64,000 nucleotides of DNA from Haliclystus octoradiatus (Eukaryota; Cnidaria; Staurozoa; Stauromedusae; Haliclystidae). Each line of letters starts with the position of its first letter. The first letter of the stretch is position 1. The notes under the pieces are model-generated. The model saw nothing but the letters and a program-made list of their open reading frames with translations. It made no database searches and had not been told where the DNA came from. The DNA is taken from contig OU744451.1 in the NCBI GenBank assembly GCA_916610825.1, positions 682,001 to 746,000 of the forward strand. The letters run 5' to 3'. Both the position numbers and the translations under genes were made by a program. This document shows, one piece after another, positions 1 through 64,000 of this stretch.

Positions 1-660
1 CGAATGTCCATGAAATGGTCCACATCTTCGTCGTTTATTTTGTGAATTATGTTGAGGACTAGTGAGAGGGTCGAAGGAACGCTTCAATGTAGCACAAGCC
101 ATAGTAATAATAACTTTGTAAAATCGTTTTATTCGCTTTACATTGATTCTTTATAATCCAATATATATCGAAGTTTGATTATCGAAGCTAGGGTAAGGCG
201 ATAACCACTTTTTCAAGATAATAAATGTTAGGATTGCTAAGATTTTTTGTGCTTTTCACCCTCTTCTCCTCAAAATTGTAAACAAAGTGGAAGTGAGAAG
301 AAGTGAAGCACAAAATCACGTCAACACTGAAGGCTTCAAATTCAACACTGACCAATCACAGCTGCTTATTATAAATTTACCATGACAACAGCGACACAAC
401 AATGGTACAATAAAATGGGTACCAGTCCAATCTACTAATACATAACTGTGTAATACATAACATCTTATAGAAATCGCCAGCCACGTTTAAATTGTGGCAC
501 AGACGAAAATCTTCTTCATAAAGTTTTTGCTGTTGTTAGGCTGTGTGGTACATGGAGTTGCTTTCGCCTGCCAAATGTTTATTTCCACAAAATCTATCAA
601 CTCAAATCAACGCTAATGTCATCACTGATTCACTGTCAACAATTAAGAGTCTGGTAGAGA
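1..660. other. Upstream region of sulfotransferase copy 1
   Basis: No gene is visible at 1-60. From about 61 the sequence is nearly identical to 3234 onward, which marks the left edge of a tandem duplication. Bases 494-660 are the immediate leader of the sulfotransferase gene and do not match the leader of the second copy. No TATA box or other promoter element could be fixed with confidence. Confidence 0.5.
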
Positions 661-1500
661 ATGGCATCAAATAGAGTAATTCTTTGGAGCGCTCCTCGTT
701 GTCTATCAACTGCCTTTGAGCAATGCATACGGCAAATTAACGACATGGAAGTTCTCCACGAGGCACATAAAAAGGTTTTCTTTGATGGACCAGAGTTTGA
801 AAGTTCGAATAGAAATATCAATACAATAGACAACGAAAATGCTACTTATTCATTTGTTGCAGAACAATACGAAATGGCATATAAGAAAAATAAAAATGTT
901 TTTGCCAAAGAAATGGCATATTGTTTTAATAACAGGCAAAATGAAATCTTAAGAAATGTTTACAAAGATACAACGCATACATTTCTTATACGTGATCCTA
1001 AGAAATCAATTTTATCATTTTACAAAACTTCTATTATTTCATATGAATTAAATGGCAGGAATAAAAAGGACGTAGCAATAGAATTTGACCCGACAGAAGC
1101 TGGTTTCATTGCATTGAAAATGATGTATGAATTCATTGTACACACTTATGGATACCAACCAATAATTATAGATGCAGATGATTTAATTGAAAATCCGAAA
1201 GAAATTATGAAGAAATATTGCGAATTAGTTGGCTTTCCATTCACTGAAAATATTTTAAAATGGGAAAGTGGTATGTTAGAAGACTGGGCATCTACTGGTT
1301 CGAGCGAATGGTATGTAGGTGTTAGCAGAAGCAAAGGTTTCACAAGGGACATCAAAGGCAAAAAAACACAATTGGAAGTTGAAATTGAATTGGAAATGTT
1401 GCCTGAGATTGTTAGAAAGACAATTGATACTAGTATTCCTGTTTATAAATATTTGTATGAACGTCGTGTAAAACTATCAGAACATGAAACAAGACAATAA
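661..1500 (+). CDS. Sulfotransferase-like protein, copy 1
   Basis: A single-exon reading frame of 279 residues. The N-terminus carries a P-loop-like PAPS-binding motif, SAPRCLSTAFE, from residue 10. A second motif, RDPKKSILSFY, from residue 111 fits the 3'-phosphate-binding segment of sulfotransferases. This suits the family of P-loop sulfotransferases often annotated as branched-chain-aminotransferase-like. Such enzymes transfer sulfate from PAPS; the acceptor cannot be read here. There is no signal peptide or membrane segment, so a cytosolic location is inferred. The ATG at 661 was chosen because the P-loop follows at once and it matches the start of the second copy. The stop codon lies inside an AATAAA at 1496-1501. 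A paralogue about 93% identical follows 3.16 kb downstream. The lack of introns may reflect an old retrocopy or ancestral loss. Confidence 0.8.
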   Translation: MASNRVILWSAPRCLSTAFEQCIRQINDMEVLHEAHKKVFFDGPEFESSNRNINTIDNENATYSFVAEQYEMAYKKNKNVFAKEMAYCFNNRQNEILRNVYKDTTHTFLIRDPKKSILSFYKTSIISYELNGRNKKDVAIEFDPTEAGFIALKMMYEFIVHTYGYQPIIIDADDLIENPKEIMKKYCELVGFPFTENILKWESGMLEDWASTGSSEWYVGVSRSKGFTRDIKGKKTQLEVEIELEMLPEIVRKTIDTSIPVYKYLYERRVKLSEHETRQ

Positions 1501-1684
1501 AGCTGTGACTCATCAAAATATTGTATTTCCAAACATGAAACAATTAACATTTTTATATTCATATGTCATGTGTAATCATTGTGAGATTCAAATCTCATTA
1601 TTTTTATGATAAAGTTAAAAGTTTGAGGATGAAAAATGATGTTTCAGTTTGAAAAGATATTCAATATATGCCTGTATATGTTAC

Positions 1685-1925
1685 TTATATCCTTTGTCGG
1701 CTGAGTAGCTGTTTTCAAGTAAAGTAATTTTTACGTTATCGCCTTGACAAAACGCATCTGTACGCTTTTCGCTGAGAGCAATGTACCCACAGTGCATTGC
1801 AATTTCCTCTGGTTCATTCCATCCGCCATCCTCAGATGGTACTCATTTGATGTTTCAGATAAGTCTATGCTGAGTTGATCTTCGGCGAATTTGACCCACA
1901 GTCAATCAGATATGATAGTTTTTTC
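1685..1925 (-). repeat. tRNA-derived SINE, degraded copy in duplication unit 1
   Basis: Similar along its length to the copies at 5165-5435, 26920-27145 and 52683-52998, including 'ccattccatccgcc'-type, 'cagatggtactcatttgatg' and 'gatcagatatgat' segments. The tRNA-like head is lost here. The insertion is shared with unit 2, so it is older than the duplication. Confidence 0.7.
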
Positions 1926-2948
1926 TAATTATACATAATAGAGATTATAATTTAGATAGTAAATAGAACATTTACTAAGATTACGCTGAGGTTGATATAA
2001 CTTTTCTCATTGTCATGAATCAAAATTTCAAAATGGAATGAAAAAGTCTTCTGAGTTGGTTCCTCAATACAAGCCCGCACAAGCAACACATACCGGCAGT
2101 TTATTTTAAAATCTTAAAAAAGTTTTCTAAAAATAGTTGATTATATGATGATCATTGATAGTATAGCCGAGCTGTGAGAAACTTATGATTATTTAGTATC
2201 GCAAAATTCATTCCGAAATATTAATAAAAACCTCATGGTGAAAGACTTACATATGTTCCATACTATGAAATTGATACCGTATTTTACAGTTGCATCAAAT
2301 TAACAGTGAGGAGATGTATGCATAGAACATACAGAGGCGTAGAAACATATCCCTTTTAATTGTCAAGTCACAACGCGGATTGAAAAGTTATAACAAAGTT
2401 ATAACATATAACGTTCGATTTTACACTATGCAGACAGGATCGAAGGAAGAACGTTACACGGTAAATTTTGTGTATACTGTTATTGCACTAATTATTATTT
2501 GTCCCGATGTAAATGAGCAGTAATACGTACTAGCTGCTCATGCGATGTGTGGGGCCGCTGCGGGGGGTGATTGCTATGCAGGGGGTATCACAATTAAAGA
2601 CGTTGCATGTGGGTTCTTGTTTAAATAAATTTAAATTTAAAAGGTATTTGGAATTCATATAGCAAATATATACACTATATAATTGATACACTTTAATTTA
2701 AACATAAATATTGATATTCGTGGATAAAAAGATGCCGTGAAAAGATTTGATTTTTCTTCCTTTGAAAAGGTCATTAACTAAAGCATAAACAAATCAATGA
2801 GGACCAATGGTTTTCAAATATAGCCATCACGAATTTATTTTAAGTTCCGTTGTTATATCGATAGAAACAATATTATTTTCTATTCTCAGTTTATGCAAAA
2901 GCGTGGAATGCACAAACAAACAAAGTATGTGGATTGTATGGTGAATGT

Positions 2949-3212
2949 TAGGTCACATCGAAAGATCAAAGACGTATGCCCCTCAACCGCTGCATGACAT
3001 CCTTAACTGGCAACCGAAGGAGATGCTTCGACGGGGCTATGGGAGAGTAGTATCTTTTCATAATGTTTTGTATCGTGAATTGTGTTATTTACAAGAGTTT
3101 CATTGTCAGCTATGTCTGACCGTGTTTTGTGGCGTTCTTTGAGTAGCAAATATGTAAGGCGTAAGAGGGACTGCACATCCTATAATGTGACTGTCTATAC
3201 TACTACTACTAC
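2949..3212 (+). mobile_element. 5'-truncated LINE 3' end with target-site duplication
   Basis: Flanked by direct repeats 'tatggtgaatgt' at 2937-2948 and 3213-3224. It ends in a (TAC)n tail, as expected for target-primed insertion. The coding-like text (YAPQPLHDILNWQPKEM) matches the tail of the longer LINE fragment at 6377-6918 and a third copy at 31051-31287. It is absent from the equivalent site in unit 2, so it inserted after the duplication. Confidence 0.75.
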
Positions 3213-3823
3213 TATGGTGAATGTATTTACATAGTGAGAGGGTCGAAGGAACGCTTCTCAATGTAGCACAAGCCATAGTAATAATAACTTAGAAAAATCG
3301 TTTTATTCGCTTTACATTGATTCTTTATAATCCAATATGTATCGAAGCTAGGGTAAGGCGATAACCACTTTTTCAAGATAATAAATGTTAGGATGGCTAA
3401 GATTTTTTGTGCTTTTCACCCTCTTCTCCTCAAAATTGTAAACAAAGTGGAAGTGAGAAGAAGTGAAGCACAAAATCACGTCAACACTGAAGGCTTCAAA
3501 TTCAACACTGACCAATCACTGCTGCTTATTATATATTTACCATGACAACAGCGACACAACAATGGTACAATAAAATGGGTACCAGTCCTATCTACTAACA
3601 ATACATAACTGTGTGTGCGACCGGTATCTGAGACATCGTTTATAGAAATCGCAAGCCACGTTTAAATTGAGATCAAAGGTGAAAACTTTGAAATAACACG
3701 TGCAATAACACGTACAAGTTAGTTGTAGTTTGGTTGTTGTTTATCTAAATTATATCGTTGAAATTGTCCCGCTGTTGCCGTTTATTTATCAAGTTAAGCC
3801 GATCTTCACAAGTGTGGCAGAGA

Positions 3824-4663
3824 ATGGCATCAAATAGAGTAATTCTTTGGAGCGCTCCTCGTTGTCTATCCACAGCCTTTGAGCAATGCATACGGCAAAT
3901 TAACGGCATGGAAGTTCTCCACGAGGCACATAAAAAGGTTTTCTCTGATGGACCAGAGTTTGAAAGTACGAAAAGAAATATCAATACAATAGACACCAAA
4001 AATGCTACATATTCATTCGTTGCAGAACAATACAAAATGGCATATAAGAAAAATAAAAATGTTTTTGCAAAAGAAATGGCATATTGTTTTAATAACAGGC
4101 AAAATGAAATCTTAAGAAATGTTTACAAAGATACAACGCATACATTTCTTATACGTGATCCTAAGAAATCAATTTTATCATTTTACAAAACTTGTATTAT
4201 TTCATATGAATTAAATGGCAGGAATAAAGAGGACATAGCCATAGAATTTGACCCGGTAGTAGCAGGTTTCATTGCATTGAAAATGATGTATGAATTCATT
4301 GTACACACTTATGGATACCAACCAATAATTATAGATGCAGATGATTTAATTGAAAATCCGAAAGAAATTATGAAGAAATATTGCGAATTAGTTGGCTTTC
4401 CATTCACTGAAAATATTTTAAAATGGGAAAGTGGTATGTTAGAAGACTGGGCATCTACCGGTCCGAGCGAATGGTATGAAGGTGTTAGCAGAAGCAAAGG
4501 TTTCACAAAGGACATCAAAGGCAAAAAAACACAATTGGAAGTTGAAATTGAATTGGAAATGTTGCCTGAGATTGTTAGAAAGACAATTGATACTAGTATT
4601 CCTGTTTATAAATATTTGCATGAACGTCGTGTAAAACTATCAGAACATGAAACAAGACAATAA
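3824..4663 (+). CDS. Sulfotransferase-like protein, copy 2
   Basis: A single-exon frame of 279 residues, paralogous to 661-1500, with the same P-loop motif (SAPRCLSTAFE) and RDPKKS motif. An upstream in-frame ATG at 3758 would add 22 residues (MKLSRCCRLF...). I prefer 3824 because it matches copy 1 and the conserved protein begins there. Differences from copy 1 are scattered substitutions with no frame break, so both copies look intact and possibly functional. The 5' leader differs completely from copy 1 after about 3668, so the two genes may have different promoters. The stop codon again overlaps AATAAA. Confidence 0.8.
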   Translation: MASNRVILWSAPRCLSTAFEQCIRQINGMEVLHEAHKKVFSDGPEFESTKRNINTIDTKNATYSFVAEQYKMAYKKNKNVFAKEMAYCFNNRQNEILRNVYKDTTHTFLIRDPKKSILSFYKTCIISYELNGRNKEDIAIEFDPVVAGFIALKMMYEFIVHTYGYQPIIIDADDLIENPKEIMKKYCELVGFPFTENILKWESGMLEDWASTGPSEWYEGVSRSKGFTKDIKGKKTQLEVEIELEMLPEIVRKTIDTSIPVYKYLHERRVKLSEHETRQ

Positions 4664-5164
4664 AGCTGTGACTCATCAAAATATTGTATTTCCAAACATG
4701 AAACAATTAACATTTTTATATTTATATGTCATGTGTAATCATTGTGAGATTCAAATCTCATTATTTTAATGATAATAATGAAAATGATGTTTCAGTTTAA
4801 AAACAATGAAAAGATATTCAATACTACGATCATGAGAATCTACGATCAGTTAATTTTTAATCATTTTTAAAGTATTTATATAGATAAAATAATCAGTCGT
4901 ATGGTATTACATATAAAGGTAATATATAGATACATATCTTTACATTAACAGTTGTTAACCTGATACTGTATGTCATATGTATTTATGCATATAGCAATAG
5001 GGTCATATTCATGTTTTAATTAATAACAATCTAGTTCTTAATTAATAACCTTTATTTAATCTAGTTCTTAATTAATATTAATGCTGTATGTAAGTATGAC
5101 ACTTTCTATAGCGTAAAGTGTCCTTTATTTGCCTGTCAAAATGAAAAAATATACCATATCATAT

Positions 5165-5435
5165 CATATGTTACGTATATCCTTTGACGGCTGAGTAGCT
5201 GTTTTCAAGTAAAGTAAGTAATTCAGGCGGTATCGCCTTACCAAAGGCATTCGTACGCTTTTCGCTGAAAGCAATGTACCCACGATGCAATGCAATTCCC
5301 CTGGACCATTCCATCCGCCAGCCATAGATGGTACTCATTCGATGTTTTAGATCAATTCAGATAAAGTCAAGACTCAGTTGACCCCTAAGTTGACATTCGG
5401 CGGATTTGAACCACAGTTGATCAGATATGCAATTG
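5165..5435 (-). repeat. tRNA-derived SINE, degraded copy in duplication unit 2
   Basis: The counterpart of 1685-1925, with the shared block 'ggctgagtagctgttttcaa', the 'gtacgcttttcgctga' segment and 'gatcagatatg'. It is better preserved at its B-box side ('cggatttgaaccacagt') than unit 1. Confidence 0.7.
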
Positions 5436-5729
5436 ACAGTAGATTAATTAAGATTAGAATAGAGCATTCACTAAGAATTGTTGTTGTTGATTTATTTGTC
5501 AAAAATTCTGACTGGCAAATAAAGGGAAGTAAAATTCCACTTACATATTGCCGCAATTACATAGTTTACAAATACATACAGAAATCACGCGATACAAAGA
5601 ATTTAAATTGGTTATTAACTATAACCAATATATAAGATAACTATACTAATAATCTTTACTATACCGGGAGTGTGAAAAAATAGTCAGTAATGATATACCA
5701 TTTAGATTATTTAGATTATTTGTATCCGT

Positions 5730-6090
5730 TTACCGCATTATGCACTGCGCACGTGCTAGTTAGATCGTGTTGATTGAGATGTTAATTAAATGTTTGCGAA
5801 GTTTTTAATGTGACGATGGATTCTGGAAGGCAGTTCCACCAGGGGATGACGCGATTTGTGAATTGATATCTGTTGATGTTTAATCTAGCAGATAGTTTTG
5901 ATTTCAATTTCATGGAATTGCCTCACAAAGATTATTTGTTAATGGCAAAGTAAAAGAAGTCATCGAATGATAGATCGACTAGTTTATGAATAATTTTATA
6001 ACACATCACCAGGTCACTTTTCATCCGCCGCAATTCCAATGATTCCATATCTAAATATACCAAACGATCGGAGTAAGATGTTCCGTGGTT
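5730..6090 (-). mobile_element. CR1-like LINE reverse-transcriptase C-terminus, broken
   Basis: On the minus strand the sequence reads as the family-typical tail of a CR1/jockey-type ORF2: RRMKSDLVMCYKIIHKLV, then after a stop INRYQFTNRVIPWWNCLP. At least one internal stop breaks the frame. It lies in a stretch present in unit 2 and missing from unit 1, so it arrived after the duplication or was lost from unit 1. Confidence 0.7.
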
Positions 6091-6376
6091 TGCATAACAA
6101 ATATACCTTGTAAATGTTCTTTGAAATTGATACAGCTTTTCCCATTGTCATGAATCAAATTTCAAAATAGAATGAAAAGTCTTCTGAACTGAATCCTCAA
6201 TGCAAACCCACACACAAGCAACACATACAGGCAGTAACATTACATCAGTAACTCTTAATATTGAAAAAAAATTCTAAAAATAGTTGATTATACGATGATT
6301 GAGTATAAAGCTGTGAGAGACTTATGATTATTTGGCATCGCAAAATTCATTTCGAAATATTGATAAAACCTCATGG

Positions 6377-6918
6377 TAGGCAGCCATTAGTGGTCTAAAT
6401 AAATTCTGGGCGTACGATGTCAACACTGACGTTAAGTTAAGACTGTTCAGACACACGATAGAACCTGTTCTATTGTATGCATCTGAAACGTGGGTTCTAT
6501 CAACCTCACTATTGACCCGTCTTGACTCAGCTTATGACGCCATGCTTCGGCATTCTTTAGGAATACAATGGCCCAACTTGCTGTCTACTGCTAAGCTTAC
6601 AAAATTTTCCCCTCTGCCTCTGCTATTGCTAACCAACGTCACATGTCTTTTGTAGGTCTCATCGATAGATCAAAGGCATATGCCCCTCAACCGCTGCATG
6701 ATATCCTTCACTGGCAACCGAAGGAGATGTTTCGATGGGGCTATGGGAGAGTAGTATCTTTTCATAATGTTTTCTATCGTGAATTGTGTTATTTACAAGT
6801 CTCTTTTTCAGCTACGTCTGACCGTGATTTATGGCGTTTCTTGTGTAGCAAATATGCAAGGCATAAGAGGGACGGCACATTCCTATAATGTGACTGTCTA
6901 TACTACTACCTATCAAAG
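6377..6918 (+). mobile_element. LINE reverse-transcriptase C-terminal fragment
   Basis: The frame reads KLRLFRHTIEPVLLYASETW, then LTRLDSAYDAMLRHSLGIQW, a pattern common in the C-terminal part of non-LTR reverse transcriptases. A frame shift follows, then YAPQPLHDILHWQPKEMFRW, shared with 2949-3212. It ends near a TACTAC tail. The insertion splits a block that is continuous at about 2236 in unit 1. It is not functional. Confidence 0.75.
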
Positions 6919-7911
6919 TGAAGAACATGTTCAATGAAATTGATACAATGTTTTTCTTGCATATTGGCAGTGAGGGGATGCATGTATACAACCGCTCATT
7001 TATTACTTACAGAGGTGTAGAAACATAGCCTTTTTTATTGCCAATTAGTCACAATGTAGATTGCAAAGTTATAACATATAACGTACGATTTTACACTACA
7101 CAGACAGGATCGAAGGAAGGATATTACACGGTAAATTTTGGGTACACAAAAAGATAGGCTTTCAATTATAAACATATCATCCGCAAATTCGACAGTAAAG
7201 AAGCCGTATTGGCTACATAGTCTACATAGCGTTCCTATCTCATTGTTATTGTATTAATTATTATTCGTCCCAATGTAAATGAGCAGTAATACGTACTAGC
7301 TGCTCATGCGGTGTTGACTAGCTACGAATTGAAATAAAACATATAATACACAGTCGTTAAACACATTACATATACTACATGTTATATACATTGTACATGT
7401 GGCCGCTTCGAGAGGTGATTGCTATATGCAGGGATATCACAATGAAAGACGTTGCATGTGGGTTCTTGTTTAAATAAATTTAAAAGGTATTTGGAATTCA
7501 TATAGCAAATATATACACTATATAATTAATATACACTTTAATTTAAACAAAAATATTGATATTTGTGGATAAATTGATGCCGTGAAAAGATTTGATTTCT
7601 TCCTTTGAAAAGGTCATTAACTAAAGCATAAACAAGTCAATGAGGACCAATGGTTTTCAAACATAGCCATCACGAATTTATTTTAAGTTCCGTTGTTATA
7701 TCGATAGAAACATTATTATTTTATATTCTTAGTTTATGCAAAAGCGTGGAATACACAAATAAACAAAGTATGTGGTTTGTATGGTGAATGTATTTACGTT
7801 AATTGAACGGTAAGTACTATATATGTAAGGTTCTAACTATATAAGTAATTAATACGGTTACGAGGACATCTTTTATAAGTGCATAACTAACACCAATTCA
7901 GTAATTTAATC

Positions 7912-8920
7912 ATGTTTGGCGATTGCTGTATTCCAATAACGTTTCATATTATAAACATCGATTACCAACATGATTTGGTTTGGGATGCTATTATCGGAAA
8001 TGATTTTATAAGCTTGCGACATTATTTTACAATCAACTTTCTTGATGTCATTGTTATATTTGGTAAAGGTTTGAATTCAATTACTACTCCATTCTGTTTT
8101 AGGACAAAGACTAATAATTTGAATAGTTCTTATATTAATTCCACTTATATCGAAATTTTATGGAAATCTAGCCTTTCTGAATTACGAAATAAAGGTCACT
8201 TTAGCAACACTGGTGCCGATGTCACCCTACTAACAATCAGTAATGATCAGACATTAACCTTAGAGCAATAGAACAAAACTTGATGATACTTTAAAAGGAT
8301 ATTTTATGTAAAACAAAGCCTGAAGTCCATCCTTACATTTGTTATTTGTTAACTTTTAAATTATTTTCAATACAAAACCTAATTATCATTATTATATTTA
8401 AATTTAATACTAATTAGATTGAAGATTTTACTATTATTTTAAATAATATTTTAGATAACACTTTCCAAAATGGGAGGAAATGTCATGGAAACGTTAATAA
8501 TATTTAGCTCTATGATAGCCTCTCTTTTATGTCATACCATGTATTCATGTAAAGGAGGCTCGGATATTGTTGAAGTTTAGATTTTGTGATAGTCAGGAGT
8601 AGACGATTTACATGTGCTCTCCTTAACCTTTTATATCACTATATTATATACTCAAGTTTGTATCCAACGCGTTATTATTTGGATCTGTTTACATTCTTGA
8701 AGATACTTCACTATTATTTACCTCTCACGTAATTAATTTCACTCGTATCGGCAATTAGATACTGGGGGATTAACGATGAAATATAGATCAAGACTATACA
8801 GCAATACAGTATACGATGAAACTGTTGTGGCTTAATGATATTATGTTTCGACTATATATAGAGTAGGAATATTGATTTACGTTTATTTAACATGTGTCTT
8901 GTCTTTGTCTTCCTATTCAG
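7912..8920 (+). mobile_element. Decayed LTR-retrotransposon remnant (candidate)
   Basis: A 119-residue frame at 7912-8271 contains HDLVWDAIIGNDFIS, reminiscent of the C-terminal part of a retropepsin domain, and later NTGADVTLLT, which resembles the protease active-site turn. The order is unusual, so deletion or rearrangement is likely. A purine-rich tract 'aaaatgggaggaaa' at 8468-8481 followed by 'tgtcatgg' looks like a polypurine tract at the start of a 3' LTR. I could not find the LTR end or a second LTR. It may be a degraded Gypsy-type element, and confidence is low. Confidence 0.35.
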
Positions 8921-8942
8921 GTTGCTGGATCCAAACGTTAGT

Positions 8943-11900
8943 ATGGAAATGTTAAAAAGGTTTTACTTTTTTTTTGCGGCGTTGACTCTGTGGCTGGCAA
9001 AAAGTGAGTATTTATCATTCCATTATGACAACAACGAGTTTTACGCCTTCGCGTAAAAATCTATCTATCATATAATTTATAATTTGAAATATTATCTGAT
9101 GTATGATTCTGAATTTCAAACTTAATAAACATTCCAAAAGTTTTACTAAATAGGCACACAAGATTTTAACTGGAATTACTTTTTACTGAGAAAGGTCGAT
9201 GGACAGAGAAGGTTTAAGAGGAAGAGCTGGTATACATACCCCCTTCTTTTGCAGGCGATGCCATTAATTGTCCAATGGGTCAATATCAGATGAAGACTTG
9301 CAAAGGATCACCTCAAGAGCTCACATGTTCAACGAGACAAAATATTTATGCGAAAGGATGTCGTTTGATGCAAGTATGCCGATGTCCAGTTCAAGAACCT
9401 TTCTATGAAAATGGCAACTGCTTAGCTGAGCCTGAGTGTCCGAAGGTAGGACTCAAATTAATATAGAATTAACAGATGAAGCTATAATGACGAAGTGGGC
9501 TCATAACTCTCTTGGTTTTCCTTTTATTCTGTTCGACATCTTCATTCAATGGTAACTGCACCAAATTCATGGTAAATCTTAATTTATACGTATACATTCT
9601 AATATATTTACTTAATTTAGATGTTCAATTAAGTGTAATTTTATTGTGGCAGCCTGTCCTGCTTAATAAAGATACACAGCTGCATATGTATATATACATC
9701 CATTCTATTCGTTATGCTTCTAGGTAGGTCAAGATGGTATAAGCACTCTACCAACAGGTCATAATTTCATAGTTGGTGGTTCGGTACAGAGAGACTTAAC
9801 ATTCGCTGCAATGCACGTCTCAGGATTATTACTGCAAGCTCATTGGTATCATAGTGTTGTTCGGTTTAGAGTCACCAGTAGCCACTGTGCCAAAGTTGTT
9901 CAAACAGCCCTTGCTAATTCAAATGGAAATTTTCTTTCTATTCGATATACAGAGGTAGGTATACATGCCTTTGTTGTTTTGTTGCGAAGTAAGCTGCAGC
10001 AAAAGTTGTCAGATCCCTATATACAGTAGTCAAGTAACCATAAGTTATCATCTACGTCTAAGTTCAATCAAATAATCAGGTTTTACAAATTAATCAGATG
10101 AGAATATAATAGACACATGCTACCAGAAGAAACTAACCTGATTAATTAAATCATGATTCATGAAGGTATTTTAAATTTACTATAAACAATATCATTATCT
10201 GAAAAGTTAACTATTTTTGAACTAAAATCTTTCGTTGCAATTATTCATTTATTTAGCACTCTCGATAATTCTCTGTAGATCTTGTAAAATATAACAGTTA
10301 AGACACACAGGGTAAAATCCGCTGAAATTTTCACTCGAACATTATTCTCATTTCTCCTGCCATTGCGTCGCAGAAATCCATATTGTATAATATAGAATAA
10401 CATCGTATAAATATTGCATGATAATAAAAATTTCTTTGTGTTCCAATAACTGATGAAAAACATGGAATGAATACGTTTGCACTTTTAATTTGATAGTTTT
10501 GGCAAAATAAAAGAGGCAAAGAGATTCTCCTCGTCCAAATAATTTCCCAGATCGAATCCCAAATAACAAACAAAAGCCTTATATTTTTTAGTAATGTATT
10601 TTGTGAGGCGGTTTCTATATTATGTCAACCAAGTCCACAACGATTGTGATTTTTGAGGAATTATCCCATCTCCTGTGAATACATTAATGTTATCTTGATT
10701 TCATTTAGGCACCTATTAAAATTGTTGATTTGGTCAACAGAAAAGATGCCTTTGATGCTCAATTTGCATTGGGGTCTGGTCAGTTCTTTAACCCTATTAT
10801 CACGTGCAAGGTAATTTACATGCGATCTCAAATCTCACTCAGTTAGAGGCACACGGTCTACTTGCTAGATTCGGGAACTTTCTGTCCGTCTTTCCCCGGC
10901 GTAACATACACACAAGAGAGCGACTCTGTAACTGTCCATGTCCCTGATCGGATTTCTCTATACTATGTTTCATGCAATGGTCGCCTTATACATATTTCCT
11001 CAGTAGCATATAAATACACACGTTTCCAATATTACAGTACAATCCGGCAATAACGGTTCCGGATTTAACGGTATTTTGTGAATAACAGTAAGAAAAAAAA
11101 CTTTGCTAAATATTTACCGCTAGCAACGGATTCTTCCAAACCGGTAAAATTGTATGTCTCCCTAGCGTACCGTTATTACCGGATTCAACTGTACGTAGAT
11201 CAGCTTTGGAAATTGGAAACAAGGATTGAATTTCGGAATTGACAAACATTACTTAAACATTTCAAGCTCCAATTGATATACTTCTCTAGTTATAGAAACA
11301 TTTGATTATTTAGTGATTTGGCTAAACCGGTTTTGATATTTTAATCTTTCAGGTTATAATTGATAAAATTTTGGATCTCCGTCGCTATAATCCGGATTCA
11401 CCGTACCCGTTATTTAGACGATATTTAATGTTTAGTTCCGGTTCTGATATCTTTGTATCTCACACAGCAGCAAGATGCCATGATGTCCAACAGGTAAGAT
11501 CGTCACACAAATACGCCATCCAGCAGTATATACCCGGGGTAGCTTCAACTGCTTGGTGTACAGGGACTTCAAATTATTGAGGGTACCTTTTCATGGACTT
11601 TGAAAATGTTTGGAGAATCTATTCAGAATTTTCAAAATATTCGAGGTATATTCTTTTTCAATGAGCAAAAAAGTTGATGTAAACCCACAAAGTTCACTAC
11701 AGTAAATTCCTATGCGTCAGCCACACATTTACTAGAATCATCTCAGAGATTTTATGGGACCTTAATGTAGCGGTAAGGGCGCTGAACCTGGGCCGAAGGG
11801 TCTTTAGTAAGTAGAAGCACAATTATTGGTTGGCACGTCAGGAAGGGTCTCCAGCAATTAAACTCACACTCCAAAAGCACTATGTAACTAGTTAACTAAC

Positions 11901-12609
11901 CAGCCCTGTGAAGAAAGCTACTAGCTTACTAAGTTTGAGGTAAAATGATCAATCCAACAATACACAAATGCATGAGTATACTGTCTCATGAGACCAATAA
12001 AATACCTGGAGTAACGGTCACCTGTACATTGCGGCCAGCTCCGTTAAGTTCCGAATGACTGTGATCGTTACAATTTACAAATATGGCCTCCAAACTTTCC
12101 ATACATGTTAAATGGTGAAAAGTTAAACTGTTCTGTATATGAATATTTTAATCATATTTTAGCTCTGCTTTGATCTATCTTGTATAGAATATATAAAAGG
12201 GAGACTGGTTCAACATTCGTAGTTCCCCGAAATCATGACATGTCAAAGTACGCAGTGCATGAATAAATATAGTGTCTTCAGTGTTTTGTTTTTCAAAATG
12301 GAGTGTATTCAATGTGGCTAACATATTTGTTTTCTCCCCAATCAGCTCGCCAAAGTGTTAATACTGTCTTCACAAGCAACAGCAAAGAACATTGAAGATG
12401 GACTTGCTGTTGCTCTGTCCCATGTTCCTGGTCAAACAACGGTCGATCAAAACACACAAACGATAACGAATCCATTAAGCATGGGGACAGTTTATCATGC
12501 CAAATTTCTAGGTGAAAATGGACGTCTTGGTGAAATACGATTTGTTAAAGATAAAGACATTTCATATGACGATCAGATTATTAATTTGTTTTGCTCACAA
12601 AGAGGATAA
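8943..12609 (+). CDS. Secreted protein with TIL-like cysteine-rich N-terminus
   Basis: Six coding exons: 8943-9003, 9255-9445, 9724-9954, 10709-10810, 11353-11493 and 12346-12609, giving 329 residues. All have GT-AG borders and matching phases. Residues 1-20 (MEMLKRFYFFFAALTLWLAK) form a signal peptide. Exon 2 carries eight cysteines with spacing like a trypsin-inhibitor-like (TIL) domain, ending CRCPVQEPFYENGNC; the standard domain has ten, so two are missing. Exons 3-6 encode about 245 residues with few cysteines and no family I recognise. There are no membrane segments, so the protein is probably extracellular, perhaps in innate defence or the extracellular matrix, which is inference only. 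A splice acceptor ('ttcctattcag') lies 21 bases before the ATG. Intron 4 contains a 161-bp MITE. Confidence 0.75.
11033..11193. mobile_element. 161-bp MITE with TA-flanked inverted termini
   Basis: The left end 'tacagtacaatccggcaata' and the right end, read on the other strand as 'tacagttgaatccggtaata', are inverted repeats bounded by TA. It lies within intron 4 of the TIL-like gene. The termini resemble those of Tc1/mariner (pogo-type) MITEs, but no transposase is present here. Confidence 0.65.
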
Positions 12610-13726
12610 AACAGATCCACAACAAGCACAACTCCGCTACAATTGACAAATTATTCAATCGTATTTCTATTATCGCTAAACGATAATCTTATTGTGGTCC
12701 AAACCGATGAATTCAAATATAGTTGACATATAATGTTAGTACATGAAGCATTGTTGTCTAGTTTTGGGTCTTAATTGTTAATATTTGACTCAAAACTCGT
12801 TTACATGTAAATATACGTATACCAGAATTAATAATTGAAATATACGATAGTCATTTTAACATCGATTGTAGTCTTCTTTAATATTCAAATTGATGTACAG
12901 TATTTGGAATTTGTAGACATGATTACAATTCTGAGTAAAATAGATACTTGTATAAAAGTTTCATCTGATAGTAAATATTGTTTAGAAACAATTTAAGCAT
13001 GATCATGGAGCTTAGAGGATCGTAAAGTAGACCTAAGTCAAGAATCCCATTTTCCTAGTCGCCTAAATCACGTTTCACTGGCTGTTGAAATGCATTTAAA
13101 CAAATTCACGGAATATCATTTCCCATTTGGTCTCTTTGATTCAAAGCAGGTCATAGTGAGGTCATAGTGATGTTTCAGTGTCTTGTCTAATGTATGTGCC
13201 TCTTCAATGCAATGAACTCAACATTTAATTCGTGTAAAGCCATTCAGAAAATGGCAAGCTACACATAGAATGATCAATAGCTACTTCGTATGATAAAAAC
13301 AACATGAGTGGCTAGATAGAGATTATTGTGAGCGCAACGAGAATAACTTTTTGCCATCAATTTAAGCTAACATCACTATAAATACCAGAAAAAGTTTCAT
13401 GCATATTTCCTTCAAATATTCAAGTTCTTCAGTGCAATGAAACCATTCAAGTTCTCCAATGCCTTTCGGTATACACTATACAAGGGATACAAATTCACTT
13501 ACAACTTACGAGTCTTAAAAGATCTGTCTAATTTAATGTTGGCTGTTTCTATGGAAAAAGATCCTCGTTTACATTGTACCGAATTCATGCAAAGGAGATC
13601 ATAATATGTATGACGTCACAATTACATATCGAATCTATCTTTATTTTATTTTCTGCGTTTTCGTTTAACGACGGAAAAGCGGTGTAGATAAATATAAATT
13701 AATTATTAGACTATTAAACTTGGAAG
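12610..13726. other. Intergenic region
   Basis: Between the TIL-like gene and orphan gene copy A. I see no coding exon. From about 13447 the sequence is shared with 17688 onward and forms the left edge of the second tandem duplication. The shared block includes 'tgtatgacgtcacaattaca', which contains a CRE-like TGACGTCA at 13610-13617 and again at 17849-17856. Its use is untested. Confidence 0.5.
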
Positions 13727-16700
13727 ATGCCGGATTATTTTGGTTACGGAGTTGCGGATAATCCGTGGGGAGATTTTGACTCTCAATACAGAGCCATGCA
13801 GAATCTGAATGAGAGGATCCGAAACATTCAACAAGATATTAACACAAACAACAACAGAAGGAGACCAACAAATATTCAATATACAGAGATTCCAATTATT
13901 TCAACTGTGCTGACCTCCAGATTAAGAGAAAGACCTCACCTCTATGGCAATACAACATTTGATGTTAAATCAAAGTTACCAACTATTCAAGATATCATGT
14001 ACTGCAGCCCAAAATATAAATCAAATAACAAGAAATTCAGAAGTAGAATACAACCGTATGATGTTAAACAGAGATACGACAAGAGAAAGCAAGACGAATT
14101 TGACTTTCCCCAGTTAAGATTTTATCGTGGCTCAAATGTCAACAAAGAAGGAAAAATTGAAGAAATCTCCTTTCCCTATGGTAAGCATTGCCTGTGAGAC
14201 TCAGAATAACGGAGAAAACTCGTATTCTTTTAATATCTACATTAACAGTTGCTGTGCAGGATGTTGTCATGTTATATTTGATATGATTAATTTATTCTAC
14301 TTTTCAATCGGTTATAGACTCACAGGAAAGCCGTCCTATTGTCGGGTGCACTGATACAGAAGAAAGTAAAACTTACTGTGAAGATAATGCAGACATCAAT
14401 ATGGCTTACGATGGTTTTTCAATAGTATCAAATGATATGGAATACAATATCTCAGAAACATTACAATTTGATGAAGATGATGGAACGTATACAAGCGATC
14501 ATCAACATGTTACGGACTCAGACGAGGGTAAGATAAATTAAAATTGAATAAATGGGAGACAGAAATCGTCTGATGGTCATGAACTCAGAGCTGCATCATG
14601 TAGGTGTTCAGCTCTTGATCTGTAAATGCTCTGAATAATTTCATCGATCAGATAGGCACATAGGACACCATACCACCACAGACAAGCATCAAGAAACAAC
14701 CGATCGTTGAATAGTTAATCACTTAAATATGTATATATATAGCGCAATGAATTTGTCTTTATCGAGTTGTATATATATGCCTTTGAAGATTTTAAATAAA
14801 GGCTATTATCTATCTATAACAACTAACAAGAACCGTGAATGTAGAACACATTCATTATTATTGAAATATTTATATTATAGACGGAAGTCTTTATCTAAAT
14901 GATGCTATTTAAAACTAAGAGTTAAACATACATGGTCGCATATGTCAGGTGATCGTTTGTAGACAGGTAATCTGAGTTTCACAGTTTCGTCGATCGTGCT
15001 ACTGTGTCAAAGTGTATCTATATCTCGGGAAACAGAATGAAACATTTTAAAATAGTTTTAGTGTTATGGCTGCTGTTTACCTGATATGCAGTTACAGGGA
15101 AAATACAATTCAAATTCCTCCATTTTTAGATGAGCTAGTAGATGAAAGAGAGGTCAGCCTCGACAATAATAACAACAGCAGCGGAAACATTGTCATAGAA
15201 GATGTGACTGATTGTGACAGTTCATACAACGGTATATATTATTGCAAGCAATTATATTTCTAATTTATCATGGATGTATCTGTTAGAGCATTTTTAATCT
15301 GTATCCTTCCTTTTGCATGTTGTTTTTCTAAGATTTTTCAACTGAGAGTTTCAACAAGGACATTTGTGATTTTCAATATGATGTCATTTATCCCGATGAA
15401 GGTAAACAGAATTATTTGTACCTGATTTAAAACTTAATAATTATATCAATTCGTAGCATGGCACACTGAAATGGCAAGTCGATGTCATTAAATCGATTAA
15501 TGTACCGGCATCTAGTGAGACGTATTACTTGGTTCAAAATCAGCCCTAAATGACATTGCGATTGCATCAAAGTAGTAATTTTATCTTATGATTACTGGGT
15601 TTGCATTGAATAATGATGATAATATATCATTCCTTGTGATTCAATTAATTGCACGGCGATTTTCTAGTTGACAATAATTTATAAGCTCCATTTCATAATA
15701 TAGATAAATACAAAAATCAGACCTTCATAATTGCTATTAATTTAAAGTGCCATTTATCAACGGTAAATGTTCAAACTCTACTTAAACTTTAAGAATATTA
15801 AATCATGACCCCCATTTGAGCACTCGCACAATGTAGCTATTAAAAGTGTGTTAAAATGACTGGTCTATTTCCCGTGAGTCTTTACTGCCGTTATGTCAAT
15901 TGAGGCAGTGCATTACATAAGATGCGAGAAACAGTTGCTACTTTTATAATATATATCTCCCATATTAGAATTTCCATCATTTCTTTCTTAACTTTTTCAG
16001 ATGAGTTACAAAACGAACAACCTATAACAATCGACACTTATGAAATTGAGATAGAAGATATGAGTGATCCTTTACTTGATGTTGTTCAACCATTTGAAGG
16101 TAAATTAATCACATCAAAGCCAAACAGATCCAATGTTTTATTTATGACCTCAGACGGTACAATATTTCAACTTCATAGAATATAACCCTATACATTAGTC
16201 AGAGCCGGCCATCATAATTCATGAATTTACATATAGTAGTCCTTCATATTGCCCAGCCTCGTTCCATCCACGATAACAGTTGTTCTAAACAATACAAATG
16301 ACATTTTGAACATTTAATCCTATTATCAATTGTGTCACATTTCATCATTGGCCTAAAGCAACTATGACATTCTCAATTGCATATTTAGAGGAAGGAAGAT
16401 TAAAATGCATGAATATATTCTACGGTTAATTAGTGTAAATGGTCTTATTAACGCCATTTCATACTTTATAATATGAGTAATGTATTTATTTTATGAAATT
16501 TAATTTTCCATTTCGATGTACGCTTGAAGAGGTCATATATAGTACTATAGGCAAACGACGAAACGTCGCACAATTTGTTCTTCCTAACTGCAACAATAAA
16601 ATACTATAATCACATTATCTAATTTTTAGAATCTGTTTTGCCAGACGTTGATGAACAATGCATTTCAATCGCTACTTCATCATCCAAGAGCGAATCTGTA

Positions 16701-16820
16701 AACAAAACGTCATCTACAATTAAATCTATCTTCTGGTCAGCCGAAGCAGTTTTTAGATTTGTTATTACCACCTTCCCACCAGATGTGGTTTTATCATTTG
16801 TTCCTGAAACATGGTGCTAA
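13727..16820 (+). CDS. Unrecognised acidic multi-exon protein, copy A
   Basis: Six exons: 13727-14180, 14318-14527, 15130-15231, 15333-15401, 16001-16099 and 16630-16820, giving 374 residues. All five introns are phase 1, and every junction codon is Asp or Glu (G|AC, G|AT or G|AA). I do not recognise the family. Exon 1 encodes 151 residues, basic and rich in Arg, Asn and Gln (start MPDYFGYGVADNPWGDFDSQ). Exons 2-5 are short, acidic, Asp/Glu/Ser-rich modules. The last exon is Ser/Thr-rich and ends in a hydrophobic stretch with FPPDVVLSFVPETWC. There is no signal peptide and no clear membrane helix. AATAAA follows the stop at about 16848. A paralogue lies at 19014. The conservation of all exon frames between copies, despite intron divergence, supports a real gene. 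The likely location is cytosolic or nuclear; the function is unknown. Confidence 0.75.
14881..14912 (+). CDS. Possible alternative terminal exon of orphan gene copy A
   Basis: Within intron 2 an acceptor 'tatattatag' is followed by a phase-1-compatible run that restores an Asp codon and reads DGSLYLNDAI before a stop. The same sequence, acceptor and stop are found in copy B at 20135-20166. If used, it would give a protein of about 231 residues lacking exons 3-6. This is inference from splice logic only. Confidence 0.25.
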
Positions 16821-17120
16821 CTAAGAGAATGATGTTCTCAAAATTGTAAATAAAAAATTTGTATAAATAATTTTAAATTGTAGAATAAACTAACATTTTT
16901 GCTTAGAATTGAATAAATTTAATAACATTGTAAAGGTTTAATTATTTTACAATGAGTACTTGTAATTATCGATCGAAATTTCTTGTGCGGATGTATACCA
17001 TTTTAAGAATCTGCAGTTTTATGAGAAGTTTGCAGTACAGTCCCCAGAATATTCATTTTATAGATAGTTATTGACTATTGACCGCATTTTCACAATAGAG
17101 GATATATATATGATGTCTGC

Positions 17121-17420
17121 AGTCCCGGTCGGGGAGTAACTCCCCTACTTTCCCTATACGGGGATGTGCCACTTGTTGGGATTCATGTTCCAGCTGAGAA
17201 ATATACTTTTTTGGTAGGAAATTTCAGAGTATTAAACATTTTTGGTAAAATTTGGATTCTATAGAGAGTTTTGGAAAAGAGCTGAATTTGAAGGCTGAAA
17301 ACTGAATTTGATTGTTACCCATAAGAATAGAACATTCCCGCAAAGAGCCTATGTTCACACCCCTCAGGGGTTTATGGTAGAAGACATGACTGTAATGGTC
17401 TGAAAATACAGTGTAAGGAT
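17121..17420 (+). repeat. Dispersed repeat with 'tacggggatgtgcca' motif
   Basis: Contains 'ccctatacggggatgtgcca', also present in inverse sense at about 21820-21840 ('tggcacatccccgta') and in related form at 21560 ('gggatgtgccattttg'). The rest of the segment has the same low-complexity character as 21520-21840. No coding capacity is visible. Confidence 0.5.
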
Positions 17421-17870
17421 GATAGATATAGTAATACACCATATAATAATTGCGTTATGAGGGATATTCATTAGAGCACAAAGCAAGGAACGATGATTTT
17501 AGTTAGATAGATGTATATTTCAATCACTCATGTGAACAATAATTAAAATTTGTTCGTTTTTTAAATACAACTATATTGATTAATTGACATTTATAAATGA
17601 TTGGTGTCACACCTTAAGCAATGCCTGTTTATCAGGGGACACTGATAATAAAGTAAATAATCATATATGCTAGGATAATGAAATCTTCAAGTGCTCCAAT
17701 GCCTTTCGCTATACACTATACAAGGGATACAAATTCACTTACAACTTACGAGTCTTAAAAGATATGTCTAACTTAATGTTGGCTGTTTCTATGGAAAAAG
17801 ATCCTCGTTTACATTGTATCGAATTCATGCAAAGGAGATCATAATATGTATGACGTCACAATTACATATC

Positions 17871-18912
17871 ATCATCATCATCATCATCATCATCATTTAT
17901 TCAGAACCTGATAAGCTACAGGAGCTTTTTTTCACAGGACTGATTGAAACAAATATAATATATATGTGTACATGTGTACACGATAAGTATAAAAGGTAAG
18001 GTTTATAGTTGGTATATAGATAATATTTACAATAAAGTCTATGGCTAAAAAAAGAAAATTTGTCACGATTTGCTATGCAATTGCTTCTTGAGAAGATGCT
18101 TAAAACTGGTTCCACTAGCAACAATCTTCATCTCAGACGGAAGGTCATTCCACTTATGAGCACCAGCATACTTGAATGAGTGTCTATGGCTTGACTCAAT
18201 GTAGATGTCATTGTGGGAATGTGCACGTGTTCTAATGGAGTGTGGTTTTTGAAACAAATTGGAGAGCAAGGGAGGAGCTAAATTGAATTTTAGTTTATGT
18301 GTGAATATTAGCTGTTGTGTAGTTAGTCTGTCTCTGACTGGTAGCCAACCAAGTTGGTTGAGCATGTCTGAGACATGAGTTCGATAATTACAGCGGAGAA
18401 TGACCCTCATTCCTCTGTTTTGTAGTCTCTGGAGGCGATCGATGTGTTGTTTTTTACAATTCCCCCATACGACAGCGCAGTAGTCGAAATGTGGCAAGAC
18501 TATGGTGTTGAAGATCATCTCTGCTGTATATTGTGGGATAAACTTCCGTGCAAATTTTAGTACTGCTAGGCCTCTATTTATTTTCTTTATCATTGCTTCG
18601 ATATGCTGATCGAAGGATAGTGTTGGATCAATGCGGACTCCTAAATAATTAATTAGTGGTGCATTATGTATGATTCCGTTTTCGTTGTTAATTTCTAATT
18701 GTAAAGGTTCGTATCTATTTATTTTCTGTTTTGTTCCGATTAGCATACAGTTGGTTTTATGTACATTTAAAGTTAGTTTATTAGCGTTTAGCCATGAATA
18801 AATACTATTTACATCAGAGGAAAGTGAATTTTTAATGATCTCGGGGTCTTTATCGGCTATGTACAATAAGGTATCATCAGCATATAGGTTTATTTTACAT
18901 TTATTTACAACT
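17871..18912 (-). mobile_element. 5'-truncated LINE with reverse-transcriptase C-terminal half
   Basis: On the minus strand a continuous frame of about 270-285 residues runs from just before the catalytic YADD (at about 18868-18890) through YLGVRIDPTLSFDQHI, HFDYCAVVWGNC, LQRLQNRGMRVIL and HKWNDLPSEM. These are typical of the C-terminal part of CR1/L2/jockey-type reverse transcriptases. The 3' end on the minus strand is a GAT/TGA microsatellite tail (ATC repeats on the plus strand at 17871-17896). The uninterrupted target is preserved in unit A ('ttacatatcgaatctatc'), and 'atatc' occurs on both sides here, a short target duplication. The open frame suggests recent insertion. The fingers region and endonuclease are missing. 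Confidence 0.85.
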
Positions 18913-19013
18913 ATATCGAATCTATCTTTATTTTATTTTCTGCGTTTTCGTTTAACGACGGAAAAGCCGTGTAGATAAATATAAATTAGTTATTAGACTA
19001 TTAAACTTGGAAG

Positions 19014-22000
19014 ATGCCGGATTATTTTGGTTACGGAGTTGCGGATAATCCGTGGGGAGATTTTGACTCTCAATACAGAGCCATGCAGAATATGAATGAG
19101 AGGATCCGAAACATTCAACAAGATATTAACACAAACAACAACAGAAGGAGATTAACAAATATTCAATATACAGAGATTCCAATTATTTCAACTGTGCTGA
19201 CCAGCAGATTGAGAGAAAGACCCCATCTCTATGGCAACACAATATTTGATGTTAAATCAAAGTTACCAACTATTCAAGATATCATGTACTGCAGCCCAAA
19301 ATATAAATCAAATAACAAGAAATTCAGAAGTAGAATACAACCGTATGATGTTAAACAGAGATACGACAAGAGAAAGCAGGACGAACATGACTTTCCCCAG
19401 TTAAGATTTTATCGTGGCTCAAATGTCAACGAAAAAAGAAAAGTTGAAGAAATCTCCTTTCCATACGGTAAGCATTGCCTGTGTGAAACTCAGAATAACG
19501 GAGAAAACTTGTATTCTTTTAATTTCTACATTGACAGTTGCTGTGCAGGATGTTGTCATGTTATATTTGATATGATTATTTTATTCTACTTTTCAATCGG
19601 TTATAGACTCACAGGAAAGCCGTCCTATTGTCGGGTGCACTGATACAGAAGAAAGTAAAACTTACTGTGAAGATGATGCAGACATCAATATGGCTTACGA
19701 TGGTTGCTCAATAGTATCAAATGATATGGAATACAATATCTCAGAAACATTACAATTTGATGAAGATGATGGAACGTATACAAGCGATCATCAACATTTT
19801 ACGGACTCAGGCGAGGGTAAGATAAATTAAAATTGAACAATTGGAGACAGAAATCGTCTGATGGTCATGAACTCAGAGCTGCATCATGTAGGTGTTCAGC
19901 TCTTGATCTGTAAATGCTCTGAATAATTTCATCGATCAGATAGGCACATAAACAACCGATCGTTGAATAGTTAATCACTTAAATATGTCTATATATAGCG
20001 CAATGAATTTGTCTTTATCGAGTTGTTTATATGCCTTTGAAGATTTGAAATAAAGGCGATAATCTATCTATAACAACTAACAAGAACCGTGAATGTAGAA
20101 CACATTTATTATTATTGAAATATTTATATTATAGACGGAAGTCTTTATCTAAATGATGCTATTTAAAACTAAGAGTTAAACATACATGGTCGCATATGTC
20201 AGGTGATCGTTTGTAGACAGGTAATCTGAGTTTCACAGTTTCGTCGATCGTGCTACTGTGTCAAAGTGTATCTATATCTCGGGAAACGGAATGAAACATT
20301 TTAAAATAGTTTTAGTGTTATGGCTGCTGTTTTCCTGATGTGCAGTTACAGGGAAAATACAATTCAAATTCCTCTATTTTTAGATGAGCTAGTTGATGAA
20401 AGAGAGGTCAGCCTCGACAATAATAACAACAGCAGCGGAAACATTGTCATAGAAGATGTGACTGATTGTGACAGTTCATACAACGGTATATATTATTGCA
20501 AGCAATTATATTTCTAATTTATCATGGATGTATCTGTTAGAGCATTTTTAATCTGTATCCTTCCTTTTGCATGTTGTTTTTCTAAGATTTTTCAATTGAG
20601 AGTTTCAACAAGGACATTTGTGATTGTCACTATGATGTCATTTATCCCGATGAAGGTAAACAGAATCATTTGTACCTGATTTAAATCTTAATAATTATAT
20701 CAATTCATACCATGGTCCACTGAAATGGCAAGTTGATGTCATTAAATCGATTAATGTACCGGCATCTAGAGAGACATATTACTTGGTTCAAAATCAGCCC
20801 TAAATGACCTTACTATTACATCAAAGTAGTAATTTTATCTTATGATGACTGGGTTTGCATTGAATAATGATGATAATATATGATTCATTGTGATTCAATT
20901 AATTGCACGGCGGTTTTCTAGTTGACAATAATTTATAACCTCCATTTCATAATATAGATAAACACAAAAATCAGACGTTCATATTTGCAATTAATTTAAA
21001 GTGCCATTCATCAAACGTAATCTTCAAACTTTACCCAAACTTTAAGAGTAGATAACCTTATGACATGAATTTGAGTACTCGCACAATGTAGCTATTAAAC
21101 GTTGTGTTATGGGGACTGGTCTATTTCCCGTGAGTCTTTACTGCCGTTATGACAATTGACGGACGAAGTGCATTACATAAGAAGTGATAAACGGGTGCTG
21201 CTTTTATAATATATGTCTCCCATATTAGAATTTCCATCATTTCTTTCTTAACTTTATCAGATGAGTTACAAAACGAACAACCTATAACAGTCGACACTTA
21301 TGAAATTGAGATAGAAGATATGAGTGATCCTTTACTTGATGTTATTCAACCATTTGAAGGTAAATTAATCACAGAAAACTAGTATGCTGGCCTTACACGG
21401 TTACACTATATTTCAACTTCATAAAATTAAGCTTATAGTAAATACTTACTTTGTTGTTGTCATACAAACAGCTGAAATTGATAATTTAAAGAGTTTAGTA
21501 AATTGTTTCAAAAAGATTTGAATCAATGGCCAACATAATCCCTGGGGGTACTTTTGTACTGGGATGTGCCATTTTGAAGATCTGCTAGTACACCTAAGTT
21601 GAAGGTTTTGCACAAAACCATACCCCAAAATTGCAAACAAAGTATTATATTTTGGCATAAAACATGTCATTTTGTCGCCTCACAGCAGGGGTCCAGGCAC
21701 CTCACAGCGGGAATGAATCCGATTTTCACAGCTTGAAACCCGAAAATTCACCCCACAATTCCAAAATTGAGAACTTGAAACACCAAAATTGCCAGCATGG
21801 TGCCAAAATGACGACCCAAAAATAATGGCACATCCCCGTAGAATTCATAAATTTACTTTTAACAGCCGATGATATTCTCAGGCCTAGTTCCAGCCACGAT
21901 ATCAGTTGTTCTAAACAATACAAATGGCATTTTAAACCTTTAATCCTATTATCAATTGTGTGACATTTCATCATTGGCCTAAAGCATCTATGACATTCTA

Positions 22001-22456
22001 AATTGCATATTTAGAGGAAGGAAGATTAAAATGCATAAATATATTCTACGGTTAATTAGTGTAAATGGTCTTATTAACGCCATTTCATTCTTTATAATAT
22101 GAGTAATGTATTTATTTTATGAAATTTAATTTTCCATTTCGATGTTCGCTTGAAGAGGTCATATATAGTCACTAGTACTATAGGCAAACGACGAAACGTC
22201 GCACAATTTGTTCTTACTAACTGCAACAATAAAATACTATAATCACTAATTTCTTTAATTTTTAGAATCTGTTTTGCCAGACGTTGATGAACAATGCATT
22301 TCAATCGCTACTTCATCATCCAAGAGCGAATCTGTAAACAAAACGTCATCTACAATTAAATCTATCTTCTGGTCAGCCGAAGCAGTTTTTAGATTTGTTA
22401 TTACCACCTTCCCACCAGATGTGGTTTTATCATTTGTGCCTGAAACATGGTGCTAA
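19014..22456 (+). CDS. Unrecognised acidic multi-exon protein, copy B
   Basis: Six exons with lengths identical to copy A: 19014-19467, 19607-19816, 20384-20485, 20587-20655, 21261-21359 and 22266-22456, giving 374 residues. All introns are phase 1. The protein differs from copy A at scattered sites (for example Leu26Met in exon 1, and Phe-Gln to Cys-His in exon 4), while the last exon is identical at protein level. There are no premature stops, so it appears functional. The intron after exon 1 has no in-frame stop in this copy, because a TGA present in copy A reads TGT here. Reading through would add a cysteine-rich segment and end at 19643. I take this as an intron because the donor 'gtaagc' and acceptor 'ttatag' are conserved and the spliced frame continues. 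The function is unknown. Confidence 0.75.
21430..21840. repeat. Insert unique to intron 5 of copy B
   Basis: Copy A lacks this stretch; flanking intron sequence rejoins at 'cacgata(a/t)cagttgttc'. It contains 'gggggtacttttgtactggg', 'gggatgtgcca' and, near its end, the inverse 'tggcacatccccgta'. The same motif occurs at 17121-17420, so it is probably a member of a dispersed non-coding family. Confidence 0.5.
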
Positions 22457-22569
22457 TTAAGAGAATGATGTTCTCAAAACTGTATATAAAACATTTGTGT
22501 AAATAATTTAAACTATAATCTAGAAAATCTACTTGCCTTGAATTGAATAAACTTGATAATTTTATAATG

Positions 22570-22706
22570 ATTTGATGAGTCACCATCTCTACAATTCGTT
22601 AGCAGGACTTCAGGCGCGATGCCTGACGAGCTACGACATCAGAAAGGTCTCTGATGAGTTCCTTGGCAGGAACGAAACACGTGTCAGACCAGCCTCATCA
22701 ATATTA
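22570..22706 (+). repeat. Dispersed repeat, forward member of an inverted pair
   Basis: Contains 'cgatgcctgacgagctacga' and 'gagttccttggcaggaac'. The reverse complement of 23518-23605 reads almost the same. It is absent from the matching place after copy A at about 16930, so it inserted after that duplication. Confidence 0.6.
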
Positions 22707-23517
22707 TATTTGAAAAGGTTTAATTATATTTTACAAAAAGTTGTTGTAATTGATCCATGATGTTCAACTCTGACATTTCCAAAATAGAGCCAATTGAATA
22801 TCGTGCAATTTTGAAGGTATTACAGTGGTTCTCAAATATGAAAATGCCACCAATTTTCTTGGCAAAATTGGCAAACACCCCCTCGGTCAGAACTATGTAG
22901 TGACCAGCATGGCGTACATGCATTCATCAATGAGACAGAAAGACAGACAGCTTAAATTAATGAAAATTAAATATTGAATGTAAAGCAAAATTAATATTTT
23001 GGTGTAATTTTATCATTAACATTGCTATTAATCATTTAAGATAATTTCCCTTGTTATTTCAACAATTTGAATAGACTATCTGTTTTACGTTTCCAGAAGC
23101 AATAGTAAAAACTTTCTTAATTCAAAAACATTATTATTCGTATTGGACTAACTTCAGAATCAAAAGTTTCAGGGTCTCATTTCAAGAAAAAGCTTGCTCT
23201 ATTCAACAAATTTACGCTGCAAAACAGAATAGCTTAAAAATCAAGCAAAAATAACAAGCAACTTTGTTCTAGGTTAGGGATAGTTGCTTGGTATGTGGAC
23301 AGACAAGTGCTTTTATTCTTTTCTCAAGCAAAATTCAGCTTATTTCAAGATCTGTTTTCTTCATTTAAGCACCTGGAGCGGTGCACAATCGAAAATCGAA
23401 TATTCTACATCTGAACAATATATCACAGTCATCCAATTGTAATGGGAGTACGGAAATTACATAAGGCGCAATTACAGGTGAGAAAAACAAGATATATTAT
23501 AGGGAATAAAAGATATT

Positions 23518-23605
23518 TGCGAGGTTCATCTGACATGTGTTTAGTCCCTGCCAAGAACTCATCATTAGAGACATTTCTGATGCCGTAGATCGTCAGGCAT
23601 CGAAG
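23518..23605 (-). repeat. Dispersed repeat, reverse member of an inverted pair
   Basis: The minus strand reads 'cgatgcctgacgatctacgg', then 'gagttcttggcagggac', matching 22612-22688. The two pieces are about 0.8 kb apart. They could be independent insertions or the ends of one larger element. Confidence 0.55.
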
Positions 23606-23760
23606 ATATTGAAGATATTGGAAAACACAAATAGAAATTGGTAGCAAGACAACGAAATAACTTGGCAATGATTTTTAAGCTAAAATATAAAAAATTGTGT
23701 TTACAGAATTTACAAATTAATAATTTAAGAAATATTATTATTCAAATATATATGGTTTTA

Positions 23761-26700
23761 TTATGGGAATGCAGATCTTGTAATAGCATTAAATATTGTA
23801 GTCGTAGAATTTTGAATGGCAGTGGTAATCGTTGAAGGGCTAATTGTTGTTTTTACATCGAGAATGGAATCATCAAACGTATCATCAAAAAGCATGCCTA
23901 ATTTAAAAATAAATGAAAGTAAATTGAGATATTTGTCTAATTGAAAACAATATAATTCAAATGAAGATAAAATAAATAAAAGTTAATTGAGAAAATTTGC
24001 TTAAATTTTTTACGTTACCAATAGTTCATAAATCTTTCCAACCCTTCAAAATTAACAGTTCATCATCGGTAGTTCATGACAATCAACTGAAAATTCTGTC
24101 TAGTCTATGTCATATTTCTTCGTAGTAAGTTAAAAGTAGCATTGTTATTGTTATTAGCATCGTGGGATTGGCCTGCTTTATGTATAGTGTGTTCTCATAT
24201 TTCTGCCAATCGGTGATCATAATTTCGCTCCAGTCAGATTGCTCGTATAATAGTTTGGCTCAATTTTGCACCAGTCGGGTGAGGTATCTGTATGCAAACA
24301 ACTTGGCTAGTAACCAATCAGAGTCCTATATCTAGCATTCCTAGGAATCTTTGCACCGGTTGTGCTCACTTTTTCTAAATTAATTTTTGTTTACGCTTAC
24401 TTAACGTTTAGTTTCGATTTTGTTACTTTCTTGACATCCATCTACATTATTTGTTTAGGACAAAGCCAAATTGATAATTTCTCGGATTATATTGACGTCT
24501 ATATTATTCAAGCTAGCCTGAATTTGTATCCTGAAAATTGCATTGAAGGTCTTTTAAGGATTCTATTTTCAAAACTGATTTGTGAAAAAATCCTTCCACT
24601 TTCTTGAACCTGTCAATATTTAGGCTGCATCCAACCCTGCATTAAACGATCCAATTTTCATGAACAGTTCAACTCAGTGAATTATTCCGCAGGAATTGGC
24701 TTCAACAGACAAACAAAAACATGACCACAACATTTAAAAAGGACTTACCAGCAACACAAGCTGTCATAAAACAAGCAACCGTACCAGCAAACAATGCACG
24801 GAATGCTAACTTAGCAATATGCGGTCTACGTTCTGGTGCTAAATGGCCAATGCCACCAATTTGAATACCGATTGACGCAAAATTAGCAAATCCACAAAGA
24901 GCATACGTCGTAATGACCTCAGAACGGAGCTAAAAATAGATAGATATAAATAGATAGATATATAGGTATTAATAATGAGAAGGTCAAGAAAGACATATTC
25001 TTTGGTTGTAACTAGATACAGTGAAACCTGTATATAACGGCCAGCTATGAGAGGTAGATAAATTGACCACTATAGACAGGTTTAATTCAATAGAAAATAC
25101 TATTTTGGGCATTGCAAGAGTGACCATTATAGACAGGTGGTCGCTGTATAGAGGTGGCCGTTATAACAGGTTTCATTGTATATAGATATAATATAATGAA
25201 AGGAGTCAAAGACTACACCTTCATAAATGTTTCTAATAGTTTCATGCCTACACAAGCATCAGACGAATATACTAAATAATCAAAAATAAATTTATGGTTC
25301 ATCCTATTTTGATTTACAAATTCGCAGTTATTGTTTAACAGGACAAAGGTTCTTGATACTACACATAAGTTGTATTGTTATTATTTCCTATTATCGCTAG
25401 TAATAGTTATCATGTGCATATGTAAATAATAATAAATATGTTAACAGATTTATAATTAGATAGATACAATTTATTTTCATGTCTGCATTTGGAAATAAGT
25501 TCAGACTTTTTATCCACAAATTTTATTTTAATTGGCCTTAGTCAGTGTCAAATTGGTAGATTGATTAAGCTATCTAAACAAAAAAACAAACAAACAAACA
25601 AATAAACAAACAAATAAACAAACAAATAAACAAATAAACAAACAAACAAACAAATAAACAAACAAACAAACAAACAAACAAACAAACAAACAAACAAACA
25701 AATAAACAAACAAATAAACAAACAAACAAACAAACAAACAAATAAACAAACAAATAAACAAACAAATAAACAAACAAATAAACAAACAAACAAACAAACA
25801 AACAAACAAACAAACAAACAAATAAACAAACAAATAAACAAACAAATAAACAAACAAATAAACAAATAAACAAACAAACAAACAAATAAACAAACAAATA
25901 AACAAACAAATAAACAAACAAATAAACAAACAAACAAACAAACCAAAAAAATAAACAAACAAATAAACAAACAAACAAACAAACAAACAAACAAATAAAC
26001 AAACAAATAAACAAACAAATAAACAAACAAATAAACAAACAAACAAACAAACAAACAAATAAACAAACATACAAACAAATAAACAAACAAACAAACAAAT
26101 AAAAAACAAACAAACAAATAAACAAACAAACAAATAAACAAACAAACAAATGAACAAATAAACAAAAAAATAAAAATAAAAAAAAAATAAAATAAACAAA
26201 CAAATAAACAAACAAGCAAACAAACAAACAAACAAACAAACAAATAAACAAATAAACAAACAAATAAACAAACAAACAAACAAACAAACAAACAAATAAA
26301 CAAACAAATAAACAAATAAACAAACAAACAAACAAATAAACAAACAAACAAATAAACAAACAAATAAACAAATAAACAAACAAATAAACAAACAAACAAA
26401 CAAACAAACAAATAAACAAACAAATAAACAAACAAATAAACAAACAAATAAACAAACAAATAAACAAACAAATAAACAAACAAACAAACAAATAAACAAA
26501 CAAGTAAACAAACAAACAAATAAATAAACAAACAAATAAACAAATAAACAAACAAATAAACAAATAAACAAACAAATAAACAAACAAACAAACAAACAAA
26601 TAAACAAACAAATAAACAAACAAACAAACAAACAAACAAACAAACAAATAAACAAATAAACAAACAAATAAACAAATAAACAAACAAATAAACAAACAAA

Positions 26701-29700
26701 CAAAAAACAAACAAACATACAAACAAATAAACAAACAAACAAACAAACAAACAAATAAACAAACAAATAAACAAATAAACAAACAAATAAACAAACAAAC
26801 AAACAAACAAATAAACAAACAAATAAACAAATTAACAAACAAATAAACAAATAAACAAACAAATAAAAAAAAAAAAAAAAAAATGAACTAAACAATAAAC
26901 AAACAAACAAACAAAGAAGAGCTTCATACGTTTAATAAAGTAATGTAGAAAGCGTCGCCCTAGCGAAGCAGCTACTCACAATGCAATTCCCTTTGGGCCA
27001 TTCCATCCACCATCCTCAGATGGTACTCATTTGATGTTTCAGATAAAGTCAAGGCTGAGTTGACCTTAGGGGGGATTTGAACCACGGTCGATCAGATATG
27101 ATCCGATCTGAAGTTCGGTTGCTCTGCCATCTGAGCTAATCCTCCTTCACGATTAATGAATGTACATTCTAAATGTCATCGTAAAGAAAAGTAAAAGTTT
27201 GGAAGAAAACTCTATGTATTGATAATGTTGTAATTCAAATAGAACATTTTATATATTATTTATATATATTTTATATATATTAGATATATTATTTATCTAT
27301 CTATCTTAGCAATTGTAAATCTCGTGTTAATATGTAGTAATTATGTAAAATGATCTAACTTACTGACATGGTTGGACCACCTGGATTGTGTCCCGTTCGT
27401 GTGGCAATGTAACGAGATAAACGATCATAAGCAACAAACTCATTCAAAAAAGTTTTTACACCAAGCAGTTCGCCAACTTTAAAAGCATCGTTCCATTCAA
27501 CACCCATCAAATAAGCGAATGGCATACACACGTAAGAGCAAATCAACTGAAAAATAAAAAGGAGTTTCATGAAAAGTGGAAAACGAATAAATGATAAAAA
27601 TCATTTCTAATCTAATCAGTACATAAAAATATACTTTTGGAACTTACCTCAAATGTTAGATTTGGTATGCCAATCATACCACCACACCACATCAAGATGC
27701 CGTTTGAAAACGACAACAATGCAACAAATGCAATAAGATTGACGGCAATGTTTGCAACAAGGCCAATTGACATGCTTGCACCAACGGCAAATGCTTCTAT
27801 GAATGAACTTTCTTTTCTAAGAATTAAAACATTTATAAGACAATCCTATATGCTTTTGTTAATCTCATTGGAATTTGATCTTTTGAGTTAGACACACCCC
27901 TGCAAAAAACGTTCACAGGTTTACGAACAGTTCATGAACTAGTTAATATACTGTTCATGGACTATTCAGAAAAAGTTCATGAAAAATTGAGCAATTTCAC
28001 GTTCATGAATTTGTGAAATTTATCACAAAGACAATGTGAGGCCTGCTCTTTAATAAACTGATGTTGGCAAGGTGGAAAACAACAGTTCGTAATTGTATTA
28101 GAATGAAGATTTCAAATTCAGGATTCACATTGAGATTATCGATTTAGGGTTTGACCGAATATTAGCATCTTCAAATTTTGATAACTTTGAACTTTGAAAA
28201 CTGTTCAAATATTTTAAATTCCATTTTTATGTAGTATGTCTTGTCTTGCTCATCCTGAGAAAGGTGCGACATTCACTGCACACAATGCATTCATTCCGTA
28301 CGCATTGATACCAGTAAACATCACCCGCATTTGTTTTTACTACAATCCAGCCTATCATATTGATTACCTCTATATACCGGCCACCTGTCTATAGTGGTCA
28401 CTCCAGCGATGTCTTTACTAGATTAGCCTACCAGTTACACCCGCTGTGTTTGATTATCATAATGTATGTCATGCATCCTCAATGGGATATTTTTTAAATA
28501 ATTGAAAGTCATAGATCACGCCAGACTTTTCTACTATTAATGTATTTCTTTTTTAACAGGAAACATTTTCAATGATTTTTGATTTATTACAAATTTGATG
28601 TCATCTCCAATTTTTGCATTTTAATTATGACAACAACAAAATACACATTCTTTTCGATCACAAAACAAAGGGATTGTGGATGCAAGATAATATAAATCCA
28701 GTCAAGTGTGATTCTGTTGATTGATTTGACTGAGACAGAATTGTTGTCAAAATGGAAACAGTTTTTGTTAGTTTTGCTCAAGATAGAATCAGTTTTGAAG
28801 AAACGCAGCCACCCATGTACCCCTCTGGTTAATGACGAGTCGATTGATATGCGTTAAGAATCGACTGCATCAAAAGTGACATTGTGAATCACTGCAATAC
28901 ATACATACATATACATATACATACCACAGACATACAAATGGAAATAGTGTCAATTTAAAAGTATATCTTATAGCTGGATGTTAGATAGAGGTTTCACAGC
29001 ATCATAAAAAGAAATTATGTAAAGAAGATTACCCTTTTGGAATGTCAATATCTTTTACACGTTTAGTTTTCGGTTCTTCAGTTTCAGGGTACATGAGTTT
29101 TGATAAAGCTAACGAAGCGGGTCCTGACATCACAGATGCTGAAATAAGATGCGTTGCTGAAATCCCTTTACTTATATAGGCGCCCAAGACAGAGCCACCA
29201 ATCGTAGCAAAGCCACCAGTCATAATAGCATGTAGCTCTGACATTGTGGCTTCATTAAGAAACGGACGGATCAACAATGGGGCCTCAGTCTGTGAAGTAA
29301 TTAACAAAATTGATGAGCATTAAAATTGACCAATAATCAATCTATGTTGTTGTTCACTACAGTATTGGTTTAGATAGCTTAAGCTGTTGGTGAACAGTTT
29401 CTATGCTGTGTATGCGACGGCATGTGAGGAGAAAGCAAAAAGGCATCACAAGCCACTATGGCAATTGAGTGCTTTTCTTGAAGTGCTTTGAGTACGCCAC
29501 AAAGCTATTTGTAAAATAGCCAGCATAATTTTATAAACTCTTATATGACTTTCTTATGAACTCTGTAAATTGATGGTTTTGGAAATTCCTGATAAAATTG
29601 GAAATGTTCAATCGTGACAGCAAGTAAGAATTGATATAGTGATGTAGCATTGTACCTCTAAGCCAATCAGATTAATGGAATGAATTTGGTAATGATACAA

Positions 29701-32700
29701 TTCCATTTACGTCGATTTTTATTGTTAAGATAGATTGTTAAGCAGAGAATAAAAGTTGAGCTACTGCAACATCAACTATCTTCAAGCATAAATACCTCCA
29801 TGATAGGATCTTGCAGCCTCCTACATAATTATATTGTTTAGGTGATAGTTTCACAAAGATGTCATCATTACATCTTTAGTGGAACATCACAAGATCATCT
29901 TGTAAAGATAGTATCCAACGACTGTCTTACTACAGTAGTTCTGCATTTTTAGCTAGTAAATGCACAGAAACATCACCACAGGGCAGTTTATGATTTGCAT
30001 TAGGACTGGGTTATAATCATTCCATTTATATGTCTATCAACTCACAGGGGTGATAAGCTCAGTTGGCAGAGCAACCAAAACCTGTATATAACAGCCAGCT
30101 ACTAGAGGTAGATAAATTGACCATTATAGACAGGTGGCTTTTATATGCAGGTTTGATTCAATAGAAAATACTATTTAAGACATTTCAAGAGTGGCCACTA
30201 TAGACCAGAGCCATCTATTTACAAGAGTTGGGACACTTCTGCCATTTTTGTATCTTTTTGCCTGGACCCGAGCACGTTTTTAACAGTGCGCATGTGCAGG
30301 AGAATGTTGTGTGTTTTTTTCAGCCATATTGTATTGTATTTTTTCGCGCGTTTCACTTGAAATGATTGAGAACCTGTTTCCAAAAGAACAAAGATGGCAT
30401 CCAAATATCACGTGACTGGCATCTGTCCAATTGGAGACGATAGAGGCACATGAAAGCGTGTCCCAACTCTTGTAAATAGATGGCTCTGCTATAGACAGGT
30501 GGCCGCTGTATAGAGGTGACTGTTATAACAGGTTCGACTGTAGGAAAGTTTCTTTGATCCCAATCAAACATTTATTTTGCTTAATCAATATGTTATTAAT
30601 TACCTGGCCAATGAAAATATTTCCTGCAGCACTTAACGATTCAGCAGCTGACGTTCCCATGGTGAACTGCATTAGCGTGGCAATCTTTTTAATGACAACT
30701 TGCATCACACCAAGGTAATACACCATGTAGATAAACGAACTGAAGAAGACGGCCACTGGAAGTACCTGTAACAATATAAAATATCACCTTAAAACCGATT
30801 TTATCAACTTCAGTTCACAATTTCGTCTAACTGATCTCCAATAAGAGAAAATTTTGCTCTTAATTTAATGCCGAGGATGTTTCCTAGGTTTGATTTCTGT
30901 CAGAATATTACTAAATATGGTATAAGTAAATTCCACCTGTCTATATTGGCCGTCACCTGTATCTTAGACCACTTTGACGCAATACACTATTGTTGTACAC
31001 TGGTTTCACAATATGTAAAGATCAGAGTATCATTGTACAATCATTGCTTCTAAAGAGTAGCTCCACAACCACTGCATGATATCATTCACTGGCAACCAAA
31101 GAAGAAGTATAGTTGAGAATATGGGCAAGTAGTATCTTTTCATAATGTTTTGCATTGTGGATTGCCTTATTTACAAATTTCTTTGTCAGGTATGCTTGAC
31201 TGTGATTTGTGAGATTCTTTGTATGGTAAACATGTTAGGCGAGAGATGGACAACACACTCCTATATTGTGACGGTCTATGCTACTACAGTGAAACCTGTA
31301 TATAATGGCCAGCTAAGAGAGGTAGATAAATTGACCACTATAGACAGGTGGCCTTTATGTATACAGGTTTGATTCAATAGAAAATACTATTTTAGACATT
31401 GCAAGAGTGACCACTATAGATAGGTGGCTACTGGAAAGAGGTGACTGTTATAACAGGTTTGACTGTAGTATGCTTGAGTTGATATTAGCATCACAGAGGT
31501 AACGATGCTTAAAACCTGCTATAGAGGCCATCTACCCATAGTGATCACTTCACTAACATAGCATCCTGTATATAAAGGCCACCTGTCCAGTGTCCATAAT
31601 GGTCAACTTATCTAGCGTAGTGTTATTATTTCGTATCAAACAGGTGGCTGTTATATACAGGTTTAACTGTTATAACTATAAAAAATTAATTTATCTTCCG
31701 GTACCTTGAATGCAAATGGATGTGTTTCGATATCTCCAAACAGGAATTTTGCGCCATCATTACTAAAAGCTAAAAATGATGTAATGGCATCACCCAATGA
31801 TTTAAATATTGCTTTGCCAGGAGAAGTACGCAAAACAAGAATGCCAAAAACAAATTGCATGAAAAATCCCCAGATAACTGGTCGCCAAATAATCTGAAAA
31901 AATTGAAATTTTTAAAATGTAAAATACAATAATTATGGTTGTTATAAATGGGTCTATCATGCCAGTGATCCCAGTGACGCTTCTACTGATGTGGATCACG
32001 ACACAATTGAACATTGTTTTAATAATTTACAAAATGAAGTAGAACTACCATACATACCTGGTCTAGGGAAAGAATATTGAGAAGTTTTTTTGAAGTTATT
32101 CAAGACAAATATCGAATTGGATATTATTTACTATTAATGTAAGATGATGAGTTGAGCTATGGTATTTCTAGATTATTTACACGTTATAAACTTATAAACT
32201 AGAAATTATTTGTTTCACGTTTTGAATAATAGCTTTTGAGAAACTACATTCCCATAACAGCCTTATATGTAAAAGGTTTACTAGAAAAAACCATGTGAGC
32301 TACAAAATTGTCCTGGTGGCCATCTAATTATTACTGCAACTTCTCATTTCTAACGATAACAATTATGCCTCCATTATTACAGCCTGCTTGTAGACTATGT
32401 GTTACCTTTCTTCTGTTCTTTGAGAATACATAACCTATGAAGATGTAACTAAGAAGACCACCAAACGAGATCAAACGTCTTGGTTTCTTAGCAGTGTCAA
32501 AACCAAGCCAACAGCCGAGTGCGACAACAAGAGAAATATAAACAAACCTAGATGAAAGGTTACAATAAAAGGTCTTCTCAATAAATGATGAAAGAAGATA
32601 GGTAACACAATAAATTTGCATTCATAATCTGCCTGTATGCAGACCAATAAGCTAATTTCAACACCGGATAAAATATTGAAAGCCAAACTATAACATGCAT

Positions 32701-34430
32701 ACCACAAAGTATATAACTTAAAAATGATTGATATCACACCAGAAGTCCTTTCAACATAGGTAACTACATGAGTCATCATCATCATCATTATCATCATTCA
32801 TTTAAAATTCCTTTTTGTTACGAAAAGGACCAACAGGGATGCCAAAAGTAACATAGGAGCCAGGGGGCAGAAAAACTTAAGGGGGTTACTTTCCCAGAAA
32901 CTCCTCGCTGAGGTATGAAAATATTTTTCCCGTGACGGTTCCACATCTGTAATGATATATTGATATCAAATTTATTTTACTACCGAATAGACCATTAGAT
33001 CACAATATAACAATTAAATTTGACACAGCGGTGGATGGCTAATTAACAAACAGTGGTTGCCTAAAGTGGAACCTGTTCAGATAAATGCAACGAGAATCAT
33101 TGGCAATGTTGACTTGACCTTAAGAGGGCTACATTGTATATGTAAATGTAATATAATTTTTTTTCTGGGAGGGACTACTGACCCTGCTCGTCCCCAACAT
33201 TCAATGAAGCAGAAGCAGCTGCCCCTGCTTCCCCAGCGTCCCCGAGGACTGATACATGTCACGTATAGTTAGCAGGACATAGGCATTAGATCCATTTTAG
33301 ACATTTTATATTTTACCATCTTAAATATCTCCAATGCTGATCCATTACATCGCCAATTTGTTGAAAAATGTTATTAGGCCGATTAATCCAACGTCCACAA
33401 AGACGATTTAACAAGGTATATATAACACATACTGCCGCCACCATGGTAATAACAAATAGCGAATGGGCTTTTTCAAAGTTGTGGATACACGCTCCGACAA
33501 CAAATGCAATATACAACACAATGCCAATTGATAACAAGATGTAACGGATGATGCCCTGATTGTTTTTATAGAAGCGATAACAGGCATCTTCGCAAGTACT
33601 TCCGCAATCCTCTTGGAATGAAGATGTTGTCAAAGAGCCATGCTGAAGAAGAGAGTTAATGTCTTGAGATGCCGAATAATTCCGATGTCTTGCTGTGTGC
33701 GGGATTGTTGTACTGTCCTGTAGTATGCAAAAATATAGCATATCATGATAGATATTAATTAAGAAAGTGCCAATTGTCAGTTAACAGCCTGTATGATTGT
33801 GCAGGATCTTGACCTGCTCAAACAAACCGGAAATACAGAAATATGCATACAGAGGGAAACTGAGGGCAGCAGTGAGGACAGGCTTTTACAATTGTCACAA
33901 ATTCCCCCAAAAACGTTTGCCTCCCTGGGCAAGCAGAGGCATTTTATGATACATGCACAAATCATAGGATATGATAAGTCCATGTTGTGCAAAGCTACAT
34001 CACCTGGCTCAGGCATATTTACATTAGGCCTATTAAGTTCGAAACGTTTTGGAGAAATATCAAAATCATTATTATCAAAAATATCAACAGTAAGCTATAA
34101 AGTGAACATTGCCTGTCACAGCCTTATAAGTTTGATTCTATCAAAACTGAAGCTTACATCTGAGGGTATACTACAACAAAACAAACCCTGCACGAATAAA
34201 TTAAAATTATGCAAATCAAACAAACTACACAAATTAAAAATGTCAATGGTCGACCTTGTTATTTGCCTCACGATCACACAGTAAAACACTTTCTATAAAT
34301 TCCAATGTGGAATTATTATTTAATTAGCCTTATATCATTACTGATATTGCAGACAATCTGCTATTCATATTACCAGTAAGGGCAGTCGATATGTCTCTTC
34401 GTCATTAGATATATCAACTTTAGTCTCCAT
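23761..34430 (-). CDS. SLC28A: Concentrative nucleoside transporter (SLC28/CNT family)
   Basis: Ten coding exons on the minus strand: 34430-34374, 33717-33317, 32547-32406, 31893-31705, 30765-30604, 29289-29033, 27816-27648, 27546-27364, 24929-24749 and 23897-23761, giving 625 residues, which is normal for the family. All borders are GT-AG with closing phases. The product is a plasma-membrane, cation-coupled carrier that imports nucleosides. Visible family features are the signature GVKTFLNEFVAY (residues 488-499), GNIFIGQ joined to TEAPLLIRP, MTGGFATIGGSVLGAYI and RSEVITTYALCGFANFASIG. The N-terminus is cytosolic and the membrane segments start in exon 2 after a Cys-containing stretch. The last exon adds a Thr-rich tail. 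Vertebrates have three paralogues (SLC28A1-3), and I cannot assign one-to-one orthology. Intron 1 holds a 163-codon opposite-strand frame that looks spurious; other introns are full of repeats. The cathepsin L gene lies head to head with it. Confidence 0.93.
25017..25180 (+). mobile_element. TA-flanked MITE ('CAGTGAAACCTGT' family)
   Basis: Starts 'tacagtgaaacctgtatata' and ends 'ttataacaggtttcattgta', inverted termini bounded by TA. It lies in an SLC28 intron (minus-strand intron 8) and has no coding capacity. Confidence 0.7.
25577..26906. repeat. 1.3-kb AAAC/AAAT microsatellite
   Basis: A near-continuous array of the 4-bp units 'aaac' and 'aaat', mostly as 'aaacaaac' and 'aaataaac', with a few interruptions near 25943, 26160-26195 and 26865. 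The minus strand has no stop codon in any frame across long runs, which creates meaningless frames rich in Phe, Leu, Val and Cys. It abuts the 3' end of a minus-strand SINE, so it may be an expanded SINE tail. It lies in an SLC28 intron. Confidence 0.95.
26920..27145 (-). repeat. tRNA-derived SINE, best-preserved copy
   Basis: The minus strand starts 'ggaggattagctcagatggc', containing a pol III A box (TAGCTCAGATGG). About 45 bases later a B box (GGTTCAAATCC) follows. The body reads through 'catctgaggatggtggatgg' to about 26920. It sits in SLC28 intron 8. Other copies are at 1685, 5165, 52683 and 53265, and a head only is at 30047. Confidence 0.8.
27905..28012. repeat. TTCATGAAC-rich repeat, short copy
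   Basis: Repeated variants of the palindrome 'gttcatgaac' within about 100 bases, similar to the larger array at 42285-43200 and to 48815-48925. It lies in SLC28 intron 6. Confidence 0.5.
28366..28425 (-). mobile_element. Fragment of the 'CAGTGAAACCTGT' MITE
   Basis: Contains 'ataccggccacctgtctata' followed by 'gtggtcactc', matching the internal part of the MITE in reverse sense. It is truncated at both ends. Confidence 0.5.
30047..30076 (+). repeat. Head fragment of the tRNA-derived SINE
   Basis: The text 'gataagctcagttggcagag' matches the A-box end of the SINE in plus orientation. It is cut off where the MITE at 30077 begins, which suggests the MITE interrupted or replaced the rest. Confidence 0.5.
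30077..30542 (+). mobile_element. 'CAGTGAAACCTGT' MITE carrying a nested insertion
   Basis: The left part at 30077-30205 and the right part at 30489-30542 together make one MITE with ends 'aaacctgtatataacagcc' and 'ttataacaggttcgactgta'. It is split by a hAT-type MITE at 30206-30488. It lies in SLC28 intron 5. Confidence 0.75.
30206..30488. mobile_element. 283-bp hAT-type MITE with 8-bp target duplication
   Basis: The terminal inverted repeat 'cagagccatctatttacaag' continuing 'agttgggacac' at the left is mirrored perfectly at the right end over about 31 bases. It is flanked by 'ctatagac' at 30198-30205 and 30489-30496, an exact 8-bp target duplication, as made by hAT transposases. There is no coding capacity. 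The perfect ends suggest recent movement. Confidence 0.85.
31051..31287 (+). mobile_element. LINE 3' end fragment, third copy
   Basis: Shares 'ccactgcatgatatcattca', 'agtagtatcttttcataatg' and the TACTAC tail with 2949-3212 and 6660-6918. It lies in SLC28 intron 4. A MITE begins right at its tail. Confidence 0.65.
31285..31467 (+). mobile_element. 'CAGTGAAACCTGT' MITE
   Basis: Starts 'tacagtgaaacctgtatata' and ends 'ttataacaggtttgactgta', a full-length copy with TA borders. The adjacent stretch at 31510-31675 holds rearranged pieces of the same family. Confidence 0.75.
31510..31675. mobile_element. Rearranged pieces of the same MITE family
   Basis: Contains 'cctgtatataaaggccacct' in reverse sense and 'aggtggctgttatatacagg' in forward sense, probably two overlapping or recombined copies. 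Confidence 0.5.
32774..32799. repeat. Short ATC/TCA microsatellite
   Basis: 'tcatcatcatcatcattatc' and the following bases in SLC28 intron 2. It resembles the tail of the LINE at 17871, but no LINE body could be recognised next to it. Confidence 0.5.
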
Positions 34431-36322
34431 TGTAAAAAAGTAAAAGGCGTGAAAGTAGAAAACACAGACAAAAATATTGTTCTATGATGCGGAAAATCAT
34501 CCTTTCACCGACAAACCTCAAAATCATGAATTAGTGAAAGTGCATATCAAATAACCAAATCAAATTTCATTTTCAAATGAGGATTAAATCCTATCATCTA
34601 TTTAATTATGCTCAATTCCTGTATTTCAATGTTTACATAAAATTTCAGATTTTGAGGTAAAAATTGAGATTTTCCCGCCAAAATTTGACTTCAGAAAAAA
34701 TTACTAGACAGAATAATTTTTTTTATTTAGGACGACCTAGTTGGAAGTTGGCGCTATTCGTAGATGATGTAGTAAGTTGTATAAATCAAGGTGACAATTT
34801 TATAAATTGAATTGTTTAACTGTAATAAATAACGAAATTTAAGAAACGAGAAATATTAATTCTATAGGCGTACCACAACATTTTGGACATTTTGGCGGGA
34901 GAATACACACGTGTACATTGTCTGCGTTTGTTTTTGAAGAATGAATTAAATATTAAACTGCATGACAAATGATTAAATTCACGGCATTCATTGATCAATA
35001 TATTCAACATACTGCATATGAGATTATGCAAAGAGCTTAATTGTTTAACATATTTTTAAGGTGAACTGGACAACCAAGAAAGTTAAATACTGCACTGTGT
35101 GAGAAAAATCACCATGGCTTTGAACAGTTTTATCAAAATCAATCACCGCTCACTGACTACCGTATCTGGTATTTGATGATAAAATGTCAAGTTATTGTTG
35201 CTCGATGAACTTGATGGATGGTTTAAAACATAGATACTGATTACAATAATCCAATGTTTAAAAAATTGGCGACTTCTGGTTTTGGCTCATCTCCATCGAG
35301 TTAGAAGTAAAACTGTGCACAAATTCAAAATAGAAAAACTAAATTATTCCTGAGCCATTGGCTATTGTATTTTACGATCCTTCAAAGCCACCATTCAATA
35401 CAACCTCTGTGCTAAATTAAGGTTGAGAATTGAGATTACGAGTTATTTAGAAGCTTCTGGTTGATTCGAAAAGTGAACAAGAGAATCTGATTAGAATCAC
35501 ATGTTATGCCTTATGCCGCACGTGACGAAGACAAGTTTGAGTAAAAACAACAATGTCGAAAGTCACGTGAGAACAGCAAACAAAAGAGAGATTTGCCGCG
35601 CATTGCAATTACCTTTATCAAAACTTACATTAATTTACACAAACCATTAATTGATAATATTTTCATTCATTTATTGCTAAATTGTACAGTTTAAAATTGT
35701 AATTAACTGTTGATAACGACGTGCCATAAAAATTTATTCTCGACAATACCGACTATCACGTGTCACACATCATCACGATGTCATACTGTTCTTGTTTGCT
35801 TTTATTTGTTGTTGGGTGGAGATGAAAATCACATGATCAAGTCAAGTGACCAGCAGCTCTCTCAACATAAAAGAACACACAAATCTCAAATGCTCATATT
35901 CGATAAAGGACTCAGAACATCCAAGACTGAAGACTGATTAATTGTAAGTATCTACCACATACATTTTATTGCTGCTGTTCGACTTACATTTCAGATTATA
36001 ATTTGACACAAGGCTCAAGTCTGTATTGGTCATCGTTGTCGTTGCTGGTTCATCGAGTCACTTGCGATTTGTAGGACACAACGGATTACAGTTAACTATC
36101 CTATATTTTACGATCTGTAGCAGTTGCAGGGGCTGTGTCGTCTTTTATGTCACATAATTTAATCCTAAGAAATGCATAAAGCGTTCGTTGTTATACATAT
36201 GAAATCAAACATAGCCTGGGCTCTTGTAGAACATTTGTAGAGTAACTCGCTCTTCTCACGCTGGGATAATTTTTCTAACCATTTTCTTTCTTTTAAATTT
36301 GTGTTTAGATTGTGACTTCACT
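34431..36322. other. Head-to-head intergenic region between SLC28 and cathepsin L
   Basis: About 1.9 kb between the two divergent starts. It should hold both promoters. I could not identify a coding exon or a firm core promoter. The splice acceptor at 36302-36309 ('ttgtgtttag') shows that the cathepsin transcript has an upstream exon or a trans-spliced leader. Confidence 0.5.
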
Positions 36323-39346
<3,024 letters not shown>

Positions 39347-40127
39347 GCTCAAAGAACTATTTAATTATTAGATTATTTGAAAATTATAAAGCTTTGCAGT
39401 GATTGTTCAACATTGATCGGGTGTAGGCATTTGTGAATTATATTTTAATTGATAGATTTTATATTTTGTAAATATTCAAACAATATGTTTTCATGCTGTT
39501 GAATACATGTTTTGTTGTTGATAATACGGCAAAAAAAAACAGTTTGTGTTAACTTTGTTCCTATCATTGGTTCTATCACTGTTAAAATCTATTTTGTTAA
39601 ACATTTTCAGTAATGTATATTCTAAGTTGAAACCTGCATTACTAAATTGCATAATTAAATTGCCAAAACATTTCAAGCTATTTGTCATCTATCAAATCAA
39701 AATAAGACGGTCTCAACACTCTCACCTATATGAGATGCTCAAATCCTTGCCTCAGTCTATAAACTGTGTAATCTCTTGTAATAAATCATGCTGTTGAATT
39801 TGTTATGATGCTCAATAACGATGTTATTACACTGTCGTCCTTCTGCCTGTGCAATGCATTTACTACCGTATCCCACATTCCCACAAAAAATAGATGAAAG
39901 TTGAAATTTCATTTCTGGTCTATGTTGTAATAGCCTCGAATGGAAGCACAATCAAGCGAGACAATTATAAAAGTTCATCAAATTTCTGAGATTTGAACTG
40001 AGTATTCCTTTCACTTATTACAGCTGATACTTATTCGTGAAATAGTCACAAAATTTATCAAATACTGTACTCCTTAGATTCGCATTACAGTGAGAAAAAG
40101 GCAGCTGAAGCTGTTTAACATACTGTC
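39347..40127. other. Intergenic region
   Basis: The cathepsin 3' UTR followed by the MRPS23 upstream region. Short frames on both strands look spurious. Acceptor-like 'attacag' and 'ccttag' sites occur before the MRPS23 start. Confidence 0.5.
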
Positions 40128-40658
40128 ATGGTTGGCACTCGTCATTTACAAGGGACTGTTGTGCAACGAATGCAAGCTCTATTACGAACTGGTGTGTACA
40201 AAAAGCCACCAATTTGGTTAGGTGTTGTAGAAGCTTTTCCACCAATGACAAACGAAGATGCTGCTGAGTTGACTATCCAACGAAAGGAAATACCAAAGAT
40301 CAAATTCAAATTAGACGATCTGAATCAAAGAATATATCGTGAATTTAAAGTTTTGAAACATGAGCCATTAATTTTTATGCCAGAAAACCACGCACAAAAA
40401 CAAAATCCTTGGCAATTATTTTTTAATAAATACGAAGATATGTTAACATTAAACAATGATGATGAAGACATGGCATTTGAACAAACTGTTAATTGGTTTA
40501 ATAAAAATATAACACTTAGAAAACAATCAAAGAAATCTTATAAGGCAGGCTCAGCTGATGTTGAAAAGATTAATGATGAAATGGTTAGCAATGTAATTCC
40601 AACTGATATTTTAGACTTTTTTAAATCTGAAATTACAAATGAAAGCTCAACAAAATAA
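40128..40658 (+). CDS. MRPS23: Mitochondrial ribosomal protein mS23
   Basis: A single exon of 176 residues. The N-terminal part, GTVVQRMQALLRTGVYKKPP followed by IWLGVVEAFPP, matches the conserved opening of MRPS23, with basic and amphipathic residues able to guide mitochondrial import. The product is a small-subunit component of the mitochondrial ribosome. Vertebrate MRPS23 is near 190 residues, so the length fits. The C-terminal half is charged and less conserved. The gene lies in the gap between cathepsin L and the 3' end of TAK1, which runs towards it. It has no intron in the coding region; a 5' UTR intron is possible because acceptor-like sites lie upstream. Confidence 0.85.
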   Translation: MVGTRHLQGTVVQRMQALLRTGVYKKPPIWLGVVEAFPPMTNEDAAELTIQRKEIPKIKFKLDDLNQRIYREFKVLKHEPLIFMPENHAQKQNPWQLFFNKYEDMLTLNNDDEDMAFEQTVNWFNKNITLRKQSKKSYKAGSADVEKINDEMVSNVIPTDILDFFKSEITNESSTK

Positions 40659-41741
40659 ATTTGCTAAATTATGTAATTTTGTACAATCTTGTATTCGTTA
40701 TGAACATACTAAGTATCAACCATGATAGTGTAACGTCATGCATCTCTACTTAATACGATGTTAGTTCTATAATAACCTGCTGTTCGGAACCAGTCCCTCT
40801 GTAGAATCAGTTTAGAGTGAGAAGAAGATGGACTTATCGTCTTTTGCCTACAATTATAGCCTGTGTGCAGACAGACTTTTTCTTCGTATAGTCCTATAGA
40901 CTATATGAAGTAAAAAGTCTGGCTTGAAATTTTTGAAATTGATGAAAAATGATGTCTGATGTAAAAGCTTTAGCAGCTTTCTAACTTATAGGGGCTATTG
41001 TCTTAACAAATGCAACACAAACTGTAAATGTTCAATTATCACCCAAAGAAAAATAAGAAGATGTGTCTTCGTATTATAGTATTTTTGATACAACTACTCC
41101 CTTCACTTTCTCATGAATTTGTGCTAGCCTTTCGATATTTTGTTCCGGCATCCCCATCTCAATGAGGAAAGGATATAGCTAGCTCACAAAAGTGGAAATA
41201 AATTCTGAAAATTAATATGATATATGCTTACAGGTATTGAATGGTTTGTAACGGATACCCTTACCACTGTGTATTTAGAATAAAAGTTACCGAACAAGGC
41301 ATTAAAAAATACACCATTATACTATACATGTTATTTGAATATAATAAAAGGCTAATGTAGGATACATTTCTTATAATTACATTGCCGTTAATTACATGGC
41401 AATTATCAAATGTTGAATAAAAAACAAAATTTAAAAATGTTTTTTTGTAGTGAAGAGATTAAATATTAATTAACCTCACCAAATCTATGTGTATCATTGA
41501 AGAAGAAGAACGTTAAATCGCTAATAGAATTCATCGAATTTCAACTGTTCATGAAACATTTATGAATTCTATATAAAGGCTTGATTTACAAAATTACAAT
41601 GTTGAATAGGATAACGCCCTTTTTGAGTGGCTCATATAGTATTAAATTTTGAAAATTACCTCGTATATTCAAAGTCAACTGGTTGACTGTAGTTCATTAA
41701 TTCATAACAATATTTACAAAAATGACAATGATATATTTAAT
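40659..41741. other. Convergent intergenic region
   Basis: The 3' flanks of MRPS23 (plus strand) and TAK1 (minus strand). I see no gene or recognisable repeat. Confidence 0.5.
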
Positions 41742-44700
41742 TCAAAATCTTTGCAAATTCCTTTTCTGTTTAACTTTATCAAGTTGAGCTTTGACACTTG
41801 CGTGAAGTACTAATACCTCTTCCTAGAATACAAAATTAAGTACGTGACATTTGAATAATTGGATGAACTTTAATAATATATCGGAATGATTGTAGTGCAC
41901 AAGACTAGAGGTATGCGTCGGATCGAATTAGGAATTAGTAATCAGAATGTTCACAAACATTTTCAAATCGAATCCGATCAGATTTGAGTGAAAAATTGAT
42001 CCAGAAAAGTCCAAAACATTTCTGCATTAATAATCCGATCTGACAGAATCCGGATCTGAGTAATCTGTAATCTTCAATTCAATTTATGGTCATATGGTCA
42101 TAATGATATCAAGAACAATGAAATAGTTATAGAATTTTCATTAAAAATAGCCCAAATAATTAACACAGCATATCGAGGATATTAGCAGCAGATCAGTACA
42201 TGTTTCTGGCCATTAGGCTACATTAGTAACGATACAGCTCAGTGAACAAGGGAATGACTTTGGTATATACATTAGATCGGTATACCCCCGGCGAAAAAAG
42301 TTCATGAACTTAGTGAAAAGTTCATGAACTGTTCATGAACTATATGTGAAAAGTTTGTCAATCTGGTTCATGAACTCAAGTTTTGGTTGACAGTTCATGA
42401 ACCTTTCCCAAAGTTCATGAACTAGCTCATGAACTGTCTGTAACTGTCATGAACTTTACTTGAAAAACAAATATTCCATGAACTCGGATATTACAAAGTA
42501 GTCATAAAGTTTATTAAATTCTTTAATAAATTTTGGACTTATCATGAAAAGTTGTTCATTTACTGGTTCATGAACTGTCTGTAACTGTCATGAACTTTAT
42601 TTGAAAAACAAATATTCCATGAACTCGGATATTACAAAGTAGTCATAAAGTTTATTAAATTCTTTAATAAATTTTTGGACTTATCATGAAAAGTTGTTCA
42701 TTTACTAGCTCATGAACTGTCTGTAATTGTCATGAACTTTATTTGAATAACAAATATTCCATGAACTCAGATATTACAAAGTAGTCATAAAGTTTATTAA
42801 ATTCTTTAATAAATTTTGGACTTATCATGAAAAGTTGTTCATTTACTGGTTCATGAACTGTCTGTAACTGTCATGAACTTTATTTGAAAAACAAATATTC
42901 CATGAACTCGGATATTACAAAGTAGTCATAAAGTTTATTAAATTCTTTAATACATTTTTGGACTTATCATGAAAAGTTGTTCATTTACTAGCTCATGAAC
43001 TGTCTGTAATTGTCATGAACTTTATTTGAATAACAAATATTCCATGAACTCGGATATCACAAAGTAGTCATAAAGTTAATTAAATTCTTTAATAAATTTT
43101 GGACTTATCATGAAAAGTTGTTCATTTACTGATTCATGAACTTTTCCACTTCATGAACCTTTGTCAAGTTCATGAACTCTTATTGCACTCACGTTTTTTT
43201 TTCACAGATATATACATGACATAGATGGGTATATTCTGTATATATATTAAGGATATTAAAAATCCAAAAAAAATCTGATCGGATCTCAATCGCAGACCTC
43301 TAATATACAAATATTGTATGACCATAGAGGATCAGTGAGATCAAGATATTATAATAGAACCAAGATAGTCTAACTCAGATTTATATTTTAAAGAGTTTAA
43401 AAAGGCCATAATATTATCTTACCTTAGTGAAAATCAACCAAATAAAATGTATTTAACATCCTCAAGTATTAAATAATTCAAATTTAAAAACGACAATCAC
43501 ATCCTCAAAAATCTATCTTTGTTGACCCAATATCAATCAATTCCAAACATTTTGATCGGTTTTGCCACGACAGAATCACTAAGAATTGGTCTCAAATGCA
43601 ATATTAAGATCATCTCGTTTTGATGCGAAAAAATGCTTTACTTTTCACAAGAAACAGAAACTAAGTTTGTTTGTTTGATAATCTGACCCCCGTAAATTTT
43701 ACGCATCAAAACGAGATGATCTTAAAATAGCTTTTGAGGCCAATTCTCAGTGATTCTGTCGTGGCAAAACAGCTATAAACTAGCCGCTGTAAAATTGGGG
43801 GAGGGGTGCAATTCTAATTATGTCTAACAAAATGGGTTTGGCATTACTGGCATATGCAAAATTGGAAGCTTCTGAGTAATATAGTAACTTCAAAACCCCA
43901 CAATTTTGCGTCTTGACAATATTACCCAAACTTGTTTTCAAATCTTAATTAGGATGGGGAGTTGCCCAAGACGTATAGCTGTGCACAGGAACAAACAATG
44001 AGGAGTTTAGATCAGGATCTGTTTGGCCATTTAAGTAAATATAATGTTGACCCAAACGTAACATCTTCAAATTCTTACATGCTCTTCCTGTGCCTTTAAG
44101 AAGTTTTCCAAATGTTGAGAACTTCGTCTCTGCTCTCTTTCTTCATCTTGGAGTTGTTTTTCAACATCCAATCTATAAAAATAAGATAACAATTCAATAA
44201 TCCAATTATTTCTTGACAGCTATGCTATTTTAATTGTTTCACAGAGTTTCACTGAATTTATAGATTCTGAAATCTGGCTACAACTCGACCAGTATAGCAG
44301 AACCAATTCTTCCCACAAAATGATACAATAATTCATTCTATTCTATAGTAAATGAATTTGGTCTGTGGCGCAGGCAAGCTACAATTACGAGACAATAGTA
44401 AAATAGAGTAGTGAATACAGTAGGCACAACAAATATACAAGAGTTACATCATGCAGGATGTGTAATGGTGTAGTGAACAGAAGTAAACGTGACAACAAAA
44501 TTTTCTCCACGAGGGGGCTGGCTAACTCCGTCCCCAGACGAGATGGTTTTTAGAACGCAATCCAATAACACATGCAATTCAAACATCAAAAATCAATATT
44601 TTCATCTCCAACAAGGAGGATTTAGCCCTCTATCCCCGCTAGTGATACGTCTGATTAGCAACAGCCTTTTTAATACAAACAATTTATGGACAAAATTCTT

Positions 44701-47700
44701 TCCCTGTCACACTCTCCTCTCAGAAACATAATAGTAACATCTGTAATAAGGGTTAAAAGAAAAGAAAAAGGTCGATACAGCTTTAAAATTACCCAGTGAC
44801 CAACCAATCGAATTGTATGGTTTTCTATTGATCTGTTGGCTGTCAACTAAAGGTTATTTTTAACAGATTATAATCAACTTACTTTCTTTGAATTAGATAA
44901 TCCATTTCACTTTGCAATTTGAAGAACTTATCAACCATCTTAAAAATAAATAAAGAATAAATATACAGCAATTATAATATGAAATGAGGTAAACACATAC
45001 ATGTGAAGTGATTAATGTTTTGTAAAACAGAAAAATATAGAATTGAAACTAATATATAAGGGTTTCATAGCCTGTCAAACTTACGTCAAGATGTTGTTTG
45101 TAGATTATCATTGATTCATTATTGTCAGCGATAGGAGTTGCAGGCTAAGGAGAAAATAGAATATAATCAACATCTTCATCTTTGATTGCAACAAGCAACA
45201 TCTTTTTATTAGCCAGAAGGAATTTCTTTAAAATGGATGATGCAACAAAACTCAAAAAATCAAAAAAGATCTAATTCATTGTTTATCTGCCAAAAAGATC
45301 CACGGAACATAAATTTAGAGAGTTATATGAGATAATTCACGGACATAGATCTCTTGTAAGGTATCATCATCTAATAAATTCAAAGACAATGTTTCGAGCA
45401 AAAGATTATCCATATTTAAATTTAAAATAGAAAAAATCAATATTATCAAAGTTTTGTAGATTAATGTAACCTTTTATTTGTTTTCTAAATTCTGTAACCA
45501 AATGTAATTCTGTAATCTCAAGTATGGAGAAATCTACATTCAGCTATTCGATGAAAAATATACCTATACCTTCTAGGAGAACTTACTTAAAACAATTAAT
45601 AGGAAAGATTGAAAGCGTAATAAAAAGAATGAGATGGAAAGACTTTTTCTACGATTTAAAGCATGATATATTATCACAGCATCGCCAGAATAAAGAACAA
45701 TAGAATAACCTATATCCACAAAATTAACAATAGCCTTAATAACAATATCACCCTATTTTGTATGTATCTAGAAGGTATAGTGTTTTTTATCAATGAATAC
45801 ATTGCCTGATGATCGCCTCGGCGTGAAACTTCAAGAAGCAAACATGACTGCTTGATTCTCTGAATATTATTATTTAAGCTCTGCTATATTTTGCATTGAG
45901 CCCTATGTCCAATCAGTAAGACAACGTTTTACAAATATATATCTATTTATCTATCTAAATAAAAGTAAAATCTTACCATCAACTCATTAGGAAGTAACTT
46001 CCAAAAGTCACTTCGGTCCATATCTAATAAAAGATAGAAAAACAGATATAAATTTAGATATTGTCCTTGAAATTATTTTTAAAAAAACATATTCAAATTA
46101 TTCACTAGGAAATAAAACTTCTGCACTGCATATTGCATACCAGCCCTAAGGATTTTTCTTAAAACATAGGGTCTGTGAATGCCCATCAAAAATGGCACCG
46201 ATATAAACTTTGAACATTATTCACACACTGTCACGAAATATTAACAGGATCAACTCATAGAAAATAAAAACTCAACATTTTTACCTTAACTTGCTGAATT
46301 TATTGCCTTGATTACTTTGCAAGTTTTTCGATAAACATATAAGAACTTTTTCGAGAAATAAGCATTCGAAAGAGTGAGAATTTCAATTCTTGAAAAATGG
46401 AGAATTAAGGCTAGTGACATCATCTTGTAAATACTCCTATCACGACGAGTGAGCGCGATAAGATCACCACAGCTATCAAGCATTCGTCCATTATAATAAC
46501 ACGATTTTTAAATGTTTCGTTCTTATGAACGAATGCTCGATAGATGTCATCATAATATTGCACTCACTTGTTGTGATAGGAATTTTAACAGTATGACATC
46601 ACTTAACTTTCATTCTTCATTTTTCAAGATTTGAAATTCATACTTAACAAGGAACAAATTTCAAATTTAAATTTTCTATGAGTCGACCATATTGTCATGA
46701 GATCACAACTCTTCGTCAAACATGTCACAGTTAGCAGCAGCCACAATGAATTTTTTCACAATCAGATTGACATCATACTCATGAGGATATTACGTAACAG
46801 TGTGTAGAACAGCACACTCTTCGGGCTGGTAAATTCTCTCTTATAAATAAGATACAGCCTACAGGGTGACACATATGTAAAAATTAACAGTGCAGAAAGC
46901 ATGTGCTTGTTCATGATTATGAGGTTTTGAAGGGGTACACCTGAGCACATCATGAATCCGTATCATCACCTGATTGATATCGTTTGAACGCAATTTCCCG
47001 TTGTACTGCAGGGATAGAAGGTTGAGATTCTGCTCTTGAAAAATGAACCTTTGGACTGTGACTTTTGCTACGATCAATTTTAATATTGCCATCTCTTGGA
47101 GGTGAAACAGAAATAGGGGTAGAACGCCCACTCGACGAATTCGATGCATGGCCAGAATTACGAAACGACGATGGTAGTGTAATTGCCTTTGATGGCATAG
47201 AAGATGTAGTTTGATAACGATTTGCCAGGTCATTCTGCATAGTTTCGATATCGACTGTTGGTGTTCTCAAATCTAATTGATTGAATTCTTGCGACAGGTG
47301 CGATATTGGAGGAGTTTGTCTTCCATGAGGTGAGCTGGAATGTGCGTGATAAAACTGCTCTGCCAGGTGTTGTTGTTTCGATAACAAATGTTGTTGTTGT
47401 TGATAGGTAGATGGTGACACATAAGGTGGGGGATTAGGATTTGTTTGAGGGATATCGAGTGCCCCTTGTGAAGGGGCTGTGAAATGATTATCAGGATTGT
47501 ATTCTGCTTGATGTTGTGTAGGGCTATTATCGGGATTGGTTGAGCTTGTCCCTAACAACGGAAAACGCTGGGATGATCCTGGCCAATGTTGATGAGGATA
47601 TTGTGGCGTTTGATGCATGTGCGAAGGGCCAACAAGATGTACTGCGTCAATCATTCCAGAATAACCAGTAGGTACGTATGATGTTGGTGGATATGAGTCA

Positions 47701-50700
47701 GTAACTGTTTGTGATTGAGTCGTGTACGACTGTTTGACAGCACCGCTATTAATAGCTGGTGTATTAGGTGGAAATGAAACTACACCAAAATGACTCATAG
47801 GTGAGTCATAAGAAGTTCCAGGCAATTGGTTTAATGGATTATCGCTTAATTTTCTAGGATTTGGTGAGGCATCGCACCAACTACGTGAACGTCTATGACC
47901 GCTATCAATTGATGGGGTTTCAAGATTAGATGGCGTAGAACTTGGCATTGGATAGCCACAGGATGATGCTCTGCCAATTTCAGGTTGATTATATTCAATC
48001 TCAAACTCAGTTTTTTGTTCTGGCGGTATAATCGGTTCGACTGGCGGTAAGATGGTTATATCGTTACTTCCAGTTGATGATTTTCCACCTGAGCGTTCTT
48101 CCAATGGAATTGACGTCCTAACAGCTGACGATGTAAACTGATGGGAGGATTCATCAGTGTAATAACTTGATTGGCTACCACCGCTGTCGACGGATGCGGC
48201 TTGCACGTCCAAGAAGCAATCATCGTCTGGTACATACTAAAATAAATAAACCAAAATAAATATTTAGATAAGTAAAACAATGACATTCGCAAATATTGTT
48301 AGGTAATTAATCTTGATCTTATAGCCTATAGATTATACAAATGTGTGATACAATGTATTCTGTTGGATCAGATCCATAGATTTTGTTTCTTCTACATTGC
48401 TTTGTTTCTTGAAACGGTTTATTAAATTTAAATTTAAAAAAGTTTCACCTTCTTTGCTCTTTCGAAGTATTCAACAATTTCAACAAATGGAGGACGTTGG
48501 TTCATATCATGATTCCAACAACTACAAACAAATAAGAATATAATATCAAGATGGCTAGTTCAACATATGATATAGCAGCCATGTCACCTACGTCAATACA
48601 TAAACATATTTGTCAACATATCAATTGAAGCACATTGATTGAAATAGTGTCAATGCATTGGAACATTCTGGAACATATATAGGGAATAACTGTTCTGTTT
48701 GCTATTAATGTTTTGTTGGTTGTTTTGGATGAGTTTGACGGGCATCAAACAAATACCTTCAGATGATGTCTTCTACTGGTTTCTGAGCTGACTGCAAAAC
48801 CCATATGAGAAGCAGTTCAGGAGTTCACAAACGGTTCATGAATAAGCATGAAAAGTTTACGAAAAAGTTCATTACAATCAGAGGCTATTAAACATTCATG
48901 AACAGTTCATGAACTGATATTGATTAACTAGTCCTACATTGATTTATTTTAATATTGTGGAACAGCTTTATTATTGAAATGATGTAACAAATTAAAATAA
49001 AATACATTACAACGTAAACGGATATATAAATTAAGAACAATAGAATGGGGATCACTGGGATTGCAGGTCGTGAGGCATATTTTGGAACAATAGAATTACT
49101 GCAGACACAACTAACAAGATTGTACAGATTTCTGCATTTGGTTGGGTGACCATTGCAGACTTTACTGAATTAGTAACTGGTATGTATTCTAAGCATGTTC
49201 CAATCAATGTTACTCTCACTGAAATATCGGTAATGTCCTCTCATAAGTCAGTAACGTAAACATATTGTGGGCACTTTGAAAGGCAGACACAACTAAATTT
49301 TGTAGACCCCTAATCAAGAGAATAACTAATACTGTACATATTAAATGAAAACATGAAAAGACAGTCCAAGTTGTTGCCAATTGGGACGCAGCTTAAAATG
49401 AACTTACAATATTGAATCTTACCAATTAAAACAACATTTACCTTTTGATAAGATTCTGTAAACTTTTGGGAATAGTTCTAACATCTGGTGGTCGAATGCC
49501 TTCAACATAGAAAATAAAGAAATTCAGGGGATGATACTCTACAAGACTCAAAGAGATACACTTTCAATTCTAGAGAAGTTGTTTTCTTCACTTGGTAAAC
49601 TGTTGATTTGATTCGGAACGATTAATGCAGTCTCCCTATGATGACTTTGATCCACTTAGAGAAATGGCACGCAAGAGGTGAAAACAGTCTCCAAACTCCA
49701 ATGGAAAATCATTACAGTTAACAGTTTTGAAAGTTGTTCCAGGTTCTAATTTCAAATAATTTGCCCTCCATCATTTCCAGTTATATTATTCCCTACTTTC
49801 GATATAATAAAAATCCATATCTTTCGTTAGTGAGTCAATGACATAGGATCGAATCAAATTGAAAACGTAGTTAAAACAGCATTTAAATTGAGATTGGATA
49901 TCTCACAGTCAGATTTTCTGGGTGTCACCTTATAAAAGACCAACTGTACAAAGAGGTCAACATTGTTAAAGTTGGATCAAGTGGCATTATCATAATTTTA
50001 CCTTCATGAACCGCCCACATGACGCGATAAGGGTGATGATATAGCTCTTGGTATGGTTTATACCTTGTTATCATCTCCCATAAGACAATTCCAAAACTGA
50101 AGAACAAAATATGTACAGAAATTTGCTTAATTTATCATTATATGGCGTTGTCTGTATATAGGGATGAGATCCCGAGGTTGTTGTTTTACAGAGCCAATGA
50201 TGAAAGCAGAGGGAATATTGCGATTTGAGATCCTATCAAAACTCTGCTGATATCTAAATATTGCAACATTTACAGAAATCTATCTTGTGCTGGGATGAAT
50301 CGGGAGGGAGTGACTGCATAGTGAGAACACCATTGTTTGTCCATCGTACATCAGCCTATCACAATCTAGCTCTTAAGTTTGGAAGAACTTGTTAGAAGTT
50401 GGCTGATGAACAATGGACAAACAATGTTTTTCTCAAGTTTCAGCCACTCCCCCAATTCAACCCAGCACAAACTTTCTGTCAAAAATTATGCAGACTCTAC
50501 TAATCCACAAAAAAAGATTTTGGTCTGCGCACAGGCCAATGTATCCCTGTCATTGACAAGAAAGACTGTCATAACTTTGATATGCATTTGGATAATAACA
50601 CTACAAATCTTATATAGTAAAATTTGGAATGTTTATGAAGTTAAGTTGGTGCTTCAACCATGACCAATATTTTCTTTTCAAAGTGAACTCACCTATAGAC

Positions 50701-53700
50701 GTCACATTTTTCACTGTAACTAGTTCCTATATAAAAATCAATAGAGATAAAGATTAAATGTTGATGAACTATGTGAACTGCATTCAGTTACATGTAGGTC
50801 AAGGTCTAATTTATAAAATACTAAATTGTACAATATTTCTTAGTGATTTGAGTGGTACAAATTGACCAATCAAAAATCGAAACATTGAACGTTTATGAAA
50901 AGTAAATGTTAATCAATCATAAAAAACAGATGGTTAAATTACAGTGAAACCTGTATATAACGGCCAGCTATCAGAGGTAGATTAATTGACCACTATGGAC
51001 AGGTGGCCTTTATATAAAGGTTTGGTTCAATAGAAAATACTATTTTAGACATTGTAAGAGTGACCACTATAGACAGGTGGCCGCTGTATATTATAAGAAT
51101 ACTTTGAGTCTAACATAGTCCCAACAACGGTAAAAAATCGACTGTACCTTCAAATACTTCAGGTGCCATCCAAGCAGCACTGCCTTGGGTTGACGTCATG
51201 TTGCTATGGATGTAGCATGCAGTTCCAAAATCACAAATCTTTAAAACGGATCCATGGTTTGTTAATAACATACTGGAAATTGAAAATTTAACATGTATGT
51301 AACGGCCAGACATGAAATCACACCAGTAGACAAAAATGATCACTATAGACAGGTGGACTCTATATACAGGGTTGATTCAATTGAAGATACCTTCTATGTG
51401 GGGTAGTGTTGGAGTGACCACTATACACAGGTGACCACTTTATAAAGGTGACTGTTGAAGCAAGTTTCATTTTTCAATATATTCAAACATCAACAGCATG
51501 ACGTCAGATGAAGGCTAGCCGCCGCGCAGGCCGAAATATTTTTGACGATTAGTAGGGTCTGCGTTATATCGACAGAAAGCTTGCACTGGACTGAATCAGG
51601 GGGAGTGGCTAAGCTTGAGAAATCTATTGTTCATCTATTGTTTATCAGCCAATTACTTGGCTTGTTTTCACAAAAGATTCTACAAATCATTAGTGTTGAT
51701 ATACATACTTGGGCGGTTTCAAATCTCTGTGAATGATAGCCTTTGGTTTCATTCCATGTAAATATTTAACTGCATGGGCACATTGTAGTGCCCAATGAAT
51801 AACATGACTAAAACGATACTCCACTACAGCATGGTCTCCTTCGTTCGGATGAATAACTAAAACAAAATACAAGTCATAAGAAGCGATGAACAATAGAATT
51901 TTTTAACGTTTTGTATTGTTAGAGTAATTGTGACACTTCCTGTGCTGGTTTAGCCAAGACGGACAAGAATCATTTGACTTCATTATGTTGACTTTATAAT
52001 ATATATTGTAAGCGCCAATTCCTACTAAATTAACTTGAATTATATATACTACTGCGCATGCTCATAATATATTGCATAGCGCATATATTAAACTTTAGTT
52101 GGCAAAATATCACCGAAAGAGCAACAACAACTTTCCACCATCAGACACACGGTATGAATTATTTACATTAATTATAACAATAATCTTACATATCTATATA
52201 TTCGATCTTTTTATATCATTTTATTAGTATTTTAACATAACTTTCATTTATTTCATTTTTATAGTTTAAAACCGTAAAACGGTAATTCGTAAATCGGTAA
52301 ATCATTACAAATCATTGCAAGTCATATTCAATGTTTCTCTATCAAAGAAAACAACATATAGTATCGTTATCGTAACAAATTGTGTCTATTTATTGTGTCT
52401 ATCCTATCATTCTAATGTTACTGTCATTCGCCGTGTCAACTCAGTGAAAGTAATCAGAACTGGCGGTTACATATATTGACTATTAGCTATATCACATAGC
52501 TGTATCACATACCTGTATAAAGTGATCCTCCTTCCGCATATTCCATAACTAAACAAACCTTAAAGACAAACAATCAAACAAAATAAACATATTATTGTTG
52601 TTATAGCTTATTTATCTGATGATTACGTTAAGCATGATATTATTAGTAACACTTATGAATGTGTAGTAATAATTAGTAATGTAGACGGTGTCACCCAACC
52701 GAAGGCACCCGTACCTATCCTCTATTTCTAGAAGAGTGACCTTTTTCGCACGACACCACAGATCAATTTCAACAGATTTCATGGCAGATAGGTCTCAATG
52801 GTCAATGCGCAACGATGCGCCGCAGCTACTCACAATGCAATTCCCTCTGGACCATTCCATCCGCCATCTTCAGATGGGACTAATTTGATGTTTCAGATAC
52901 AGTAAAGGCTGAGTTGACCTTAGGGGGATTTGAACCACAGTCGATCAGATATGATCCGACCTGAAGTTCGGTTGCTCTGCCATCTGAGCTAATCCTCCTA
53001 GTTTGAGGGCTACAGATAAATTGATAGCTTAGTAACACACAGCGATATAATAATAGGAAATGTGACAACCTGAATGACATGACCACAAGAGGATGGCGAA
53101 TTATTGTTCAACGTAATGAGAAAGATAAAACAGAAGGGTTTTACCAAAATTATATAAGTTAGATCTCGTCCAGGCGTGTGTTGTACATGATATTACCTTT
53201 TTGAGGATAAATTAAAAGTATGCATATGGATAAAAATGAGGCTTAAATGTATAAAGATATGGATAAAGGCTGAGTTGATCTCAGGGGGATTTGAACCACA
53301 GTCGATCAGATATGATCCGATCTGAAAAAAGGCTGCTCTGCCATCTGAGCTAACCCTCCTAATGTGTAGTCATTGACACCTTTAATTATATGTGACAGTT
53401 TGTGTCATAATCAACAATCGGGACAAAATCCAATTATTTAGTTTGGCGGCAAGAAGTGGAAAATTATTGAAATATTATCAAATACAGTGAAACCTGTATA
53501 TAATAGCCAGCTGCAAGAGGCAGATAAATTGACCACTATAGACAGGTGGCCTTTATATACAGGTTTGATTCAATAGAGAATACTATTTAGACAATACAAG
53601 AGTGGCATCTATAGACCGCTGTATAGAGGTGACTATTATAACAGGTTTGACTGTAGGACAAATAAAACATAATCTCTCTAGGTGTTTTCTGTTCAATTTG

Positions 53701-56700
53701 TTAACAAATTTATGGTATATTCTTGATTCAAAGTCGTTGCTAAGGAGGTTTTGTTAATTGAAATGTATTACATTACAGTATTTTAAGTGATACAATGTTT
53801 CTTTACCCAAAAACATAAAAAAGTCAAAAGAGATAGTCAAACCTGTTATAACGGTCACCTCTATACAGCGGCAACCTGTCCATAGTGGTCACTCTTGCAA
53901 TGTCTAAAATAGTAGTTTCTATTGAATCAAACCTGTATATAAAGGCCACCTGTCTATAGTGGTCAATTGAGCTAGCTGTTATATGCAGGTTTTACTGTAT
54001 CTAAAGTTACAATAGTTCTGCCACCGACAAATAAATTGCAATTTAAGGCTTGATATTTGCGGTCAAACTCTTCTTACTGAAAAACCATATAAATTGGGCC
54101 AGCTATGTATACTGGTAGCAAGCTATGTTATCATGAATTTAATTCCAAATACAACATCTATTCAATAATAAAAGGTATTTATTTGAATTAAAATAAAAAA
54201 ATAGCTCTGCTACGCTCGGACTCATGGTGAATAATATAATAATCAAAATAAACCAATTGAAATCAAATTCAATAGAATATCAAATCAATCAAATCATCAT
54301 GCAAAGAAAAGTCAAATAAAATCAAATTCAAAAAAGTAAATCAATCCAATCGATTGATATAAAAATCAACTTCAATCAAATAAAATAAATTATAACAATA
54401 TCCAAATAATATAAAAATATTAAGATAAATATATCCAAATAATAGAACAAAGAAATAAAGAGAAAAATGTTAATGCAGACCGATGGGGTTGAACCCCAGA
54501 CCCCGCGCGCCTGATGCAGACGCTCCACCACTAGACCATACCAAAGTATAACAAATAAAATGATTTTCACTACTTATAATACAGGTGTGAGTTGTAAATG
54601 ACGTGCGAAATTGTCTCTTCTTAAGCTGATGTCGCAGCAGAATTTAAAACATTTTAATAAACCAAATAAAACCATGACGACTGGCTTAGCAGTTTGATGT
54701 AATAAATAACTTCAGAAAACAATACAAACAATAAATATATAATACTGTCTTGTCTAAGCCCCCAAACAAATGATGAATTGTCGGTTTAAAAGTTTTCATG
54801 GTCAAAACACAACAACAATTATCTTCGAAGTTTTACCTCGAATAGTGATGTTACAGAACGATTAAAACCTTTCATTAACCATTTCAAATGACGAGAAGTA
54901 GAAAACAATCATGTGTTCTACCAATGAAGAGATAATCACGATGTAAACTAATCCAGGAGTATTAGAAAACATTTCATTTAATAATGCAATTGTAATCTCG
55001 CTAAGCTGTCAAATCCAGCTAAAATTTTTGAACTATCACACAGCTTGCCCATTGTATTTTTAACAATAAATTGGTGTTTCTTGCGCAATCATTTTTTGTT
55101 CGACCTTCGTTAGCACGCAAAGCAGTATGTTGAACGTTATTTCAAAAGATCAATAGGTTTAGTCAAAAAAGAAATGAAAACGTTTCCACCACGACAGGAT
55201 AGACTCAAGGTCACTTACATAACCATGTGTCAAAAAATACCTTTGGTTTCTTATTACATATTCCGTAAAGTTTAATAATGTTTGGATGATCAACACTCGA
55301 TAACTGCTGAACCTAAAATAGAGAACAAATTCAATAAAATAATAAATCCAGAATTTTGAGTTTAAACAGAATTAACTTTAATTCGTATATTATTCTCGGA
55401 GAACAATTCAGATCTCAACAAAGCCTTTAGATTTCCTTAAATTATTTGTAATTGCTAAACCTTGAATACCCAGGATTCCAGGACTTACCATAAATACCAT
55501 ATTCAGGAAATAGATTACACAAAGTGGATAATGTTTTGGCAAACGGAACTGTGAGCGCTAGAGATAGTGGATAATGTGTTGGCAGACGGAACTGTGAGCG
55601 CTAGAGATAGTGGATAATGTGTTGGCAGACGGAACTGTGAGCGCTAAAGATAGTGGATAATGTTTTGGCAGACGGAACTGTGAGCGCTAGAGATAATGCT
55701 CATTTTTGTGTACACATATGGTACCTGTTATTTGCTTTCTCTCACATTCACATTTGTTTGTGACAAGATGACGACTGAAGTGTTTCTCCTCGCATTAATA
55801 AAAATTCTGTTAGCCAGTTTAATACCATCAAAAATAGGGATGAGACGATTATTCTGAAAATAATCGGTTTTGCAGATCATCGGTGCCAATCGTCATTTGT
55901 ACTAATCAGAAGATAGTCGGCATTGACAAATCAATGACTTTGTCAATAGTTTAACTGATTGGTTTTCAGACTACAAAATTCAAATTTAAATTTCTTTATT
56001 TGAAATTCAATAATAAATTGTTTTGATATCTTGATTCAAAAGTTGATATCGCTCAGTAAAGTCGTTCTGTTTTGTTTACATCGTTTTGTAATTCAAAACC
56101 TATTCAAAACGTTTGAATGATTCGCCATCCCATTTGACACCATTTATTGTTATAAAGTGAAAAAGGTCAACACATTAGCGTTGATGAATAAAACATGCAA
56201 GCATGGTTGAATGAATAATTTTATTGAGAAACTAAAAGCGGCCGTCTTGTTTCAATTTGTAGGAAACAGTTTTTGAAAAAGTCTCTTTGTTACCCGCTTC
56301 GTTGTGTGGACAGGCAAACTTTTGACTTCTGCTATAATCCAATTTAAAAAAGTTAACCATATTTCCATTTGTTTGTTATTCAGCTGATTGCAGACTTGAC
56401 ATTTGCATCACTTGCATACCGATAATTACTGTAACTTCGTATTCTAAACTCATGATCCATGTGTGACACTTTGTGTGTTTTCTCCTACTCTTTTGTTTAG
56501 ATTTGTTTGGATGAGAAACAATCCGCAAAACCGATTAATCGACCGATTGTTATGACTAATCGGTATCCAAAATTGGTAAATTTCATTATCGTCTCACCCC
56601 TAGAAACATGTATAAACAGCCAGCCACGATATAAAAAAAATTGACCACTATATGCAGGTGACCTTTATATACAGGTCACTTAAATACAGTAGTTCAAAAT

Positions 56701-59700
56701 GCTATAGACATTGCTAGAGTGATCACTATGTAGAGAGCTTGCATGATCAGCCCACTCTTAAGTCTGTTAGACAAACCACATCACATGTGACTTTGTTGTC
56801 ATAACGCTAGATTCAATAGATTTCTTCTTCTTCTTAGCGACGTTTGGGTCGAAACATCACATTAAAGGCGTTTTTCATATGTAAAGATAGTATGGGGATT
56901 TATTCCCATTATAAAGATGCTATTGAGGTAATGAATCGAAAAGTCCTTATGATATGAATGATACCTATAATTAAGGGATATGGGAATTTCTGTTGTAGAA
57001 CAAATTATCAGTGCAGGCAATGCTAAGCATCTAAAAATGAATATTCCCACCGTGTCTATCAAGGGGTGTAGGCATGTGTATACATGGGTCTATATACGTA
57101 AAAGTATACAAAGTCTGAACTCACTTCTGCTCTGAAAATGTCGGCTTGATCTTGAATAGTTTTGACAGCTACTACTTGATTTCTCCATTTTGCACGTTTT
57201 ACAACACCGAACGCTCCGCTACCAACAACTTCCATGAAGCTAATTTCATTGTAATCAATTTCTTCAATAAACCCTTGCGGTGATATTGGACTTCTTGATT
57301 TATCATCTCCAGCATTTGGGGTTCCTAAGAAACCTAAACATATAAAATATATATATTACTCAGAGTCTCCGTTTTCCATTTAATTGGCAAATTATTATTC
57401 AAGGAAAGCCATGATGTTGGCCAGAATGCCATCGACTGGATTGAAAATGGGATTGGAAATAATTTGCGATAAGATTCGTATAAAGATTCAATGCATTATC
57501 AGATCTCAATACGTCACAGTTTATAGTTTGCACGGCTAATTTATTTTTCAAATCACACATTAATGCAGCTGGTAGCACCGTTTTTGTTACTTTTCTAATG
57601 TTCTGCAGCTGGATTAATTAGAAAACGGATAGAAAATTGTAGAAACAAGACAAAACATCTGTCCAGAAAAGGCACAGATCAATATCGGAATTCTTGTTCT
57701 GTGGCTAACGGAGCGTAGCTGCATACAGCAGACTCTACAGTCTGGAATTATTTAAAATGTAGGATATATATCTCCTTTTAGGACACAACCCAATTTGGAT
57801 AGAGCTTTTTTCTTCTGTACGACTCTTTCACCATTAATTCAATCATCCAATTAGGTCATCTAATCATAAATTCATGATCAATCCGAATTTGGAAATTGAA
57901 AGTTAATCAGATCTGATTAAATCCAAAAACGTTATCATATAATCGTAAAAATTGCTTTTCATAGATAAATATAGTGAGTATGATTTAAAAGCTTTATTCC
58001 AGTTTTTTCAATAACACTTCATCTTATCATATAATGATTCATTTGAGTTTGAAATAATGAAATCTTAAATTAGACCAATGGACTTAGATCTTATAGCTAC
58101 TCTTCAGCGCCTGTATCAAAACATTATCGAAGTGGATAATGTTCCGGAAGCCGGAATCTTGAGTACTAGAGAGAATGATCCGTGCGTCTTTTGCCCATGT
58201 GTAATTTGTTGCTTGCGTTTCTCTCACATTCATTCAAGAAACAATGGCAACGGACGGTCCTGTTCCTTGATCACGTTAATAACACTTCTGTTCATCAATT
58301 TAATAATAGAATATAAAACAATTTAAATTTAAAGTGCTAGAGGTTGAAAACACTTTATATGAGAGATTCACGACGCTAGATGCCACACCGAATTGTTCTT
58401 CCAAACTTGAAGAAAAAGCGAACGAAACTCGGCTTCGGTTTTGAGTTTCAGAGTTTTGACTTGGTAGGCCTATAGGGCTGTACGACAAAATCAGAATTGG
58501 TAGGCATATAGCATCAGTCACAGGATAAGGAAATGACTAATAAGTAATTATCCCATATTATTACAAATCACCAAGTAAAAATGTTTTGAAATATTGTTAG
58601 GCTACATAAATATTCTCTGAAACCTTTTAAGAGCGTCAAATAAATGTCACGACACTCAAATATTGAAAACGCTGGCTCGCATCGCTGACACCGCTTCAAT
58701 AAATCAAACACAGAATCAAATGATTAATGGCTAATGCATAGATATGTTGAATATTGTTTCTGTTTTATATTTATTCCAAACAGTCAATCCAATCTACGGT
58801 GTCGGTGCTATGAATTTTTTTACAGGCTATTTAAAAATTAACTTTGGATCGATCGACACAGCCATGTTAACTATCTACAAACGCATGCGCAAAGGACGCA
58901 CGGAACATTATCTTTTGATGACAGCTTTCCGGCAGCCGGAACAATTTCCACCGCAAAAGTTTTTATCAATCATTATTTTGAAATAAACTGGCAAATTTTA
59001 CCAATGATCCAGACTGGAATTCTCGTATTTCGCGTGGCGGATGAGAATCTAACAAAAAATTTGAGCGTTTATTGTCATTCTACAGAAAATTTACCGCGGA
59101 TGACGTCATTGTGAAAACGCTGCTATGGTCAAAGAAGTCAAATCCAACGTAGAGAATAAGCCAAAAATGGCGAAAACACATCGTAACTTTGGTTGAGATT
59201 TAAAATTACATCTACATGGCATTAATTAAATGCAGCTAGTCTATTTCAAGATCTTCTATGAGTTTTTATTTGATTATCTCTGTATTGTTCTCAAGAGAAA
59301 TTTTGCGCGGGTGATAACAAAAAAAGCAAGAAAAACTCAACTTTTATGATACAATTTAATCAAAATGCGCGGCTGCGGCTGAGAAGAGACTAATACGCCA
59401 GACTAGAGAGACTAGTACAAGGATTCCAGTCTGGCCAATGATTAAGCAACTGATTGTAATTTACATTATTTGTGCAGAAGGAATTAGCAATGATTTATAA
59501 CAATTTAGACAGTTCTGGAGTCAGTCAGACTTGGACAAACTGAAGCCCAAATCCAAAAATATAGTAAAGCCTAATGCCTGATTAGTAGGGGCCTAAAAAG
59601 GCTGAAAGCAAAATACAACTAAACAACCCATTGACCAATTAACATGAAAAAGTGTAGTTTCAATGTCAACATTTTAGGCTACACAAGGTCACGAGGCCTA

Positions 59701-59853
59701 CAAGTCAGTCTACTAAACTGCAGTTGAGAAAGATGACAATCACATGCAGAGTCGAGACAAACAGGAGGCAGAAAAGGTTTAGGACTGCTCACTGAGAAAG
59801 GAAACTAGTAATTCCTTACCGTTACCGTCACTTTGTGAAGTAGCTTTGGCCAT
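41742..59853 (-). CDS. MAP3K7: TGF-beta-activated kinase 1 (TAK1)
   Basis: Sixteen coding exons on the minus strand: 59853-59820, 57333-57125, 55312-55241, 52558-52513, 51856-51709, 51272-51148, 50726-50693, 50096-50002, 49499-49442, 48521-48449, 48236-46970, 46023-45977, 45144-45085, 44938-44883, 44172-44079 and 41822-41742, giving 832 residues with closing phases. The kinase domain (about 35-295) has GSGAFGVV, Lys69, HRDLKPPN with Asp165, DFG at 184-186 and GSAAWMAPE. Thr196 and Ser201 match the activation-loop positions Thr187 and Ser192 of human TAK1, and human Thr184 is Ser193. One exon of 1267 bases encodes a 422-residue Ser/Pro/Gln/His-rich linker, longer than in vertebrates. Exons 13-16 give the C-terminal coiled coil that binds TAB2/3. 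The kinase activates NF-kappaB and JNK/p38 pathways downstream of immune and TGF-beta receptors. The long exon has an in-frame stop just past its donor 'cag|gtgatg', so an unspliced form would lose the coiled coil. Confidence 0.95.
41906..43302. mobile_element. Candidate non-autonomous hAT-like element enclosing a tandem array
   Basis: The left end 'tagaggtatgcgtcggatcg' and the right end, read on the other strand as 'tagaggtctgcgattgagat', are imperfect inverted termini of hAT style. The inner flanks on both sides contain 'gatcagattt'- and 'gatcgga'-type text. I found no 8-bp target duplication. It carries the TTCATGAAC array and lies in the last TAK1 intron. Confidence 0.5.
42285..43200. 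repeat. Tandem array of about 142-bp units with TTCATGAAC palindromes
   Basis: The anchor 'atcatgaaaagttgttcatt' recurs at 42541, 42683, 42824, 42966 and 43107, giving spacings of 141-142 bases. Units alternate between a form with 'ctggttcatgaac' and 'gaaaaacaaat' and a form with 'ctagctcatgaac' and 'gaataacaaat', so the array is a two-unit higher-order repeat of about 283 bases. Both edges are rich in 'ttcatgaac'. Confidence 0.85.
43559..43770. repeat. Foldback element with about 69-base arms
   Basis: The arm at 43559-43627 ('gttttgccacgacagaatca' and onward) is the near-perfect reverse complement of 43702-43770 ('...gattctgtcgtggcaaaac'). The loop is about 74 bases. It lies in the last TAK1 intron. 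It is probably a foldback MITE; a transcribed copy would form a long hairpin. Confidence 0.8.
45808..45858. repeat. Half-copy of a foldback family
   Basis: 'gatcgcctcggcgtgaaact' with 'agaagcaaacatga' resembles the right arm of the hairpin at 61037-61173 ('gattgccttggtgtgaaact', then 'agtagcaaatatga'). The other arm is missing. Confidence 0.45.
48815..48925. repeat. TTCATGAAC-rich repeat, short copy
   Basis: Several 'gttcatgaa' variants within about 110 bases ('cggttcatgaataagcatga', 'acagttcatgaactg'). Related to 27905-28012 and 42285-43200. It lies in TAK1 intron 9. Confidence 0.5.
50940..51095 (+). mobile_element. 'CAGTGAAACCTGT' MITE, 3' truncated
   Basis: Starts 'tacagtgaaacctgtatata' and runs to 'gacaggtggccgctgtatat', then is cut short. 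It sits in the TAK1 intron between exons 6 and 7. Confidence 0.65.
51292..51470 (+). mobile_element. Diverged 'CAGTGAAACCTGT' MITE
   Basis: Keeps 'gtaacggccaga', 'cactatagacaggtgg' and 'aaggtgactgttgaagcaag', with many substitutions. It sits 20 bases from TAK1 exon 6. Confidence 0.55.
52683..52998 (-). repeat. tRNA-derived SINE, long copy
   Basis: The minus strand begins at the head 'ggaggattagctcagatggc' (A box) with the B box 'ggttcaaatcccc' and continues through the shared body to a tail resembling that at 5240-5280. It is in TAK1 intron 3. Confidence 0.75.
53265..53359 (-). repeat. tRNA-derived SINE, 3'-truncated copy
   Basis: The minus strand reads 'aggagggttagctcagatgg', then the B box 'ggttcaaatcccc' and 'gatcaactcagcc'. 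Only the head region is present. It is in TAK1 intron 3. Confidence 0.7.
53483..53655 (+). mobile_element. 'CAGTGAAACCTGT' MITE
   Basis: Starts 'tacagtgaaacctgtatata' and ends 'ttataacaggtttgactgta'. It has TA borders and a small internal deletion. Confidence 0.7.
53834..53999 (-). mobile_element. 'CAGTGAAACCTGT' MITE, reverse orientation
   Basis: Reads 'agtcaaacctgttataacgg' at the left and 'atgcaggttttactgta' at the right, the reverse of the copy at 53483-53655 only 180 bases away. Together they form a large imperfect inverted repeat in TAK1 intron 3. Confidence 0.7.
54473..54545 (-). repeat. tRNA-like sequence, probably a second SINE or pseudo-tRNA
   Basis: On the minus strand 'ggtatggtctagtggtggag' holds an A box (TGGTCTAGTGG) and 'ggggttcaacccca' a B box. 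An anticodon-like stem (GCGTC/GGCGC) can be drawn, but the base before the anticodon is G instead of U and the acceptor ends do not pair. So it is not a working tRNA gene. Confidence 0.55.
55524..55695. repeat. 43-bp minisatellite, four copies
   Basis: The unit starts 'gtggataatgtgttggcaga' and ends 'gtgagcgctagagata', beginning at 55524, 55567, 55610 and 55653. Copies differ at only a few bases. It is in TAK1 intron 2, about 210 bases from exon 3. Confidence 0.9.
55835..56602. mobile_element. Candidate non-autonomous hAT-like element, about 0.77 kb
   Basis: The left end 'tagggatgagacgattattc' and the right end, read on the other strand as 'taggggtgagacgataatga', are inverted. Inner copies of 'aatcggt' and 'accgatt' occur near both ends. 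I found no convincing 8-bp target duplication. There is no transposase. It is in TAK1 intron 2. Confidence 0.6.
56603..56740 (+). mobile_element. Diverged fragment of the 'CAGTGAAACCTGT' MITE
   Basis: Reads 'aaacatgtataaacagccag', 'ttgaccactatatgcaggtg' and 'gacattgctagagtgatcac', all with clear counterparts in the full-length copies. It directly follows the hAT-like element. Confidence 0.5.
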
Positions 59854-62800
59854 CTTCCAAGCATCCCAACCACCAAAATACACTCTAGCTGTAATATTCT
59901 ATCATTATATGACTATATAAGAAGTGGGATAAACATAGGTAGTATATGAAACACAGAAAATAGGTGTAAATGACAAAATGTTAAGTTTTGTTTTGAGTGA
60001 AAAACGAAAGTATAAAAAGTCTCGTTTGAAAACTAGAAATCGTACGAGACTAGTATATCTCTATTTCATGTTAGCCTCTCTTTTCATTCAGATTTTTGTC
60101 TTTTTCGCGTGCCTGTGTTTGGCAACAACCGTAAACAGAAAAATTATTATCTCAAGTTTTGGCGGGATTTTATCGATTAATAGTGGTTTGAGAGTAAAGA
60201 TATTGCACATTGAGATAAAGATATTACGGGTAATGTAATTGCCTTCAATTTTACCCCCTTATTGATGAAGTGACCTCAAAATTGATTTAAAATATCAGCT
60301 GTTCAGTAGGCCGTTTAGTTGCGCCCTTATCCTTATCGATTTGGAGGCTAACACCGTGAGCACTAAGCAGAAAACATATAAATTACCCTTGGCATATAAT
60401 GGAATACTTCATACTTATCATATTGCTTGTGGACATATATTTAAAATTACAATGCTAATCTCTTGATGAACTAAATTCTAATATTCTAAGATAGAAAGAC
60501 CTAGATATTTACCAATGAATAAATACTTCGTTTTTCGATGTTAGGCTATCTAATGAAAATGACCTTATGATCCTAGCCTAGATTTTCACCTCACCCATCC
60601 ATCTTGACATTGCTGTGATTGAGATACGCTTCATATGATGTCATTCCTAATCTTCTTATAGTAATATCACGTTGTAATTTTGCAATGAATTAGCTCTCTA
60701 TTCTATGCCAAAAGATGTACGAAGTTATGAGAAATCACTGGTCCTTGACTTGAAGTGCATCTTTTGTGAATCAGCATGCATTGTTTGTCTGACATGGCAT
60801 TATGCAAACATAGTGCTGATAATGCTCTATATATCCAATTATATGATATATATATACAAGTTGGAAATTAATCTTATCGGCACATGAATATTTTAGATAT
60901 ATTATCAGGCTAAACAGCGTATTTTGAGCAAAAATTATGCAGGCGTATAAAGTTAAAGTATTAGTAATATCAAGGTACTTATGTTGTCTTTACTATTTCA
61001 ATAGTGCTCGATGCAATAAATGCAGAGCTGTCTATTTTAATAACGAATAAACGAAAACATCAGACATTCATATATGCTGCTATTAGTTTCACGCCAAGGC
61101 GATCATGATTGCCTTGGTGTGAAACTATTAGTAGCAAATATGAATGTCTGATTTTTCGTTTATTCATTATTAATTCAAGTATTATATATACCTAAAATAT
61201 GCCTGGAATACCGTATGTAGGCTAAATTTATATGCAAATACGCCTTTAACATCTCTCGAATATTCTTTCAAACGGTTACCAGTCGTATCGTCCAATGGTA
61301 ATGTCGTCATTTTCACACCTTTATCGAAGTGCTTTAAAACTGGCACTGTTGTAAATTCCGAGATAAAAGTTACATATCTGAACTCAGCTCCTCAAGTTGT
61401 AATTGCACATATCTTTTTGTTAAAGTTCACGAAGGGGTGGCAAGAAAGTACAGATTTCATGAGGAATGACCCCCTACCGAATGCCATCACGTCCAGTTTC
61501 GAAAAGGTCCAGATTTAATAACAGCTATAGATCATTCACTTTGTTATTTAATAAATCAAAAACGACAGTTTATGTTGATATAAATATTAGTTTAAAAACT
61601 TGAATAACTCTCAAGGGCAATAATATTAGTGTTTTTTTCGTCAATTTTTGAAATTTACGCGTTCATTCCAATGAAGGCCAATTAAAGTTTGGTAAACTTA
61701 CAATATGAAGGTAAATGATGTATAAAATGTCTGTTTAATACTAGGTCTTGTGGAATCTCTTTTTCTAAATCTTCATATTAAAAAGTTGTTCAAGTTAATT
61801 TGAAATACATTGGTCTATTCAAGTATTTAGCATTGTAGTTTCATTGACTTGTTTTAAATTTTCACACGATTGACTTCCAGCACGTATTTGGTCAAGTTAT
61901 AATGTTATGATTAATATCTGATTTGATGCAATCACATCTATGAGTAATCAATTTAATAATATATTTTAAATTAGTTAATTAATCCAGCTAGAAATAAAGA
62001 ACGAGCTTTATTTGCGACTGGACGTTATTGTGAGCTAAGAATATGCACGATATCCCGACTAGACGTTATGACCGGATACCTTTCAAACTATAGGAGTCAA
62101 CTGGCGAAACTGATAACAGATAAAATGCCATCCTTGATATAGGCCTAATCCTTAATTATTCAGAAGTTATTTCAAGAAAAACAGGGGTTAAGATATTCAA
62201 TTTGTTTCGTTTAGACATTAGAATTTTCCAACAAACTTGGCAAGATCGTTAGGAAATAATTCAATGAACAGCAGATATACCGAGTTATATCATGAATCAT
62301 TGGAAATCATAATGCCTAATATAGACATAATTGCAGTAATAAATTCTCAAACGTTAACATTTTGATTTCATTTCAATGAAAATTCAAAGTTATCTACCTG
62401 CATCTCTTCCAGTTCTCAACATTATCGTAGAGCTATGTTTAACATTCCAATTTCTAAATGGTAGGCCTATTCTTAAACAGCATATGTTTATTGCTTCTGT
62501 GTGTGTGTTTTTTTTATCTTGAGTGGCTTATAACAATCACAAATCGAACTATTTCCTGCTAAGATTAATTTGTTTATGATTTTTGAATGAAACTTACAAC
62601 ATGTCCTATGACGTAATCAAATATCTTGTCTCATGCCGCGGAGAACAAAAGATCGAGAAGGGATTTTTTGTGCAAAACTTATCAAGCAACAATTTTGATT
62701 TATTTTCGCCTGTTTAGCGCACTTCAAGTTTGTCGAAGGGCTATTTCGAGGCATAAATAATACATTAAATTTGCAATCGTTATTTTCGCTCCATATACAC

Positions 62801-63298
62801 TTTGTGCCATACTGTTAGTTAGATCTGCCTCATTCACAGCAAACAAAATTCTTACAAAACATTAAATGTAAATAGGACCTACATGTATGACATTAGGTTA
62901 TTCAGAAAAATCAAAGGAATTTCCATTCTTATCGTGATATGATATGATCCAAAATAAGGTCACATTATTATTAAAATCCTGTTGATAGGAATGATCCTTT
63001 TGGTTAACATTGCTCACTATGTATTGTCCAGGGTCCAACAATAGTAACCCAGGAACCTTGCAAACCTAAGGGCTTGAACAAATTCAAATGAAAATCATTA
63101 ATTTTATGATTTATTGGTCAAATATCAACGAAAAATTCAGAAGAAAATATTGAAATGCTTCTAGGATTCCAGAAGGCTAAAAATTTAATTTCATCAATCA
63201 AACACAGGCTTTTAAAATTGTCGGATATTTTCGCATTTCTGAGAGCATTTATTGTAGCACTTTATTAACTTAATTTATTGTTTAATTTATTTTCAGGA
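59854..63298. other. Head-to-head intergenic region between TAK1 and katanin p60
   Basis: About 3.4 kb. It contains the hairpin at 61037-61173 and otherwise no recognisable exon. Short frames such as 59978-60238 show no domain and weak coding character. Promoters of both genes are expected here but were not located. Confidence 0.5.
61037..61173. repeat. Foldback hairpin of about 137 bases
   Basis: Two arms of about 66 bases meet at 'gatcatgatt'. The left arm 'ttagtttcacgccaaggcga' pairs with the right arm 'ttgccttggtgtgaaactat'. Only a few mismatches occur, spread evenly along the stem. It could be a foldback MITE or, if transcribed, a source of small RNA. Confidence 0.85.
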
Positions 63299-63469
63299 AT
63301 GTCATCTGATTTGTTGAATTCTGTCGTTGAAAATGCACAATTGGCAAGAGAATGTGTATTTTTAAATAACTATGACTCATCATTAGTATATTATCAAGGT
63401 GTTGTTCAGCAAATTCAAAAGTTAATGTTACAATCGAGAGATCCATCTGACAAACAACAATTACAGCTT
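63299..63469 (+). CDS. KATNA1: Katanin p60 ATPase subunit, first coding exon (partial gene)
   Basis: Fifty-seven residues followed by a GT donor; the gene continues beyond the window. The sequence ENAQLARECVFLNNYDSSLV and YYQGVVQQIQKLM match the N-terminal MIT-type helical domain of the katanin catalytic subunit, which binds microtubules and the p80 partner. The full protein is an AAA ATPase that severs microtubules; its ATPase domain is not in this window. A splice acceptor 'ttttcag' ends only two bases before the ATG, so the transcript must have an upstream exon or a trans-spliced leader. Katanin-like paralogues share this domain, so the exact member is likely but not certain. The remaining bases to 64000 are intron. 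Confidence 0.85.
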
Positions 63470-64000
63470 GTAAGTATTTCATGATTGTGTTTGGAATGTT
63501 CACAAGTTTCGCAAGCAAATTTTGAATAACTTTTAATTTTACAATGAGACCCTCACTACAATGCTTAGGCTTAATTAAGAGCTAGAGTTGTGGGTGGCTA
63601 CATTAATGCCTACCTTAGACAGGCCAATAGTTCTTTCTGAATCTGCGAATAGATAGTGTATGCTGCAAGATTTGTTACCTGATGAGGATAATTTATAAAA
63701 TTCATCTGAGGAATTGACTGCTGAGACAGGTGGTCTTTATATAAGGAAATATATGGTCTTTATACACCTTTTTATTACACCTGCTTATTATTGTCCAATT
63801 ATGATGTCAAAGGTAGGGTCTGATAAAAATATTTGCCTTCCTTCCAGAATTTCAATTTTTTTTTCTTAATTAATCATTATAATTTGTCTAGCGCCAATAG
63901 GCCTACTATAAACATACTATCTATGTTACTTTACGCGTTGCCACGGGTAACATTCAAAACGCGAAGGAAACGATAATTCGAGAATTCGTTTAGATACAAA

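Follow-up and report, generated by a model that had tools for sequence, protein, structure and literature searches.

What kind of gene is present twice in tandem within a stretch of 64,000 nt (C7:682001-746000, hereafter the window), and does its exon arrangement say anything about the protein that it encodes? The original prediction described two six-exon genes of no recognised family, with all introns in phase 1 and every exon after the first beginning with an acidic residue. We rebuilt both gene models from the sequence. The first copy, A1, lies on the forward strand and consists of exon 1 (13727..14180, 454 nt; codons 1-151, the basic head), four acidic exons (exon 2, 14318..14527, 210 nt; exon 3, 15130..15231, 102 nt; exon 4, 15333..15401, 69 nt; exon 5, 16001..16099, 99 nt) and exon 6 (16630..16820, 191 nt including the stop codon), which encodes a Ser/Thr-rich stretch and a conserved C-terminal tail. 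The second copy, A2, is on the same strand, with exons at 19014..19467, 19607..19816, 20384..20485, 20587..20655, 21261..21359 and 22266..22456 (including the stop codon). The rebuilt models bore out the predicted structure: six exons of equal length in the two copies, an open frame of 374 amino acids in each, phase 1 for all introns (and, in addition, GT-AG ends for all ten), and the same junction codons in A1 and A2 (GAC, GAT, GAT, GAT and GAA). The predicted distribution of charge was also found, with net charges of +9 for exon 1, -44 for exons 2-5 and -4 for exon 6, in which 18 of 63 residues are Ser or Thr.

A1 and A2 are a recent duplication, so agreement between them counts once. Of the 1125 coding bases, 31 are different in the two copies (97.2% exon identity), and 1794 of 1904 alignable intron positions are identical (94.2%; exon versus intron, Fisher p 1e-4). 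The claim that the exons are conserved while the introns have gained insertions stood as regards conservation, but the insertions are not one-sided: A2 has the longer intron 5 (by 376 nt), A1 has the longer intron 2, and intron 3 is identical in the two. The dN/dS ratio that had been proposed as a check on the pair (NG86) was 0.023/0.050 = 0.46 and not decisive (Fisher p 0.06).

The two copies are real but do not form a lone pair, as they are part of a larger family. In the animal's own genome (261.9 Mb, 33 contigs), exon 1 had at least 18 matches, exon 6 at least 16, and exon 1 of the C2 copy, used as a query with E up to 10, at least 20; two extra matches from a relaxed search (E 0.07 and 2.1) both contained stops and were left out of the count. 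Ten full gene models were obtained by mapping all six exons, and the genome-wide tally is at least nine intact genes, a single copy with a frameshift and seven fragments, spread over contigs C2, C4, C7, C8, C10 and C11. The intact genes are A1 and A2 in the window, B2-B4 of the array B1-B4 on the reverse strand of the same contig (C7:1.981-1.997 Mb), D1-D3 (C10:1.729-1.750 Mb) and E1, a lone copy (C2:13.860 Mb); in B1, exon 6 is one base short and the tail is out of frame. One fragment lies at each end of the B array, C4 has two, C8 and C11 have one each, and another, at C7:14.778 Mb, retains exons 3-6. All nine intact genes keep the six exons, the GT-AG sites and phase 1. The introns of the A and B copies gave no blastn alignment with those of the D and E copies, whereas alignments were obtained for exons 1 and 6 and for about 165 nt of 5' flank. 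The family would have grown by tandem duplication, giving two arrays on C7 and one on C10, with the C2 copy and decaying fragments elsewhere; a piece downstream of E1 matches a piece found just upstream of each D gene in C10, as expected if E1 derived from a tandem array.

The diverged pair A2 and E1 proved decisive as to selection, with an overall dN/dS of 0.181/0.618 = 0.29 (p 8e-15). The ratio in exon 1 was 0.15 (44 synonymous differences in 85.5 sites, 44 nonsynonymous in 367.5; p 2e-14), and residues 337-374 differed at 14 synonymous changes in 26.8 sites and 2 nonsynonymous in 87.2 (p 6e-9). Exon 2 (0.63) and exons 3-5 (0.53) were each not significant alone, and exons 2-5 pooled gave p 0.045. 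The ratio for exon 2 was above 1 in three pairs of close copies (D1-E1 2.5, D3-E1 2.7, B2-B4 3.0), the first of which gave p 0.69 when tested. Nonsynonymous rates differed between the ends and the middle (p 1e-4), and among the nine intact copies 99 of 151 residues of exon 1 and 35 of 38 of the tail are invariant, against 20 of 70 in exon 2. These substitution patterns indicate strong purifying selection on exon 1 and on the C-terminal 38 residues, and faster evolution of the acidic middle. The hallmarks of a functional gene family were all found, namely open frames, splice sites that are conserved and, when diverged copies are compared, purifying selection, and we judge from the sequences that this is almost certainly a real protein-coding multigene family of a medusozoan, maintained by selection.

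The prediction that the protein belongs to no recognised family held, as there was no match above cut-off in Pfam, NCBIfam or PDB. Pfam was searched with the full A2 protein and its two ends, and PDB with the full protein by sequence and with profiles of the two ends; in NCBIfam the best match of exon 1 had E 0.079, far under the cut-off, and exon 6 had none. A Pfam match of exon 1 of the C2 copy to Elf4 (E 0.02) fell under the Elf4 cut-off and was dropped. Alignments of exon 1 and exon 6 gave pattern matches in 35 and 73 stretches of viral contigs, and that of exon 1 gave 62 in GTDB genomes, with no tblastn relative in either collection. Aurelia CL390 was also considered as a candidate. The family thus appears to be an orphan with respect to Pfam, NCBIfam, PDB, viral contigs and GTDB, its own genome being the eukaryotic genome covered. 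It resembles taxon-restricted (orphan) multigene families in its tandem arrays, its pseudogenes, its lack of relatives in the databases searched and an acidic middle that looks disordered from sequence, but differs from them in being only a candidate for restriction to a single lineage. We refer to it as an unnamed medusozoan gene family and make no claim that it is unpublished, the literature having been compared by words and not by sequence.

What might such a protein do? Secretion by a signal peptide is unlikely because there is no hydrophobic N-terminus, and the protein probably acts inside the cell. We consider it an evenly balanced proposition that the genes make up an orphan, medusozoan family of intracellular adaptor-like proteins. 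A two-ended adaptor with an acidic spacer would fit the layout, and we put this more specific model forward tentatively. One binding surface would be made up of the basic head and a short heptad-patterned helix (M24, M27, I31, I34 and I38, positions read by eye from the alignment, the last of which is lost in B3). The acidic middle, disordered and spacer-like with short aliphatic spots, could serve as a flexible spacer that may fold back onto this head, and a second partner or a membrane could be bound by the near-invariant helix-PP-helix tail. The structure model of exon 1 has a helix at residues 17-51 (pLDDT about 81 over 21-40) but is weak as a whole (mean pLDDT 51.7, pTM 0.22), and that of the tail, also weak (mean pLDDT 63.7, pTM 0.33), has two helices, the second of them short, interrupted by Pro-Pro; a fold search was dropped because both models were weak.

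Alternatively, the protein could be a transcription regulator that contacts DNA, directly or through a DNA-bound partner, by its basic head and has an activation domain in its acidic middle, which is dotted with aliphatic residues (IVIEDV, YDVIYPDE and IxIED). The basic head is consistent with this, as is the strongly acidic middle with its short conserved spots in the otherwise variable exons 3-5. However, no DNA-binding family was matched, and the most conserved part of the protein is the C-terminal tail rather than the middle. A bipartite nuclear-signal pattern is present in 9 of 9 intact copies but also appears 1084 times when exon 1 is shuffled 5000 times, so that its presence is near chance and says little about location in the cell; we rejected it as evidence of localisation. 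On balance a regulator of this kind seems unlikely.

The exon arrangement, which the original prediction had singled out as special, turned out to be mostly ordinary. The general share of phase 1 among introns is 25-35%; at that share, the probability that five of five introns are phase 1 is about 0.001-0.005 per gene, and as one genome contains thousands of multi-exon genes, a number of all-phase-1 genes is expected. The copies amount to five independent intron observations, rather than ten or fifty, because they inherit the same five introns. The last base of an exon is usually G, and 56 of the 83 G-initial codons of exons 2-6 encode Asp or Glu, which gives a probability of about 0.14 for five acidic junctions out of five; the acidic junction residues would follow from the usual exon-final G together with the acidic composition. 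The rule that each exon starts with an acidic residue applied at all junctions of A1 and A2 but had to be given up for the family, since D1-D3 and E1 start exon 2 with Gly. In these same copies the third junction codon encodes Glu, exon 3 is 105 nt and exon 4 is 45 nt rather than 69, its acceptor being shifted by 24 nt, with frame and phase kept. Phase-1 borders are also the mark of symmetric modular proteins assembled by extracellular domain shuffling; the present exons, unlike those, contain no recognised domains, carry no extracellular signal and give a weak hint of duplication between exons 3 and 5.

Could the symmetric exons instead be a device for making variant secreted proteins by exon skipping, as in the micro-exon genes (MEGs) of schistosomes? 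The two systems share symmetric internal exons, possible in-frame skipping and the absence of a known domain, and the phase-1 borders throughout would allow each of exons 2-5 to be skipped in frame. The resemblance of exons 3 and 5 also points this way: shuffled pairs scored as well in 11 (A1), 17 (A2), 0 to 3 (B2-B4), 23 to 114 (D1-D3) and 222 (E1) of 10000, figures that do not allow for the 15 possible exon pairs. When all exon pairs were tried in A2, B2, D2 and E1, other pairs also fell below 60 per 1000 in A2 and E1, and in E1 exons 1 and 3 (7/1000) did better against shuffles than exons 3 and 5 (25/1000); the sequences offer a weak hint that exons 3 and 5 might share an origin by duplication. 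According to PMC4350168, MEG products are secreted or membrane-anchored and the genes are apparently restricted to platyhelminths, and their coding sequence lies mostly in very small symmetric exons. In the present family, by contrast, the internal exons are larger (45-210 nt), exon 1 of A2 alone accounts for 454 of 1125 coding nt, and the N-terminus is unlike a signal peptide (best mean hydropathy of A2 -0.67 in 19-residue windows starting at 1-25). No exon was gained or lost in any of the ten gene models, and the ends are under strong purifying selection. A MEG-like system is thus very unlikely.

The scattering of copies or fragments over C2, C4, C7, C8, C10 and C11 could also be explained if the gene were the cargo of a mobile element or descended from one. 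Retroelements adjoin copies, and D1 lies between two inverted copies of a dispersed repeat (47 nt at 91% and 242 nt at 84%). The copies have nonetheless kept their introns, stand in tandem arrays and share their flanks; around A1, B2 and E1 there are only arms of 16-29 nt, mostly intragenic (for B2 and E1, among the five longest), and no terminal repeats common to the copies were found among the five longest pairs in each of four stretches (A1, B2, D1 and E1). Neither the full family protein nor its ends matched a transposase or polymerase in Pfam, and no viral or prokaryotic relative was found, which leaves a mobile origin with a very slight probability. That the family is a decaying set of duplicates without function is scarcely tenable despite its seven fragments and one frameshifted copy, because the nine intact frames and strong selection on both ends refute it for the family as a whole, although single copies may still be dying.

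The history of exon 1 proved to be mixed. In exons 2-6 the D copies are about 24% from the A copies and 6-7% from E1, and in codons 1-60 this order is reversed (D-A 4-5%, D-E1 19-20%). Distances in codons 61-125 were 1.5% for D2-A2, 5.1% for A1-A2 and 1.0% for A1-B2. Because the exon 1 distances reverse those of exons 2-6, short tracts of exon 1 were most likely copied between C7 and C10 by gene conversion, with probable tracts, confined to exon 1, in D2 and at 19014-19390 of the window in A2. Over codons 1-60, E1 stands at about 20% from each of the other copies; the signal of purifying selection in comparisons with E1 therefore does not depend on conversion from A or B.

The 5' flank is shared as well. 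That of A1 (13560..13726, forward strand) can be aligned to the C10 and C2 copies even though the introns cannot, and it contains TGACGTCA, which we take to be an ATF/CREB-type site, at 13611, 116 nt upstream of the ATG. This box lies 115-116 nt upstream of the ATG in 10 of 11 copies (the ten models, and a fragment of exon 1 that terminates the B array). The exception is A2, where the box is at 17851, 1163 nt from the ATG, within the displaced upstream part of its 5' flank (17683..17870, forward strand, start set by eye). The displacement of about 1 kb is due to the insertion, between the box and A2, of a 5'-truncated non-LTR retrotransposon on the reverse strand (17871..18912, limits set by eye), which has an RVT_1 fragment, an ATC-repeat end and a 5-nt direct repeat, ATATC. 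A2 may therefore be regulated differently from the other copies. The window has five TGACGTCA boxes against 0.66 expected, a number reached in 0 of 100 shuffles; two belong to A1 and A2. The other three, at 51191, 51499 and 59101, are not the family's.

Taken further, the genes might be jellyfish-specific regulators, with a head (exon 1) that conversion between chromosomes keeps alike in several arrays, a tail fixed by selection and a symmetric acidic cassette that evolves freely and gives rise to differences between copies, including splice isoforms; we regard this as quite improbable. Orphan families of this kind, in which the ends are sharply selected and the acidic middle is loose, are candidates for a part in lineage-specific traits. 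For functional tests, this family provides nine natural variants, a common promoter box and a conserved tail that is well mapped. Should isoforms exist, symmetric-exon variation would also have a clean example outside flatworms.

Several other features were observed around the copies. Upstream of A1 in the window is a tandem pair of sulfotransferase open reading frames (648-1612 and 3811-4775) with no visible introns, which match Sulfotransfer_5 (E 1e-13 and 2e-12) and are about 97% identical over 965 nt. Other Pfam matches in the window were a nucleoside transporter piece (29029-29319), cathepsin pieces (36230-36586 and 38161-38469), mitochondrial ribosomal protein S23 (40119-40658) and, under the cut-off, a kinase piece (57059-57355); Rfam gave no match at gathering score within the window. 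A long tandem repeat at 25416-27000, with spacings of 8 and 12, produces spurious long open reading frames of F, V, C, L, Y and I, and an inverted repeat at 43550-43779 has 83-nt arms, 88% complementary and 64 nt apart. On C10, an LTR retrotransposon lies between D1 and D2 (L014 460-5298; C10:1732460-1737298), with 205-nt repeats that are 99% alike, TG...CA ends, CTCT on both sides and matches to DUF7041, RT, RNase H and integrase; the D2-D3 unit has a second pair of the same 205-nt repeats. The dispersed repeat flanking D1 has its inverted copies at L013 5563-5803 and L014 41-275 (C10), and a relative at 17129-17339 of the window.

The animal's mitochondrial contig, C33, also bears on its identity. 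In the first 16 of its 18.3 kb, TGA encodes Trp, ARAGORN made five tRNA calls, of which only trnM and trnW were trusted, and cox1 runs against the remaining respiratory genes (identified by eye from translations). An open reading frame at one end is presumably polB, judged from a motif. PMC3519871 gives such a layout as the ancestral medusozoan order, present in discomedusan Scyphozoa, Staurozoa and trachyline Hydrozoa. The layout of C33 points to a medusozoan.
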